Shown here one piece after another: positions 1 through 64,000 of a stretch of DNA of 64,000 nucleotides; position 1 is the first letter of the stretch, and each line of letters opens with the position of its first letter. This stretch comes from Gleimia sp. 6138-11-ORH1 (GTDB taxonomy: Bacteria; Actinomycetota; Actinomycetes; Actinomycetales; Actinomycetaceae). The notes beneath the pieces were generated by a model that saw nothing but the letters and a program-made list of their open reading frames with translations, had not been told where the DNA came from and did not search any database. The stretch covers positions 62,001 through 126,000 of the forward strand of contig NZ_JANUXV010000002.1 of assembly GCF_024814355.1 (NCBI RefSeq), given 5' to 3'. A program made the translations under genes and the position numbers.

Positions 1-1981
1 AGTCGTAGGAGCCTTCATCGGTGGCCACGGTTACCAGGTCAGCTGATACTTCGGTGACAACCCCGCTGTTGCGGGCGATTACCATTTCCCCTGCGTCGGT
101 GGCGGCACGACGTTCAATACCGGTACCTACCAGTGGGGCTTCGGTGCGTAGCAATGGCACTGCCTGACGTTGCATGTTTGCGCCCATGAGTGCACGGTTT
201 GCATCGTCGTGTTCTAGGAATGGAATCATTGCAGTTGCAACGGAAACCATCTGGCGGGCAGAAACGTCCATGAGGGAAATTTCTTCCACAGGTACCAGTG
301 CAGGGTCTTCACCGGAGATACGGCAAAGTACTTGGTCTTCAACGAAGCGTCCGTCAGCAGTTACTTCTGCTGAGGCCTGTGCGATGGCTTGTCCGTCTTC
401 TTCGTCTGCGGTTAGGTACAGCAGTTCGTCGGTGACTCGTCCGTCACGGACTACGCGGAATGGGGTTTCCACGAAGCCGAAGGGGTTGATACGCCCGAAG
501 GTTGCTAGGGAACCGATCAGACCAATGTTTGGACCTTCCGGAGTTTCGATTGGGCACATACGTCCGTAGTGGGATGGGTGCACGTCTCGAACTTCCATGC
601 CGGCACGGTCACGAGATAGACCGCCTGGCCCCAGTGCAGATAGACGACGTTTGTGAGTCAGTCCAGCTAGCGGGTTATTTTGATCCATGAACTGGGATAG
701 CTGAGAGGTTCCGAAGAATTCTTTAATCGCTGCCGTAACTGGACGGATATTGATTAGCGAAGTTGGGGTGATGGCTTCGATGTCCTGGGTGGTCATACGT
801 TCGCGGATTGTGCGTTCCATACGAGCCATACCAGTACGTACCTGTGCCTGGATTAGTTCACCTACTGCGCGGATACGACGGTTACCGAAGTGGTCGATAT
901 CGTCAGTTTCAAGCGGCAGTTCCACTGCTTTTCCGCCGCGTACACCTGGGAATTTCATGCCTTCACGTTCAAATCCGGTGGTTAAACCGCGTTTGTGCAG
1001 GCTGAGGAGGTATTTCACGGTGGTGACGATGTCTTCAATTCGCAGTGCTGATTCGGTAAGTGGTGCTTCTAAACCAAGCTTCTTGTTGAGCTTGTAGCGA
1101 CCTACTTTAGCCAGATCGTAGCGTTTGGAGTTGAAGTAGAAGTTTTCTAGCAGGTTACGGGCTGCTTCAGCAGATACCTGTTCGCCGGGACGAATCTTCC
1201 GGTAGATGTCGGTGAGTGCTTCGTCTTCAGTTTTTGCGGTGTCCTTTTCTAGGGTTTCTAGGAGGACGGGGAAATCTGCGAATTCTTCACGTATAGCTGA
1301 TTCACTCATTCCCAGTGCTTTGAGGAAGTGAGTTACTGGTTGCTTACGTTTACGGTCGATACGTACGCCTACGGAGTCGCGTTTATCGATTTCGAATTCC
1401 AGCCAAGCACCCCGAGATGGGATGATCTTTGCTGAGTAGATGGTACGGTCTGAGGTTTTGTCAGATGTAGCTTCGAAGTATACACCCGGGGAACGTACCA
1501 GTTGTGATACTACGACACGTTCGGTTCCGTTGATGATGAAGGTACCCCGGTCAGTCATCAGAGGGAAGTCGCCTAGGAAGACGGTTTGTCCCTTGATTTC
1601 ACCGGTGGTGTGGTTCATGAAGTCTGCTTGTACGTAGAGCGGAGCTTCGTAGGTCTTGTCTTTTTCACGACATTCTTCTACTGAGAACTTTGGTGGTTCA
1701 AAGTAGAATTCTTTAAATGCGAGGGACATGGTTTGTCCCGCGTCTTCAATTGGGGATATTTCGGCGAAGATATCTTCCAAACCTGAGGTGGTTGGAAGGA
1801 GGTTTTCACCGGATGCATTCGCAGTCTCTACTCGTTTCCGCCACTGTTCAGTGCCGAGGAGCCATTCAAAGCTTTCGACCTGGAGGCTGAGAAGATTAGG
1901 AGCCTGCATTGGTTCGCGGAGTTTCGCGAAGGAAATACGTTGCTTAGTATGCCCTTGGGCATTTTTGCTCACTGCAACCAA
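1..1981 (-). CDS. rpoB: RNA polymerase beta subunit, N-terminal part (cut by window edge)
   Basis: Beta subunit of DNA-dependent RNA polymerase. About 660 N-terminal residues are present and the gene runs off the left edge; the full protein is normally near 1150 residues. The reading frame shows the early [10 protein letters not shown] and FEWLLG segments and the fork region around 560-720. There the rifampicin-pocket residues look wild type: FMDQNNP and [13 protein letters not shown] keep the positions equivalent to E. coli D516, H526 and S531. I chose the TTG at 1981 because it follows AGGGAAGGA by 6 nt. A GTG three codons later is possible but is spaced too far. The gene is separated from rplL by a terminator and about 350 bp, so it probably has its own promoter. 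Confidence 0.96.
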
Positions 1982-2330
1982 AGGAAATCCTTCCCTATGT
2001 TTCACGGGTTGGCGCGCCGCACCGGTTGCCCCTCTCTGAATCCATTCCAGGGTACGCATAGCGCTTTATAGCGTGTGGTTATGGGTCACATCGGACAAAC
2101 TGGTGCAACTATTCATATTACGCGGTTTAGGGGGCTTTTTCCAGAGTGTTTTCGCTGGGCGTGCGCGAACTCACGTGATTTCTTTATTTTGCTTTTCAGG
2201 TGCTTCATTTTCCGCTGGTGGCAGGGTGGTTTTTCTTTCCCGAGGGCGGTTTTGTTGCGTTCCGGATTTGTGTGTCGGTTTTGTTAGCTGCGGTAGTGTG
2301 TTTATTTACAGGGTTTTGTGGTTTTGGGTA
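1982..2330. other. rpoB upstream region, no gene
   Basis: Noncoding stretch between rpoB and the rplL terminator. It is strongly T/G-rich on the plus strand and I see no convincing ORF. On the minus strand a TATAAA at about 2063-2068 could be a -10 element for rpoB, but I cannot pair it with a good -35. A CGAGGGCG octamer lies at 2241-2248 (see findings). Confidence 0.6.
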
Positions 2331-2369
2331 AAAGTATTCCCCCGCTCGGTTTGAGCGGGGGAATACTTT
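2331..2369 (-). terminator. Intrinsic terminator after rplL
   Basis: Perfect 17-bp inverted repeat, arms 2331-2347 and 2353-2369, with a 5-nt loop, starting 14 nt after the rplL stop. The stem is GC-rich inside and A/T at the base (AAAGTATT/AATACTTT), so the arm itself supplies a short U run. Confidence 0.85.
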
Positions 2370-2382
2370 AGTAAAAGTGAAA

Positions 2383-2766
2383 TTACTTAACGGTTACGGT
2401 ACCGCCAGCAGCTTCGAGTTCACCCTTTGCCTTTTCAGCGTCTTCCTTGGATACGCCAGCTAGGATTACAGATGGTGCACCTTCAACCTTAGCCTTTGCT
2501 TCGCCCAGGGAGTCACCGGTCAGGCCCTTAACAGCCTTGATTACTGCAACCTTCTTGTCGCCTGCAGCTTCGAGAACTACGTCGAATTCGGTCTGTGCTT
2601 CGCCAGCTTCTTCAGCTGCTGGAGCTGCTGCTGCAGCTGCAACTGCAACTGGTGCTGCAGCTTCTACGTCGAATTCTTCTTCGAACTTCTTGATGAAGTC
2701 GGACAGTTCTACCAGGGTCAGTTCCTTGAACGCGTCGATCAATTCTTCAGCGGTCAGCTTTGCCAT
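2383..2766 (-). CDS. rplL: 50S ribosomal protein L7/L12
   Basis: Forms the mobile stalk dimers of the large ribosomal subunit that recruit translation GTPases. The protein is 127 residues. It has the N-terminal dimerisation helices ([18 protein letters not shown]), an Ala/Pro-rich hinge at about 40-60 and the C-terminal domain with [11 protein letters not shown] and the TVTVK end. The start at 2766 is preferred over an upstream frame-extended ATG at 2784 because GGAAGGAAG sits 7 nt before it and family members begin MAKL. It lies downstream of rplJ, 118 bp away, in the usual rplJL pair. Confidence 0.97.
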
Positions 2767-2884
2767 TTTGGCACTTCCTTCCATTAGGTCCTGCTATGAG
2801 CAGATTTTATTTTGTTGGCGGCCAGTGTTTTTTAACCAGCCATTCGATAGATATAACCGTGGGGTTTTATCTGTGGAGGCCGAA

Positions 2885-3406
2885 TCAGGCCGCCTTTTCC
2901 TGCTTTTCGCGCAGGGCGTCGATGGTGCGCACTGCCTTGGTGGCAGGTGCAGCAAAGAGGAATGCTGCCTTGGATAGTCCAGCTTTGAGTACGCCTGCTG
3001 CTTTGGCAAGCAGTACTTCGCGGGATTCCAGATCAGCGAGCTTCTTAACATCTTCAGCGGAGAGTGCAGCACCCTCCATTGCACCGGCTTTGAGAACCAG
3101 TGCAGGATTTTCCTTAGCGAAATCACGCAGTGCCTTTGCCGCTTCAACGACTTCTCCATTTACGAAGGCGATTGCGGTTGGGCCATTCAAGGAATCGGCT
3201 AGGAAGTCTAAACCGGCTTCCTTAGCAGCGATCTTTAAAAGCGTGTTTTTCGCCACGGTGTACTGAGCGTTACCGGCCAGGGAGCGACGCAACTGTGAAG
3301 TTTGCGCTACAGTTAGGCCACGGTATTCGGTCAGCACAACAGCGGAAGAGCTACGGAACAGTTCCACTAGCTCTGCTACTGCAGCTTCTTTGTCAGGCCT
3401 TGCCAT
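2885..3406 (-). CDS. rplJ: 50S ribosomal protein L10
   Basis: Base of the L7/L12 stalk; it binds 23S rRNA and carries the L7/L12 dimers. The protein is 173 residues, normal for the family. It shows [13 protein letters not shown], the [14 protein letters not shown] core and a C-terminal helical tail that binds L7/L12. The ATG at 3406 follows GGAAGGAGG by 4 nt; the in-frame ATG 21 nt upstream has no such site. A structured leader upstream suggests autogenous control by L10 or L10-L12. Confidence 0.97.
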
Positions 3407-3419
3407 GGGCCCTCCTTCC

Positions 3420-3605
3420 GTGATCATCCATCAGTGCCACTTCTTGGCTCCGTCTCTTCTACGATTCCGGGGATAAAAAATCCCCTGCTGCCTTTCGCAT
3501 ACGTAGGCACACAAGGGTCACATAATATGTTTCTCTTAAGTTACACCTACGTTGGTTTCGTTTCCGAGATTACACCTCTAAGAGGTACCGACGGTCTTTG
3601 GCTTC
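3420..3605 (-). promoter_or_regulatory. Putative L10 leader of rplJL
   Basis: Structured 5' region directly before rplJ on the minus strand. Visible hairpins are GGGGA/TCCCC at 3469-3485 with a 7-nt A/T loop, TGCCT/AGGCA at 3489-3509, and a CCTCT/AGAGG palindrome at about 3575-3585. TTACACCT occurs twice on the plus strand (3541-3548 and 3570-3577). An RNA at this position binding L10 for feedback control is known for many bacteria (Rfam L10 leader). I infer membership from position and structure and could not run a covariance model. Confidence 0.6.
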
Positions 3606-3898
3606 TTCTAGATTAACGGGTTGTTTTGGGAATTCCAACTTTTTTTCGCGTGCGACTGCTCACAAGCCCCACCGACCAGCTAAGACGCTGCCCTCCCGAT
3701 CGGCTAAAAAGTAACCTTGTCGGTCGGCTAAACGGTCCCCTACGCAGCAAGTTAGGATCTCATCGCATGAGGGTATTAGTTACCTGAGATGAGCATTGGC
3801 TTTGTGACGAGGCCGTTCGCTTTCTCTGGTGGAGATTAGCTTCCTGAGATAAATATTAGTTTTGCGGCGCGGCAGTTCGCTTTCTCTGGTGGTAATTG
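3606..3898. repeat. Intergenic region with two degenerate tandem-repeat families
   Basis: No gene is seen here. Positions 3674-3745 hold three 24-nt units sharing GRYCRGCTAA at their starts (3674, 3698, 3722). Positions 3771-3890 hold two 60-nt units, about 78% identical by hand count, ending in the shared GTTCGCTTTCTCTGGTGG. A partial third unit runs towards the adhesin terminator. The promoter for rplJL should also lie in this region. Confidence 0.7.
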
Positions 3899-3935
3899 AC
3901 TTTGTGGGGTGAGCCAGAGGCTCACCCCACAAAGT
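3899..3935 (-). terminator. Intrinsic terminator after the LPXTG surface protein
   Basis: Perfect 17-bp stem, arms 3899-3915 and 3919-3935, with a 3-nt AGA loop, 37 nt past the adhesin stop. It isolates the adhesin from the rplJL transcript. Confidence 0.85.
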
Positions 3936-3972
3936 TTGTAGTTTATTTAACTACTACGGTTTGAGAACTAGG

Positions 3973-6903
3973 TTAGTTCTTTGACCGGCGGTTCCAGTAC
4001 ACCAGGCCACCACCTACAGCTGCCAGGAGAAGTGCTCCTAAAGCGTAGTAGATGATTTCCGCACCGGTACGTGGCAATTCTGGCTTAGGAGGTACAACTG
4101 GAGTTACCTTCTTAAAGCCGAAGTCTAGGGTTAGATCTTCTGCTTTATCGACAGTTAGTGCAACTGCAACCTCTTTGCCGGTTGAGGAATCCACTGCCCG
4201 ATCGGTGCCAACATTTGCTTTAGCTGCTACGAAACCCTTTGGTGGGGTAACCGTTACAACGTAGTGCACGTCTGCTGGAAGGATCTCTAGATCTGAGAAG
4301 TAGTACTTACCCTCTGCATTAGTGTGGGTAGTTTTTACTTCCTCACCAGCTACGTTCATAACTGGCTTACCGTCAGTACGGCTGATGGTAAGTTCTACAT
4401 CAGCAATCGGCTTGTCGGTTGGATCTTGGATGCCATTGTCGTTCAGATCTTCGAATACGTAGTCACCAACGCGTACCTTTCCTGGGCGCTTAGCGTGGAA
4501 TGGGTCGGCGTCCTTAACTGGTTCTCCGCCAGCTACTGGGGTGGCTTCTACTTGTGCATTGTTGGAATGTTCAAGTTCTTCGCCTAAAGCTGGAAGAGTT
4601 GCAGTACAGTCGAAGGTTGCTCCTGGTCTCATTTCAAATCCACCGGGAGCAGTAACTACTCCATCTACAGCAGCAATCGGTGTGCCATTGATTACACACT
4701 TGAAGTCGGTCAAAACTGGTCCTGAGAGTGTCTTATCGGTAACTTTCAGGTTAGTTAGGTACGAGGTTCCGGTGTTAGTAATGGTGAATTTAACGGTTGT
4801 CTTTTCGGTGCCCTTCAAGATGAGAGCATCAGCTGGAGTGTCGTGGTCTCCAACCGGTAGCACTGCTGGCTGACCGTTGGTTAGCTTTGGACCGTCAGCG
4901 GTGAATTCAACACCTTTCCAGTCGCCAACATATTTTTCAATGTCGATTGCTGGAACAGTGCGGACGTATCCGAAGTCTAAGGACAAGTCCTTATCGCCAT
5001 CTGCAGTCAATGGTTTAACAGTGGTGGCTTCTCCCGTGGAGGAGTCATTTTCTCCGGCTCCGCCATTAGCACCTTCCACGGTCGGGATATGACCGGCGTA
5101 CGCTGGGGGTAGTTCAGTTACTTGCACAGTGTACTTTTCGCCAGCCTTTAAGACCGGGAGGTTGCAGAACTTGTAGAGACCGTTATTGTCGGTGATTGCC
5201 TGTCCAACTTTGTTACCGTCAATGTCGATAACTGGTTCGTTGGTAGGTCCGAAAATGTCCAATTTAGCACCGGCAATAGGTTTATCTGTTCCGTCTTGTA
5301 AACCATCTTTGTTGATGTCTTCCCAAACGTAGTCGCCAACGCAAACTGAAGGCTTCTTCAAAATAGCTTCGTTGGTTAGTTCGATTGGGGTGACCTGCCC
5401 GGCTCCAATGGTGAAGTTAGCTTTAACATTAGTTACAGTGCTATCTCCTACTTTGAAACGTGGGTTTGACCAGGTGATGGATCCATTCGCTGGGGAATCG
5501 ATTTCGCTAATTTCAATTTCGGTTCCAACTGGGAAAGGACGATCAGTGGGGTTGTAAACCTTTTCCTGACCTACTGGCAATTCCATGATTACTGGATTTT
5601 CAGTAGGGGCTACCCATCCGTTGAATTCGTTTGGTTGTTTACCACCGGGAAGTGTCCACTTAACAGCTACGCGTACTTTCGCATCAGCTGGAACTTGATT
5701 AACAGCTGGGCCGTCTACAAGTTTAGTGATTGAGAATGTGCCGTAACCGGGTAGCATCTGCGCGGTACCACCGGCGGAGGCTACAAAGACAGTGCGGTTA
5801 TTCAACTTAACGTTAGTACCGGTGATAGTAGCGTTGTTACTGTAAATAATGCCGCGATCTACAGTTCCGTCTGCAGTTGTAGGTACGGTGTCATAGTTGA
5901 TGTGGTAGTGGGTGGTTGGCTCCCAGGTTCCACCGTTTAGTGGAGTGATGGTGATAGTCATAGTTTTACCGTTATTGGTAATTACTGGCTTCACATCAAA
6001 GATGGTGTGACCATCAGTGTTTGAGAGCGCTTTACGATTCGGGTTAGAAGTTCCAACGCGAATATTGTGAGGTGGAAGAGGAACCGCTTGTGATTTGACG
6101 ATGCGAATATCAACGGCTTCGGTTTCTGAGAAACGCTGTCCGTCTGAAAGCGTATCGGTAATTACTAAGGGGTTCGGGATCTGGCCACCAGCTTTTGCAG
6201 CCAGTTCTTCGGTGGTGAAACCGATATGCCAGTGAATGTCCTTATGCTTTGAGAATATTGAGTCTGCGTATTTGTAGGGATATGATGGGTTGTATTTTCC
6301 TGGACCAGGAACATATGGATCAATTGGCTTGTCGCCCGGGTTAGGAATTGGGGTGATTTTACCGTTTAGATCGAAATCGTGAGTGGTTTGATCGCCTGCT
6401 CGGAAGGCACTAATTACGATCCAACCAGTTCCGGTTAAATCAACGTTGCCTGCTTCTTTAGCGCGGGTTAGACCATCGTTAAAGGTACAGGTAACTTTAG
6501 AGCCTGCACTATTTGTTCCTGGGGTGAAAGTACAAGAACCGACATTGTATTTTTCGGTTGTATTTGGCACTGTCACCAAAATATCGTAGCCCACTGGGTC
6601 AATCGGGGTGAAGTTTACTGGTAGCTGGAGGTAGAAGCTATCGCCTACCTGTGGGTTTGCAGCAGATGCATCCCACTTCCATTTAACACAGGCACGTGCG
6701 CCAGAATATGCGATTGGTAAACCGTCACATTTTGGCGGAGCGCCCACTCCGGTCCAACGTTCTACAACAACGTCATAAACACGAATGTCGTTGTTTTGTG
6801 CCGCGTATGCTCTCTCCATAAAAGGAGAAATGAAGCCTGCCAAAGCCAAGACAAGCGAGAAGGTTAAAAGCATACTAAGCTTTTGCTTTAATGCGGATTT
6901 CAT
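3973..6903 (-). CDS. LPXTG cell-wall-anchored adhesin with SdrB-like domains
   Basis: Predicted secreted surface protein of 976 residues, covalently anchored to the wall by a sortase. Residues 1-35 are a signal peptide (basic MKSALKQK, hydrophobic core, cleavage near RAYAA). Residues about 40-370 look like an N-terminal adhesive region of the fibrinogen/collagen-binding type. About 390-510 is a Cna-B/DUF5979-like domain. Two SdrB-like domains begin near 517 (VCVGDYVWEDINKDG) and 809 (VRVGDYVFEDLNDNG), with a conserved-repeat domain between them. The C-terminus has LPRTG at about 943, a membrane helix and the basic tail NRRSKN. The ATG at 6903 has GGAG 5 nt upstream; a TTG 15 nt earlier is unlikely. 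Its ligand is unknown. It sits between rplA and rplJ with its own promoter and terminator. Confidence 0.9.
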   Translation of the reverse strand: MKSALKQKLSMLLTFSLVLALAGFISPFMERAYAAQNNDIRVYDVVVERWTGVGAPPKCDGLPIAYSGARACVKWKWDASAANPQVGDSFYLQLPVNFTPIDPVGYDILVTVPNTTEKYNVGSCTFTPGTNSAGSKVTCTFNDGLTRAKEAGNVDLTGTGWIVISAFRAGDQTTHDFDLNGKITPIPNPGDKPIDPYVPGPGKYNPSYPYKYADSIFSKHKDIHWHIGFTTEELAAKAGGQIPNPLVITDTLSDGQRFSETEAVDIRIVKSQAVPLPPHNIRVGTSNPNRKALSNTDGHTIFDVKPVITNNGKTMTITITPLNGGTWEPTTHYHINYDTVPTTADGTVDRGIIYSNNATITGTNVKLNNRTVFVASAGGTAQMLPGYGTFSITKLVDGPAVNQVPADAKVRVAVKWTLPGGKQPNEFNGWVAPTENPVIMELPVGQEKVYNPTDRPFPVGTEIEISEIDSPANGSITWSNPRFKVGDSTVTNVKANFTIGAGQVTPIELTNEAILKKPSVCVGDYVWEDINKDGLQDGTDKPIAGAKLDIFGPTNEPVIDIDGNKVGQAITDNNGLYKFCNLPVLKAGEKYTVQVTELPPAYAGHIPTVEGANGGAGENDSSTGEATTVKPLTADGDKDLSLDFGYVRTVPAIDIEKYVGDWKGVEFTADGPKLTNGQPAVLPVGDHDTPADALILKGTEKTTVKFTITNTGTSYLTNLKVTDKTLSGPVLTDFKCVINGTPIAAVDGVVTAPGGFEMRPGATFDCTATLPALGEELEHSNNAQVEATPVAGGEPVKDADPFHAKRPGKVRVGDYVFEDLNDNGIQDPTDKPIADVELTISRTDGKPVMNVAGEEVKTTHTNAEGKYYFSDLEILPADVHYVVTVTPPKGFVAAKANVGTDRAVDSSTGKEVAVALTVDKAEDLTLDFGFKKVTPVVPPKPELPRTGAEIIYYALGALLLAAVGGGLVYWNRRSKN

Positions 6904-7300
6904 ATACTCTCCATGCAATAACGCTCAAGATACACAGTCTCCGAGCGCATTGCGGGAGAACTATGCGTGAGCTTTTGTTAGTACGTACTTTGTATTATAC
7001 ACCTCTAATCGTCATTTAAGAAAGAAATCACGATAATATAAAGCACACAAGACATTGTATCAAGACCTGATTTTGCTCCCTATGGAAAAACAAGAACTCA
7101 TATTTCCATGGAATTAATATTTAAGCACTGACATACATATTAAATCCAAAATCGTAAAAGTTACTTTCAAAAGCCCCTGCAAAATACTCTTAGAAAACGC
7201 TTCGATTCCAGCGTAAATTAATCTTCCCAAAAGGCTCTCTCTTCACCGACTCCCCAGCATTACAGTAAAGTTCTCAGCTACCTGAAAATCCCTTTGAAAT
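6904..7300. other. AT-rich adhesin promoter region, no gene
   Basis: Noncoding. From about 6970 to 7300 the sequence is clearly more AT-rich than its surroundings. A GAGCG/CGCTC inverted pair occurs in the adhesin 5' untranslated region at about 6922-6946, and the GTACGTAC palindrome at about 6981-6988. I see no ORF with coding character. Confidence 0.6.
6994..7022 (-). promoter_or_regulatory. Candidate promoter for the adhesin gene
   Basis: A perfect TATAAT -10 hexamer on the minus strand at 6999-6994 with a weak TTCTTA at 7022-7017, 17 nt upstream. The predicted 5' untranslated leader is about 85 nt. Confidence 0.45.
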
Positions 7301-7340
7301 ATTTTAAGCCCCAGCTCACAGGTGAGCTGGGGCTTAAAAT
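7301..7340 (-). terminator. Intrinsic terminator after rplA
   Basis: 19-nt arms, 7301-7319 and 7322-7340, fully complementary with an AG turn (in practice a CAGG loop). The stem base is A/T-rich and gives a U run on the minus strand. It ends the rplKA transcript before the adhesin. Confidence 0.85.
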
Positions 7341-7356
7341 CAACTAGATCTGAAGA

Positions 7357-8070
7357 TCAGGATGGAGAGTTGGTATCCAGGTTACGAGTCTTAGTAACAT
7401 CCAAAGGAATGCCAGGACCCATAGTGGTGGAAACGGTTCCCTTCTTCAGGTAGCGTCCCTTAGCACTGGATGGCTTCAAACGTAGCACTTCATCCAACAC
7501 AGTTGCGTAGTTCTGTGCCAGTTGTTCAGCTGAGAAAGAAGTTTTACCAATGATGAATGCCAAGTTCGAGTGCTTATCAACACGGAACTCGATACGTCCA
7601 CCCTTGATTTCTTTAACTGCCTTAGCCACATCCATGGTTACGGTACCGGTCTTTGGGTTTGGCATCAAACCACGTGGACCAAGTACGCGACCAAGACGGC
7701 CAACCTTACCCATTAGATCTGGGGTAGCTACCGCAACGTCGAAATCGGTGTAGCCTGCAGCTACCTTTTCGATCAATTCGTCGCCGCCAACTTCATCCGC
7801 ACCTGCGTCTAAAGCTGCCTGTGCGCGGTCACCCACGGCGAAGACCAGGACCCGAGCGGTCTTACCGGTGCCGTGTGGGAGGTTTACAGTACCGCGAACC
7901 ATCTGATCAGCTTTACGCGGATCGACGGAAAGACGGAAGCAAACTTCAACGGTGGCGTCGAACTTAGTAGTTGACGTTGCCTTTGCCAGTTCCATTGCCT
8001 CAAGAGGCATGTATAGTTCGCCTGCGTGCACCTTTTCGGCCGCAGCGCGGTAATTCTTTGAGCGCTTCAT
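7357..8070 (-). CDS. rplA: 50S ribosomal protein L1
   Basis: Binds the L1 stalk of 23S rRNA and helps release E-site tRNA. 237 residues, standard length. It begins [14 protein letters not shown] and shows the family segments [49 protein letters not shown] and the [14 protein letters not shown] strand. It follows rplK by 73 bp and is probably co-transcribed with it. Confidence 0.97.
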
Positions 8071-8143
8071 AATCTGCTATCTCCTTGCAGTCGTGGTTGC
8101 TGGGCGAAGCTTGCCCTGCCACTTCATAAATTTTATTTAGAAA

Positions 8144-8575
8144 TCAGGCTTCTACAGTGATACCCATGGAACGAGCGGTACCAGCAATAATCTTCATTGC
8201 TGCTTCCACGTCGTTTGCGTTCAGGTCAACCATCTTTGCTTCTGCGATTTCACGCAGCTGAGCTTCAGATAGAGAACCTACCTTCTGGGTGTGTGGTACG
8301 CCAGATCCCTTTGGAACTCCAGCAGTCTTCTTAATCATCTGGGACGCTGGTGGCGTCTTGGTGATGAAGGTGAAGGTACGGTCTTCATACACGGTGATTT
8401 CAACGGGAACGATGTTTCCACGCTGAGATTCTGTCGCCGCGTTGTAGGCCTTACAGAATTCCATAATGTTTACGCCGTGTTGGCCCAAAGCGGGACCAAC
8501 CGGAGGTGCTGGGTTAGCAGCACCAGCCTGGATCTGAAGTTTGATCAGGCCGACAACCTTTTTCTTGGGTGCCAT
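8144..8575 (-). CDS. rplK: 50S ribosomal protein L11
   Basis: Part of the GTPase-associated centre; binds 23S rRNA and is needed for the stringent response. 143 residues. It starts [15 protein letters not shown] and has the [20 protein letters not shown]-terminal domain and the RNA-binding C-terminal domain ending [10 protein letters not shown]. It precedes rplA. A GTACTG/CAGTAC inverted pair at 8606-8627 lies in its leader and may be regulatory. Confidence 0.97.
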
Positions 8576-8703
8576 AAAATTGGGTCCTTTTACTTATCTA
8601 GTTACGTACTGTGCGTTTGCCCAGTACCTTTTTGTATGCCACCTACTTATAGACAGCACACAGTCTTCTATCATATCTTGCGCGCGGAGCGCAATCAATC
8701 CGA

Positions 8704-9456
8704 TTAAGAAAGTTTCTTAACCTGATCGAAGCTGAGTTCAATTGGGGTTTCGCGTTCGAATACCATGATAGAAACGGTGAGTTTACGGTGTGCCGGGTCA
8801 ATTTCCGTAACCGAGGCTTCCATCGATTCGAAAGGTCCGTCCATAACTGTGACAGATTCGCCAATTTCGAAAGTAATCGCGGGGGAGGTGAGAATTTCTG
8901 CAGAAACAGCCTTCTTCAGTTCCTTAGCTTCCCACATTGGGGCCAGCAGATTAACTACTTCATCAGTAGTCAGAGGTACTGGGTTCTGTGCGTCTCCAAC
9001 GAAACCAAGTACTGCTGGAGTGTCTTTAACTACTCGCCAGGAAGTTTCGTTCATGATTGCACGCACCAGCACGTAGCCAGGAACGCGCGGGCGTTCTACA
9101 GTTTTCTTACCAGCCTTAGTTAGTTCAGTTACCGTTTCCATGGGAACTTCGGCTTCGAAAATATAGTTTTCCATATTCTGCGTTTGGATACGCTGTTCCA
9201 AGTTGGCTTTCACTCGGCGTTCGTGGCCAGAGTAAGTGTGGATAACGTACCAATCCCCCAGCTGTTCTTCCAGTTCAGCGCGTTTTGCAGTTAGGAAATC
9301 AACTTCAGCCGCGTCTACTGCTTCCGTAGCGTCTGCTGCTTCTGCCGCGTCAGCCACTTCTGTTTCCGCTGCTTCTACTTCACGGGTTTCGAGGGCGGTT
9401 TCCACCACTTCCTCCACAGTTTCAGTGGTTTCTTCAGAGTTCACCTGTTCGCTCAC
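8704..9456 (-). CDS. nusG: Transcription elongation and antitermination factor NusG
   Basis: Binds RNA polymerase and couples transcription to translation or Rho. 250 residues. Residues 1-65 form an acidic Glu/Ala-rich extension typical of actinobacteria. The NGN domain begins at about 67 (WYVIHTYSGHERRV) and contains PRVPGYVLVRA. The KOW domain is near 190-225 (IGESVTVMDGPFESM). It lies before rplK; two hairpins separate it from secE, so it may have its own promoter. Confidence 0.96.
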   Translation of the reverse strand: MSEQVNSEETTETVEEVVETALETREVEAAETEVADAAEAADATEAVDAAEVDFLTAKRAELEEQLGDWYVIHTYSGHERRVKANLEQRIQTQNMENYIFEAEVPMETVTELTKAGKKTVERPRVPGYVLVRAIMNETSWRVVKDTPAVLGFVGDAQNPVPLTTDEVVNLLAPMWEAKELKKAVSAEILTSPAITFEIGESVTVMDGPFESMEASVTEIDPAHRKLTVSIMVFERETPIELSFDQVKKLS

Positions 9457-9491
9457 GCTAAAGCCTCCTATTTATAAATGATAAAAAGTAA

Positions 9492-9520
9492 CACACCCTA
9501 GTGCGCTTTGACTGGGTGTG
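9492..9520 (-). terminator. Terminator-like hairpin in the nusG leader
   Basis: Stem CACACCC/GGGTGTG, 9492-9498 and 9514-9520, extended by a partly paired TAGT/ACT. On the minus strand it is followed by TTACTTTTTAT, a good U run, only about 30 nt before the nusG start. It could be a second secE terminator or an attenuator for nusG. Confidence 0.6.
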
Positions 9521-9547
9521 TAAATGATTCTTCTTAAGTGTAAAACA

Positions 9548-9576
9548 AATCCGCCGGATATTCTATCCAGCGGATT
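9548..9576 (-). terminator. Intrinsic terminator after secE
   Basis: 13-bp stem with one wobble pair, arms 9548-9560 and 9564-9576, TTC loop, followed on the minus strand by TTTGTTTTA. It lies 17 nt past the secE stop. Confidence 0.8.
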
Positions 9577-9592
9577 ATTTTTAAAATGTGAT

Positions 9593-9817
9593 TTAGCCAA
9601 ATACTAAAACGGAAAGCCAACCAAAGAACAAGTCCAGCAGACCGGTGTATAGCATGATCGCTCCAACGAAAACCAAAACTACCAGCAGGTAAGTTTTCCA
9701 CTCCCGGAAGGTGGGCCAAATTACCTTTTTTAGCTCGCTGATAACCTGCTTAACGAACTGGATGATGCGTGCGAAGAACCCGAGGGATTCTACATTCTGC
9801 GCAGTCTTATCTGCCAC
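9593..9817 (-). CDS. secE: Preprotein translocase subunit SecE
   Basis: Small essential subunit of the SecYEG channel, clamping SecY. 74 residues, the short single-helix form found in actinobacteria and Firmicutes. The amphipathic segment holds the conserved VISELKKVIWPT and is followed by one transmembrane helix at about 42-65. It lies between tRNA-Trp and nusG, the usual position. Confidence 0.95.
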   Translation of the reverse strand: MADKTAQNVESLGFFARIIQFVKQVISELKKVIWPTFREWKTYLLVVLVFVGAIMLYTGLLDLFFGWLSVLVFG

Positions 9818-9852
9818 GGATCCTCCATACTATTAGCTTCCAAAATAACTTG

Positions 9853-9925
9853 CAGGGCAGGAGGGACTCGAACCCACAACCGCCGGTTTTGGAGACCGGT
9901 GCGCTACCAATTGCGCCACTACCCT
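9853..9925 (-). tRNA. tRNA-Trp (anticodon CCA)
   Basis: 73-nt cloverleaf on the minus strand. The acceptor AGGGTAG pairs with CTGCCCT, the D-arm, T-arm GTTCGAGTC and anticodon loop CTCCAAA are all present, and the discriminator is G. It is upstream of secE, a common actinobacterial arrangement. Confidence 0.97.
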
Positions 9926-10167
9926 ACGCATTTAGTTCACAGTCAGTAACTTTTAAGCCACTTACAACAAACTGCGTGCTTAATGAGTCTAAACGATTTT
10001 AACTAACAAATACAACTCCAAAGCAAATAACGTGATCTGCACAACTGAGGATTCCAAATTAGATTCAACAGGCGCCCTCGGAAAAGATCTGAATCCTAAA
10101 TTCCAAAAAGTAAGACGAAAAGATAAATCTCCGAAAAAAATAACCAGTTTCAGGCACACTAATATAT

Positions 10168-11379
10168 GTGAGTACTTTAAATCAGCACCCCCGCGTTTCC
10201 GCACGACTGGGCGCAATTGCCCCCTCTGCCACCCTCGCTGTTACCAAGCGCGCTAAAGAACTGGCCGCCCAAGGTAAAAACGTAATCGGTTTTGGCGCTG
10301 GCGAACCCGATTTCGCTACCCCCGATTACATTGTTGAAGCAGCCGTGAAAGCCGCTCGCAACCCAAATATGCACAAATACACTGCCAACGACGGTCTTCC
10401 TGCCCTACGTGAAGCGATTGCAACGAAAACCCTCCGCGATTCAGGCTATGAAATTAACCCAGCCAATGTTCTGGTCACTAACGGCGGGAAACAAGCAGTT
10501 TTCCAAGCAATCGCTGCCGTAGTTTCAGCTGGTGACGAAGTTCTACTTCCAGCCCCCTACTGGACTACCTACCCCGAGGCAATCGCTTTAGCCGGTGGGA
10601 AAACCGTGGAAGTTTTCGCAAACGCCGCAGCTGAATACAAAGTAACCGTAGAACAGTTAGAGGCTGCGCGAACTGAAAAAACTAAAGCATTACTGCTTTG
10701 CTCCCCCTCAAACCCCACCGGATCGGTTTACACTCCGGCGGAACTTACTGCCATTGGAAAATGGGCAGTTGAAAAAGGTATTTGGGTACTAACTGACGAA
10801 ATCTACGAACACTTAGTGTACGAAGATGCCGAACCTGCCCACATTGTGAAGCTAGTTCCCGAGCTGGCAGACACCTGTATCGTGATGAACGGGGTGGCTA
10901 AGACCTATGCAATGACCGGCTGGCGTGTAGGCTGGATGCTCGGCCCTGCCGACGTGATTAAAGCTGCCTCAAACTTCCAATCTCACCTGACTTCTAACGT
11001 AAATAACATTGCACAAATGGCTGCTTTAGAAGCTGTTTCAGGCTCCCTGGATGCAGTTTACGAAATGCGCGAAGCTTTCGACCGCAGACGTCGCCTGATG
11101 GTTTCTATGCTGTCCGAAATCCCCGGCTTAGTAGTTCCTAATCCGAAGGGCGCATTCTATGCGTACCCATCTGTGGAAGCTCTTTTAGGAGAAGAAATTG
11201 CTGGCACAGTCATCACTTCCTCAGCTGTTCTTGCCGACGTGATTTTAGATAAGGCTGAAGTTGCGGTAGTTCCTGGGGAGGCTTTTGGGCCATCAGGATT
11301 TATTCGTCTTTCCTACGCCTTAAATGACCGTGACCTGGAAGAAGGAGTTCAGCGGATTCAAAAACTGATCCGAGGATAG
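10168..11379 (+). CDS. Class I/II pyridoxal-phosphate aminotransferase (aspartate aminotransferase type)
   Basis: Probably transfers the amino group between aspartate and 2-oxoglutarate. 403 residues, the usual length for the I-gamma group. Family motifs are [24 protein letters not shown], the [10 protein letters not shown] loop, [10 protein letters not shown], the PLP lysine in [18 protein letters not shown], and the substrate arginine in FIRLSYAL near the C-terminus. The GTG start gives the family-like [17 protein letters not shown]-terminus. No Shine-Dalgarno site is seen and a TAATAT lies just upstream, so initiation may be unusual. Exact substrate range cannot be read from sequence. Confidence 0.9.
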
Positions 11380-11400
11380 AAAACGCTAACGGCACAGATT

Positions 11401-11495
11401 GCTGGCCTATAGCACGTTTGCGTGAAGTTGCTGGCGTGTTTACGTGAAGTTGCTGGAGCGTTTGTGTGAAGTTGCTGGCGCGTTTGCGCGGTACT
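11401..11495. repeat. 22-nt tandem repeats between convergent genes
   Basis: About four degenerate units of GCTGG-N-GYGTTT-NYGTGAAGTT starting near 11401, 11430, 11452 and 11474. The first unit is longer (29 nt) and the last diverges into GCGCGGTACT. The repeat lies between the plus-strand aminotransferase and the minus-strand hydrolase, where a terminator would be expected. Confidence 0.75.
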
Positions 11496-11504
11496 GCGCG
11501 CTGG

Positions 11505-12308
11505 CTACAAGTGAGCTTTTAACCAAGTGACCGTATTAGCTAACAGCTGCGGGGCTTGCGGACCATTGAAAATCTCGTGTTTTTCGCCCAAAACTACGCG
11601 ATATTCAGCTTCAACCCCCGCAGCTTGTGCCTGCTTCACCAAATGCGCAGATCCGCTGGGCGATACCACTTTGTCAAACTCTCCATGCATAACTAACAGT
11701 GGTAACGACCATTTTCCTGCGTTGTCGTGAACAAAATACGACCAGTTAGTCAAAGTAGCCGCAGTTAATAGTGGAACCGGCCCCACGTAGTTAAGCGGGT
11801 CAGATTGGTAGGCTGCGATAACTTCTGGAAGTAAAGCCACTTCTGTTGGATCCATTTCCACTGTCGGCATTGCCGGATACTTTCGGGCTAAACGCAAAGC
11901 CGCAGCAGTTACTGACCGGGGGATCAGCGAATCTACTGCCGGCCCGGATAAAACTACTCCCATGATCCCTTCCGGACGTAATAATCCTGACACCGCGGTA
12001 ATCAAACCACCCATTGAATGGCCGAATAAAAATAGCTTCTGGGTGCGTGACACTTTAGCTACCTTACCGCGAGCGCGAAAATGATCCCCAATTAGGGTCT
12101 TTATATCCACCACGCATTTTTCTACCGGCTGCCCCTTTCTTACCAGGGAAGTTCCGTGGGCTAACTGGTCGTAAGTGTAAACGTCAAAACCAGCTTCATT
12201 AAACCAGCGGATTACCTGAGAGTACCTTCCTTGGTGTTCGGCCAGACCATGTAAGAGCAGAATATCTGCTAATGGTTCCTGTTTTGTTTTATAGACGTAG
12301 AGTTGCAT
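11505..12308 (-). CDS. Alpha/beta hydrolase, monoacylglycerol lipase / serine aminopeptidase S33 type
   Basis: Serine hydrolase of 267 residues, probably cytoplasmic. Seen are the oxyanion segment LLLHGLAEHQGRY, the nucleophile elbow GHSMGG, the acid in HGEFDKVV and the catalytic histidine in EKHEIFNG. This set matches the Hydrolase_4/monoacylglycerol lipase family, whose members cleave glycerol esters or lysophospholipids; the substrate here is unproved. The ATG at 12308 follows AAGGAGG by 6 nt; the longer in-frame start at 12347 lacks support. Confidence 0.85.
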   Translation of the reverse strand: MQLYVYKTKQEPLADILLLHGLAEHQGRYSQVIRWFNEAGFDVYTYDQLAHGTSLVRKGQPVEKCVVDIKTLIGDHFRARGKVAKVSRTQKLFLFGHSMGGLITAVSGLLRPEGIMGVVLSGPAVDSLIPRSVTAAALRLARKYPAMPTVEMDPTEVALLPEVIAAYQSDPLNYVGPVPLLTAATLTNWSYFVHDNAGKWSLPLLVMHGEFDKVVSPSGSAHLVKQAQAAGVEAEYRVVLGEKHEIFNGPQAPQLLANTVTWLKAHL

Positions 12309-12418
12309 GGGGTCCTCCTTGCGGTGGCCTGAGCCACGCTTACTCACCTTAGTTTTTCAAGTACAATGTCTTAAAATGAATTCTATCCTCATATCTAGTT
12401 TTCCTCAGAAGTCCCACG

Positions 12419-13441
12419 GTGAAAGATTTAGCGAAACTTCCTAAAGCCCATTTGCATCTGCACTTTACGGGTGCCATGCGTCCGACAACTATGGTTGAGT
12501 TGGCACAAGAACAGGGAGTTCGTTTACCCGCTCACCTTTTAGAAAACGATCCCCTTACTGTCCCAGCTAATGCGCGGGGTTGGTTCAGGTTCCAGCGTTC
12601 CTATGATGCTGCCCGTGCTTTAGTGCGTTCAGAAGCGGTAATGCGTCGTTTGATTGATGAGGCTGTGGAGGACGATGTTAGCGAAGGTTCGGTTCGTTTA
12701 GAGATTCAAGTAGATCCCACTTCCTACGCGCCGTGGGTAGGTGGTTTAACTCCGGCTTTAGAGATTATTTTAGATCAGGCACGTATTTCTGGAATGCAGC
12801 ATGGTCTTTCAGTAGGGGTGATTGTTGCCGCTTCACGGATAAGGCACCCTTTGGATGCCCGCACTTTAGCTCGGTTAGCCGCCAAATATGCGGGAACGGC
12901 TAACGGTGAAGTGGTAGCTTTTGGACTTTCTAATGATGAAGCTGCGGGTACTACAGCAGAGTTTGCCCACGCTTTTCGTTTGGCTCGTAAAGCTGGCCTG
13001 CCAGGAGTTCCTCACGGCGGGGAACTGCTTGGCCCAGATCATGTTAGGCAGGTGATTTCCCATTTGCAGCCGCGCCGGCTGGGTCATGGGGTGCGGGCAG
13101 TGGAAGATCCTCGGCTTTTAGATGAATTGATTGCAGCTGGCGTGGGTTTTGAGCTTTGCCCCACTTCTAATGTGTCTTTAGGAGTTTTTGGTGACTTATC
13201 TCAATTGCCTTTGCGAGATCTTTTTTCTGCCGGTGCTGCTATTGCCCTGGGGGCGGATGACCCACTGCTATTTCGTTCACGTTTGCTAACTCAGTATGAG
13301 TATGCTCGTTCACGTGGTTTTACAGATAGCGAATTGGCTTCGCTGGCAACTTCTTCGATTGAAATTTCTTTGGCTCCGCCAGACTTAAAAGCTCAATGGA
13401 TTAAACAGGTACAGGCATGGTTGAACAGTTCCCACACGTAG
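12419..13441 (+). CDS. add: Adenosine deaminase-like metal hydrolase
   Basis: Predicted to deaminate adenosine or a related purine nucleoside for salvage. 340 residues. The metal-binding HxHxH is in KAHLHLHFTGAMRP, the central PHGGELLGPDHV carries the third His and catalytic Glu, RLGHGVRAV gives another conserved His, and GADDPLLF supplies the C-terminal Asp pair. The HFTGAMRP and GADDPLLF forms differ from classic HLEGA and TDDP, so this belongs to the actinobacterial ADA-like branch and substrate assignment is less certain. The start is GTG. It overlaps the next gene by 25 nt. Confidence 0.8.
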   Translation: MKDLAKLPKAHLHLHFTGAMRPTTMVELAQEQGVRLPAHLLENDPLTVPANARGWFRFQRSYDAARALVRSEAVMRRLIDEAVEDDVSEGSVRLEIQVDPTSYAPWVGGLTPALEIILDQARISGMQHGLSVGVIVAASRIRHPLDARTLARLAAKYAGTANGEVVAFGLSNDEAAGTTAEFAHAFRLARKAGLPGVPHGGELLGPDHVRQVISHLQPRRLGHGVRAVEDPRLLDELIAAGVGFELCPTSNVSLGVFGDLSQLPLRDLFSAGAAIALGADDPLLFRSRLLTQYEYARSRGFTDSELASLATSSIEISLAPPDLKAQWIKQVQAWLNSSHT

Positions 13442-14214
13442 TTAAAGGCATTTATAGCATCAACGGGGTGCGGGTGCGGACCGCGCGATTACGTGCAGGG
13501 GCTTTCCAAGTTGGTGATCCTGCTTTTGTTCTGGTCCATGGAATTGGGGTAGATTCTAGGTACTTTTACCAAGTTGCTGAAAAGCTACTTCCCTATGGAG
13601 AAGTTCTGCTGGTGGATTTACCTGGTTTTGGTGCTTCACCGCGCCCCCATACTCCACTTTCGATCGCAGGTTTTGCAGCTGTTTTACACGCCGTAATCAA
13701 AGCTGCTGAGCTTCATAATCCGGTAATCTTAGGACATTCTATGGGCGCGCAGGTGGTAGCTGAACTGGCTGTGCGTGATCCTGAAATGGCGCAGCGCATC
13801 CTGCTGGTAGGGCCGCCGGTAGATTTGCGACGCCACTCTTTCCCCCTTCTACTTTGGCGTTTTCTTCGTTCTTCAATACATGAATCCCCTAAAGTGGCAG
13901 CTTTCGCACTAAATGCTTACGCACGTTCAGGAATTTACTGGTTCTCTGTGACCCTACCGGCCGTGATTGGGTTTTCTTTACAAGAAAGACTTAAACTCAC
14001 AGAAGCGAAAATATCTTTAATCCGCGGACAGTACGATTATTTGGCAGCTCGTAAATGGGTGCACCGCCTTCAGGCTGGTCTGGTTGAACGTGGGCAGGCA
14101 GCTGCCCCGCTGGTAGAAATCCCCCGCGGAGCACATTCAATAGTGCTCTGTTTTGAAGAACAGGTAGTAGCCAGCCTTGTAGAACTAAGTAATTTATCTA
14201 CGCAAACAGATTGA
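13417..14214 (+). CDS. Alpha/beta hydrolase
   Basis: 265-residue alpha/beta-hydrolase fold protein of unknown substrate. Seen are the oxyanion loop VLVHGIGVDSRYF, DLPGFGASPRP, the nucleophile elbow GHSMGAQ, a likely acid in RGQYDYLA and a histidine in RGAHSIVL. It begins 25 nt inside the adenosine deaminase-like gene, so the two are probably translationally coupled. Confidence 0.8.
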   Translation: MVEQFPHVVKGIYSINGVRVRTARLRAGAFQVGDPAFVLVHGIGVDSRYFYQVAEKLLPYGEVLLVDLPGFGASPRPHTPLSIAGFAAVLHAVIKAAELHNPVILGHSMGAQVVAELAVRDPEMAQRILLVGPPVDLRRHSFPLLLWRFLRSSIHESPKVAAFALNAYARSGIYWFSVTLPAVIGFSLQERLKLTEAKISLIRGQYDYLAARKWVHRLQAGLVERGQAAAPLVEIPRGAHSIVLCFEEQVVASLVELSNLSTQTD

Positions 14215-14224
14215 GTGTAACCGT

Positions 14225-14261
14225 CTGCGGGGCTTTATACCAGCCCGCAGTAATAGCGGGC
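14225..14261. terminator. Bidirectional terminator between hydrolase and murB
   Basis: Two mutually exclusive hairpins share a central arm: CTGCGGG/CCCGCAG (14225-14231 with 14244-14250) and GCCCGC/GCGGGC (14243-14248 with 14256-14261). The second is followed by TACATTTTC. It serves the convergent hydrolase and murB genes. Confidence 0.65.
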
Positions 14262-14274
14262 TACATTTTCTAAG

Positions 14275-15456
14275 TTATTCGGCGTTTACAAAAACTGGTT
14301 CGGGAATCAGCTCAATTCCGAACTTTTCCTTTACTCCTTGTTTCACAACCGTAGCTAGTTCAAAAATATCTGCGGCGCTGGCATTCCCTTGATTAGTTAT
14401 GGCCAGGACGTGGGCGGTAGAAAGCGCTGCCCCTGACTCAGGACGAACTTTGAACCCCTTTGTAAAACCGGCTTGTGAAATCAGCCAAGCTGCAGAAGTT
14501 TTTACCTGGTCTGCGACTTGGAAACGCGGTGCTTCTGCGGGGAGGCTATCCGCTATTTGTGCTGAAAGGATCGGGTTGGTGAAGAAAGAGCCTGCCGAAT
14601 AGGTGTTGCGATTAGTGTCATCTAATACCATCGATTTAGACCGGCGCAGTTCTAAAACGGCGTCTCTTACTGCCCGTACGTCCAGGCGTTCACCCAAGGT
14701 TACGCCCAGCTTATCAGCCAGTTCTTGGTAGGCGATTGGTGCAGATAAGGAAGCTGAACGGGTAGCGAACTCTACAGAAAGGATAATCCACCTGCCGGAT
14801 GGTCCCCAGAGGCGCCCATTGGAGAGATTTGGATCGGTTACTGAACGTTTGAAGATTGACGTGCGGTAGCCAGCTTCTAAATCAGAGGCAAAAATAGTCT
14901 TGGTACGTTGTAAAAGCCGGTCGTAAACGCGAACTGAGGCAATAGAGTCTGCAACTTCCTGCCCGTAAGCTCCAATATTTTGCATGGGAGCCGCCCCCAC
15001 TGTGCCGGGAATCCCCGAAAGAGCTTCTAAGCCCCCACCCCACTGCCGTTCAACCGCGGTAGCTACCAGTTCATCCCAGGCAACTCCAGCTGTTGCAGTA
15101 AATGAGATTCCCCCACAGGCTGAATCGTGGGTGAGTTTTATTTCAGAACGCATATCGCGAATTACTACGCCGGAAAATCCCGTATCAGTGGCCACAATAT
15201 TTGATCCGCCACCAAGCATCATCACCGCAGTGCCCGCCGCGTCAGCAGCTTTCACAGTCTGGATAATTTCTGCTTCTGTTTCAGCGCGAACCAGGTTATT
15301 CACCGGCCCACCTACCCCCAGAGTTGTCCAGTCCCGTAAAAGGAGAGATTCTGGCTGATACTGTCGGTGCGATGGGGTGCGTTCTAACTTTTCCACCTGC
15401 GTAGGGTCAAGACTGTAAGTTAGCGAACATGATTCTTCATCCGCATATTTCGCCAT
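14275..15456 (-). CDS. murB: UDP-N-acetylenolpyruvoylglucosamine reductase
   Basis: NADPH- and FAD-dependent reduction giving UDP-MurNAc, second step of peptidoglycan precursor synthesis, in the cytoplasm. 393 residues. It has TTLGVGGP, the FAD-binding MMLGGGSNIV, GIPGTVGAAPMQNIGAYGQE, YRTSIFK and the catalytic serine in AGSFFTNP, which marks a type I MurB. The N-terminus carries about 35 extra residues before the FAD domain. Its location near secE/rpmG is a conserved actinobacterial neighbourhood. Confidence 0.95.
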   Translation of the reverse strand: MAKYADEESCSLTYSLDPTQVEKLERTPSHRQYQPESLLLRDWTTLGVGGPVNNLVRAETEAEIIQTVKAADAAGTAVMMLGGGSNIVATDTGFSGVVIRDMRSEIKLTHDSACGGISFTATAGVAWDELVATAVERQWGGGLEALSGIPGTVGAAPMQNIGAYGQEVADSIASVRVYDRLLQRTKTIFASDLEAGYRTSIFKRSVTDPNLSNGRLWGPSGRWIILSVEFATRSASLSAPIAYQELADKLGVTLGERLDVRAVRDAVLELRRSKSMVLDDTNRNTYSAGSFFTNPILSAQIADSLPAEAPRFQVADQVKTSAAWLISQAGFTKGFKVRPESGAALSTAHVLAITNQGNASAADIFELATVVKQGVKEKFGIELIPEPVFVNAE

Positions 15457-15561
15457 GATTCTCCTTATGAAAACTATCTGCCGTGTCGCGGGAAGAATAG
15501 TTCTTGCGTATGTTGTATTTACTTACTTGCGTTAAGAATAGCAGTTGCGAAAGAATACTTT

Positions 15562-16818
15562 TTATTCGGCGGCTGAATTATCTAGTTTGTGATCATTTTG
15601 CGGGCGAAGCTGACCGGTGAGCAGAACTGAAATGAATACCGGTAGCACTAACGCCCCTAAAGCCCGTTGATAACCCACGTATTCAGCTAAATATCCGATA
15701 AGCGCTGGCCCGGCAATGGCAGCGCTGAAGCTAATCGTACTCATCACTGAAAGCCGAGAGGCGCTTCTAAGTGGGTCAGCAGCTAAAACTGAAGCGCTTA
15801 ACGGGTATCCTAAAGCGACGCCAACTCCCCAAAAAGCCGCTCCAAATAAAGCCAGCCAATACACTGGGCTAAAGGCTAGGAACACTACCCCAACTAGTCC
15901 GAAAATCAATAGGGCACGTAAGAGTTTATCGACCGAGTAAAAACTTTGCAGGTGCGGTGAAAGAAGCCGCGTTGCAGTTAAAGCTGTCAAAAAAATCGCT
16001 AAAGAAGCAGTTCCATACCAAACGGGCAAACTGAAACCATCTACCATCGCCAGTGCCAGCCAATCTGCTGCGGCCCCTTCCGTAATTTCAATACCAAAAA
16101 CCAACACTCCAATTAGTAGGGTACGTTTTTCTTTCCAAGCGTCACTACTTTTTACCACCTGATTAGTTGAGGTGGAATTGCCAGAAGTTTGTTCCCGGTG
16201 CTGATCGGTTTCTTTCACCGTCCCTCTGCCCGTCAGTTTTGCAACTGTTGCGGCAGGCAGAAAATGCGTGAAACTCCAAACTGCCAGTAGCGCAGAAAAA
16301 CAGATTACCGCAGTAATGTGCGTGTAAATAGAAAAGCCGTTACGTAGTGAGCCGACGGCTAAAAGCGCGCCACTGACCGTGCCAATTGAAAAAGCAGCGT
16401 GAAACCAAGCCATCCGTGGTTTCCGCAGCTTCACTTCCACGTATCCGCCCTCGGTATTGATAGCTGCGTTAAGTAAGGAAGCGCCGGTATTGGCAGTTAA
16501 AAGGCAGCCTACCAGCAGCGGAACGGAGCTTGCTTGCAAAGCCCCCAGCACACCTAATAAGCCGACTGTCCAAAGCGTGAATCCGATAGTCCCGATGCGA
16601 GTGGGCCCAAAACGCGTCACTAGCGGACCGGCGGCGGGAATCGCCAGCATAGCTCCCAACGCGGCAGAAATCAGTAGGTTTCCCATTTGCGTGGGAGTGA
16701 ACTGAAAATGGTCGCGTAAGGCGGGCAGTTCTGAAAGAAAAGTGGCGTGCACTAACCCCAGCACATAAAAGATTAAGAGAGTTGCTCGGGTTGCTGCATT
16801 AACTGCCTGATTCTTCAT
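15562..16818 (-). CDS. Major facilitator superfamily transporter
   Basis: 418-residue integral membrane protein with about 12 hydrophobic segments in two halves, split by a charged cytoplasmic loop near residues 195-235 (KLTGRGTVKETDQHREQ). It has the N-terminal MFS layout with VTRFGPTRIG after helix 2. Sequence style (ITEGAAADWLAL, WGVGVALGYPLSASV) resembles the sugar/unknown-substrate MFS group related to FucP and YbjJ. Substrate unknown. It stands alone on the minus strand. Confidence 0.8.
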   Translation of the reverse strand: MKNQAVNAATRATLLIFYVLGLVHATFLSELPALRDHFQFTPTQMGNLLISAALGAMLAIPAAGPLVTRFGPTRIGTIGFTLWTVGLLGVLGALQASSVPLLVGCLLTANTGASLLNAAINTEGGYVEVKLRKPRMAWFHAAFSIGTVSGALLAVGSLRNGFSIYTHITAVICFSALLAVWSFTHFLPAATVAKLTGRGTVKETDQHREQTSGNSTSTNQVVKSSDAWKEKRTLLIGVLVFGIEITEGAAADWLALAMVDGFSLPVWYGTASLAIFLTALTATRLLSPHLQSFYSVDKLLRALLIFGLVGVVFLAFSPVYWLALFGAAFWGVGVALGYPLSASVLAADPLRSASRLSVMSTISFSAAIAGPALIGYLAEYVGYQRALGALVLPVFISVLLTGQLRPQNDHKLDNSAAE

Positions 16819-16879
16819 AAATTATTTCCCTAGGGCGCCAGATGAAGGAACATGAAGTTTAGACCTAGATATAACGAAA

Positions 16880-16899
16880 CCCCCACTTGTGAGTGGGGG
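16880..16899 (-). terminator. Intrinsic terminator after rpmG
   Basis: 8-bp stem CCCCCACT/AGTGGGGG with a TGTG loop, flanked by a further AACG/CGTT pairing, 16 nt past the rpmG stop. Confidence 0.8.
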
Positions 16900-16915
16900 A
16901 CGTTAAAGATTAATC

Positions 16916-17086
16916 TTAGCGGGTCTCGCGGTGAGCCACGGAGCGGCGGCAGCGCGGGCAGTACTTCATAAGTTCCAGACGATCCGGCGTGTTACGACGG
17001 TTCTTCTTGGTGATGTAGTTGCGCTCCTTGCACTCCGAGCAGGCCAGAGTAATCTTTGGGCGAACGTCAGATGCCTTGCTAGCCAT
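16916..17086 (-). CDS. rpmG: 50S ribosomal protein L33
   Basis: 56-residue large-subunit protein: [19 protein letters not shown] at the N-terminus and the second zinc-binding pair CPRC followed by [10 protein letters not shown]. Both CxxC pairs are present, so this is the zinc-containing C+ form. AAGGA lies 7 nt before the ATG. It is next to tRNA-Met and tRNA-Thr, as is usual in actinobacteria. Confidence 0.96.
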
Positions 17087-17172
17087 GATGTTTTCCTTAT
17101 TTTAAGACTAAAACTTACTGCTCGGCGACCCTTGCTTGAAACTTTTGTAAATTTCATTCAAGAATGAGCCGG

Positions 17173-17246
17173 TAGCGGGAGCGGGGTTCGAACCCGCGAC
17201 CTCACGATTATGAGTCGTGCGCTCTCACCAACTGAGCTACCCCGCC
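17173..17246 (-). tRNA. tRNA-Met (anticodon CAT, elongator type)
   Basis: 74-nt cloverleaf on the minus strand: acceptor GGCGGGG with TCCCGCT (two G-U pairs), anticodon loop CTCATAA, T-loop TTCGAAC, discriminator A. A Watson-Crick or wobble pair at the acceptor end suggests an elongator rather than initiator tRNA. Confidence 0.94.
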
Positions 17247-17333
17247 GCATGGGGTTTGTGCTCCCACTTTAGATTACTAAAGTAGTCTATTGACTATTCA
17301 TTCAAATAGCAATATGTTTTTAAGCACAAACAG

Positions 17334-17406
17334 AGCCCCGAAAGGGAATCGAACCCTTGACCTTCTCCTTACCATGGAGATGCTCTGCCGACTGAGCTAT
17401 CGGGGC
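17334..17406 (-). tRNA. tRNA-Thr (anticodon GGT)
   Basis: 73-nt cloverleaf on the minus strand: acceptor GCCCCGA/TCGGGGC, anticodon stem TCTCC/GGAGA around ATGGTAA, T-loop TTCGATT, discriminator T. Confidence 0.96.
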
Positions 17407-17503
17407 AACATCGACAATCTTACCGATATTCTTCAACTACTGTCAAATCATATTCCGTGTTGATTGTCACTTGCAGTTTTCCAGCAGGTACTGGCAAAAC
17501 CAG

Positions 17504-17584
17504 TGGTGGAGGAGGGATTTGAACCCCCGAAGCTTTCGCATCTGATTTACAGTCAGGTCCCTTTGGCCGCTCAGGAACTCCACC
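17504..17584 (-). tRNA. tRNA-Tyr (anticodon GTA)
   Basis: 81-nt class II tRNA on the minus strand: acceptor GGTGGAG/CTCCACC, anticodon loop CTGTAAA, and a long variable arm (ATGCGAAAGCT region), which fits bacterial tRNA-Tyr. Discriminator A. Confidence 0.96.
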
Positions 17585-17816
17585 AGTGCATTTCGTTGTT
17601 TCGTTACCTCAACAACTGGTGCTCCCCTAGCTTAACAGAAAACTATTTCTAAATGCCAATTCGATTTTTACGTTTTCAGCGATTAGTGACGCACCTCCCA
17701 ACCACCTTGGAAAATACATCGCTTTTTCCTCGCTAAACGACTAACCTATTAGTAGAGTGTTTTGCCCGTTTAAGCGGGCTTAGCCCACTGTTTTCGCCAT
17801 TTAGTAAGGAGTCATC

Positions 17817-18311
17817 ATGGCAGATTCATCTTTTGATGTTGTTTCCGAAGTTGATCGGCAAGAAGTTGATAACGCAGTTAATCAAGCCGCGAAAGAAGTT
17901 AATCAGCGTTACGATTTCAGAGGGGTAGATGCCCTGCTCACTTTCAAGGGTGAAACTATCACCATGGAAGCAAACTCAGCTGAACGTGTATTAGCTATTT
18001 TAGATGTGCTTCAGTCAAAACTGATCAAACGCGGAGTTTCCCTTAAAGCCTTGGATTTAGGTGATGGTGAACCAAAAGTATCCGGTAAGATCTACCGTTT
18101 AGTGGGCACTTTAAAAGAAGGACTTTCAACTGAAAACGCTAAGAAAATCTCTAAACTAATCCGCGAAGAAGGCCCAAAGAGCGTAAAAGCTAATATCCAG
18201 GGCGATTCAGTGCGAGTTACTTCAAAATCAAGAGACGATCTGCAAGAAGTTATCGCCCTTTTGAAAAAAGCTGATATCGACGCTGCTTTACAGTTCACTA
18301 ACTACCGTTAA
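17817..18311 (+). CDS. YajQ-family nucleotide-binding protein
   Basis: 164-residue cytoplasmic protein of the DUF520/YajQ family, normal length. It begins [20 protein letters not shown] and has the conserved [21 protein letters not shown] and the [11 protein letters not shown]...LQFTNYR end. Some family members bind cyclic di-GMP or tRNA; the role here is not established. TAAGGAG lies 6 nt before the ATG. It is monocistronic and ends at a shared terminator. Confidence 0.93.
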
Positions 18312-18327
18312 AAACAAATCTTAAATA

Positions 18328-18369
18328 AAAGGGGTGGAACGCAAGTAGATTCTTGCGTTCCACCCCTTT
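18328..18369. terminator. Bidirectional terminator between yajQ-type gene and htpX
   Basis: Perfect 18-bp stem, arms 18328-18345 and 18352-18369, with a 6-nt TAGATT loop. A/T at the stem base provides U runs in both directions for the convergent genes. Confidence 0.9.
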
Positions 18370-18375
18370 ATATCT

Positions 18376-19239
18376 TTAATAACCTGCCAGTTTCTCTAAC
18401 TGCGCGATCCGCTGATCCATAGGCGGGTGGGTAGACATAAGCGAACGTAAAGCTCCTCTAAACGGGTTAGCAATCATCATTGCCGCCACATTAGACCGCG
18501 TGGGCGTGCGTTGCAACGGATTATTCTTCACTCCCGCTTCAATCTTTCGTAATGCTGAGGCTAAAGCTAAAGGGTCTTCGGTAAGCATAGCCCCATCGTA
18601 GTCAGCTTCCAGCTCTCGACTACGTGAAATGCCCATCTGCAAAATAGTAGCAGCTAAGGGAGCTAAAAAGATTAACGCCAAAGACCCCAGTAGTCCCAGC
18701 GGATTGCTCTGGCGGTTATCTCCGCGCATCACCCCAAATGACATTATCTGCGCTACCGCTGTGATGACACTGGCCATTCCCGCCGCTAACGTAGAGGTGA
18801 GAATATCCCGGTTGTAAACGTGCATTAACTCATGTCCCAAAACGCCGCGCATTTCCCGTTCGTTCAGAAGATGAATAATCCCCTCAGTGCAACAAACCGC
18901 CGCGTTCTTCGGGTTGCGTCCCGTAGCAAATGCGTTTGGAGTCATCGAAGGAGAAAGATACAGTCGGGGCATTGGCTGACCGGCTCGTTCAGCCAGCTCC
19001 CCCACCATCTGATACATCCACGGGGCTTCTTCAGGGGAAACAGGGCGAGCGTTCATTGAACGTAACGCTAACTTATCTGAGTTCCAGTAGGTGTAAAAGT
19101 TCATTCCCAACCCCATCACCACTGAAAGGTAAAAGGGGGCGCTGGAACGAGTTCCGAAAGAAATTAGCGCACCGATAGCCACAACTAAACCCCACATCGC
19201 CGCGAATAGCAGGGCTGTTTTCATTGTATTCTTACCCAT
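18376..19239 (-). CDS. htpX: Membrane zinc metalloprotease HtpX
   Basis: Quality-control protease of the cytoplasmic membrane that cleaves damaged membrane proteins. 287 residues. Two N-terminal transmembrane helices (about 5-45), the zinc motif in GHELMHVYNRD, two further helices, the third zinc ligand in SRELEADYDGA and the C-terminal HPPMDQRIAQLE. GGAAGGAG lies 4 nt before the ATG. Confidence 0.95.
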   Translation of the reverse strand: MGKNTMKTALLFAAMWGLVVAIGALISFGTRSSAPFYLSVVMGLGMNFYTYWNSDKLALRSMNARPVSPEEAPWMYQMVGELAERAGQPMPRLYLSPSMTPNAFATGRNPKNAAVCCTEGIIHLLNEREMRGVLGHELMHVYNRDILTSTLAAGMASVITAVAQIMSFGVMRGDNRQSNPLGLLGSLALIFLAPLAATILQMGISRSRELEADYDGAMLTEDPLALASALRKIEAGVKNNPLQRTPTRSNVAAMMIANPFRGALRSLMSTHPPMDQRIAQLEKLAGY

Positions 19240-19365
19240 CGGACTCCTTCCTCAGTTTCATTAAATAAGAAGCATACTAATGCAAGCATATCCTTTAGAA
19301 GCTGAACTTTCCTCCCCTAGTTTCTCTCAGCCACTTTAGTGGTTGCTTAAAATTTCCAATTATTT

Positions 19366-19393
19366 CGAGGGCGGAGTTTTACCCCCGCCCTCG
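19366..19393 (-). terminator. Terminator after fprA built from an inverted CGAGGGCG pair
   Basis: 9-bp stem CGAGGGCGG (19366-19374) with CCGCCCTCG (19385-19393) and a 10-nt loop, 27 nt past the fprA stop. Both arms contain the overrepresented octamer described in the findings. Confidence 0.75.
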
Positions 19394-19419
19394 AGAAAAT
19401 CTGTAACTGGCTTACCGGA

Positions 19420-20850
19420 CTATTCTCCGGGCTGTCCAACTAAATCTATTTCGGAAATATCTTCTCCCCGAGAAATCGCTGTCATGGCTTTACGGGAAGC
19501 AACTTTAATACGTTCGCGTGGCCCACGCCCGCCTTCCACTTCACCGTACTGGGCACCCAGCTCTTCTTCAAATGCGTTTAGAAGCTCCCACCCTTCCCAG
19601 GTGGTGTAGGCTACGCCGCGTTCTTCAAGGAGCTTAACCATTGCCTCATGTCCAACTGCTTCGGTAGTTGCCTGCAGTTTCCCAGCCTGCGCGTCAGCTA
19701 CCAGGTTAGCGATAGTTTCTTGCGCATCAGACTTAGTGGAACCGATTAGCCCTACCGGGCCGCGTTTAACCCAACCGGTAGCGTAAATGCCGGTGAGCGG
19801 CTGACCATTTTCGCCCAGGACTCGCCCAGCTTCGTTTGGAATCACGCCGCGCTGCTGATCGAAAGGAATACCTTCAATAGGTGAAGAGAAGTAGCCGATA
19901 GCTCGGTAAACTGCCTGCACTGGGGTTTCTACGAATTCGCCGGTTCCTTCCACGGACCCATCCCCTACTAAGCGGGTACGTTCAGTCTTTAGCGCACGCA
20001 CATTCCCGTTTTCATCTGCCAAGATTTCAACGGGTGAATGGAACATGTGAATGTGAATCCGGCGGCTGGCAGTGTGTTCTTCCTGCATAGCGTAGTTAGT
20101 GAGCGCCTTAACAACCTGTTTGGTCTGGTTGGAAGACGCGATTGCTTTTTCGGATCCTTCGTCAAAGTCAAAATCTTCTTCGTAAACAATCACGTCTACA
20201 TCTGGCTGGTGTCCCAGTTCGCGTAGTTCCAGTGGAGTGAACTTCACTTGGGCGGGGCCGCGGCGACCAAAAACGTGTACGTCAGTTACGGGGCTCTTAC
20301 GCAGTCCTTCGGCTACGTTTTCAGGGATTTCGGTAACGAGGAGGTCCTCAACGTGTTTAGCTAGGACTCGGGCCACGTCTAAGGCTACGTTTCCAACGCC
20401 CAAAACCGCGATTTCTTTGGCTTCTAAAGGCCATTCGCGCGGGTAGTCAGGGTGTGCGTCGTACCAGGAAACAAAGTCAGCGGCGCCGTAACACTGCGGG
20501 AGGTCTACGCCAGGAATGTCTAGGGGCGCATCTTTATCTGATCCGGTGGCGAAGATTACCGCGTCATAGTGGGCATGGAGATCTTCTACGGTAATGTCTG
20601 TGCCTACGTTTACGTTGCCCAATAAGCGGATATCTCCGCGTTGGAGGATCTTATAGAGGGCTACGATGATTTGTTTAATACGTGGGTGATCGGGAGCCAC
20701 TCCGTAACGAACTAGGCCGTAGGGTGCAGGTAAGCGTTCAAATAGGTCAATATCTACATCCAGTCCTGATTTAGAAAGAATATCTGAAGCATAGATGCCT
20801 GCTGGACCAGCGCCGATTACAGCAACTGAGAGTGGTCGCGTCTGGGTCAC
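19420..20850 (-). CDS. fprA: Ferredoxin-NADP+ reductase, FprA (adrenodoxin reductase) type
   Basis: FAD enzyme passing electrons between NADPH and ferredoxin. 476 residues, close to mycobacterial FprA. Seen are the N-terminal FAD site VIGAGPAGIYA, YGVAPDHPRIK, the NADP site LGVGNVALDVAR, the HVFGRRGPAQVKFTPLELREL segment and the C-terminal GWVKRGPVGLIGSTKSDA. The start is GTG with GGGGG 4 nt upstream. It appears monocistronic. The physiological ferredoxin partner is not in this window. Confidence 0.94.
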   Translation of the reverse strand: MTQTRPLSVAVIGAGPAGIYASDILSKSGLDVDIDLFERLPAPYGLVRYGVAPDHPRIKQIIVALYKILQRGDIRLLGNVNVGTDITVEDLHAHYDAVIFATGSDKDAPLDIPGVDLPQCYGAADFVSWYDAHPDYPREWPLEAKEIAVLGVGNVALDVARVLAKHVEDLLVTEIPENVAEGLRKSPVTDVHVFGRRGPAQVKFTPLELRELGHQPDVDVIVYEEDFDFDEGSEKAIASSNQTKQVVKALTNYAMQEEHTASRRIHIHMFHSPVEILADENGNVRALKTERTRLVGDGSVEGTGEFVETPVQAVYRAIGYFSSPIEGIPFDQQRGVIPNEAGRVLGENGQPLTGIYATGWVKRGPVGLIGSTKSDAQETIANLVADAQAGKLQATTEAVGHEAMVKLLEERGVAYTTWEGWELLNAFEEELGAQYGEVEGGRGPRERIKVASRKAMTAISRGEDISEIDLVGQPGE

Positions 20851-21091
20851 GTTTCCCCCGTATGAGTATTTTATTTCAGCTAGGTGCTGAAGTTGGATAT
20901 TTAGATCATTTTAAGTTTACGTAATCTGGCCATTAAATGCACCCGCCAGTTTCAGATCTTGGTTTAAGGTTCCAGTTTCTCCCTGTCGGTTTTGTTGCCT
21001 TTCTAAGACGCCTAGTTCTCTTTAGAAGCTTGGGTGTGCCGGGAAATCCAGTGAGCATAAGTATCTACGTGTAGAACTGTCTGCGTGTAAT

Positions 21092-21132
21092 CGGAAGGCG
21101 GCTCTTGCTAAGTTAGCAAGAGCCGCCTTCCG
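21092..21132 (-). terminator. Terminator ending the nuo operon
   Basis: 20-bp perfect inverted repeat, arms 21092-21111 and 21113-21132, closing on a single base (TAAGTTA apical loop in practice), starting 8 nt after the polyprenyl synthase stop. It is the first strong terminator after nuoN. Confidence 0.85.
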
Positions 21133-21139
21133 AAAGGGG

Positions 21140-22132
21140 TTAGTTCATGCGATCTACCATTAGTTGCGCCAGGTCGATTAACGCCTGCTTCGCTTTTGAG
21201 TCCGGTAGGTCATCTAATGCGTCTACTGCTGAAGCCGCCCACTGTTTAGCTATCTGGCGGGTTTCTTCCACTACTTCAGATTTACCTAAGCGTTCCACTA
21301 CGGAAGCTAAACGTTCCGGATCGGTCAGGTCTGAATCAATATCTGCTAACAGTTTTTGTCCGTCAGCATCTAAAGTGCCCGCCGCTAAACGCTCTCTCAG
21401 AAGTAGGATGGGTAAAGTGACTACGCCTTCTACTAAGTCAGTTCCCGGAGTTTTTCCAGAAACAGAACCGTCAGAGGTGAGGTCAATTACGTCATCTGCT
21501 AGTTGGAAAGCTACCCCAATCCGTTCACCATAGAGGCCCACTGCCTGGGCAACTTCATCAGTTGCCCCGCCGTGCCATGCGCCAAAAACGGCTGCGGTAT
21601 TAATTAGCGACCCGGTTTTATCTGCCAGTACCTGAATGTAGAAATCAACCGGATCCTCATTATTTTGTGGACCGAAAGTCTCATTCAACTGTCCAATGCA
21701 GAGTCTTTCGAAGGTCTGCGCGTGGTAATCGATGGTGCGCTGCCCCAGGGAAGCTACCAGGCGGGAAGCACGGGCAAACAGTACGTCTCCGGCCAGGATA
21801 GCCCGATTATTTCCCCACTGGTGCTGAGCTGCGGGAACTCCGCGACGCTGTGGCGCTGAGTCCATTACATCGTCGTGATAAAGGGTGGCTAAGTGGGTTA
21901 GTTCCACTGCTGTTGCAGCTTCGATTACTGCCTGGGAGGCTACTTTGTCAGCTGCCCCTAGCTGGGCGCAAATAAGCGCCAGCATTGGACGCATCCGTTT
22001 ACCACCTGCATTAGACAGATGGGAGGTTAGTTCATCAACCAGCTGACTTGAACCAGTCACTGAGTGGCGGAGCAACTCTTCAACTTGTTCCATGTCGGCG
22101 TTGAGAAGTTCTTCAAGCGTGTTTTCAGTCAT
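21140..22132 (-). CDS. Polyprenyl diphosphate synthase
   Basis: Trans-prenyltransferase extending allylic diphosphates with IPP, most likely for the menaquinone side chain. 330 residues. Motifs: GGKRMRPMLAL, first Asp-rich YHDDVMDSA, GDVLFARAS, KTGSLINTAA and second Asp-rich FQLADDVIDLTSD. The first motif is the DDxxD form with few bulky residues before it, which fits long-chain products. It follows nuoN by 13 bp and closes the operon, supporting the menaquinone role. Heptaprenyl- or similar chain length is inferred, not shown. Confidence 0.9.
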   Translation of the reverse strand: MTENTLEELLNADMEQVEELLRHSVTGSSQLVDELTSHLSNAGGKRMRPMLALICAQLGAADKVASQAVIEAATAVELTHLATLYHDDVMDSAPQRRGVPAAQHQWGNNRAILAGDVLFARASRLVASLGQRTIDYHAQTFERLCIGQLNETFGPQNNEDPVDFYIQVLADKTGSLINTAAVFGAWHGGATDEVAQAVGLYGERIGVAFQLADDVIDLTSDGSVSGKTPGTDLVEGVVTLPILLLRERLAAGTLDADGQKLLADIDSDLTDPERLASVVERLGKSEVVEETRQIAKQWAASAVDALDDLPDSKAKQALIDLAQLMVDRMN

Positions 22133-22145
22133 TTTTCCATTAACT

Positions 22146-23714
22146 TTACGGGAGAAGTACTACTACATTGCCGAGTAGTTCCAGAACTGGGCCGGGGAAT
22201 ACGCCAAGTAGCACAGTTAAAACTGCTGCCATCATGATAGCTACGAAACTATAGCCTTCGGAGCGAATCACGACGGTATTTTCAGATGGTTCAGTTAAGA
22301 ACATGAGGACTACTAAACGGAAGTAGTAGAACGCGGTCACTGCCGAACAAGCCAATGCTAAGGCTACTAGCCAAATCATTCCACCTTCAATACCGGCTGC
22401 GAATACTACGAACTTTCCAATGAAACCACCGGTGAGGGGGATACCTGCAAAAGAAAGCAGGAAAATCAAGAAAGCGGTAGCCAAGGCCGGTGATTTGCGT
22501 CCCAGTCCTGCCCAACGTTCTAAGGAAGTTGCTTCTCCGGTGACGTTGCCACCGTTATCAACTGAACGCACTAAAGTAACTACACCGAAGGCGCCGATAG
22601 TGGCGATCCCGTAGGTGAGTAGGTAGAAGATAATTGCTCCCGCAGAGTGTGCGGTAACGGCAAATAAACCAATCATCACGAAACCAGCGTGAGCAATGGA
22701 AGAGTAGGCTAAAAGACGTTTCACATCAGTTTGTACTAACCCAACAAAAGTACCCACTAAGAGCGTGAGAATCACGATGCCAACTAAAGCGTAGTTAAAC
22801 TCCCACTCAAGTGGTCCCAAAATGGTCAGGTAAATGCGGATTAAAGCTCCAAAAGCAGCTACTTTAACTGCGGCTGCCATGAAACCGGTGATTGGGGTGG
22901 GGGCTCCTTGGTAAACGTCTGGAGTCCAGGCGTGGAAAGGTGCAGCGCCAATCTTAAACAGTAAGCCGATTAGCATCAATAGTCCGCCCACAGTGCCAAA
23001 GTAAATCATTGGGGATCCGGGAAGAATCCGAGCGATTGCGGAAAGCTGCAAAGAGGAGGTTGCCCCGTATAAGAATGCGCCGCCTAAGAGCAGGAAGGTG
23101 GAAGCAAAAGCACCCAGGACGAAGTATTTCAAAGCAGCTTCTTGGGAAAGCTGCCGCCGCCGCCGCGCGGTGGCTACCATCACGTAAAGTGGCAGGGACA
23201 TTACTTCGAGGGCGATAAACAGAGCGATCAGCGTATTTGCAGCTGGGAATACCATCATCCCCCCTAAGCTAAAGAGCATTAGAGTGTAGATTTCCGTACG
23301 CTGGTAACCTTTTTCGATTGAAAGGTCCTCATCGGCTGAACCGGGACGGTCAGCTGGTTGAGCTGCAAAAGCACCATCTTTAAGTTCACTGCGGTCAGTA
23401 ACTACCAAGATTGCGATTAGTGCTAATAGGAGTAGCACGGCTTGCACTGTCAGGGTAAGTGGGTCTTCGATGTATTCGATGGTGGCAGTGGGGTTGGTGA
23501 ATCCTTCATTTAGCCTGGAGGCAACTACCAGGATTGCCCCGATAATGGTGGCTAATGAAAGTACCAGTTGCACGGTGCGACGACCCTTTGCAGGGACAAA
23601 AGCCTCTACCAAGACAGATACTACGGCACCTGCGAATACGATGAGGATAGGTAGCAGTGAAAGCCAAGGAATTTCTGGTGTCTGGAGTGGGGCAAATGGA
23701 ACGAGGAAGTTCAC
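22146..23714 (-). CDS. nuoN: NADH-quinone oxidoreductase subunit N
   Basis: Antiporter-like proton-pumping membrane subunit of Complex I. 522 residues with about 14 hydrophobic segments. It shows EVMSLPLYVMVA with the conserved Glu, KYFVLGAFASTFLLLG, FKIGAAPFHAWTPDVYQGAPTPITGF and DVKRLLAYSSIAHAGF. The GTG start overlaps the nuoM stop by 4 nt (GTGA), giving translational coupling. It is followed closely by the polyprenyl synthase. Confidence 0.95.
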   Translation of the reverse strand: MNFLVPFAPLQTPEIPWLSLLPILIVFAGAVVSVLVEAFVPAKGRRTVQLVLSLATIIGAILVVASRLNEGFTNPTATIEYIEDPLTLTVQAVLLLLALIAILVVTDRSELKDGAFAAQPADRPGSADEDLSIEKGYQRTEIYTLMLFSLGGMMVFPAANTLIALFIALEVMSLPLYVMVATARRRRQLSQEAALKYFVLGAFASTFLLLGGAFLYGATSSLQLSAIARILPGSPMIYFGTVGGLLMLIGLLFKIGAAPFHAWTPDVYQGAPTPITGFMAAAVKVAAFGALIRIYLTILGPLEWEFNYALVGIVILTLLVGTFVGLVQTDVKRLLAYSSIAHAGFVMIGLFAVTAHSAGAIIFYLLTYGIATIGAFGVVTLVRSVDNGGNVTGEATSLERWAGLGRKSPALATAFLIFLLSFAGIPLTGGFIGKFVVFAAGIEGGMIWLVALALACSAVTAFYYFRLVVLMFLTEPSENTVVIRSEGYSFVAIMMAAVLTVLLGVFPGPVLELLGNVVVLLP

Positions 23715-25258
23715 TTTGAGTTCCCTTCGGTCTGAGCATTTTCAAGTGGAGCGCTTTGGAAATTAGTTACTGCTGCTTCAGAAACTGGGGTGAGCGCAGA
23801 AATCAGCGGAGCTGACCAGATACCTAGGATTACCATGGCGATTAGTAGTGGCGCGACAGTAAACTTCTGGCGCATATCTAAGTCAGAGAATTTATCCATG
23901 TTATCCGGTACCGGCCCGGTGAAGATCTTTTGGTATGGAACTAAAAGATAGAGGGCGGCCAGAACTACTCCAAAAACAGCAACGGCAGCCGCGATGGGAA
24001 GTACTTTCCAAGTGCCGATTAAAACTAGGTATTCCGGTACGAAACCAGAAAGGCCTGGAAGAGCTACCGAAGCTAAGCCGGATACCAACCAGGTGCCGGC
24101 AAGGATTGGGGTGACCCGTTGCATTCCGCGGTAGTCAGCGATTGCTCGGCTTCCTGTTTGCTCGGTTAGATAACCGGAGATGAGGAACATCGCGGCAATG
24201 GAAACTCCGTGTGCAACCATGTAGAACATTGCCCCAGTCATTGCAATCGTGGAACCTACGTAAATACCTAACACCATGAATCCAAAGTGGGATACCGAGG
24301 TGAAAGAAACTAAACGCATTAAGTCGCTTTGCCCAATCGCTGCTAAACCACCGTAGATGATGGAAACTAAGGCAAGGCCAATAATCACTGGCGCTGCATA
24401 AACCGAAGCATTTGGGAAGAGGGGAAGGCAAAGTGCGATCATCCCGTAAGTACCGATTTTGTCCAGCACACCAACTAGTAGCACTGAAGTGCCGGGTCGG
24501 GCTGCCGCAGCAGTGTCGGGTAACCAAGTGTGCAGTGGCACCATGGGGGCCTTAATCGCGAAAGCGATAAAGAAGGTGATGAAAATACCTAACTCTACGT
24601 TGAAAGGCAGTTGCGTTTGTGAAAGGTTCTCTAACAGGTATGCCTGGGGGGTTCGTTCTGCGTAGACAAAGAGGGTGATTACCCCCGCTAGCATTACTAA
24701 ACCGCCTGCCAGCGAGTACAGTAGGAACTTCACTGCAGCTGCTTTTGCGTTGGCAATCCCGTAGCGTCCGATCATGAAGTAAAGCGGGATTAGCATGGCT
24801 TCGAATGCGAAGTAGAATACTGCTACGTCGCGGGCTGCGAAAATCAGCACCATGAATGCTTCCAAAAGCAGAATCAAAGCCGCGTAGCGCCCGGCTTCCA
24901 AACTGGGGTTAGCTGCCTGGCTATCTTCTTTCCAAGCTGCTACTAGTACCAGTGGAACTAAAGCTAACGCTAAGACAATCATTACTAGGGAAAGTTGCGT
25001 TACCCCCAGTGCCCAGCTAATTCCGATTTGCGGAATCCAACTGTAGGTTTCGGCTAGCTGATAGCTTCCAGCTAAAGTCCAGTCGATCTGTGTGGTAGCG
25101 AAAAGAACTAGGAGCAGTTCAACTACCGAAACGCCTAGGGCGATGTAGCGACCAGCTTTTTGCAGTGGTTTAACTGACAGGATAAGTACGCCAGCTAAAG
25201 CAGGTAGCGCAACTAACAGGGTTAGCACTGGGAAAGTGCTTGAAATAGTTTCTAACAT
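23711..25258 (-). CDS. nuoM: NADH-quinone oxidoreductase subunit M
   Basis: Antiporter-like proton-pumping subunit of Complex I, 515 residues, about 14 transmembrane helices. Conserved segments: YFAFEAMLIPLYFMIGRYG (helix 5 Glu), AFAIKAPMVPLHTWLPDTAAAARPGTSVLLVGVLDK split by the usual loop Lys, and DLMRLVSFTSVSHFGFMVLG. It lies 19 bp after nuoL and overlaps nuoN by 4 nt. Confidence 0.95.
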   Translation of the reverse strand: MLETISSTFPVLTLLVALPALAGVLILSVKPLQKAGRYIALGVSVVELLLVLFATTQIDWTLAGSYQLAETYSWIPQIGISWALGVTQLSLVMIVLALALVPLVLVAAWKEDSQAANPSLEAGRYAALILLLEAFMVLIFAARDVAVFYFAFEAMLIPLYFMIGRYGIANAKAAAVKFLLYSLAGGLVMLAGVITLFVYAERTPQAYLLENLSQTQLPFNVELGIFITFFIAFAIKAPMVPLHTWLPDTAAAARPGTSVLLVGVLDKIGTYGMIALCLPLFPNASVYAAPVIIGLALVSIIYGGLAAIGQSDLMRLVSFTSVSHFGFMVLGIYVGSTIAMTGAMFYMVAHGVSIAAMFLISGYLTEQTGSRAIADYRGMQRVTPILAGTWLVSGLASVALPGLSGFVPEYLVLIGTWKVLPIAAAVAVFGVVLAALYLLVPYQKIFTGPVPDNMDKFSDLDMRQKFTVAPLLIAMVILGIWSAPLISALTPVSEAAVTNFQSAPLENAQTEGNSK

Positions 25259-25277
25259 TTCTTTCTCTCCTCCGTGC

Positions 25278-27248
25278 TTAGAACTGGAAAGCTAAAGTTG
25301 TAATCAAAGCTACAACCACGCCAGCTAGAATGTATCCGGCGTATCCGCGGATGTAACCGGTCTGTGTCCAACTTACGGCTGCTCCTAGTTTGGTTGAGAG
25401 CTTAGCCAGACCGTGGACAGTGCCATCTACTACGTGTTTGTCGGTAGCAACTACCCCGCGCATTACTGCGTTAGTTGGGGTGACGAAGAGGGCGTTATTC
25501 AGCTGGTCTTGGTACAGGTCGTTGCGAGCTGCGTGTACCAGGGAGTTTCCAGCTGGAACAGCTACGGGAACTTCCTCTAGGTGGTACATCTTGTACGCTA
25601 CGGCTGCGCCGATGATTACCACAGCGAGTGTGGCGATTTGGATAACGATAATCGGAAGTACCGGTTCGTGGTGTTCACCATATCCAAAAACCGGGGATAG
25701 CCAGTTGGTGAACATATCGTTCCAAGCTAATACGATACCCATGAAAGTAGCTCCGATTGCCAGGATAATCATTGGAATGGTCATCAGTGGGGAGCTTTCA
25801 TGCGGGTGGAATTCTGCTTCGCTCCACCGCTGTTTCCCGTAGAAGGTCATGAAGAATAGGCGGGACATGTAGAATGCGGTGATTCCAGCGCCAACCAGGG
25901 CGACGATCCCGAATACCCAACCAGCCCAGGGAGCGTCGTAGTTTCCGAAGTGGTTTGCGGTGAATGCGTGTTCGATTAACTTATCCTTTGACCAGAAACC
26001 AGCGAAAGGAGGCACGCCGAGAATTGCCAGCCAACCTACTAAGAAAGTACCGGCGGTAATCGGCATAACTTTTTGCAAAGCACCAAAGTGACGCATATTG
26101 ATTTCATCATCCATGGCATGCATAACTGACCCGGCTCCAAGGAACATGAGAGCTTTGAAGAAGCCGTGGGTGAAGAGGTGGAAGATTGCAAATGCCCAGC
26201 CGATTGGGCCTAAGCCAGCTCCGAGCATCATGTAACCGATTTGGCTCATGGTAGAAGCAGCTAGTACTTTCTTCATGTCATCTTTAGCGGTACCAATAAT
26301 GGCTCCAAAGAGCAGGGTGAATGCGCCAACAATAGCTACGGCGGTAGTGGCGATAGGTGCTTCTAGGTAGATTGCGCCAGAGCGGACTACCAGGTAGACA
26401 CCTGCGGTAACCATGGTGGCAGCGTGGATTAAAGCAGATACTGGGGTAGGGCCAGCCATTGCGTCCCCCAACCAGGCTTGGAGTGGGAACTGGGCTGATT
26501 TACCACAGGCGGCAACAAGCAGGAATAAACCTACTAAAGTGGCGGCGTGTGCCCCAGCTTGCGGGGCTGCTTTAGCAACTTCAGTAAAGTCCACACTTCC
26601 GTAGGCGGCGAACATGGTCATCATGGCAAGCAGAAGCCCCATGTCACCCACGCGGTTCATCACGAAGGCTTTCTTAGCAGCTGAAGCGTAGTCTGGGACG
26701 AAGTTCCAAAAACCAATCAGCAGGTAGGAGGCTAAGCCTACGCCTTCCCATCCCATGAAGAGTACCGCATATGAGTTACCAAGTACTAGGGTGAGCATGG
26801 CGGCGATGAAGAGGTTCAGGTAAGCGAAGAACCTACGCCGGTCTTTATCGTGATCCATATAGGCAACTGCGTAAACGTGGATTAATGACCCCACAAAGGT
26901 AACTAGCATTACGAAAGTCAAAGAAAGTGGGTCTAGTAGGAGTCCAAAATTAACGTTGAAATCGCCTGCGGGAATCCAGCTAAAGAGGTGGAGGTTGAGA
27001 CGACTATTTTCATAGTCAGCTCCCAGTAGTTGCAAGAAAATTGCAAATCCGATGCCGAATGAAGTCCATGAGGCTGCTACAGCCACCCAATGTCCCCAGC
27101 GGTCGGTGACGCGTCCGGCTAGTAAGAGCCCCAGGGATACTACCAGAGGCACCACAATCATCAGCCAGGCGTAGCTAGCTACCCCGGTTGCTTCCACTAC
27201 CGGCGCAGGGGCGCTTGGGCTGAGAGGAAGGTTAATTAGTTCAGTCAT
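25278..27248 (-). CDS. nuoL: NADH-quinone oxidoreductase subunit L
   Basis: Largest antiporter-like proton-pumping subunit of Complex I, with the long lateral helix at its C-terminus. 656 residues. Seen: FMGWEGVGLASYLLIGFW, KSAQFPLQAWLGDAMAGPTPVSALIHAATMVTAGVYL, DMKKVLAASTMSQIGYMMLG and LFTHGFFKALMFLGAGSVMHA. It follows nuoK by 10 bp. Confidence 0.96.
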   Translation of the reverse strand: MTELINLPLSPSAPAPVVEATGVASYAWLMIVVPLVVSLGLLLAGRVTDRWGHWVAVAASWTSFGIGFAIFLQLLGADYENSRLNLHLFSWIPAGDFNVNFGLLLDPLSLTFVMLVTFVGSLIHVYAVAYMDHDKDRRRFFAYLNLFIAAMLTLVLGNSYAVLFMGWEGVGLASYLLIGFWNFVPDYASAAKKAFVMNRVGDMGLLLAMMTMFAAYGSVDFTEVAKAAPQAGAHAATLVGLFLLVAACGKSAQFPLQAWLGDAMAGPTPVSALIHAATMVTAGVYLVVRSGAIYLEAPIATTAVAIVGAFTLLFGAIIGTAKDDMKKVLAASTMSQIGYMMLGAGLGPIGWAFAIFHLFTHGFFKALMFLGAGSVMHAMDDEINMRHFGALQKVMPITAGTFLVGWLAILGVPPFAGFWSKDKLIEHAFTANHFGNYDAPWAGWVFGIVALVGAGITAFYMSRLFFMTFYGKQRWSEAEFHPHESSPLMTIPMIILAIGATFMGIVLAWNDMFTNWLSPVFGYGEHHEPVLPIIVIQIATLAVVIIGAAVAYKMYHLEEVPVAVPAGNSLVHAARNDLYQDQLNNALFVTPTNAVMRGVVATDKHVVDGTVHGLAKLSTKLGAAVSWTQTGYIRGYAGYILAGVVVALITTLAFQF

Positions 27249-27258
27249 ATTTGCTTCC

Positions 27259-27558
27259 TCAGTTCTTCAGTAGGTTTGACTCATCAACGGAGGTGGTCCG
27301 TCGGGAGCGGAAAATAGATACAACGATTGCTAGTCCGATTACTACTTCAGCAGCGGCAACAACCATCACGAAGAAAGCCATTACCTGTCCGTTATAGTCG
27401 CTGAACATGCGAGCAAAAGTTACAAAGACAAGGTTAGTTGCGTTTAGCATCAGCTCAACTCCCATTAGAGAGATAACTGCTGAGCGTCGCACTAAAACAG
27501 TCGCTGCGCCGATGGAAAATAGGGCTAGCGCTAAGAAAAGGTAAAAGTAGAGGCTCAT
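27259..27558 (-). CDS. nuoK: NADH-quinone oxidoreductase subunit K
   Basis: Small three-helix membrane subunit of Complex I, 99 residues. It carries the conserved glutamates in [14 protein letters not shown] and in [14 protein letters not shown] that belong to the proton path. The start codon overlaps the nuoJ stop in a TAATG, a 1-nt overlap. Confidence 0.95.
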
Positions 27559-28523
27559 TACTTCTGTTCCTCACCTTCCACGTTGTCATTTACTGAAGGA
27601 GACGGTTCTTCATGCTGGAACAAACCAGTTTCTGCTGGTTTACCACCCATCCCCCATGCTTGGGATTGTTCAACCCGTGCCACGGATGCTTGCCCGTGAA
27701 TCGCCTGGGTAGTGTCGCCTTCTTTGGAGCGACGCAGGTTAGTAGCTAACTTAGGATCAAGGTTGCCGATTGAACGGTCCAAACCACGGACACGCAAAAC
27801 TCTTGGGATCGATTCATTAACGACTTCCAAAGTTTCCCCTGAAAGCGCACCCACATCCACAGAAGTGGACTGGGCGTATACGCCGGGGGCGGTCATTTGC
27901 CCAACGTGGCGTCCGCGCGCAGCATAGGCAGCCATCTTAGCGTCTACTACACTGCGTTGCGTGTGGCGTTTGGTGAGACGATCGGCATTAGTAAGTAGCA
28001 CTGCGCCGATTACAGCCACGATTAGTAGCATGCCGGATAGTTCCATTGAGAACCAGTAGTTAGCGAAAATAGTTCCGGCTAGTTCTTCAATGGGAGCGTC
28101 AGAGAAGGGATTTTCTTTGAACTCACCGGCCAAGTCCAGCTGAGACATTGCTACTGGAGCTACCAGGGCCAGGAAGAAGGCGCTGGCGAAGGCAACAGCC
28201 AGGTAGATGTGGGAGCGTTTTTGCGTCTGATATTCGTCAGAAGCGTGCAAACCAATCATCATTAGGACGAAGAGGAACAGCATCATAATCGCCCCGGTGT
28301 AAACCACAATCTGCACCGTTCCTAAAAATGGTGCCGAGTGCATGAGGTAGACAATTGCCAGGCCTAACATGACAACAACCATTGAGATTGCAGCGTAGGC
28401 GGCTTTCTTAAAGAAAAGCACTCCCAAAGCTCCCGCAATCATCATTGTGGCCACGGCGATGAAGAGAATTGCTTCGGGCCAGCCGGACATTTGCGGTGTA
28501 TTTTCTAGCAGGGCGGGCATCAT
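27558..28523 (-). CDS. nuoJ: NADH-quinone oxidoreductase subunit J with C-terminal extension
   Basis: Membrane subunit of Complex I. Residues about 15-180 form five transmembrane helices with [13 protein letters not shown] and [26 protein letters not shown]. About 130 further hydrophilic residues ([14 protein letters not shown] to NVEGEEQK) make the protein 321 residues, against about 185 in E. coli; longer NuoJ is common in actinobacteria. It overlaps nuoI by 4 nt. A second ATG immediately follows the first, so the start may be 28520. Confidence 0.93.
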
Positions 28524-29188
28524 TTTGCGACCTCCTGAGGGGCGGGGACAACTGCTTGGGCAGCAGCGTGCAAAGTTGGGTCTTCTGGGCGATTTTCTCT
28601 AACCCAGTCTACCTGCGCTTGGGTGGGGCCGGTGACTGCTCCACGGTAGTAATCACCGTCGGTTAGTCCCTCAACCATGGGGTGCGGGGCAGCTAACATT
28701 CCCGTTTCCAAGGGCGCCAAGATCTGCTGCTTTTCATAAATAAGGTCGGTACGGTTATAGTCAGCTAACTCAAAGTCAGTGGACATGGTTAGTGCGCGGG
28801 TAGGGCAGGCTTCAATACAAAGACCGCAGAAAATGCAGCGGAGGTAATTTACCTGGTAAACCCGACCGTAGCGTTCCCCGGGAGCGTACTGTGCTTCAGG
28901 AGTGTTATTAGCTGCCTCAACTAAAATCGCATCTGCTGGACAAGCCCAGGCGCAAAGTTCACAGCCAATACACTTTTCTAATCCATCCGCGTAACGGTTT
29001 AGCTGGTGACGCCCGTGGAAACGCGGCATCACGAAAGGACCCTCGAAGGGGTATTGTTCAGTTACCGTGGGACGGAAAAATGACGTGATTGTCACCCCGT
29101 AACCGGCAATGGGAGCGAATAGTTCTCCTAAGAATCCTTTGGGATCGTGCTCATAGAGCATTTCGTCTTCTGGGTGGCGCTCAGGCAT
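28520..29188 (-). CDS. nuoI: NADH-quinone oxidoreductase subunit I
   Basis: Peripheral-arm subunit holding two [4Fe-4S] clusters (N6a, N6b). Both ferredoxin motifs are intact: [12 protein letters not shown] and [12 protein letters not shown]. 222 residues from the ATG at 29188, which has GGAGG 6 nt upstream and overlaps the nuoH stop. A longer frame-extended start at 29209 lacks a ribosome site. A C-terminal extension rich in Pro/Ala is present. Confidence 0.95.
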
Positions 29189-30542
29189 TGTCGCCCTCCT
29201 TTTCAACACCTGCGGTTACGGAAGCGGTTTCTTGTTCGGCGGTAGTGGCGCGAATCCGCCCCGCCCGAGGAGAAACCGGTAGGGTCTGTCCAGGCAGTGG
29301 CGGTACCGGGTAGCCGCCTGCGAATGCGTCAAACTCACCACTGTCAGCAGTAGCTGGTTTTTCTTTCTTTTCCCCAATGAAGAAAGATACGACCAGCAGG
29401 GAAAGTAGCAGTCCGAATACGCCTGCTATCAGATAGTTATTCCAGTCTGAGAGCCAGTTATTTACAGCCCGCATAACTGCCACGACAACTAGCCAAACTA
29501 AGGAAACAGGGATCAGAATCTTCCAACCTAAGGACATGAACTGGTCGTAGCGGAAACGTAGGAGCGTCCCACGGGTCCAAACCATGAAGAAGAACAGTGC
29601 CCACAGTTTCAAGGTGAACCACAACATACCGAACCATCCACCGTTGAAGTCGATGAACGGGACGTAGGAAAGGAAGAATGGGGCGTGCCAGCCGCCTAAG
29701 AAAACGGTGGTGGCTACAGCCGATACGTTGAACATATTGATGTACTCACCCAGGAAGTACCAGGCGAACTTCATCGAAGAGTATTCAGTCATGTGTCCCG
29801 CCACAATTTCACCTTCAGCTTCAGGAAGGTCAAAGGGCAGACGGTTTACTTCACCAATCATCGAAATAATGTAGATCACAAAGGCCGGAGCTAAAGCAAA
29901 GGCCCACCAGACGCGGTCTTGGGAAGCAACGATTTCAGAAGTAGACATGGAACCGGCCACGATGAAAACTGAAACCAGTGACATCGACATTGCCAGTTCG
30001 TAGGAAATCACCTGCGCGGCGGAACGAACTGAACCCAGCAGTGGAAGGGTAGATTGTGCTGACCAACCGCCCAGCACAATCCCGTATAAGCCCAGGGAAG
30101 CGATCGCCAGAATGTAAAGAATAGCAACTGGCATATCAGTTAGCTGAAGTGGAGTTACATATCCGGCGATATTTACATTCGGACCAAAGGGAATCACCGC
30201 GAAAATCATGAAAGCGCTGAATGCGGAAATAATCGGCGCGATAAAGTAGATAACTTTATCTGATTTTTCAGTCCAAATATCTTCCTTGAAAAGAAGTTTC
30301 ACCGCGTCAGCAAAAGCCTGGAAAAGTCCCAGCGGGCCGGCAACGTTCGGGCCAGGGCGGGTTTGCATCCGCGCTAAGCCACGGCGTTCCACCCATAGGG
30401 CTAGGACCACGGAAGTAATCAAGAAAACCACAATAAAGACAGCTTTAATAAGCGTAATCCACCAGGTTTCTTGACTAAAATCAGCCACATCCGTAGTTGG
30501 CGGAGCAAAAGGCATGGCTACAGCCAGAAGTTGAGAGCTCAT
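29181..30542 (-). CDS. nuoH: NADH-quinone oxidoreductase subunit H
   Basis: Membrane subunit at the quinone-entry side of Complex I, with eight predicted helices. 453 residues. Conserved: [57 protein letters not shown] and [20 protein letters not shown]. The last ~60 residues form a charged extension also seen in other actinobacteria. It overlaps nuoG by 4 nt and nuoI by 8 nt. Confidence 0.96.
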
Positions 30543-33121
30543 CGAGTCACCTCCGAGTTAGCTGCGATAGTTACTACAGAGCCATGCTTGGCTCCCAAAG
30601 TTTCATTTACGAATGATCCGGCAGAACACTGCGGTACCCAAACCACCCCAGCTGGTAAATCAGCGATTACTAAAGGTAGTTGAATCATTCCTTGAGCAGT
30701 CGAAACTGCTACAGAAGCGCCCTCGCTAAGCCCTAAAGCAGCAGCGCTTTCAGCTGCCAAACGAGCAACTGGTTTCCGAGCCGTACCAGCCAACTCAGTT
30801 GCCCCAGCTTGTAATAGCCCAGCGTCCAACATTGGTTTATGGGTAGCCAGGATCGCTTCAGAAGCTGCCAGCTGCGCCACCGGAGTAGAAACAGCTGCTG
30901 GTTTCTCACAGCGTACCCCCCGGTACCCCATCAGCTGGTTGATTTCCGCATGAGTGGACTTTAAAGTCTCTAAGCCCAACTCGTACCCCAGCTCAACTGC
31001 CAGACGATTTAGAACATCACGGTCAGTTAAAGCACGGGTAGACAGCGCCTGCCCGAACGGACGTAAACGACCTTCCCAGTTAATGAAAGTACCGTTCTTT
31101 TCAGCTACCGGAGCAACTGGGAAAACTACGTCCGCCAACTCTGTGGCAGCAGTGCGATTAACTTCTAAAGAAACTACGAACTTAGCATTTTCTAGGGCGC
31201 GCAGGAACTCACTTGGGTTCGGCATATCTCGGTGGTCAACACCCCCGGTGATAATCGCATCAAAAACCTCAGCCGCTGCCTCAGCAACGATATTCTTCGT
31301 ACAGCGAGCAGGTTCCACTGGAAGCGTAGTATTCCAAAGCGCTTCAACTTCTGCGCGGGCAGCCGTATCAGCCACCGGACGACCAAATGGCAGCAAGAGA
31401 GGGTTCAAACCAGCGTCTAAACCACCGCGTTCGCCGGCGCGACGAGGAATCCACGCTAACCGAGCTCCAGTTCGCTCAGCCAGCTGAGCCACTGCAGTGT
31501 ACAGACCCGGAGTATCCGCAGCCCTTTCACCCACCAGAATAATTCCCGATGCCAGTTCCTCAGCTAAAGAACCAGAAATACCAGCTAATACGCTAGCTTC
31601 CTCACCTGGGACTGCGCGAAGCAAATCAGCAGAGAGTTTACGCGTCGAATTTGAGGTAAATGGAGCAACCACGCTGACCTTAACCTTGCCAGCAGTCACC
31701 CCCTTACGCAAACGGAGGAAAACTGAACCAATCTCATCTTCAGCTTCTAAACCAACCAGCAGAACTCGGCCAGCACTTTCCAACTGCTGGTAGGTTACAT
31801 CCAAACCTTTCCCAGCTACGTAAGCTCCCAAGAACTTAGATTCCTCACAGGAGGTAAAACGCACCCGCTGATCAATTTGGTTAGTCCCTAAAACAACACG
31901 CGCAAACTTAGACCAAGCATAGGCGTCTTCAACCGTCAAACGACCGCCGGGCAGGAAAATAGACTTTCCAGATTCCTTAGCGGCAGCTAAACCAGCAGCA
32001 GCCACCTGCAACGCTTCCGACCAGGAAGTTTCCACCAGTTTCCCGTCTTTACGCACCAGAGGTCGTTGCAAACGGTTTTCCGTAGTGGCCCACTGGTAGG
32101 CGAAACGATCCTTATCAGTGATCCATTCTTCATTAACCTTCGCATCTTCACCAGCTAAACGGCGAACCACTTCACCACGGCGAATATCAACGCGAAGCGC
32201 AGAACCTGAAGCATCATGTTCAGTAACCGATGGAGTAGAAACCAAGTCGAAAGGACGCCCTCGGAAACGGTAAGAAGCAGCAGTCAAAGCCCCAACTGGA
32301 CAAATCTGAATAGTATTGCCAGAGAAATAAGAGGCAAACGGACGACCAGTTTCATCCAGTTCAGCATCTCCAGTAGGGCCACCAGTTAGTGAACCAGCAA
32401 CCCCAGGTTTACCGTACGGACCAGCACAACCAGCCGCAGCCGTTAAATCATGACCCGAAGGGTTCAGCTCAGCATTGTAAAAACCCAGTACCTGCGTATC
32501 AAAAGTACCAATCTGTTCACCCATGAAATAGTGGTGATCGGTAGGAGCAGTCCCCGCGCCACGACCTTGCAGATCGATGAACGCGTCACCGGCGATCTCT
32601 TTAGAAAAACGCACGCAACGCTGGCAGAGAATGCAGCGCTCGCGGTCAAGCATAATCTGGGTGGAGAGTTTAATAGGCTTTGCGAAAGTACGCTTTGCAT
32701 CAACGAAGCGGCTCTTTTCGCGTCCTTCACTCATCGCCTGATTTTGGAGCGGACATTCACCACCTTTGTCACAGATAGGACAGTCCAGTGGGTGGTTAAT
32801 CAGCAGGAATTCCATGATTCCCTTCTGTGCCTTTTCCGCCACCTCAGAAGTTCTCTGCGTCTTAACTTCCATACCTTCCATTACGGTCATGGTGCAGGAA
32901 GTTTGAGGTTTTGGCATCGGGCGAACCACGCCCTCGCGGTCTGGCATAGCCACTTCAACTAGACATTGGCGGCAAGCACCAACAGGCTTTAGCAGCGGGT
33001 GGTCACAAAAACGTGGAATCCGAATGCCCACGCTTTCGGCGGCACGAATGATGAGGGTTCCTGAGGGAACGCTAACCGGGGTGCCGTCAATGGTTAGTTT
33101 AACCATATTTGGGGTGCTCAT
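30539..33121 (-). CDS. nuoG: NADH-quinone oxidoreductase subunit G
   Basis: Largest peripheral-arm subunit, 860 residues. The N-terminal region carries the [2Fe-2S] ligands in CDHPLLKPVGACRQCLVEV, then the HPLDCPICDKGGECPLQ and CILCQRCVRFSKEIAGDAF cluster sites and CPVGALT. The C-terminal two thirds is a molybdopterin-oxidoreductase-like fold (SCEESKFLGAYVAGKG, FINWEGRLRPFGQA). It overlaps nuoF and nuoH by 4 nt each. Two CGAGGGCG octamers lie inside (30718, 32929). Confidence 0.95.
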   Translation of the reverse strand: MSTPNMVKLTIDGTPVSVPSGTLIIRAAESVGIRIPRFCDHPLLKPVGACRQCLVEVAMPDREGVVRPMPKPQTSCTMTVMEGMEVKTQRTSEVAEKAQKGIMEFLLINHPLDCPICDKGGECPLQNQAMSEGREKSRFVDAKRTFAKPIKLSTQIMLDRERCILCQRCVRFSKEIAGDAFIDLQGRGAGTAPTDHHYFMGEQIGTFDTQVLGFYNAELNPSGHDLTAAAGCAGPYGKPGVAGSLTGGPTGDAELDETGRPFASYFSGNTIQICPVGALTAASYRFRGRPFDLVSTPSVTEHDASGSALRVDIRRGEVVRRLAGEDAKVNEEWITDKDRFAYQWATTENRLQRPLVRKDGKLVETSWSEALQVAAAGLAAAKESGKSIFLPGGRLTVEDAYAWSKFARVVLGTNQIDQRVRFTSCEESKFLGAYVAGKGLDVTYQQLESAGRVLLVGLEAEDEIGSVFLRLRKGVTAGKVKVSVVAPFTSNSTRKLSADLLRAVPGEEASVLAGISGSLAEELASGIILVGERAADTPGLYTAVAQLAERTGARLAWIPRRAGERGGLDAGLNPLLLPFGRPVADTAARAEVEALWNTTLPVEPARCTKNIVAEAAAEVFDAIITGGVDHRDMPNPSEFLRALENAKFVVSLEVNRTAATELADVVFPVAPVAEKNGTFINWEGRLRPFGQALSTRALTDRDVLNRLAVELGYELGLETLKSTHAEINQLMGYRGVRCEKPAAVSTPVAQLAASEAILATHKPMLDAGLLQAGATELAGTARKPVARLAAESAAALGLSEGASVAVSTAQGMIQLPLVIADLPAGVVWVPQCSAGSFVNETLGAKHGSVVTIAANSEVTR

Positions 33122-34467
33122 TGAGTACCTCCCTGATTTACAGCAGAAGTGGAAAATACAGCAGATGCTTCATAGGGGAATAGTTCTCGCGCTGGGCGAG
33201 TTAAACCGGCTTCAAATTCTTCGCGGAACTTAAGGATTGCGCTCCGCACCGGAGTGGCGGCTGCGTCACCTAAAGCACAGAAAGAACGTCCCGCAATATT
33301 CCCGGCAATTTCATCAAGTAAATCAATATCTCCGGGAAGTCCGCGTCCGGCTTCTAGACGTAACATAATCTGTTTCATCCAGTAGGTGCCTTCACGACAC
33401 GGGGTACATTTACCGCAGGATTCATGCTGGTAGAACTCTGTCCAGCGGGTAACTACTCTAACTACTGAAGTGGTTTCGTCAAATACCTGCAGTGCGCGGG
33501 TAGCTAACATAGAGCCAGCTGCGCCCACTGATTCGTAATCTAAAGGCACATCTAGTTCAGCTTCAGTGAAGATAGGAGTAGATGAACCACCCGGGGTCCA
33601 GAATTTCAGCTTATGTCCGTCGCGGATGCCCCCGGCCATTTCGATTAATTCTCCCATGGTAATCCCAAAGGGAGCTTCGAACTGTCCCGGATTATTGACG
33701 TGTCCTGAGACTGAGAAGAATCCGTGTCCAGTTGATTTTTCAGTTCCCATGGCGGTGAACCAGCCGGTGGGGTTCGCGAAAATACCGGGAACTTGGGAAA
33801 CTGATTCAACGTTATTAACTACCGTGGGTCGCGCGTAAAGACCGGCAACGGCGGGGAACGGAGGTTTCAACCGAGGGTGTCCGCGGCGTCCTTCTAAGGA
33901 GTCCAAAAGAGCGGTTTCTTCACCACAAATGTAGGCGCCAGCACCGGCGTGGGCGGTGATCCGCAGATTGAAATCTCCATTTGGCCCCAGGCCCTGGCCG
34001 ATTAAACCTGCTTCTTCTGCCTCACGCACGGCAGCTAACAGCCGTCGGTAAACGTGGGCCACTTCCCCGCGAAGGTAGATGAAAGCGTGTTCACAGCGGA
34101 TTGCGCGGGAAGTAATTGCCATTCCCTCAATCAGAGCGTGTGGGTTAGCCATCAGCAGTGGAATATCTTTACAGGTACCTGGTTCTGATTCGTCTGCGTT
34201 CACCACCAGGTAGCGAGGTTTTCCGTCATCTGGAGGGAGGAATGACCATTTCAGTCCGGTTGGGAAGCCTGCCCCACCACGGCCGCGTAGCCCAGAGGCT
34301 TTAACGGCTTCAGTGATTTCAGTTGGGGATAGGGTAAGTGCGTGTGCTAAGCCTTTGTAGCCTCCGCGTGCCCGGTATGACTCTAAAGTCCAAGAACGGT
34401 CTTCGTCCCAGCCTTTAGAGAGAATCGGAGTGAGGGTACCTGGTTTAGTGAAGGTTACTGCTTCCAT
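33118..34467 (-). CDS. nuoF: NADH-quinone oxidoreductase subunit F
   Basis: NADH- and FMN-binding subunit with the N3 [4Fe-4S] cluster, 449 residues. Seen: GRGGAGFPTGLKWSF, VVNADESEPGTCKD, the flavin loop AGAYICGEETALLDSLEG and the cluster site SCGKCTPCREGTYWM with the last Cys in FCALGDAAATP. It starts 1 nt inside the nuoE stop (TGATG) and overlaps nuoG by 4 nt. Confidence 0.97.
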   Translation of the reverse strand: MEAVTFTKPGTLTPILSKGWDEDRSWTLESYRARGGYKGLAHALTLSPTEITEAVKASGLRGRGGAGFPTGLKWSFLPPDDGKPRYLVVNADESEPGTCKDIPLLMANPHALIEGMAITSRAIRCEHAFIYLRGEVAHVYRRLLAAVREAEEAGLIGQGLGPNGDFNLRITAHAGAGAYICGEETALLDSLEGRRGHPRLKPPFPAVAGLYARPTVVNNVESVSQVPGIFANPTGWFTAMGTEKSTGHGFFSVSGHVNNPGQFEAPFGITMGELIEMAGGIRDGHKLKFWTPGGSSTPIFTEAELDVPLDYESVGAAGSMLATRALQVFDETTSVVRVVTRWTEFYQHESCGKCTPCREGTYWMKQIMLRLEAGRGLPGDIDLLDEIAGNIAGRSFCALGDAAATPVRSAILKFREEFEAGLTRPARELFPYEASAVFSTSAVNQGGTQ

Positions 34468-35162
34468 CAGTTCTGCCCTTCCTGTCCTTGTGGGGCGGCA
34501 CCATTAGCGACGGGCGCGGTCCAACAATTTGCTTGCGCGATTTTTAGACCGCGTAGTGAGGCTTCACCAGCACCGACTCCCTCATCTACAAGGCCGTCTT
34601 CAAAACCGGCTAGGAGGTGAGAGATCTCTTTGAAAGTGCGGATTTGGTTTGGGCCACGGGTGGGGGCCACGGGACGTCCGGCGATTAAGTTATCTACCAG
34701 GGCGATAGTTGATTCAGGGGTTTGGTTATCGAAGAATTCCCAGTTAACCATTACCACTGGCGCGTAGTCACAGGCAGCGTTACATTCCAACCGTTCTAAG
34801 GTGATTTTTCCATCAGCAGTGGTTTCATCATGACCAATCTGGAGGTGTCCTTCAACGGCTTCCCAAATTTGGTCACCTCCCATTACTGCGCAAAGGGAGT
34901 TAGTGCAGACGCCTACGTTGTAGTCACCATTTGGATGGCGCTTGTACTGTGAGTAAAAGGTCGCTACTGCGGAAACTTCGGGGCGGGTTAGCCCCAGCAC
35001 GTCAGCGCAAAGGGCGATTCCGTCTGCGGATACGTAGCCGTCTTCAGACTGCACCAGGTGCAGCATTGGTAAAAGGGCGGAGCGCTCATGTCCTTGCGGG
35101 TAGCGGGCCACGATTTGGCTGGCTTGTTCGCGCAGGCGGGTTTCAACTTCCGGAGTGTACAT
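34467..35162 (-). CDS. nuoE: NADH-quinone oxidoreductase subunit E
   Basis: Thioredoxin-like subunit with the N1a [2Fe-2S] cluster, 231 residues. Cluster cysteines are in VGVCTNSLCAVMGG and LECNAACDYAPVVMVN. The N-terminal helical domain has LPMLHLVQSEDGYVS. About 60 C-terminal residues extend beyond the fold. It overlaps both neighbours by 1 nt. Confidence 0.96.
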   Translation of the reverse strand: MYTPEVETRLREQASQIVARYPQGHERSALLPMLHLVQSEDGYVSADGIALCADVLGLTRPEVSAVATFYSQYKRHPNGDYNVGVCTNSLCAVMGGDQIWEAVEGHLQIGHDETTADGKITLERLECNAACDYAPVVMVNWEFFDNQTPESTIALVDNLIAGRPVAPTRGPNQIRTFKEISHLLAGFEDGLVDEGVGAGEASLRGLKIAQANCWTAPVANGAAPQGQEGQN

Positions 35163-36511
35163 TAGCGATCAACACCTCCTAGAACTGGGTCGATAGAAGC
35201 AAGGGATACAACCACGTCTGCCAACTGGCCTCCTTCAGTCATCATGGCGAATGATTGTAGGTTTGAGAAAGAGGGGTCGCGGAAGTGAACGCGGTAGGGG
35301 CGGGTGCCCCCTTCGGATACAGCGTGGCATCCGATAATGCCCTTAGCGTGTTCTACAGTTTCGTAAACTTGTCCGGCAGGTACTTTGAAACCTTCGGTAA
35401 CCAGTTTGAAGTGATGGATTAAGGATTCCATCGAGTTACCCATGATTTCGCGAATATGCTCTAATGAGTTACCTTGACCGTCAGCGGAAACGGACAGTTG
35501 CGCTGGCCATTTAATGGCGGGGTCTTGGACCATAACTGGTTCGCCCTCAGTGGCATCCAGGTGAGCTAAACACTGGTTGATAATCCGCATTGACTGGTAG
35601 CATTCGTCAAAACGTACCATCACGCGGTTATATGCGTCGGACTGGTTGCGAACAGGCACATCAAATTCCAACTGGTCGTAGCCCCAGTATGGCTGGGTCT
35701 TACGCAAGTCCAGGGGTAGTCCGGCGGCACGTAAACATGGTCCGGTCATTCCCAGCGCCATCATCGATGCCAAGGACATGTAACCTACGTTCACGTGGCG
35801 GAGTTTGAAGATGGGGTTTTCTTGGGTGAGGTCCTGTAATTCCCCAATTCCGGCGCGAACTTTTGGTAGGAGGGTGCGGATGTACTCAGTGGTTCCTTCA
35901 GGAATATCTTGAGCTACCCCACCGGGGCGTAAATAAGCGTGATTCATACGCAAACCGGTGATCCGTTCTAAAATACGGAGGATTTCTTCACGTTCACGGA
36001 AAGCGATAGTCATCATGGTGGTGGCACCAAGTTCGTTACCACCGGAACCGATTGCAACCAGGTGGGAAGCAATTCGGTTAAGTTCCATCACCAGAATTCG
36101 AATCCAGTTAGCTCTTTGCGGTACCTGGTCGGTGATGTTAAGTAGTTTTTCAACTGCTTTAACGTACACTGCTTCGTTGAAAAGTGGAGCCACGTAGTCC
36201 ATTCGGGTGCAGAAGGTTACTCCCTGCGTCCAGCTGCGGTACTCCATGTTCTTTTCAATACCGGTGTGTAGGTATCCGGTGTTTAAGCGGGATTCGCGTA
36301 CGGTTTCTCCGTCGATTTCCAAAATCACACGTAAAACACCGTGAGTGGAAGGGTGGACGGGCCCAAGGTTGAGGACAATACGTTCGTTATTGAGTTTTTC
36401 GATTTCAGAGATGACGTCTTCCCAGTCCCCGCCCATGGCAAGAACTTCGGGTAGTTCATCAACATCTAGTGCTGCGGCGGTGGCGCGCAGTTGTGGAGTT
36501 TCGCTAAGCAT
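35162..36511 (-). CDS. nuoD: NADH-quinone oxidoreductase subunit D
   Basis: 49-kDa subunit that forms the quinone pocket with NuoB, 449 residues. Conserved: [55 protein letters not shown] and the C-terminal [10 protein letters not shown]. It is in the usual order between nuoC and nuoE with TAATG-type 1-nt overlaps. Confidence 0.97.
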
Positions 36512-37233
36512 TAGTTGTAGGACCTCCGAGTGTCTGGTGGTGGCACGGTAGCGCCCTTGTATTCAACTGGGATACCGCCCAGTGGGTAGTCTTTGCGCTG
36601 TGGGTGGCCTACCCAGTCATCTGGCATGGCGGTGCGCGTTAAACCGGGGTGTCCGGTGAAGATAATTCCCATTAGGTCCCAAGTTTCCCGTTCGTGCCAG
36701 TCATTGCCTGGGTAGATAGAGACTACTGAGGGAATCCGGCAGTCGGCATCTGGGCAGGTCACTTCAAGACGCAGGTTGCGGTTGTGGGTGACAGACATCA
36801 GTGCGTAGACGGCGTGTAGTTCTCTTCCGAGGTCGCCTGGATAATGTACTCCGGACACGCCTAGGCAAAGTTCAAAACGAAGATCCTGGTCGTCACGCAA
36901 CCACTGGCATACCTGTAGTAGGTGGTCGCGGTTGATGAAGATAGTCAGTTCATCGCGGTCCACTACGACGCGTTCAATCACGTCTTTAACTGCAATACCT
37001 TCTGCGGTGATTAGTTCTTCTAAAATATCCACCACTGAATCGAACCAGCCTCCGTAGGGGCGAGCTGATTCGCCGGGGAGGGTGATTTCTCTGGTTAGGC
37101 CACCAAAGCCAGTGGTGTCACCGGAACCGGTTACTCCCCACATTCCTTGGCGGATACCAATTACTTCCCCTTCTGGGGCGCTCCGTTCGAGCGGCTGATT
37201 TAGCCCTTCACTCGGGGGGACAAGTTCACTCAT
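36511..37233 (-). CDS. nuoC: NADH-quinone oxidoreductase subunit C
   Basis: 30-kDa subunit of the peripheral arm, 240 residues, no cofactor. It shows [29 protein letters not shown] and the signature [16 protein letters not shown] followed by [17 protein letters not shown]. The N-terminus carries ~40 extra residues, as in other actinobacteria. It overlaps nuoB by 4 nt. Confidence 0.96.
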
Positions 37234-37784
37234 GCTAGGAGTCCCTTCATCTGTGCGGTAGGAGTAGCTGCTAAGGCTGCTTCTTCGGCGAGGCGAGCGA
37301 TTTCTGCGCGGCGAGCACCGATTGGTTCAGAGCCGATTTGCTCACGCAGCACCATAATCGAGTTAAGGAGTGCTTCTGGCCGAGGCGGACAGCCAGGAAG
37401 ATAAACATCGACTGGAATAATATGGTCTGCACCTTGAACCAGCGCATAGTTATTGAACATGCCTCCGGAAGATGCGCAGGCGCCCATGGCGATTACCCAC
37501 TTTGGTTCTGGCATGGAGTCGTAAACGCGTCTAACGATTGGGGCCATCTTATGGGACATACGCCCAGCGATAATCATTAGGTCGGCGTGACGGGGGGAAG
37601 CACGGAATACTTCCAAACCGAAACGTGCCATGTCAAAACGAGGTGTACCGGTGGACATCATTTCGATGGAACAGCAGGCTAACCCCATGGTTACTGGCCA
37701 CTGAGAGTGTTTGCGTGCCAGGTCCAGTACTCGTTCAACGGAAGTCAGTGCGATTCCGGAAGGCAAGCTTTCTTCGATACCCAT
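37230..37784 (-). CDS. nuoB: NADH-quinone oxidoreductase subunit B
   Basis: Holds cluster N2, the last iron-sulfur centre before quinone. 184 residues. The adjacent cysteine pair in [23 protein letters not shown] and [13 protein letters not shown] supply the ligands. It follows nuoA by 15 bp. Confidence 0.97.
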
Positions 37785-37799
37785 TTATTTATTCTCCTC

Positions 37800-38162
37800 T
37801 CAGTCCCATTCCAGGCCGCCCCGGCGCCATTCGTAAATGAATGGAACGGTGACCAGACCGATGAAAGTGAGCATTGCAGCTAAGCCGAATAATCCTAGTT
37901 GATCGAAGGCTACTGCCCACGGGTATAGGAATACGACTTCGATGTCGAACACAATGAAAGCCATTGCAACCAGGTAGTACTTAACGGGGAAACGTCCCAG
38001 TTCTGCGTCGGCGTGGATTGGGTCCACCCCACATTCGTAGTTGCTGTATTTAACGGTGTTGTGTTTGGTTGGACCAAAAATTGCTGATAGTGCCAAACCA
38101 CCCAGTGCGACCAGGAAAGCAACTGCTCCCATGATCAACAGCGGGAAATATGGATTAGTCAT
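37800..38162 (-). CDS. nuoA: NADH-quinone oxidoreductase subunit A
   Basis: Three-helix membrane subunit of Complex I, 120 residues. Seen: KYSNYECGVDPIHADAELGRFPVKYYLVAMAFIVFDIEV as the conserved stretch containing the exposed Cys loop and membrane Asp/Glu. It is the first nuo gene, 50 bp after the geranylgeranyl reductase gene. Confidence 0.96.
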   Translation of the reverse strand: MTNPYFPLLIMGAVAFLVALGGLALSAIFGPTKHNTVKYSNYECGVDPIHADAELGRFPVKYYLVAMAFIVFDIEVVFLYPWAVAFDQLGLFGLAAMLTFIGLVTVPFIYEWRRGGLEWD

Positions 38163-38212
38163 TGTGTTTTCGCCTCTTTTTTCTTGTTTTTTCTACGTCG
38201 GTAGAATCTGCC

Positions 38213-39523
38213 TTAAACTTTTGGCACGATCCGGGAAAGTAAGTTGATGACGTGGTCGTCAATATCTCCCCCTTTTCGTTCAAAAGAATCTGACAAAAGT
38301 TTGTGAACCAGTTTCATTAAACGTGGTCGGGGTAAGCCGTACTTCGTGCAAATCTGCATGATTTTCGGATTTTCAATAAGTCGCACGAAAACCCGTCCCA
38401 GCTGGTAGTAGCCGCCCCAATCGGCTTGTAAGGCTTCAGTGTAGCGTTGCATGGCCAGGTCAAAACCGGTATCTGATTGCCGTGAAAGTGCTGAGACCAT
38501 TGCTTCAGCAGCATAGCGTCCGGCGCGCATAGCAGGAGCGATCCCTTCACCGTCGAAAGGAGATACCATTCCCCCGGCATCGCCCACAATTACCAGACCA
38601 TTAGCGTAGTGAGGTTTACGGTTAAAAGACATCGGTAACGCGGCGGAACGTAGGGTACCAAGCTGCGTTTCTGGGGTCATTTCCCATTCAGGGGGAAGGT
38701 TTGCAATCCAAGTTTTGAAGATTTCTTTATAGGGTAAGGTGGTGGCTTTAGCGGTTGATGAAACTGATCCTAAACCTACGTTCACTATTCCGTTTCCAAG
38801 GGGGAAGACCCACCCGTAGCCGGGTAATAGATCGGATTCGCCTGGTTTACCACTCCATAGTTCCAGGTGAGAGTCCATCCACTCATCATTTCCGCGGGGG
38901 GATTTAAAGTAAGCGCGGGCTGCCACCCCTAAAGGACGGTGCGGGTGTTTTTCAATCCCCTCGGAAGTTGCTAACCGAGCGGCTACCCCACCGGCTTCGA
39001 CAACTACTTTCGCGTGGAACTTAATTTCCCGCTGCGCTTTACCTTTGCCGACTTTAGCGATTACTCCATTTACGCGGCCGCTGCTGGAATGTAATGCGCC
39101 GATTACGTTGTAACCTTCGTAAAGACGCACACCCGCAGATTCAGCGCGGCGAGCCAAGGCTTCGTCTAAATCCATCCGGGCACGGCACATTCCATAGTTC
39201 GGGGTGGATTTCTGCTCTGGCCAAGGCAGGTAAATTGAGTTTCCTCCGCCAATTACGTTAAGACCTTTATTCCGCGCCCACCCGGTGGTGTCTACTCCCA
39301 TAAGATTGATTTCTGCAACTGCTGCGGGAGTAAGTCCGTCACCACAGATTTTATCGCGGGGAAATTCAGCTTTTTCAAGTAAAGCTACCTCTACCCCAGC
39401 GCGGGCCAGATAGTATGCGGTTGCAGATCCCGCGGGGCCGGCACCGACTACCACCACATCAGCGTGTACGTCTTGCGTAGGCAGTTCAGTAGCTGACTGG
39501 TTTTCTGCTGGCTGGTTTTCCAT
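38213..39523 (-). CDS. Geranylgeranyl reductase family FAD protein, probable menaquinone side-chain reductase
   Basis: 436-residue FAD enzyme. The dinucleotide site VVVVGAGPAGSATAYYLARAG is followed by KAEFPRDKICGDGLTP, and GDAGGMVSPFDGEGIAPAMRAG is the second FAD motif. This is the geranylgeranyl reductase family that includes mycobacterial MenJ, which saturates one isoprene unit of menaquinone. The inference is supported by position: it heads the nuo operon that ends with a polyprenyl synthase. Reduction of archaeal-type or carotenoid lipids is not suggested by the context. Confidence 0.85.
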   Translation of the reverse strand: MENQPAENQSATELPTQDVHADVVVVGAGPAGSATAYYLARAGVEVALLEKAEFPRDKICGDGLTPAAVAEINLMGVDTTGWARNKGLNVIGGGNSIYLPWPEQKSTPNYGMCRARMDLDEALARRAESAGVRLYEGYNVIGALHSSSGRVNGVIAKVGKGKAQREIKFHAKVVVEAGGVAARLATSEGIEKHPHRPLGVAARAYFKSPRGNDEWMDSHLELWSGKPGESDLLPGYGWVFPLGNGIVNVGLGSVSSTAKATTLPYKEIFKTWIANLPPEWEMTPETQLGTLRSAALPMSFNRKPHYANGLVIVGDAGGMVSPFDGEGIAPAMRAGRYAAEAMVSALSRQSDTGFDLAMQRYTEALQADWGGYYQLGRVFVRLIENPKIMQICTKYGLPRPRLMKLVHKLLSDSFERKGGDIDDHVINLLSRIVPKV

Positions 39524-39889
39524 AGTTCCCTCTCAATGTGGGCTGCTTTTACTCATATCCCACCGGATTTTGAGCACAGCTGACCCAGGTCTTACGTATC
39601 TACCCTACCTACCCATGATTAACTTGCGCTAAAGCATCTAGATTTGCTTGAAATTCTTGGAAAAATCACGGTGGAGCTTAGGTTCTAATCCAGCGTATTA
39701 AGAAAGGGAGATGTTACGTATTTAAATCGGCATAAATATTCGTGAAACCGCGCACACTAAAGATTTTTCATTTCCTACCCAGCGCAAACTTATCCAGCAA
39801 CACACGGCACAAACTTATCCACAGCTACAAACAACGCCCTCGGAAATGAAATATGCAAACTGAAAAGAGATTCTCAACTCTGCCAACAG
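39524..39889. other. Upstream region of the reductase-nuo operon, with DnaA-box-like sites
   Basis: Noncoding. It must hold the promoter for the long respiratory operon. A perfect DnaA-box consensus TTATCCACA is at 39815-39823 and a near match TTATCCAGC 25 bp away at 39790-39798 in the same orientation, both in the context CAAACTTATCCA. A CGAGGGCG octamer (minus) is at 39835-39842. No terminator is seen after menG. Confidence 0.55.
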
Positions 39890-40627
39890 CTAATCACGGC
39901 GAATGGCACGGTGAATTGCCACCACTCCACCCACATAATTGCGGTACTTAATGTGTTTCCACCCGGCTTCGCGCATCAGTCTTCCCAACTCATCTTGCGC
40001 ATACCAATCTTTCACAGACTCAATGAAATACTCATAAGCCGCTTCAGAAGAAGAAAACCATCCGGCAGCTGGCATCAGCACTTTCCCCAAATAAAAGCGG
40101 TACCCCTTAGCCAAAACTTGATTTTCCAACTGCGAGCTTTCCAAAATAACCAGCCTGCCACCGGTTTTCACCACTCGCGCTAACTCTGCTAAGACTTTAT
40201 CAGTATGGGGAATATTGCGAATACCGAAAGAAATAGTGGCTGCGTCAAAAGCACCATCGGGAAACGGTAGAGAAAGTGCGTTTCCCTGCACAAATGTAAT
40301 TTCCGGGTGCCGTCTTCTTCCCTCCGCGATCATTCCCGCAGAAAGATCGCAGGCAACCAATTCTGCCCCGGTATCCAAAAGAGCAGCCGTGGAACTTCCC
40401 GTTCCCGCTGCCAAATCTAAAACTCGATCTCCTGGACTTACGTCCAAAGCTTCTTTCACAGCCTTACGCCATTTGCGCAACTGTCCCACCGTCATGATTT
40501 CATTCATCAGATCATAGCGTTTAGCAACTTTATCAAACATCCCAGCGATTTCCGCTGGGTGTTTTTCTAACGAAGCGCGGGAAACATCAGCTACTTCAAA
40601 TGACTCACTGAACTCATTACTTGTCAT
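39890..40627 (-). CDS. menG: Demethylmenaquinone methyltransferase
   Basis: SAM-dependent C-methylation of demethylmenaquinone, the last step of menaquinone synthesis, at the membrane surface. 245 residues. MenG/UbiE motifs: MFDKVAKRYDLMNEIMTVG, VLDLAAGTGSSTAAL, SFGIRNIPHTDKVLAEL and the C-terminal YRNYVGGVVAIHRA. It is divergent from menF and upstream of the reductase-nuo operon. Confidence 0.94.
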   Translation of the reverse strand: MTSNEFSESFEVADVSRASLEKHPAEIAGMFDKVAKRYDLMNEIMTVGQLRKWRKAVKEALDVSPGDRVLDLAAGTGSSTAALLDTGAELVACDLSAGMIAEGRRRHPEITFVQGNALSLPFPDGAFDAATISFGIRNIPHTDKVLAELARVVKTGGRLVILESSQLENQVLAKGYRFYLGKVLMPAAGWFSSSEAAYEYFIESVKDWYAQDELGRLMREAGWKHIKYRNYVGGVVAIHRAIRRD

Positions 40628-40720
40628 AGCTATAGTCTTACACGTTCAACACGAAAAATACTAACCCAGCGGGCGGGAGCCGAAAATTCACTTTCGTAAC
40701 TTTATGCGGGTATGGGAAAC

Positions 40721-40726
40721 TATAAT
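40721..40726 (+). promoter_or_regulatory. Candidate -10 element for menF
   Basis: A perfect TATAAT hexamer 84 nt before the menF start codon in the menG-menF divergent region. I found no good -35 hexamer at 16-18 nt, so this is tentative. Confidence 0.35.
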
Positions 40727-40809
40727 CAGTTACTGCGATTTGGCAGTCCCCTAACTCAAGCAGTATTTTCCTATTTCCTCAAATAAGTTGAGCGGCAAAA
40801 GAGGTTATT

Positions 40810-42261
40810 TTGCAACTACACCTGCGGATCCGTCCCCTGAACTTAACAGCAGACACTGACTTTTCAACTGTTTTTTCAGCTCTGTTAGCTGCCTCCACCC
40901 CCGATCCTTTATTAAGCGCTTGGCACGGCCCAGCTGTGGGGGAAACTTCCCAACCTACTTTAGTCGGTTCGGGCGCAGCCGTCGCCGCAGTACTTACCCC
41001 CACAGAAATACTTACCCTCCGCAAACCCAGTCACGCCGGGTTACAAAAACTACTGCAAGTTTTAGCAGAAACTTCATCTGCTGTAGCCGCAGATCTTTCT
41101 TTTCCCTCGCCACAGTTTGCAGCAGCTAGCGAAGTTTGGTCGCAGTTAAACGCCGCGGTTACTGTTAGCAGTGACTCAGTCTCTTTAACTGAGTTTGTTA
41201 GCTTAACTGGGTTTAAAGCACCATTTGCTTTCTTTTCCTTTGGTTTTAGCCCTGGCACCGCCGCAATTATTGTTATTCCTGAACGCACTTTAATTGCAAC
41301 TACTACAGGGATGTGGGAAATAGAAGTTTTAGAAGTGGATGAACCACCTACCGGCTGGGCAGAAAGTTTCCTTTCCTCAGAAGCGGCAACGCGAAAAAAT
41401 CCAGCTCAGCAGGCGAAGATTTCAGATTCGGCGCTTACACAAAGTTCTCCCCTTTCTTCACCGCAGTTTACTTACACTGATGACTCTGCAGCTGATTGGG
41501 AAAAGTCCGTTACGAAACTAATCGCAAGGCTGCGGGCAAAGGAAGCGCAGAAAACGGTGTTGGCTCGCACTGTCACAGTTAAAAGCCAGCGCCCGCTGCA
41601 ACCTAATTGGATACTAGCTCAGCTTAACGAAGCCTACCCAACTACCTGGAAGTTCTCTGTAGCTGGTTTAGTGGGGGCAACCCCGGAAATGCTCGCCGAT
41701 ATACGTGCCGGACAGGTTTTTTCTCGCGTCCTTGCAGGTACTTGCGCTCCGGGAAATGAAGCCTATCTGATAGCTTCTTCAAAAGACTTAGCAGAGCACA
41801 AATTTGCTGCTGAATCAGTGATTCGCGCTTTAGAAACTAAATGTACCCGCTTGCAGGTTTCTCCTGCTCCTTTTGTTCTTCGCCTACCTAATGTGAGTCA
41901 TCTGGCCACGGATGTAACCGGAACTATTCAGAACCAGGCAACGGCGGGGACTTTATTTGAAGTCTTAGGAAGCCTTCACCCCACCGCAGCAGTTTGTGGG
42001 ACTCCCACTGCAGCAGCTTTTAAGCTGATTAACGAATTAGAACTGTCTAGTCGCGGACGTTACGCGGCACCAGTAGGTTGGATTGATGGTGCCGGTAATG
42101 GGGCGGGTGGTTTAGCCCTGCGCTGCGGGCAAATAGACGCCAGTGGATTAAAAATTTCGCTCTACGCCGGTTGTGGGATTATGCCCGATTCTGATCCGGC
42201 AGCTGAGGTGGCTGAAACTCGCGCTAAGTTACGCCCGCTACTTCACGTGTTTAACCTGTAG
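40810..42261 (+). CDS. menF: Isochorismate synthase
   Basis: Converts chorismate to isochorismate, committing it to menaquinone. 483 residues, of the chorismate-binding enzyme superfamily. C-terminal signature segments are GATPEML, VLAGTCAPG, KDLAEHKFAAESV, LPNVSHLATDVTG, HPTAAVCGTPTAAAF, SRGRYAAPVGWIDG and LYAGCGI. The TTG start has GAGG about 6 nt upstream. Family members for siderophore synthesis (EntC, DhbC) look similar; proximity to menG and nuo favours menaquinone. Confidence 0.9.
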   Translation: MQLHLRIRPLNLTADTDFSTVFSALLAASTPDPLLSAWHGPAVGETSQPTLVGSGAAVAAVLTPTEILTLRKPSHAGLQKLLQVLAETSSAVAADLSFPSPQFAAASEVWSQLNAAVTVSSDSVSLTEFVSLTGFKAPFAFFSFGFSPGTAAIIVIPERTLIATTTGMWEIEVLEVDEPPTGWAESFLSSEAATRKNPAQQAKISDSALTQSSPLSSPQFTYTDDSAADWEKSVTKLIARLRAKEAQKTVLARTVTVKSQRPLQPNWILAQLNEAYPTTWKFSVAGLVGATPEMLADIRAGQVFSRVLAGTCAPGNEAYLIASSKDLAEHKFAAESVIRALETKCTRLQVSPAPFVLRLPNVSHLATDVTGTIQNQATAGTLFEVLGSLHPTAAVCGTPTAAAFKLINELELSSRGRYAAPVGWIDGAGNGAGGLALRCGQIDASGLKISLYAGCGIMPDSDPAAEVAETRAKLRPLLHVFNL

Positions 42262-42264
42262 CCT

Positions 42265-43383
42265 TTATCCTGCTGGTTTTTCTGCTGGTTTTTCGGTTTT
42301 GTCTTCAGCTGGTTTCTCCACCGGTTTCGGTTCCGGTTTGGGCACCAGGGTGAGGACTTCGTTTTTGTCAATTAGTTTATCCACGTGTGAGATTGTGGCT
42401 ACGTAGGTGCCCGGCTCGGCTACTGCTCCAGCTTGACAGTTACTCCATACTTTCGCATCCCAGGTGAGATTCATTTTCCAACTCTTATTGGGATTTAAAA
42501 GCAGTGGGATTTGTGCTTCTTCGGCGGCGCAGTTCAGGCTCTCATAAACGTTTACATCACCTGATTTTAGGCTGATTCCAAATCTATTTGCGCCGCCTTC
42601 TAAATAGCAGCTACGAGCAGACTTATTCTTAATATCCACTGTCACGATCCAATGACTACCAACTTGTAAGGTGGTGGCATTTGAGCTGGTGGCAATTTCC
42701 AGGTCTCCCGGCTGACATACTGGCACTGCTAGGGTATCTTCTATTTCGGCTACGGTGGTAGCGGAAGCTTGCATGTTCTTTGTAACTACCTGAAACTGCT
42801 GGTAGATGTAATATACGGCAATTAGCAAGGCAACTAGCAAAATAGCCGCGCCCACGGATTTCCACCAGAAGGAAAAACCCTCCCGACCGGTTGGCTGCTT
42901 CGAGGTAGTGCTCCGCGGTGGCTTATGCCCGTCTCGCCTACTTTTCGCAGCTTGGGCGGATTTTCCTTCCCCTGCCCCTTTCTTTCCCGCCCCCATTTGC
43001 ACAGTGCGAGTTTTAGTTGGGGTTTCTGCGCTTTGTCTACCGGAGGTTCCGGGAGTTTTCTTCCGCTGATTAGGTGGGTTTGGCTGAGCACCCTCTCTTG
43101 GGTTTCTTCTGCGGCCAGCTCCTGTGGATTGAGTTCGCGCTGGCGGGCGTTTGCCTTTTCCGCTTCCTTTGGGGTTGGTTGCGGGAGTTTGTTTTCTGCC
43201 TGTGCGTAGGCTTCGTTCCAGTTCAGTCCGGATATCTTCCCATGATTCTCCGGTTAGCCATTCAGCGTTGTCAGCAGAAGTTCTTTTTCTTTCTCGAGGG
43301 CGGCGGTTAAATCTTTCCACATCATCCATATCGCGCATACTCTTATCCTTTGGAAGCTCGTTAGCACTGATTTTATCGTTCAA
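42265..43383 (-). CDS. Basic, disordered single-pass membrane protein of unknown function
   Basis: Not recognised. 372 residues. About 1-165 are hydrophilic and very rich in Arg, Lys, Pro, Gly and Thr (RPRERKRTSAD, PRSTTSKQPTGRE), probably cytoplasmic and disordered. One membrane helix lies near 172-192 (SVGAAILLVALLIAVYYIY). The outer part, about 200-345, has four cysteines (VCQPGD, SCYLEGG, LNCAAEE, SNCQAG), suggesting two disulfides in a beta-rich domain. The tail is a Lys/Pro/Glu repeat (EKPAE, DKTEKPAEKPAG). It overlaps the DUF3180-type gene by 4 nt, so it belongs to the folate block transcript. Confidence 0.75.
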   Translation of the reverse strand: MNDKISANELPKDKSMRDMDDVERFNRRPRERKRTSADNAEWLTGESWEDIRTELERSLRTGRKQTPATNPKGSGKGKRPPARTQSTGAGRRRNPREGAQPNPPNQRKKTPGTSGRQSAETPTKTRTVQMGAGKKGAGEGKSAQAAKSRRDGHKPPRSTTSKQPTGREGFSFWWKSVGAAILLVALLIAVYYIYQQFQVVTKNMQASATTVAEIEDTLAVPVCQPGDLEIATSSNATTLQVGSHWIVTVDIKNKSARSCYLEGGANRFGISLKSGDVNVYESLNCAAEEAQIPLLLNPNKSWKMNLTWDAKVWSNCQAGAVAEPGTYVATISHVDKLIDKNEVLTLVPKPEPKPVEKPAEDKTEKPAEKPAG

Positions 43384-43856
43384 CCTTGTGCAGGTGTGGG
43401 ATTAGCGGCGACGGGTGTTTCGTCGTCGTCATCTAAACGACACCAGTATTCAGTAAGCAGAGCGCTTCCTAGGAAAATAAGGGTGGTTATTGCGACCAGG
43501 AGATTTTCTATTAGTACTGGGAATCTGGCGAAGTAAACTGTGTGTGCTAAGAGGGGGAGGGAAATTCCCACATACCAGCCCAGCATGATTGCGGCGGTCC
43601 AGGCTGAGGCAACTGCCGCTTGCGCGATTCTTAAAGCTACGGTACCTCGATAACGGGCTTTACCATTTTCAGGGGTTCTTACTCCCCACCCCAGGTAGAG
43701 CAAGATTATTGATAATCCAAGAAAAAGTAGTCCGTTAAGCCAGTTTGCTTGTGGGATGGCGTAAGCGCTTACTAATAGGAAATAGCAGATCAGGTACCCA
43801 AAAAATGCCGTCACTAAAATTGGGATTAAGAGTAGTTTCCAACTTAGTGGTTTCAT
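43380..43856 (-). CDS. DUF3180-type integral membrane protein
   Basis: 158-residue protein with four hydrophobic segments (about 7-28, 40-58, 80-98, 112-133) and an acidic end (RLDDDDETP). Length, topology and position right after folK match the actinobacterial DUF3180 family, whose function is unknown. It is 15 bp after the folB-folK fusion and overlaps the next gene by 4 nt. Confidence 0.75.
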   Translation of the reverse strand: MKPLSWKLLLIPILVTAFFGYLICYFLLVSAYAIPQANWLNGLLFLGLSIILLYLGWGVRTPENGKARYRGTVALRIAQAAVASAWTAAIMLGWYVGISLPLLAHTVYFARFPVLIENLLVAITTLIFLGSALLTEYWCRLDDDDETPVAANPTPAQG

Positions 43857-43871
43857 CTTCTGGTCTTTCGA

Positions 43872-45809
43872 TTACTCGTCGTCTGTTAAGGCGTCTAATG
43901 AAGTCACTGTCCAGGGGGAAAACCCGAAGTCATCAGTGGTTTTTTCTTCATTGCGCGGAGTGACTGGTGTTGCTCCGGTGGGCGCAGGGCGAAGAATCTG
44001 CCTGCGTTTTAAGCGGGAAGTAAAGTTGGTGCTTTCTGGATCTGAGTTTGTTTCCGCATTTTCTGTAAAGTAAGTTTGCTGTTCTGCAGCGGTTTTTGCA
44101 TTTTCTTCAGTATCTGCTGGTTGTTGCTGCGCAGCTTGGTTAAGTTGGTCTTCTACAATTCGCGGTTCAGGCGGGGTAACCACTTTTTTCCAAGAGGGCA
44201 TTTTCCTTGATTGGGTGGGGGTTTCCGGAACGATACCGTGAATTAGGTCTTCAAAATCTGGTTGTTGTGGGACTGGTTTAGCCTCTGCAACCGGTTTTTG
44301 TATTTCAGTGACGGGTTTTGTCACTTCAATACGCGGTTTTGGTTCTTCAACAGTAGGTTTTTTTGCCTCAACTTCAAAGATGCGTGGTTCTTCTGGAGTA
44401 TTTACCGGTTCTGGTTTAGCTTCAATTTTCTCTGGAATTACCGGGGCTACTGGGGCTACTGGGGTTTGCTGGTAGTCGCGTAAACGTGGTTTCGGTAATT
44501 CGGGTGCTGCTGAAATTTTTGGAGCTACGTTTTCTGGCTTATTTTTTCGAGCTGCGGCGATTCTTTCTTGTGCTTCCTTCAGTTCTTTTTCGATCCGGAA
44601 ACGACGAATTTCCCATTCTCGGTCAATCTGGTGTTTGGTAAGTAACCATTCTGTTTGCATTCGGGCGCGTTTGCCGGCCAGTTCCGCAAAAATGGGAGAT
44701 TCACTTTCAGTTTCAGAGGTATCTAAGTAGGTGCGTCGAATGCTACCAGTGTCTACGGTAGCTTCAGTGGGTGTTTCAAGTGGTTTATTTGGCGCTAGGG
44801 TGCGCGGTTTAGTCTCCGGCACTGGTGTTTCTACTACCGCTACCGGTTTTGAGAAAGCTCCGGCGAGGGCGGCTTCAACCCATTCTTCCGCTAGTTGTTC
44901 AACTGTCTGATCTAAAACTTGCTTTACTAGTACCTCTACCCGGCCGTGCCGACCAACGCTAGCTTGCGGATCGATTTGATTCCACGGTTGGAGGACAAAT
45001 GCTCGTTCATGTGCACGGGGGTGTGGCAAGGTGAGTGTTTCTGTCTCGCAGTGCAGTTGCCCGTAATCGAGGATGTCCAGATCAAGTACGCGCGCTTCCC
45101 ACCGAGTTTTCCGAACCCGCCCTGCTTTAGCTTCCAAACGATGAAGATTAGCTAATAGTTGCAGGGGGCTTAAGGTGGTTTTTATTTCAATAACTGCGTT
45201 GAAATAGTCTGGTTGGGGTGCTTGTTGGGGTTGCAGCACCGGCGCTGTTTTGAACAGTCCAGACACTGCGGTAACAGCAATTTCTGCAGTGTTATCCAGG
45301 TTGATAATTGTCTGTGCTAATGTACGCGGAGCGTCACCTAGATTTGCTCCTAAAGCAATTACTGCGGTGACTGCTTCGGCTGGTTTTTGGGCAAGATTAA
45401 CTTCGGTAACTTTGGGAAGGGGGTTTTGCGCTAACCAGGCTTTGGTACGCCGAATATTCAATGAGATATCGCTAAACTGTACTTCTAATGGTGCCTGGGG
45501 TTTGTGAACGTGTACATTAACAGCCGCTACCGGGGGGTAGTCCAATACTTTTCTGGCGATAGTTTCCGCCAGTGATTCCAGAAGATTTACCGGGGTTCCC
45601 TGCAAGATGTTAGCAACATCTTTAGCTACCTGCGAATAATCCACTGTGTAGTAAAGGTCATCGGTGGCAGCGGCTTGGCGAATATCTACTTCCAGCACTA
45701 TATCGACTGAAAAATGCTGTCCCTGAGTTTTCTCCTGAGGGTAGACTCCGTGTAAGCCAAAAGCGGTGATCCCTTTGATAGTAATCAAATCATAGACTGG
45801 CTGTTCCAA
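43872..45809 (-). CDS. folK: Bifunctional dihydroneopterin aldolase / HPPK (FolB-FolK) with long disordered tail
   Basis: Two consecutive folate-pathway enzymes in one chain of about 645 residues. FolB spans about 5-125 (ITAFGLHGVYPQEKTQGQ, NLLESLAETIARKVL). FolK spans about 145-310 (VIALGANLGDAPRTL, YFNAVIEIKT, RWEARVLDLDILDYG, PHPRAHERAFVLQPW). The remaining ~325 residues are low-complexity Pro/Glu/Lys with one charged helical stretch near 385-440 (RRFRIEKELKEAQERIAAARK). I prefer the TTG at 45809 because GGGGG lies 4 nt before it; an ATG at 45824 is possible. It lies in the folE-folP-folBK order typical of actinobacteria. Confidence 0.9.
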   Translation of the reverse strand: MEQPVYDLITIKGITAFGLHGVYPQEKTQGQHFSVDIVLEVDIRQAAATDDLYYTVDYSQVAKDVANILQGTPVNLLESLAETIARKVLDYPPVAAVNVHVHKPQAPLEVQFSDISLNIRRTKAWLAQNPLPKVTEVNLAQKPAEAVTAVIALGANLGDAPRTLAQTIINLDNTAEIAVTAVSGLFKTAPVLQPQQAPQPDYFNAVIEIKTTLSPLQLLANLHRLEAKAGRVRKTRWEARVLDLDILDYGQLHCETETLTLPHPRAHERAFVLQPWNQIDPQASVGRHGRVEVLVKQVLDQTVEQLAEEWVEAALAGAFSKPVAVVETPVPETKPRTLAPNKPLETPTEATVDTGSIRRTYLDTSETESESPIFAELAGKRARMQTEWLLTKHQIDREWEIRRFRIEKELKEAQERIAAARKNKPENVAPKISAAPELPKPRLRDYQQTPVAPVAPVIPEKIEAKPEPVNTPEEPRIFEVEAKKPTVEEPKPRIEVTKPVTEIQKPVAEAKPVPQQPDFEDLIHGIVPETPTQSRKMPSWKKVVTPPEPRIVEDQLNQAAQQQPADTEENAKTAAEQQTYFTENAETNSDPESTNFTSRLKRRQILRPAPTGATPVTPRNEEKTTDDFGFSPWTVTSLDALTDDE

Positions 45810-45919
45810 CGGTCCCCCTCTCATTTGCCGACAGATAATTCTTTCGCATTTTATACCTCCCCATTTTATACCAAGTTTTCATGATTGCTTGGTTCCTCTA
45901 TCTGGGGAAGTATTTTGTA

Positions 45920-46819
45920 TTAAGTTCGTAAGCGGTGGACTACTTCAATTGCGGCTCGGCTAGCGGCTGGTTCGTGTACGCGAACTGCCCAAGCGCCGAT
46001 TTGTGCGGCGATAACTGAAGTAGCTGCAGTTAGTTCATCAACTCCAACGGTAACTGGTTGCGTTTGGTTTGCTAACTGTAGGCTTAAGTCTTTCAACATA
46101 CGCTTACGAGAGGTGCCCAGCAGGATCGGATAATCGAAGGCTGCTTTAACCTGTTCAATTTCGCGGAGGAGTTGCCATGAAGCTGTTACGTCTTTTGCGA
46201 ATCCGAACCCCGGGTCAATAATGATCTGTTCTGGATTTACTCCATGGGTAAGTACTTGCTGCACCTGTTCATTAAGTTCTTTGATGAGGGTGCTGGTCAC
46301 GTTGTGAGTGAGTAGGTGCTCTGAATCAGTGCCGGGGAAGCCCCGCCAATGTTGAATCACGCATAGGGCGTTAGATTCTGCCATCACCGTAGCCATCTGC
46401 GGGTCAAAGCAGGCTCCGGAAATGTCGTTGATGATGGCTGCTCCTGCCATAACGCATTGTTTTGCTGTTTGTGCGTGAACAGTGTCTACGGATACTTTAA
46501 ATCCACTTTCGGCTAAGGTTTGCACTACCTGTAAGACGCGGTTAAGTTCTTCACTTACTGTTATTCGGTTACTTCCCGGGCGTGTCGATTCGCCGCCCAC
46601 GTCAATCAAATCTGCACCTTGCTCGCGTAAATAATGGGCTCGTTCAAGGGCGGCGGGCAGCTGATTCCATTTGCCCCCATCGGAAAAGGAGTCCGGGGTG
46701 ACGTTGAGAATCCCCATCACTAAAGTACGCTGGGGGAAATCCCCCTGTCTGCGGGTAGGCTGGGTTGAGCTGGTTTCCTCTCTTGAGGTATCCCCTTTTC
46801 TTAAGGTGTCCTCTTTCAT
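45920..46819 (-). CDS. folP: Dihydropteroate synthase
   Basis: Joins 4-aminobenzoate to hydroxymethyl-dihydropterin diphosphate; the sulfonamide target. 299 residues. Motifs: [55 protein letters not shown] and the final RVHEPAA. The first ~30 residues are hydrophilic and variable. Its start overlaps the folE stop by 4 nt. Confidence 0.96.
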
Positions 46820-47388
46820 GCGCGCCGGCCACCCATCACTAAATGCATCATTTCTTGTCGCGTTGCAGGATTATTCATGATTCCGCAGAGTTTGGAAGTT
46901 ACGGTGGATGCACCTGGTTTACGAATTCCCCGCATTGTCATACACATATGTTCAGCTTCCATGATTACGCAGACTCCCATTGGATCTAGTTTTTCTACCA
47001 GAGCCTGTGCGATTTGGGTGGTTAAGCGTTCTTGTACCTGGGGTCTACGGGCATATCCTTCTACCAGACGCGCCAGTTTAGAAAGTCCGGTGACGCGGTT
47101 ATTTCGCGGAATGTAGGCAACGTGTGCGCGCCCATAGAACGGAAGTAAATGATGTTCGCAAACTGAATGAAACTCAATGTCTCTGACAAGTACCATTTCG
47201 TCAGTTTCAACGGTAAAGACTTTATCCAGATGTTGCGCCGGGTCTTCTCTTAAACCTGAAAGTATTTCTTTCCAAGCTCGGGCAACTCTCGCTGGAGTTT
47301 CTGCTAAGCCTTCTCTTTGGGGGTCTTCACCCACTGCCTGCAGTAAAGCTAAAACTGCTTTTTCTGCAGCAGCTTCATCAAAGTTCAC
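46816..47388 (-). CDS. folE: GTP cyclohydrolase I
   Basis: First enzyme of tetrahydrofolate synthesis: GTP to dihydroneopterin triphosphate. About 190 residues. Motifs: [40 protein letters not shown] with the zinc Cys/His, [31 protein letters not shown] with the second zinc Cys, and the TSKLCG segment. I prefer the GTG at 47388, 1 nt after the ftsH stop, because GGGGAAGG precedes it. An ATG at 47427 would overlap ftsH by 38 nt and lacks a ribosome site. Confidence 0.95.
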
Positions 47389-47389
47389 G

Positions 47390-49474
47390 TCAGTGGCCTT
47401 CCCCTGCTTGATTTGGATCAGCTTCATGAGGGACTTCAGTAATCGGATTTTCAGCTTGTTCAGTTAGACTATCTGTCTCGGCTTTCGGTAGTTCCCCAAA
47501 GAATGCTCCCTCTACGGCTGCATCTGCCTGATAGTTCCAAACGGGGCGTTCTGGTTGTTTAACTAAAGCGGTGAAGATCTCAGCCAGGTCATGTTCTAAG
47601 AGAGTTTCTTCATCCAATAGACGCTGCGCTAAGGTGTCTAATACTTTGCGGTTACGGGAGAGGATTTCCCAGGCTTCACGCATAGCGTTATCTAACAGGA
47701 CTCTGACTTCTTTATCCACGGCAGCTGCGGTTTCTGGTGACATGGGGTGAGTTTCTCTACTTCCCCCAGCTGGCCCGAAGGGATTGCTATCTGCTTTCCC
47801 AAGTTTCGCCAGCCCTAAGGATGAGGACATACCGTAGTCAGCCACAAGTGCGTAAGCTGTGGATGTTACCTTCTCAATGTCATTAGAAGCTCCGGTGGAA
47901 GGATCTTGGAACACCAGTTCTTCGGCTACACGACCACCTAAACCGTAAACCAGATCATCTAATAATTGGTTACGAGTTTTTGAATAGCGATCCTCTGTTG
48001 GCATTACCATGGTGTAGCCTAAAGCCCGCCCTCGAGGAAGAATAGTCACTTTGGTAACTGGAGCTGAATATCTTGAAGCTGCCGCGCAGATTGCGTGTCC
48101 AGCTTCGTGGTATGCAGTTACTGCCCGGTCGTGTTCGTTCATCACTCGAGTTCGCTTTTGCGGGCCTGCCAACACACGGTCAATAGCTTCATCAATTGCC
48201 CGCATATCAATCAAATCTGCGTGGCTGCGGGCCGTGAGCAAAGCCGCTTCATTAAGTACGTTTGCTAAGTCTGCACCGGTGAAACCGGGGGTGCGTTTCG
48301 CGATCAGTTGCAGATCCACATCTGAAGTTAAGGGCTTACCCTGAGCGTGTACGCGAAGAATCGCTTCACGCCCCTTCATATCGGGTGCATCAACTGGGAT
48401 CTGTCGATCAAAACGACCGGGCCGAAGCAGGGCTGAGTCCAAAACGTCTGGACGGTTAGTGGCGGCGATTACCAGGAGGTTAGTGGTCGCATCAAAACCG
48501 TCCATTTCGACTAGCATCTGGTTAAGGGTTTGGTCGCGTTCATCTGAACCGCCCCCGTAGCCACTGCCACGATGACGTCCAACTGCGTCGATTTCATCAA
48601 TGAAGATAATCGCCGGAGCTGCCTTTTTTGCCATATCGAAAAGGTCGCGCACGCGAGAAGCGCCCATACCGACGTAAAGTTCCATAAACTCAGAACCAGA
48701 TACTGAGAAGAAAGGCACTTCAGCTTCTCCGGCAACAGCTTTCGCTAAAAGAGTTTTACCAGTTCCCGGAGGCCCGTATAAAAGTACCCCGCGAGGCACT
48801 TTAGCGCCGACTTTCTGATAGCGTTCAGCATTAGCTAAAAAGTTCTTAATTTCTTCAAGTTCTTCTACTGCTTCATCAGCTCCGGCTACGTCAGTAAATC
48901 GTACGTTAGGGCGTTCTTTGTTGAAGTCACGTTTCTTCTTCCCCCCTAACATTCCTCCGCCAACGCCGTTAAAGCGCGTCATGAAGAAGTAGAAAATACC
49001 CACCAAAATAAACATTGGGAGCATCAGGGTAAACAGGTTCATCAAAAATGATGGCTGCGGATTAGAAACGTCATAACCCTGCTTAAGTTTCTTATCCGAG
49101 ATGATTTTAAGAACATCTGGACCCTGGTCTTGAGAGAATGTGAAAGCCACAAAAGTTCCATGATTAACTTCACGGTCTTCTGGGTGAGTCGGCTTATGCA
49201 CATACGCTTTATCTAGTTTCAAGGTGGCAAAACGAGTGGTATCGTTTACGCTCACTGCTTGCACAGTGTCACCTTTTAATAGTTCAAGCGCCTCAGAAGT
49301 TTTTATAACTGATGGTTGAAATAGAGCCCACAAAGCCCACAGGGTAATGCTAAATAATGCTAACGGGATTAGCAGTATCCCAATTTTCCGAGAATCTAGC
49401 TTCTTTTTTTCTTCCGAAGGCTTCCCTTCAGGAGTAGATCCTGAGGACGGAGAATTTTGCGGTTTCTTAGCCAC
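47390..49474 (-). CDS. ftsH: ATP-dependent membrane zinc protease FtsH
   Basis: Membrane-anchored AAA+ protease degrading short-lived and misassembled proteins. 694 residues. Two transmembrane helices (about 31-52 and 145-166) flank an extracellular domain. The AAA module has Walker [14 protein letters not shown], Walker [13 protein letters not shown] and the second region of homology [20 protein letters not shown]. The zinc site is in YHEAGHAI. The start is GTG. The Glu/Pro-rich tail (about 655-694) is variable in the family. It lies in the conserved hpt-ftsH-folE order. Confidence 0.96.
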
Positions 49475-49496
49475 CTAATCAGTTACCTTTCATTTT

Positions 49497-50048
49497 TTAG
49501 GCATAAACATGCGGAGCTAGCGTTCCTACAAATGGTAGGTTGCGGTAATCTTCCGCATAATCCAAACCATAGCCGACCACGAATTCATTTGCGATATCGA
49601 AACCAACGTATTTCACGTCAATATCGACTCGCACTGCCTCTGGCTTACGCAGTAAAGTAGCGATTTCAACTGAAGCTGGGTTTCTGGAGCTTAAGTTGTC
49701 TTTCAGCCAGGACAGGGTCAGACCTGAATCAATAATATCCTCAACGATTAAAACATGGCGACCGGTAATGTCCGTATCTAAATCCTTCAAAATTCGGACA
49801 ACCCCAGAGCTTTTGGTGCCAGATCCATATGAAGAAACTGCCATCCAGTCCATGTGTACTGAATGGTTCATAGCCCGGGAAAGATCAGCCATAATCATAA
49901 CAGCGCCGCGCAGCACACCTACTAAAAGTAGGTCTTTACCCGCATAGTCGCGATCAATTTCCGCTGCCATTTCAGCAACGCGAGTTTTAATTTCCTCTTC
50001 GGTTAGGAAAATGTCTTTTAGAGAATCTCCCATGCTAGCTGCGTCCAT
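49497..50048 (-). CDS. hpt: Hypoxanthine phosphoribosyltransferase
   Basis: Purine salvage: hypoxanthine or guanine plus PRPP gives IMP or GMP. 183 residues. The PRPP-binding loop is [18 protein letters not shown], with [15 protein letters not shown] upstream and [20 protein letters not shown] near the end. The ATG at 50048 follows a perfect AGGAGG by 6 nt, and overlaps the tilS stop by 14 nt. Confidence 0.96.
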
Positions 50049-51225
50049 CTTTAACCTCCTGTAGATGTTTCTTAGTTACTTTGTTATTGTCTCTTAAACC
50101 ACTGACAAGTTCCAGCACGATTCGCTGGTGAACATTTTTCTTCCATACTTTACCGTGTTTCGTTTTCTCAATCCGGTCATTACGACGCGCCTGCCAGCCG
50201 TTTGGTAAAGAAATTGGTCCTTGCCCTCTCCAATGCGTCACCAGCTGATCGAGTTCCTGCAAATGTTTAGCTGTCAGCATCGCCTTAGACCGCTGGGCAA
50301 ATAATAGTTTCCACAATCGCATCCGAATTGGTTTTGCTTCTTTCACGAGGGCGGAAACCAGCACTTCCCCCTCAGCTTCAAACTCGCCAGTTAAGAAACG
50401 TTCTTGCGCACAAGTGTCCAAATAGGTGGCGTCTTCTTCGGCTAGTTGGGCGCTGCGCCCTAGGGAAATGACTACGTCTTGGCCGAGGACTTGAGAAAGC
50501 TGCGGGATGATTAAGTGTCGTAATGCCACCCTTGGCAGTGGCTGCCCAGCGGCAGTTTGCCAGGGACCATCTAACTGATTAGTGGGGTCAGCCACTACTT
50601 GTAAAGCCAGCTGCTGGCAAAAGTCCTCTGTGTCTGCACGGCGAACGGACGCTAAAAGTGGCCGGCAAAAATGCAGTTCTGTGCCTGCAGCCAGCTTTTC
50701 CTTCCGCTGAGGACGAATCCCCGCCAACGCACGAGTCCCAGCGCCACGGGCTAAACTAAGTAGCACTGTTTCTGCCTGGTCATCTAAGGTGTGTCCTAAG
50801 AGGACTCCCACGGTTTGCCCGGGAAAATGTTTCACCGCGTAATCGCGAAAAGCCTGATACCGAGCTTCCCGCGCTGCCGCTTCTACTGCCCCAACTGGAT
50901 TAACTTCTACTGCGATGATTTCTGCAGGAATTTCTAAGGTAGCTAACTGGGTGGCGGTGGAAGTTGCTTCAAGAGCAGATTCAGCTCGTAGCTGGTGGTC
51001 GATGATAACGGCATGAAGCGGCTTTCCCGCGCGGCTGAGCAAATCCGCGGTAGCTACCGTCAAAGCCAGTGAGTCAGCGCCCCCGGAACAACCTACTAGC
51101 CAGGTGGTGATTGCCTGAGTGGAGGCTGCCCGAAGTAGGTTCTTAACCGCTAAGGAAACCGCTCTAACTCCCTGCGTGGGTTTTGTTCCAACCAGCTGCG
51201 ATGCTTTTGAAAAGGGAGCCCTCAT
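50035..51225 (-). CDS. tilS: tRNA(Ile)-lysidine synthetase
   Basis: Modifies C34 of the CAU-anticodon tRNA-Ile to lysidine using ATP and lysine. 396 residues. The PP-loop SGGADSLAL is at about 44-52, then [30 protein letters not shown] and a C-terminal substrate-binding region. It overlaps dacB by 4 nt and hpt by 14 nt, so the three are coupled. An octamer CGAGGGCG lies at 50346. Confidence 0.93.
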
Positions 51226-52592
51226 CGATTGACCAACGCTTCGATGAACGCGTCTAAATCAACGCGGGTAGCGTAGGCAGCTTCTGGCACACCCGCTGTT
51301 TGCACGTGGAAAATAAGCGGCCGACCGGTGCGGGTAACCACCACGCCTGAAAGGGCCGCAGCTGAATCCATTAAACCTGTTTTCGCCTGCACTCGCCCGG
51401 CAGTAACCGACGTGTTCAAACGTGATAAAAGTGTTCCGGAAAAGCCGGAAACTGGATTCATTCGGAAAATCTGTTTTTCTACGGAATTTCCTTTTGCCCA
51501 CAGGTGGTAAAGAAACTCAGCGGTAGTTTGCGGTGCAATCCGATTTTCCTCAGTTAAACCTGAACAGGATTTAATCTCAAACCCATCGTGAGGGATGGGT
51601 AGTTTTTTCACCGTTTCAACTAGTTGTGTATAAGCTGCCTGCGGAGTTGAAGCTCCACTTTCTGCTTTAGCAGCTAACCGGCAGAGATGCTCAGCTAAAG
51701 TATTATCGGAGCGTTCCAGCATGATTCGCGTAATTTGCAAAATAGTTGCCGAATGTACTTCTGCTACCAGAGGCTGGTCTTGCACCACAAATGCCTGTTC
51801 TTGATAACTAACTTCCAGTGGTAAATCGTATTTGGCAAATAGGTCAGCCAAACTATTTCCAACTGCGTTCGTAGGATTTTGATCGTACCCGTTGAAAGTT
51901 GCTCCCGCTTTAAACGCAAAGGCCGTTTGTGGGCTAATCCAAACTCGATATTCTTCTCTAATCGTTGGATCTAGCGCCGGACCTTCATGTAGCTGAGTAT
52001 GAAGCACTAACTTTGTTGGTTTAACTGACGCAGTTTTTAGTTTTTCACTGGCTTGAGTTACCAGGTCTTCTAAACCCGCGTATCCGTCGATTTCTTGTGA
52101 GTTTCCTTTACCGGGAGAAAGCAGTAAATCACCTTCTCCAATCAGGTGAAGGGTGTCGCCTTCTTGGTAGAGGCGGGTAGCTAAACGACTCTGCGGATCT
52201 AATGATTTCAAAGTTGCGTAAGCCGTGTAGAGTTTCGTAGTTGAAGCGGGGACTACCGGGGTTTTTTCATTTGCAGCGAAAACAATATTGCCAGTAGTGG
52301 CGTCAATGACGTAAGCGCCAGCATTCCATTTGCCTCCGGTGGAGGCTTCCAGCTCTTTCCAGATTGGAAGTAGATCGGAGTTTTTTAAAGATGGTAACTC
52401 GGTACGCATTTGTGCAGGCAAAATCGTCTCTGCCTGCACCTTTTCACGTTCTGGGAGAGGTTTTCCAAACTCAGGTTCTTTAAAAGTTAAAAATCCGGGG
52501 ACTAAATCATAGGTATCTGCCACTAAATAGCCGGAAATTCCCCCGATTAAGGCAACTGCGGTGAGGAAACTAACCACCGTCTTTTTCACCAT
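51222..52592 (-). CDS. dacB: D-alanyl-D-alanine carboxypeptidase, PBP4 family
   Basis: Low-molecular-mass penicillin-binding protein trimming or cleaving peptidoglycan cross-links outside the membrane. 456 residues. A membrane anchor or signal is at about 5-25. Active-site motifs are intact: SxxK in VPASTTKLYTAY, SxN in RSDNTLAEHLC and KTG in VQAKTGLMDSA. It heads the dacB-tilS-hpt-ftsH-fol transcript, divergent from ppa. Confidence 0.94.
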   Translation of the reverse strand: MVKKTVVSFLTAVALIGGISGYLVADTYDLVPGFLTFKEPEFGKPLPEREKVQAETILPAQMRTELPSLKNSDLLPIWKELEASTGGKWNAGAYVIDATTGNIVFAANEKTPVVPASTTKLYTAYATLKSLDPQSRLATRLYQEGDTLHLIGEGDLLLSPGKGNSQEIDGYAGLEDLVTQASEKLKTASVKPTKLVLHTQLHEGPALDPTIREEYRVWISPQTAFAFKAGATFNGYDQNPTNAVGNSLADLFAKYDLPLEVSYQEQAFVVQDQPLVAEVHSATILQITRIMLERSDNTLAEHLCRLAAKAESGASTPQAAYTQLVETVKKLPIPHDGFEIKSCSGLTEENRIAPQTTAEFLYHLWAKGNSVEKQIFRMNPVSGFSGTLLSRLNTSVTAGRVQAKTGLMDSAAALSGVVVTRTGRPLIFHVQTAGVPEAAYATRVDLDAFIEALVNR

Positions 52593-52699
52593 AAATTTCT
52601 CCCCGTAATAAAAAAGTAATCCATTCCTAGTTTAGACCGACATTTGTACTTCTCTAATGCGGTATTCTAGAAGTCACAGAACTTTAGGAAGGAAATATC

Positions 52700-53203
52700 G
52701 TGGAATTCGACGTAACTATTGAAATCCCCAAGGGAAACCGCAATAAGTACGAAGTGGACCATGTGACCGGACGTATCCGCCTAGATCGTATGCTCTTTAC
52801 CTCCACTCGTTATCCTGACGACTATGGTTTCATCGACAATACTCTTGGTGAAGATGGCGACCCCTTAGACGCTTTGGTGTTGCTTGAAGAGCCAACTTTC
52901 CCCGGCTGTGTTATTCGTTGTCGCGCTTTAGGAATGTTCCGTATGCGTGATGAAATGGGAGGCGACGATAAAGTCGTTTGTATTCCAGCAGCTGACCAAC
53001 GTGCTTCTTGGAGAACTGATATCGATGACGTATCAGAATTCCATCGCCTTGAAATCCAACACTTCTTTGAAGTGTATAAGGATTTAGAACCAGGAAAATC
53101 TGTTGAAGGAGCCCACTGGGTAGGACGCGAAGAAGCCGAAGCAGAAATTGCTGCTTCCTTCAAACGGGCAGAAGAAACTGGTTACAATACTCACCATCAC
53201 TGA
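52700..53203 (+). CDS. ppa: Inorganic pyrophosphatase
   Basis: Hydrolyses pyrophosphate to phosphate and drives biosynthesis. 167 residues, family I. Metal and substrate residues lie in [32 protein letters not shown], the signature [13 protein letters not shown] and DDKVVC. The protein ends THHH. The GTG start follows AGGAAGG by 7 nt. It is divergent from dacB and followed by a clear terminator. Confidence 0.96.
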
Positions 53204-53215
53204 GTTGAACTTTTC

Positions 53216-53253
53216 GATGGTGTGTTAGCTCTTAGCTGGCACACCATCTTTTT
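53216..53253 (+). terminator. Intrinsic terminator after ppa
   Basis: 9-bp stem GATGGTGTG/CACACCATC (53216-53224, 53240-53248) enclosing a further AGCT pairing, then TTTTTATA. It starts 12 nt after the ppa stop. Confidence 0.9.
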
Positions 53254-53562
53254 ATATTTCCCAAATCATCAGAACTTCAGTTCACCACGCTAAAGCGTCG
53301 CTGCGCGTTCAATTTCAGCTTCTAACTGGGCGGTGGAAAACTCGAGCAATCAGGCTCTTTTACTACCTTAACTGCGGGTAATCCTAACCGTCTCGCACCG
53401 AAAGGGAACACCCCGCAAACCCATACTACTACCGAAATAAAACGAGGCCTGTTGGGACTAGTTGAAGCTCTCGTCAACGCCCTCGAAAAATCAAAGTTTT
53501 AACTAACTAAGCAAAGTTGCCTACAAACTCTCAAATTCCCCATAAATAGGCTCAGCGGCAAG
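53254..53562. other. Region without a supported gene; possible decayed coding remnants
   Basis: No complete ORF. On the plus strand a frame of about 60 codons ending TAA at about 53502 reads GLLGLVEALVNALEKSKF at its end but has no start codon. On the minus strand the segment around 53290-53420 reads RRLGLPAVKVVKEP and, one frame over, FSTAQLEAEIERAATL to a TAG. These look like frameshifted protein fragments but I do not recognise a family. A CGAGGGCG octamer (minus) is at 53478-53485. Confidence 0.35.
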
Positions 53563-53598
53563 GGGACAAAACAGTAAAAATCACGCTAGGCTAAGTAT
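53563..53598 (+). promoter_or_regulatory. Candidate leaderless promoter for the 369-aa hydrolase
   Basis: GGGACA at 53563-53568 and TAGGCT (fits TANNNT) at 53587-53592 with an 18-nt spacer. The expected transcription start falls on the A of the ATG at 53599, and there is no Shine-Dalgarno site. Leaderless mRNAs are common in actinobacteria. Confidence 0.5.
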
Positions 53599-54708
53599 AT
53601 GAAAGTAGAATTTGATCTAAAAGAAGCATTCGGGGAAACTCCCGTCCCTCGCCCAGGATACTGGACTAAAGATATTCTGGGGGACGGTTTCTCGGCTCAA
53701 GCAATCCAGCTTCTACCCGACGAAGATGGCGAAAACATCGCTACCTTAGTCCGCCACGAAGCAGCTAATGACCCCCACGCCTTTGCGGGGACCCCGTCTG
53801 AACCTAAATTCAGAGCACTTTACATTCACGGGTGGAATGACTATTTCTATCAGCCCGAACTAGCCCGCCACATTGCCTTAGCGGGCGGCCAGTTCTACGC
53901 CTTAGATCTGCGTAAATACGGGCGTTCTTTACGTCCAGGGCAAATCTTTGGGTGGGTGACAGACCTTTCAGAATATGATGAAGAAATCTCCGAAGCCTTA
54001 GATATTATCGGAGACGATCTGCCGATTCTTCTGATGGCACACTCTACCGGCGGATTAACCACCGTTCTTTTTGCCAACAACTACCCGGGACGTTTCGCGG
54101 GTGTTTGGTTGAATTCTCCTTGGCTGGAACTACACCCCTCTGCGCTGATGCGGTATGCAACTGGGCAGCTAGTGGAAGTTGTTACTCCGCTTGATCCCCA
54201 CATGGTGATGCCGGTGGGTGGGAACAATTTCTTTAGTGAATCATTAGACGGGTGGCAAGACCATGAGGGTGAGCTTCCCGAAGAACTGCTCCCCTATGCT
54301 GACGATCCTTCTGTTACCGGTTGGAAACCGAATCGCCTGTGGAAAGGTGATCGGGTCACGTTAGCTGGTTGGTTGCACGCAGTTTCGGTGGGACACCGCC
54401 AGGTGGCTGCTGGGTTGAATTTGGATTGCCCGGTGATTTGTTTCGCTTCTACAGCTTCTTTCGAGGGCGAAACATGGACTCCTGAAGTTCGCTACCGCGA
54501 TACGGTTTTAGATGTTGATGCAATGGTTTACCGGGCGGGTACATTAGGGCCTGATGTAACTATCCGCCGTTTGCGTGGGATACATGATTTAACCTTGTCT
54601 TTCCCACCGGTAAGACAGGAATTATGGGCAGCTACGCATCGTTGGTTACAGAGTGTCTTTCCTGATAATCCTATTTCTTTAAGTGATATCCCCTTAGCTC
54701 CACGCTGA
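53599..54708 (+). CDS. Alpha/beta hydrolase (serine hydrolase)
   Basis: 369-residue enzyme of unknown substrate, probably cytoplasmic. Motifs: oxyanion segment LYIHGWNDYFYQPELA, LDLRKYGRSLRPGQ, nucleophile elbow MAHSTGGLTT (Ser replaces nothing; the usual GHSMGG becomes AHSTGG) and a catalytic His probably in RGIHDLTLS. The layout with a ~70-residue N-terminal region resembles actinobacterial lysophospholipase-like hydrolases. No signal peptide. It is monocistronic between two terminators. Confidence 0.8.
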   Translation: MKVEFDLKEAFGETPVPRPGYWTKDILGDGFSAQAIQLLPDEDGENIATLVRHEAANDPHAFAGTPSEPKFRALYIHGWNDYFYQPELARHIALAGGQFYALDLRKYGRSLRPGQIFGWVTDLSEYDEEISEALDIIGDDLPILLMAHSTGGLTTVLFANNYPGRFAGVWLNSPWLELHPSALMRYATGQLVEVVTPLDPHMVMPVGGNNFFSESLDGWQDHEGELPEELLPYADDPSVTGWKPNRLWKGDRVTLAGWLHAVSVGHRQVAAGLNLDCPVICFASTASFEGETWTPEVRYRDTVLDVDAMVYRAGTLGPDVTIRRLRGIHDLTLSFPPVRQELWAATHRWLQSVFPDNPISLSDIPLAPR

Positions 54709-54735
54709 GGGAAACCGCTCAATAACTGACGGTAA

Positions 54736-54783
54736 ACTTTGGGGTGGGGGCTAACTACCAATAGTTAGCCCCCACCCCAAAGT
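54736..54783. terminator. Bidirectional terminator between hydrolase and the 468-aa protein
   Basis: Perfect 22-bp stem, arms 54736-54757 and 54762-54783, CCAA loop. It is followed by GTTTTAG on the plus strand. It serves two convergent genes. Confidence 0.9.
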
Positions 54784-54826
54784 GTTTTAGAGATTAGATC
54801 TAAAAAATTTTCAGCTATAAGTTATT

Positions 54827-56233
54827 TTAGAATCGCCGCGGAGACCGACGGTGTCTCAACATGGGTTTCCCCTCAGTGCGACCACCGTTTCGCGATGGTT
54901 GATTAGCCTGATTACGCTCTACCCTAATCCGGTTAGCTCGCGTGCCTACGCGCCGTTCCTGCGATGGTTTAGATGATTGGGTAGTTGTCTTAATCTCTGC
55001 GTTTATTTCATCTAAGGCTTCTTTTAAGGTTGGGCCAGAAACTGATCCGAGTCGCCAAACTTCCCACCCGTCAAAGGGAACTACGCTACCGATTAACCGC
55101 ACGGCTTCTGTAGGGTCAGTGGTGCTCCATTTATCAGTGTAAATCACTCCTTCGGGACTGAGTTTCGCATAAAAGCGTTCCACGTCGGAAAAACTCCACA
55201 CTAATTCAATTTCGGTTCCTACGATTTGCGCAATCGTATAAAGCCCCATCTGATCTGGTTCTAAGTATTCGGTCGCAGCAGTCGTTTCTGCTTCAGTTGA
55301 TTCCCGCGCTTCAGATGATAGTTTTAGCACCTGTGAACGCTGTCCAGTGTGCCGGTCGGCGCGTTTAGGTAGGTTAGATGGCCTGCGTTTAGGTGCGCGA
55401 CCTGCTGAATCGGAGCGCAGAAAATCAGGGACGCTTAATTCTTCTTCTGGTGCGGCTTGTTTTTCTGGTGTCGCTTCTTTTTCTTGGGGCGCAGTTTCTT
55501 CAAGCAGCGTGTCTGGCTCGTAGATAGCGTACTTAGGTTCAGCTTCGGGTTTTGTTAGTTCATCTGCTTTCAGAGCTTCAGTTTCTTCAACAGTTGCCAC
55601 GATTTCTTCAGTTGCTTTTAAACCTTCATGTCCGGGTAAAGCCAGATGCCCGCCGCTTTGTAATAGTAGGTTGGGGTTGTGTCCGTACAGGCGTGGGCCA
55701 ACTGCCTGCACTTCAACGAAACGTCGTCCGTTGCGCATTTCTCTAAGAGATAGTTCGTGTACTTCCACCCCGGAAGTTGCCAGTACATCTAAGACAGGAC
55801 GGACCGCGGGAACTATTTCTGCAACGACCAGAATCAAACGCGGCCCAGGAGCAGGTGAAGGGGGCATGAGGTTTCTAAACTCTGCCCATCCAAACCGGAA
55901 GTTATGAATCCCACCGGGGTAGGCGTTAGCTAACTCATTCCACCCCATATTGGCAGTTTCAGCAAGCCGGGAAAGGGATTCAATCATGGTGCTGGAGTCA
56001 AGCAGCGGGAGTACTTCAACACTGACTACTTGACCAGAGGGATCCAGGGCGGTTAGTTTAGGTTGCCCCCCGGCAGCATCTTCTTCCCAGGTAATTGGAA
56101 AGAGCGGTCGTCCGATTATTTCAAGAACCTGATCTCTTACACTTGCTAAAATGTCTGCAGAGATACCCTCATTTACTGTACGCCCGAACTGAGCTGGAAC
56201 CAGCTGTCCTCCATCAAGTTCAAATAACGGCAT
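54827..56233 (-). CDS. Conserved-looking protein of unknown function with disordered middle and basic tail
   Basis: Not recognised. 468 residues, no signal peptide or membrane helix. N-terminal domain about 1-210: FELDGGQLVPAQFG, then LTALDPSGQVVSVEVLPLLD, a D-G-VxVEV pattern that recalls nuclease-like folds but lacks the usual ExK lysine. A Glu/Pro/Ala-rich linker spans about 215-330. A second folded segment at about 335-415 (GLYTIAQIVGTEIELVWSF, VVPFDGWEVWRLGS) is followed by an Arg-rich tail (RNGGRTEGKPMLRHRRSPRRF without the last residue is 20). The shape, two globular parts with a basic end, fits a nucleic-acid-associated protein, but this is inference only. Confidence 0.7.
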   Translation of the reverse strand: MPLFELDGGQLVPAQFGRTVNEGISADILASVRDQVLEIIGRPLFPITWEEDAAGGQPKLTALDPSGQVVSVEVLPLLDSSTMIESLSRLAETANMGWNELANAYPGGIHNFRFGWAEFRNLMPPSPAPGPRLILVVAEIVPAVRPVLDVLATSGVEVHELSLREMRNGRRFVEVQAVGPRLYGHNPNLLLQSGGHLALPGHEGLKATEEIVATVEETEALKADELTKPEAEPKYAIYEPDTLLEETAPQEKEATPEKQAAPEEELSVPDFLRSDSAGRAPKRRPSNLPKRADRHTGQRSQVLKLSSEARESTEAETTAATEYLEPDQMGLYTIAQIVGTEIELVWSFSDVERFYAKLSPEGVIYTDKWSTTDPTEAVRLIGSVVPFDGWEVWRLGSVSGPTLKEALDEINAEIKTTTQSSKPSQERRVGTRANRIRVERNQANQPSRNGGRTEGKPMLRHRRSPRRF

Positions 56234-56447
56234 ACCCTCACCCCTTCATTACATAGTTACTTTTATTCTCTCATGTTCTAAGAGACTTTGGTATCGCTCT
56301 ATCAAAGTGTTCAGCAGGTTAAAACCGGATTTTGTAACTATTTTTTAAGTTGAAATTTTCTTTTTATCACAGAACCTCCGCGGTGATTATCCTGCGACTT
56401 ATTACAAAATCTGCGGTAAGGTAAAGGGGTAAGTTCTTTAGAAAATC

Positions 56448-56468
56448 ATTAACTACTCCGTAGTTAAT
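56448..56468. promoter_or_regulatory. Inverted repeat upstream of the cupin gene
   Basis: ATTAACTAC TCC GTAGTTAAT, a perfect 9-3-9 palindrome ending 24 nt before the cupin ATG. It may be an operator or a leader hairpin. No U run follows within the expected distance, so a terminator is unlikely. Confidence 0.45.
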
Positions 56469-56492
56469 TTTGCGAAATATTTAGGAGTCACT

Positions 56493-56912
56493 ATGACTGA
56501 TCACGGTCCAAATCCTTATGTAATGAATATTGAAAAAGCTACGTTAGCTAACAAAAACTACCGCACCACTTTGTGGACCGGACAGGAAATGCAGCTAACT
56601 GTAATGAGCATTAAGCCTGGCCATGACATCGGTTTAGAAAAGCACGATGATCACGATCAGTTCATTCGCATTGAAGAAGGCAAAGCTCGCGTTCAGATGG
56701 GACCTGCTGAAGATGACCTCAGCTTTGATGTAGAAGCTAATGACGATGATGCTATCTTCATTCCAGCCGGACAGTTCCACAATGTAACCAACATTGGTGA
56801 TGAAGATCTGAAACTCTACTCCATCTATGCTCCAGCCGAACACGAACACGGCACCGTACACGTAACTTACGAAGAAGCGATGGAAGCAGAAGCACACCAC
56901 CACCATCACTGA
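56493..56912 (+). CDS. Cupin-domain protein
   Basis: 139-residue single-domain cupin of unknown substrate. The metal-binding motif 1 is in GLEKHDDHDQFIRIEEGKA and motif 2 in IFIPAGQFHNVTNIGD. Related proteins are annotated as small mannose-6-phosphate isomerase-like or metal-binding cupins. The C-terminus is a run of five histidines (EAHHHHH) after EEAMEAEA, an unusual natural metal-binding tail. AGGAG lies 6 nt before the ATG. It is monocistronic, divergent from the 468-aa gene. Confidence 0.85.
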   Translation: MTDHGPNPYVMNIEKATLANKNYRTTLWTGQEMQLTVMSIKPGHDIGLEKHDDHDQFIRIEEGKARVQMGPAEDDLSFDVEANDDDAIFIPAGQFHNVTNIGDEDLKLYSIYAPAEHEHGTVHVTYEEAMEAEAHHHHH

Positions 56913-56957
56913 GTTAATTAAACCGAAAGCTACGGCGAACGGTTAAACATAAACTAA

Positions 56958-56996
56958 CGGGGGCGGGACTTTCTAAGAAAGTCCCGCCCCCGTTTT
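56958..56996. terminator. Bidirectional terminator between cupin and ppdK
   Basis: 16-bp stem CGGGGGCGGGACTTTC with its complement (56958-56973, 56977-56992), TAA loop, then TTTT. It lies between two convergent genes. Confidence 0.9.
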
Positions 56997-57019
56997 AGCG
57001 TGATACCCTATCGCTTAGT

Positions 57020-59725
57020 TCAGTAGGTTCCACCTACAGCAGCGCGTCCAGCTTCCAAACGTGCGATTGGCACACGGAATGGAGAACAGGAAACGTAGTT
57101 CAAACCAACTTCGTGGAAGAAGTGGATTGATTCTGGGTCGCCACCGTGTTCGCCACAAACACCAAGTTTGATTTCTGGCTTAGTGGAACGAGCCCGTTCA
57201 ACACCTTCGCGTACCACCCGGCCAACGCCGTGCTTATCGATGGTTTCAAATGGGGATACACCAAATACTGCTTCTTCAATGTACTTTGGAATGAAGACGC
57301 CTTCTACGTCATCACGTGAGAAGCCCCAAACGGTCTGAGTTAAGTCGTTGGTGCCAAATGAGAAGAAATCAGCTTCTTGAGCCAAGTCTTCAGCAGTCAT
57401 CGCAGCACGAGGAAGTTCGATCATACAGCCCACGTGAATATCCAGTTCAACGCCAGCCTTTTGAGCTTCTTCTGCGATAATCTGTTCAGCATTGTGACGG
57501 ATGATGGCCAGTTCTCGGATAGAACCAACCAGTGGAACCATGATTTCTGGACGTGGGTCCAAACCTTCCTTCTTCAAATCTGCAGCTGCTTGGGTGAGCG
57601 CGCGGATCTGCAGGTCGAATAAACCTGGGAGGTAGATGCCCAGACGCACGCCACGCAGACCTAACATTGGGTTAGATTCATGCATCCGGCGGACTGCTTC
57701 CAGCATCTTCTCATCGGCAGGATCAGCTTTCCCATCAACTGCTTTAGCAACTGCCACCTTAACTTCCAAAGAGGTTAAGTCAGGGAGGAACTCGTGTAGT
57801 GGTGGGTCGATCAGGCGCACGGTCATTGGCTTTCCATCCAAGACACGTAGCATCTGCAGGAAGTCGCCCTTTTGAAGTTCTTCTAAAGCATCAAAGCCGG
57901 ACTGGCGTTCTGCTGAGCCTTCTTCAGCTAAGATAACGCGTTCAATCAAAATACGACGGTCACCTAAGAACATGTGCTCGGTACGGCACAGTCCAATACC
58001 CTCCGCCCCAAACTCAATAGCGCGTTCGGAATCTTCTGGAGTATCTGCATTTGCCCGTACCTTCATGGTACGTACAGTATCAGCGTGGGTGAGCAGGCGG
58101 TGTACGGAATTAACCAGGTCAGCCATCTGCTCATCGTTACCGGCAGCTGCCAAACCAGCTTCCAAGCCCTTAGCCAAGTAGGTGGTAACTACCGAGTCTA
58201 CTACCGGAACGTCCCCTGCGAATACTTCACCGGTGGTACCGTCAATTGCGATTACGTCTCCGGCTTTGAGTACTCGATCGCCTACGGTGAGAGTCTTTTC
58301 TTCAGCATCAACACGCAGGGCTTCGGCGCCACAGATACAGGTCTTACCCATACCGCGTGCAACAACTGCTGCGTGTGAGGTCTTCCCACCGCGAGCAGTG
58401 AGGATACCTTCTGCAGCTACCATACCGGGGAGGTCTTCTGGGTTGGTTTCACGGCGAACCAAGATACACTTGCGACCTTCAGCTGCGGCTGCTTCAGCGT
58501 CCTCGTTATTGAAAACAATCTCGCCAACTGCTGCACCTGGGGAAGCTGCCATAGCGCGGGTGAGGAGTTCCTTAGCAGCCGAGTCATCGAACTGGGGGAA
58601 CATCAGCTGGGTGAGCTGAGCACCGGTTACGCGGGTAAGAGCTTCGTCCATGGTGATGAGTTTTTCATCTACCAGCTGTGTGGCCACGCGGAAAGCGGCG
58701 GCGGCGGTGCGCTTCCCCACGCGGGTTTGGAGCATCCAGAGCTTGCCTCGTTCAATGGTGAACTCGATGTCGCAAAGATCCTGGTAGTGAGTTTCCAGCT
58801 TACGCATAATGCCCAGCAGTTCAGTGTAGGAAGCTGGGTCGTGATCACCTAGCGTTGCTAAAGGTTCAGTGTTACGAATACCGGCCACAACGTCTTCGCC
58901 CTGTGCGTTCATCAGGTAGTCGCCGTAAACGCCGGAGTGTCCGGTGGAAGGGTCGCGGGTGAAGCAAACTCCGGTGCCGGAAGTTTCGCCCATGTTACCA
59001 AATACCATGGTCTGTACGTTTACTGCAGTTCCGAGGGATTCTGAAATACGTTCGCGGCGGCGGTAGATCTTCGCGCGTTCGGTGTTCCAGGAGCGGAATA
59101 CGGCTTCGATGCCCATGTCGAGTTGTTCGCGCGGATCTTGTGGGAAGTCGCGTCCGGTTTCGGCTTTGAAGATTTCTTTGAAAGTGGCTACCAGGCCCTT
59201 GAGGTCTGCTGCGGAAAGTTCGTGGTCGTAGTGTACGCCCCGGTCTTCTTTCAGCTGGTCTAATGCGTCTGAGAATCCGTCTGATTCAATGTGCATAACG
59301 GTTTTGCCGAACATCTGGATGAGACGACGGTAGGAGTCCCAGGCGAAACGTTCATCGTTAGCAAAGTTTGCTAGGCCAACTACGGATTCATCGTTTAAGC
59401 CGATGTTAAGCACAGTTTCCATCATGCCTGGCATAGAGAATTTTGCGCCAGAGCGAACAGATAAAAGCAGCGGGCCAGCGGGATCTCCCAGGTGACGGCC
59501 GATTTCGTCTTCAACCTTACGTAGGTTCTTAGTTACTTCAGTGTGAAGTTCTGCGGGAACAGCGCCTTTTTTGTAGTATTCGCGACAGGCATCGGTGGAA
59601 ATAGTGAAACCTGGGGGGACGGGAAGTCCTAGCTTTGTCATTTCTGCTAGGTTAGCTCCCTTACCACCTAGCAGGTCTTTCATCTCTTTGTCGCCTTCAG
59701 AGAAGTGGTAGACGTACTTGACCAT
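57020..59725 (-). CDS. ppdK: Pyruvate, phosphate dikinase
   Basis: Interconverts pyruvate, ATP and phosphate with PEP, AMP and pyrophosphate. About 901 residues. N-terminal ATP-grasp part: GGKGANLAEMTKLGLPVPPGF, SVRSGAKFSMPGMMETVLN. Central swivel domain: TARGGKTSHAAVVARGMGK with the phospho-His and the neighbouring Thr that PDRP-type kinases target. C-terminal PEP domain: GIGLCRTEHMF, LRGVRLGI, and the catalytic Cys in GVCGEHGGDP. The ATG at 59725 has GAGG 5 nt upstream; a longer frame to 59755 adds ten unconserved residues. Confidence 0.95.
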   Translation of the reverse strand: MVKYVYHFSEGDKEMKDLLGGKGANLAEMTKLGLPVPPGFTISTDACREYYKKGAVPAELHTEVTKNLRKVEDEIGRHLGDPAGPLLLSVRSGAKFSMPGMMETVLNIGLNDESVVGLANFANDERFAWDSYRRLIQMFGKTVMHIESDGFSDALDQLKEDRGVHYDHELSAADLKGLVATFKEIFKAETGRDFPQDPREQLDMGIEAVFRSWNTERAKIYRRRERISESLGTAVNVQTMVFGNMGETSGTGVCFTRDPSTGHSGVYGDYLMNAQGEDVVAGIRNTEPLATLGDHDPASYTELLGIMRKLETHYQDLCDIEFTIERGKLWMLQTRVGKRTAAAAFRVATQLVDEKLITMDEALTRVTGAQLTQLMFPQFDDSAAKELLTRAMAASPGAAVGEIVFNNEDAEAAAAEGRKCILVRRETNPEDLPGMVAAEGILTARGGKTSHAAVVARGMGKTCICGAEALRVDAEEKTLTVGDRVLKAGDVIAIDGTTGEVFAGDVPVVDSVVTTYLAKGLEAGLAAAGNDEQMADLVNSVHRLLTHADTVRTMKVRANADTPEDSERAIEFGAEGIGLCRTEHMFLGDRRILIERVILAEEGSAERQSGFDALEELQKGDFLQMLRVLDGKPMTVRLIDPPLHEFLPDLTSLEVKVAVAKAVDGKADPADEKMLEAVRRMHESNPMLGLRGVRLGIYLPGLFDLQIRALTQAAADLKKEGLDPRPEIMVPLVGSIRELAIIRHNAEQIIAEEAQKAGVELDIHVGCMIELPRAAMTAEDLAQEADFFSFGTNDLTQTVWGFSRDDVEGVFIPKYIEEAVFGVSPFETIDKHGVGRVVREGVERARSTKPEIKLGVCGEHGGDPESIHFFHEVGLNYVSCSPFRVPIARLEAGRAAVGGTY

Positions 59726-59945
59726 TCTGGCCTCTGCTTTCTTATTGTTGATCATATGCCTCGATGCACACTTTCGCGCAACGTTCTTAGTCTACCAAAG
59801 TCCTATATATTTGGTGAGCTTGTTTGTACCTGTTTTCAGTGTATTAAAGGATTTGCGCAGGGTTTGAAAAGGGAACATTCCCGCTTCCTGCACTTTACTA
59901 ACTGCGTCCCCTCGCTTAGTTGGTAAAAGTGAACCAGTTAAATAA

Positions 59946-59979
59946 AAAGGTTGCGGGTGGATTTCCACCCGCAACCTTT
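59946..59979 (-). terminator. Intrinsic terminator after clpC
   Basis: 15-bp stem AAAGGTTGCGGGTGG/CCACCCGCAACCTTT (59946-59960, 59965-59979) with an ATTT loop, 6 nt past the clpC stop. Confidence 0.9.
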
Positions 59980-59984
59980 AACAG

Positions 59985-62501
59985 TTAGTTATCTGACTGT
60001 TCTGGCGAACCTTCTGGTTCCTGCGCTTCTATCACCTTGCGGCGTTCCTTGCGGAAGTTAAAGCGTGCTTCTGAACCCTCTCCTTCAGTATCGACGATCA
60101 CCGTATCACCGGTTTTCACTTCACCGAAGAGAATCTTCTCAGACAGAACATCTTCCACTTCGCGTTGAATCGCGCGGCGCAGTGGGCGCGCTCCCAGAAC
60201 TGGATCGTATCCCTTGTCTGCCAGCAGTGAGCGGGCAGAATCGGTCATTTCTAAGAACATTCCCTGCTCTACCATGCGGATAGCTAGCTTTGCTACCATC
60301 AGATCCACGATCTGCACGATCTGTTCCTTTTGCAAAGGTGGGAAAACAATCGTTTCATCAACACGGTTAAGGAACTCTGGGCGGAAGTGCTGCTTAAGTT
60401 CTTCATTAACTTTTTGGCGCATCCGCTCGTAATCATTTGCCATTGCTCCGGCAGCTTGGAATCCGGTTAGCACACCCTTGTTAATGTCACGGGTACCCAG
60501 GTTAGTGGTCATGATGATAATAGTGTTCTTAAAGTCCACTACTCGACCTTGGGAGTCAGTTAGGCGACCTTCTTCTAGAATCTGCAACAGGGCATTGAAA
60601 ATATCCGCGTGGGCTTTTTCAACTTCGTCAAAAAGTACCACTGAGAAGGGTCGGCGGCGAACCTTTTCGGTTAGCTGACCACCCTCGTCATAACCGACGT
60701 ATCCCGGAGGCGCACCGAAAAGACGCGACGCCGTGTGCTTTTCAGAAAACTCTGACATATCCAGGGAAATCAGGGCGTCTTCATCATCAAAGAGGAACTC
60801 AGCCAGTGTTTTTGCCAGCTCCGTCTTACCCACGCCGGTGGGGCCGGCAAAGATGAAGGAACCACCGGGACGTTTTGGATCTTTCAACCCAGAGCGAGTC
60901 CGGCGAATCGACTGAGAAATCGCGCGCACTGCGTCGTCTTGCCCAATCACCCGCTGGTGTAATGCTTCTTCCATGTTCAAAAGCTTGTGAGACTCGGCTT
61001 CGGTGAGCTTGAAAACTGGAATACCGGTAGACATGGCCAGCACTTCAGCGATTTCTGGCTCACCAATTTCGGAAATGATATCAGCGTCGCCGTCTCTCCA
61101 GGCCTTTTCTTTTTCAATCCGCTCTTCAGTCAGGCGAGTTTCTTTATCACGTAAAGATGCTGCCAGTTCAAAATCCTGGTCGTCAATCGCAGATTCTTTT
61201 TGCCTGCGCAAGTCAGCAATCTTATCGTCCAGCTCATGTAGTTCTGGCGGAGCTGTCATCCGGCGAATACGCATCCGGGCACCCGCTTCATCCATCAGGT
61301 CGATAGCTTTATCAGGTAAGAACCGGTCGGAAATATAGCGGTCAGCCATTTGCGCGGCAGCGATTAAAGCTGCGTCAGTAATGATAATCCGGTGGTGCGC
61401 TTCGTAACGATCGCGCAGTCCCTTCAGAATTTCGATAGTTTCATCTACGGAAGGTTCTTCTACCTTAACCGGTTGGAAACGTCTTTCTAAAGCGGCATCT
61501 TTTTCAATGTACTTGCGGTACTCTTCCAAAGTGGTTGCGCCGATAGTTTGCAGTTCTCCGCGGGCTAAGAGCGGCTTCAACATTTGGGCTGCGTCAATGG
61601 CGCCCTCGGCAGCTCCGGCACCTACCAGCGTGTGGATTTCGTCGAAGAAAATGATGATATCCCCGCGGGTGCGGATTTCTTTGAGCACTTTCTTTAAGCG
61701 TTCTTCGAAATCACCGCGGTAGCGTGAACCGGCGATTAGTGAACCGATATCTAGGCTGTAGATTTGCTTATCGCGGATAGTTTCGGGCACGTCACCGCGC
61801 ACAATTGCTTGCGCTAGGCCTTCTACTACCGCAGTCTTACCAACCCCGGGTTCGCCGATTAGGACCGGGTTGTTTTTGGTGCGGCGTGAGAGGATCTGCA
61901 TGACGCGTTCCATCTCTGGGTGGCGTCCCACGACGGGGTCGAGTTGTCCTTCGCGTGCGGCGGCGGTGAGGGAACGTCCGAATTGTTCCAAAAGTGCTGA
62001 GTTTGCTGGCTGTGGGTCGGCGGTGGTCGCGCCTACCCCCACGGCTTCGCGGCCTCCGGCACGTTGGAATCCCTGGAGAAGTTGAATTACGCTTTGGCGC
62101 AGTTCTCCCAGGTCTACCCCAAGCTGCACCAGCACTTTAGAGGCAACGCCTTCGCCTTCGCGGATTATTCCTAGCAGAATATGTTCGGTGCCGATGTAGT
62201 TATGTCCCAGTTGCAGGGCTTCTCTGAGGCAAAGTTCCAGGACTTTCTTTGCTCGGGGGGTGAGGGGGATATGTCCGGTGGGAGCATTTTTACCTTCCCC
62301 GATCATTTCCACAACGGCTTCGCGGACTTTTTCTCCTTCGATTTCTGACATTTCGATGGCTTTGGCGGCAACGCCTTCACCTTCTTGAATCAGACCGAGT
62401 AACAGGTGTTCGGTGCCGATATAGTTGTGGTTTAGTGAGCGGGCTTCATTTTGAGCCAGTACCACAACCCGGCGGGCGCGGTCAGTAAACCGTTCAAACA
62501 T
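59985..62501 (-). CDS. clpC: ATP-dependent Clp protease ATP-binding subunit ClpC
   Basis: Hsp100 unfoldase that feeds substrates to ClpP. 838 residues. Two N-terminal repeats ([19 protein letters not shown] and the second copy near 85), first AAA with [16 protein letters not shown] and [14 protein letters not shown], the UVR/coiled-coil insert ([18 protein letters not shown]), second AAA with [17 protein letters not shown] and the ClpP loop VLTGF. AGGAGG lies 5 nt before the ATG. An acidic tail ends [11 protein letters not shown]. Confidence 0.97.
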
Positions 62502-62715
62502 ACTTTCCTCCTATTTTCTATTTCTAGATTAGGGGGCTGGCCAGTAGTTTTCCTCTTTGTTCACCATTAGGGGAATTTCCCGAGGGCGTTAGTGAAAGCT
62601 AGCTATTTTTCTGCGCACTGCCCCTCCGGAGCGTGTTTCCCGCTGGGTAGGTATTCTTTCCAGGGCGTCAGCTAAGGCTGGGGAGTGCGGATTTACGGTT
62701 TTTCAGCTGGTAGTT

Positions 62716-63159
62716 TCAGCGTCCGCTGTTTTTGAAGGTGCCGGAAATTTTTTCATGCTGGCTAAATGCCAAGCAGATGATGGCGCGGTCTTTTGCTTTT
62801 TCCCACGATTCTTGGGTGGGTGAAAGGGGGGCCAGGTCAAAGATTGAATCTTTAGGGTCTTTTCCGATGTAGTCGCTAAATGCCTGGGGGCAGAATGCTT
62901 CTACTTGTGCAATAATCGTTTCGTTTCCTGGGAAGGGCCCCTCGGGAAGGTGGAGGGTATCGACTACTTCGGCGTTGTGGGGGGAACTGCAGGGAACTGT
63001 GGTGAGGTTTTCCAGGTCGAATACGCCTGAAGCCAGGGTGTTTTCGGGAAGGTCCAGGCAGTCTGATTTGCTTAGTTCAACAACGGCAGAGCCGCAACCT
63101 GTTAGTGCTAATGCACTGGCTGCGGCTACTGCCAGAAGTTTTTTGGTTTTTCCACGCAT
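62716..63159 (-). CDS. Small lipoprotein, Septum_form-like
   Basis: 147 residues. Signal peptide with lipobox LTGC (Cys about 22), so it is an outer-leaflet lipoprotein. The mature part has SDCLDLPE, TVPCSSPHNAEVVDT, EAFCPQAF and RAIICLAF, giving five further cysteines at spacing like the actinobacterial Septum_form (DUF4190-associated) domain. Function unknown. It begins 4 bp after the phosphate permease gene and is probably co-transcribed with it. Confidence 0.8.
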   Translation of the reverse strand: MRGKTKKLLAVAAASALALTGCGSAVVELSKSDCLDLPENTLASGVFDLENLTTVPCSSPHNAEVVDTLHLPEGPFPGNETIIAQVEAFCPQAFSDYIGKDPKDSIFDLAPLSPTQESWEKAKDRAIICLAFSQHEKISGTFKNSGR

Positions 63160-63163
63160 TTGT

Positions 63164-64000
63164 TTACGGGATTACCTGGTGTAGTAGCAGGTAGAGAATG
63201 GCTGCTACGGCTCCGGCTGCTGGTATGGTGAGGAACCAGGCGATTACGATATTGCCTGCAACGCCCCAGCGCACGGCGGAGAGCCGTTTAGTTGCCCCTA
63301 CACCCATGATTGCGGAAGTTACCGTGTGGGTGGTAGAGATGGGTGCGTGGAATACGAAGGCTGTTAGGTAGAGAACGCCTGCTGCGACAGATTCTGCTAC
63401 GAAACCGCGGGCGGGGTCCAGTTCGATTACTTTACGTCCCAGGGTACGCATGATTCTCCAGCCACCGGAGTAGGTTCCCGCGGTGATAGCTGCTGCGGCT
63501 GCGAGTTTAACCCAGGTGGGTACTACCCAGTCTCCGGTGAGAGGATCGACGATTTGGTGGGAGGCTCCGTAGCCGCCTGCCATAAGTGCCATAACGATAA
63601 TACCCATTGTTTTTTGGGCGTCCTGCAGGCCGTGTCCCAGGGCCATTGCTGCGGCAGAAACTGTTTGCGCGTAGCGGAAACGGCGCATGGTCTTATGGTA
63701 GGGGAAGGTTTTTACTACTGCCAGCAGTAGTTTCATCAATACGTAGCCTAATACGAAACCAACCAGTGGGGAGAGGAACATGGGGATGATTACCTGGTCT
63801 AAGATTCCCTGCCACAAGATGGTGGTTGCTGAGGCCATGCCGGCCCCTACCAGACCGCCGATTAGGGCGTGGGAGGATGATGATGGTAGTCCGTACCACC
63901 AGGTGATTAGGTTCCAGGTGATTGCCCCTACCAGCGCGGCTAGGATGATGCCCAGCCCGTGGAGTTGCATTGTGTGGTTTGTTGAACTGGTGAACTGACT
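63164..64000 (-). CDS. pit: Pit-family inorganic phosphate permease, C-terminal part (cut by window edge)
   Basis: Low-affinity, proton-coupled phosphate transporter of the cytoplasmic membrane. The open frame reaches the window end at 64000 without a start, so about 100 N-terminal residues are missing. The internal ATG at 63970 is not the real start. Family motifs: WNLITWWYGLPSSSSHALIGGLVGAG, GHGLQDAQKTMGII and the repeat FHAPISTTHTVTSAIMGVGATKR. The downstream partner is the lipoprotein gene. Confidence 0.92.
   Translation of the reverse strand, partial: SQFTSSTNHTMQLHGLGIILAALVGAITWNLITWWYGLPSSSSHALIGGLVGAGMASATTILWQGILDQVIIPMFLSPLVGFVLGYVLMKLLLAVVKTFPYHKTMRRFRYAQTVSAAAMALGHGLQDAQKTMGIIVMALMAGGYGASHQIVDPLTGDWVVPTWVKLAAAAAITAGTYSGGWRIMRTLGRKVIELDPARGFVAESVAAGVLYLTAFVFHAPISTTHTVTSAIMGVGATKRLSAVRWGVAGNIVIAWFLTIPAAGAVAAILYLLLHQVIP

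Follow-up and report, generated by a model that had tools for sequence, protein, structure and literature searches.

A short word, CGAGGGCG, is repeated throughout the genome of this member of the Actinomycetaceae in a way that is probably best explained by a DNA-uptake-sequence-like function, that is, as a label of self-DNA in its genus (to this reading we assign a probability of about 0.55). The reading is favoured because the over-representation of the word beyond codon usage, the balance of its strands, its surplus between genes, its inverted pairs, its conservation and its dialects all resemble what is found for uptake sequences. The window in which the word was analysed is a stretch of 64,000 nucleotides, belonging to a genome (G000) of 1,672,227 bases in 9 contigs with a completeness of 97.5%. 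The window holds 19 copies, against 1.99 ± 1.54 expected and a maximum of 6 in 100 dinucleotide shuffles. These copies are given below, together with the inverted pair that two of them form and the genes on either side of that pair; G005 and G008 are the two nearest relatives of G000 by FprA.

2241..2248, plus strand, copy of CGAGGGCG, intergenic
9390..9397, plus strand, copy of CGAGGGCG, identical in the relative G005
10073..10080, minus strand, copy of CGAGGGCG, intergenic
16446..16453, minus strand, copy of CGAGGGCG
18376..19239, minus strand, M48 peptidase, the next gene in the same direction as fprA, starting 126 nt past the pair
19366..19393, inverted pair, CGAGGGCG-12 nt-CGCCCTCG, one of 11 in the genome
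19366..19373, plus strand, left arm of the CGAGGGCG inverted pair, identical in G008
19386..19393, minus strand, right arm of the CGAGGGCG inverted pair, identical in G008
19420..20850, minus strand, fprA-like pyridine-nucleotide-disulphide oxidoreductase, 476 aa, Pyr_redox_2 domain
23207..23214, plus strand, copy of CGAGGGCG, identical in G008
30718..30725, minus strand, copy of CGAGGGCG, identical in G008, flanks diverged
32256..32263, minus strand, copy of CGAGGGCG, changed in G008
32929..32936, minus strand, copy of CGAGGGCG, changed in G008
39835..39842, minus strand, copy of CGAGGGCG, intergenic
43295..43302, plus strand, copy of CGAGGGCG, identical in G008, flanks diverged
44864..44871, plus strand, copy of CGAGGGCG, changed in G008
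48027..48034, minus strand, copy of CGAGGGCG, changed in G008
50346..50353, plus strand, copy of CGAGGGCG, identical in G008
53478..53485, minus strand, copy of CGAGGGCG, intergenic, identical in G008
54462..54469, plus strand, copy of CGAGGGCG, identical in G008
61601..61608, minus strand, copy of CGAGGGCG
62581..62588, plus strand, copy of CGAGGGCG, intergenic

In the whole genome the word occurs 702 times, 344 forward and 358 reverse, so that the strands are balanced, and the reversed word used as a control occurs 105 times (57 and 48). Within 244 kb sampled from the genome, CGAGGGCG ranks first among the over-represented octamers, with 89 copies against 3.5 expected from an order-3 Markov chain. 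According to a rough gene caller, on which the split of these 89 sites rests, 65 are situated within predicted genes (33 along the gene and 32 against it) and 24 between genes, in a sample whose non-coding share is about 15% (p 0.002). This abundance is not reproduced by the composition of the genes, since in 180 kb the genes carry 55 copies against 4.0 when their synonymous codons are shuffled, and the intergenic part of the same 180 kb carries 15 against 0.3 expected from a Markov chain. The octamer is also embedded in a wider context. Among 88 sites, T has been found at -4 in 56/88 and at -3 in 62/88, C at -1 in 48, G at +8 in 38 and T at +9 in 44, which gives an extended motif of the form TT-n-C/T-CGAGGGCG-G/T-T; outside -4 to +9 little is common to these sites, a weak signal at positions +16 to +18 excepted. 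The T flank is comparable in G005, G008 and G015 and weaker in G036 and G021, and it was looked for and not seen in G029 and G003. As for the direction of replication, for which the sign of the GC skew was taken as a proxy (origins being unmapped and the skew near zero in some stretches), the copies are divided 51/50 in 11 stretches of G000 and 40/45 in 19 stretches of G021.

The inverted pair at 19366-19393 is located 26 nt past the stop codon of the gene called fprA, a name that comes from an earlier note made from the sequence only; the M48 peptidase that follows is presumably HtpX-like. It had been claimed there that both arms of a terminator contain the octamer and that this is the one place in the window where the word occurs as an inverted pair, and both statements are confirmed: the arms are exact octamers at 19366-19373 (+) and 19386-19393 (-) separated by 12 nt, and no other two copies in the window start closer than 673 nt, which leaves this pair as the only close one there. 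On the strand of the fprA transcript, the pair forms a 12-bp stem with a 6-nt loop, with a folding energy of -30.9 kcal/mol over 81 nt and a z of -4.4, and none of 200 shuffles was equally stable. Intrinsic terminators require a U-tract. A GC-rich stem past the stop codon, which is one feature of such terminators, is present at fprA, but the U-tract was absent directly 3' of the stem on this strand, where AAAUAAUU is found instead. The word terminator in the original prediction thus agrees with the strength of the stem and with its place after the stop, and not with the bases that follow it.

The existence of other inverted pairs in the genome, and their location just after stop codons, had been proposed as the check that could count against the prediction, and its outcome does not refute it. 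When a pair is defined as two octamers with 3-30 nt between them and the expectation is derived from the density of sites, G000 contains 11 +- pairs against 2.06 expected (Poisson p 1.1e-5), 4 -+ pairs against 2.06 (not significant) and 4 direct pairs against 4.13. Nine of the 11 +- pairs overlap no open reading frame of at least 60 codons kept by the gene caller, another (L008) overlaps only a frame of 69 codons, and the remaining one (L002) is placed inside an open frame of 524 codons, 74 nt past a stop. The ten pairs outside long frames all start 9-32 nt past the nearest stop codon of an adjacent gene. Because Ts precede CGAGGGCG, the stem of a +- pair has T on its 5' side and A on its 3' side whichever strand is read, and only two of the 11 pairs (L008, and L011 on one strand) have five or more U among the eight bases that follow the arm. 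The same excess is stronger in the two nearest relatives, with 16 +- pairs against 2.40 expected and 10 -+ pairs in G005, and 13 +- pairs against 2.19 and 29 -+ pairs against 2.2 in G008, while direct pairs number 2 in each, against 4.8 and 4.4 expected. Five of the 29 -+ pairs of G008 were inspected (L155-L159, e.g., L155:4855), and all five are identical pairs of the form CGCCCTCG-TAAAAATTTTCC-CGAGGGCG within a longer repeated element. Among 11 genomes tested from the set of 59, the +- excess is significant in these three (G000, G005, and G008), and no significant excess was found in G001, G002, G003, G009, G010, G015, G029, and G036, for which the expectations rest on rounded genome lengths. 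G015 and G036 have the strongest repeats, yet they are without +- excess, and several high-GC members of the order have more direct than inverted pairs (83 vs 20 in G046 and 73 vs 20 in G053).

The region 3' of fprA was compared in 11 genomes belonging to the genus; in seven of them the stretch taken was longer. An exact CGAGGGCG pair is present in G000, G008, and G005; in G003 the hairpin has one exact arm and another matching at 7/8 bases; and in G002 the arm of the hairpin matches CGAGGACG at 7/8 bases and is followed by UUUA. An ordinary hairpin with a U-run takes this place in G004 and G010, a hairpin with a weak U-run in G001 and one with no clear U-run in G009, and in G006 and G007 a clear hairpin was not seen within 160 nt. 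Most fprA orthologues of the genus therefore keep a hairpin at this spot, and a function in 3'-end formation is likely there on these comparisons, with termination in the absence of a U-tract, Rho-dependent termination and protection of the end as candidate mechanisms.

Conservation of single sites has been observed as well. In G008, the nearest relative, 8 of the 12 aligned sites of the window are identical (37 kb, 78% identity), and control words made of the same letters are kept in 19/185 cases in the same alignment; at 30718 and 43295 the word is retained despite differing flanks. In G005, 2 of 11 sites are kept and a further one is masked by a gap in the alignment, and in both G003 and G001 0 of 4 are kept. 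Similar words are used in related genera. In whole-genome counts with the reversed word as control, CGAGGACG occurs 1741 times (reversed 51) and CGAGGGCG 1559 times (reversed 67) in the 1.9 Mb of G036; CGAGGGCG occurs 1638 times (reversed 81) in G015; CGAGGACG 1196 times (reversed 107) in G003; CGAGGGCG 1091 times (reversed 104) and CGAGGACG 863 times (reversed 98) in G002; and CGAGGCCG 2452 times (reversed 291) in G019. Codon shuffles, which covered G000, 32 relatives and 12 titled loci with one to five stretches each except for G000, back the enrichment in G036, G015, G003, G002, G029, and G021, and that of CGAGGCCG in G019, Actinomyces bouchesdurhonensis (L072), Actinomyces sp. HPA0247 (L086), and Actinomyces sp. 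ph3 (L068). CGAGGGCG, CGAGGACG, and CGAGGCCG are thus over-used in different genera, a pattern that resembles the dialects of uptake sequences as far as word counts can tell. A protein tree of 30 rows was discarded, since two of them (G017 and G032) seem to be read in a wrong frame and another (G022) is short. On the other hand, G016 has 11 copies of CGAGGGCG and 11 of the reversed word, G033 has 55 and 42, and G030 has 229 and 297, with 217 of CGAGGACG against 115; a clear enrichment of any of the three words was looked for and not found in G016 and G033, and was found only for CGAGGACG in G030. In most high-GC relatives (e.g., G012, G013, and G018) CGAGGGCG shows no clear excess in genes over codon shuffles. 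The count of 2737 in G012 was accordingly rejected as evidence, since codon usage explains much of the abundance of the octamer in several such relatives. Over-represented words were also surveyed in G000, 33 relatives and 16 titled loci (again one to five stretches each except for G000). CGACGACG, CGACGGCG, and CGACGCCG are enriched in several Actinomycetaceae as well; they were discarded as dialects because they are about twofold enriched in the stretches of Cellulomonas, Georgenia, and Arthrobacter too.

Several other explanations have been considered. Codon usage or mutation bias as the source of the word would agree with the fact that 48 of the 65 intragenic sites fall in GAG-GGC or GCC-CTC frames, and with the high-GC relatives that stay mostly near codon expectation; however, the synonymous-codon shuffles refute codon usage as the cause in G000, and with the intergenic surplus and the T-rich flank they make this explanation hardly credible. 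Sites of the Chi and KOPS type are short, over-represented in and between genes and variable among lineages, and both are skewed with replication. CGAGGGCG might likewise be a hotspot of recombination or a site that organises the chromosome, comparable to Chi, to KOPS or to the target of a nucleoid protein, and be maintained by a DNA-binding protein of the cell with no link to uptake; in fact it has the brevity, over-representation and lineage variability of such sites in a genome that encodes an AdnAB/RecB-type helicase-nuclease (UvrD and PD-(D/E)XK domains). This is unlikely, though, in view of the even division of the copies by GC-skew sign as a proxy, and a polar Chi or KOPS site has been set aside because the strand skew is absent; furthermore, inverted pairs are in excess past stops while direct pairs are not, and AdnAB is not known to have a Chi site.

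The two remaining alternatives concern the hairpins. CGAGGGCG could be mainly a hairpin element, made of REP-like or terminator units that a transposase, or selection for 3' ends, has spread, with the single copies as their relics. The location of ten of the 11 inverted pairs at gene ends, the longer repeated element around the identical -+ pairs of G008 and the hairpin kept 3' of fprA in most orthologues of the genus would all fit, but the +- pairs take in merely 22 of the 702 copies, the intragenic sites run along and against genes alike in numbers far exceeding codon shuffles, and the 88 aligned sites share little beyond -4 to +9, which together make such an origin improbable. An origin from REP units only has been set aside for G000, where the sampled sites are mostly intragenic, while G008 does have the longer repeat that bears pairs. 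Closer to the case of fprA itself is the possibility that the pair acts as a genuine terminator of transcription devoid of a U-tail, its make-up from octamers being incidental. The strong stem 26 nt past the stop, the hairpins with a U-run at the same place in G004 and G010 and with a weak one in G001, and the G002 hairpin followed by UUUA speak in its favour, and it deserves serious if somewhat doubtful consideration, given that there is no U-tract at fprA, that two of the 11 pairs only are followed by at least 5/8 U, that the pairs at loci L001 and L003 are directly preceded, as judged by eye, by an ordinary hairpin of their own, and that the T flank accompanies the motif across the sampled sites as a whole, few of which are paired.

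The comparison with known uptake systems has two sides. CGAGGGCG resembles the DUS of Neisseriaceae in being a short non-palindromic word with hundreds to thousands of copies on balanced strands, in occurring in and between genes, in forming inverted pairs at gene ends and in having related words in related species, as DUS are described in the parts of the sources consulted (PMC3630211, PMC1852404). It differs from DUS in belonging to another phylum, in being another word and in its 8-bp core, and also in the smaller proportion of paired sites, with 11 +- pairs (3-30 nt) for 702 sites here and 226 +- pairs (≤10 nt) for 1,892 DUS in N. meningitidis Z2491, a count taken from a portion of PMC1852404. 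According to the same portion, the extended uptake motif of Neisseria and Pasteurellaceae begins with As, so that a +- pair has an A-tail 5' and a T-tail 3', and this A-start has served as an argument for the maintenance of their pairs as terminators (PMC1852404). The 5' flank of CGAGGGCG is T and not A, and a U-tail is therefore not generated. With the USS of Pasteurellaceae, CGAGGGCG shares a core with an extended AT-rich flank, and the presence of both +- and -+ pairs with a moderate bias (50 and 25 in H. influenzae, 11 and 4 here), although the tails are reversed with respect to the A-tail 5' and T-tail 3' of USS pairs, as far as the part consulted of that source goes (PMC1852404); moreover, since the host is monoderm, its uptake machinery would have to differ from that of the USS system. 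The biology shared with Neisseria that the original prediction invoked is consequently upheld for the genome-wide, strand-balanced and over-represented word and for its inverted pairs past stops; it does not extend to the T-flanked pairs, which are opposite to those of Neisseria and Pasteurellaceae, and the uptake role is putative. Another comparison, for the machinery, is offered by the actinobacterium Micrococcus luteus, which transforms with Flp pili and has homologues of ComEA and ComEC (PMC6370729). G000 resembles it in its comEA-comEC and Tad/Flp-like genes and may differ in its word, as no uptake sequence is mentioned for M. luteus in the part consulted of that paper (PMC6370729).

If CGAGGGCG is indeed a label of self-DNA, a surface receptor of the natural-transformation machinery would recognise DNA that bears the word and favour its uptake. 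This receptor would be a pilin or a pilus-associated protein of a Tad/Flp-like pilus, acting with ComEA and ComEC. Transformation would then retain and spread the word on both strands, in and between genes, by molecular drive. Copies that come to lie close together in inverted orientation would form strong hairpins, tolerated or selected just past stop codons, where they could end transcripts or protect their 3' ends; the fprA hairpin would in this manner have arisen as a by-product and found a use at a 3' end. The gene content of G000 is compatible with such a scheme. Its comEA product has SLBB and HHH domains, and its comEC (L190:10722-12191) codes for 489 aa with a Competence domain and no other Pfam domain, and is followed by a gene of 337 aa that we take to be holA. 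ComEC has been found in 57/59 genomes, including some that lack a CGAGGGCG excess (G016 and G030) or barely have one (G033), and its presence is therefore non-discriminating and supports the possibility only. Two clusters of G000 each carry an ATPase of the T2SSE family; one of them adds a TadE-like protein, and the other a DUF4244 peptide that can be read as a Flp-like candidate, and the membrane proteins that adjoin both look like candidate Tad-like components. As regards the size of ComEC, which is short in G000, the open frames around its domain measure 509-601 aa in the 10 genomes of the genus where it was matched, and 700-1200 aa in many other relatives.

A broader proposal, which we hold with a little less than even confidence, is that Actinomycetaceae possess their own code for the uptake of self-DNA, with genus dialects of the form CGAGG(G/A/C)CG, that this code would be read by a Tad/Flp apparatus and not by a type IV pilin of the ComP kind, that it would be without precedent both beyond Neisseriaceae and Pasteurellaceae and among Gram-positive lineages, and that its inverted pairs would act as U-less hairpins marking 3' ends. 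Selective uptake of self-DNA has been presented, in the available portion of one article, as characteristic of Neisseriaceae and Pasteurellaceae (PMC4906244), and a census of terminators in thousands of genomes describes, in the portion available, uptake words in the terminators of these two families (PMC13020248). U-less hairpins like the CGAGGGCG pairs might escape such a census. No actinobacterial uptake word has been found in the titles and abstract openings of the matching papers within a set of open-licence PMC literature, which is weak evidence of absence; as a word, CGAGGGCG was encountered in that set only in work on mouse cells that is unrelated by title, and a motif-discovery paper (PMC5217627) does not name Actinobacteria, Actinomyces, or Arcanobacterium. 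If true, such an independent case from a monoderm phylum, the third after those two families, would be of biological significance because it would put to the test the origin of uptake words by receptor preference and drive. It would also provide a handle on gene exchange among Actinomycetaceae, with the dialect predicting which species can exchange DNA. For RNA biology, the question is raised of whether a hairpin with U on its 5' side and A on its 3' side brings transcripts to an end in these bacteria.

Finally, some minor observations can be added. Between convergent genes of the window, at 18328-18369, there is a strong ordinary terminator-like hairpin of 18 pairs with a T-rich stretch after it, which suggests that octamer-free terminators are also used by this genome. 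CGAGGCCG falls below its reversed control in G000 and its two nearest relatives, as if avoided (49 vs 159 in G000, 7 vs 73 in G005, and 17 vs 184 in G008). The discarded CGACGACG is enriched in the moderate-GC Arcanobacterium phocae (L079; 15 vs 1.9), Ancrocorticia populi (L080; 8 vs 0.4), and G026 (11 vs 0.4), where it is possibly another word of this sort or else a product of codon repeats. In G029 (L058, L162, and L163) CGAGGGGG is over-used (20 vs 1.2), so that the seventh base may be variable in that genus. In 36 kb of G003 (L153 and L154), ACTGTGAG/CTCACAGT (15 vs 0.5) and AAACACTC/GAGTGTTT (16 vs 0.7) are strongly over-represented.
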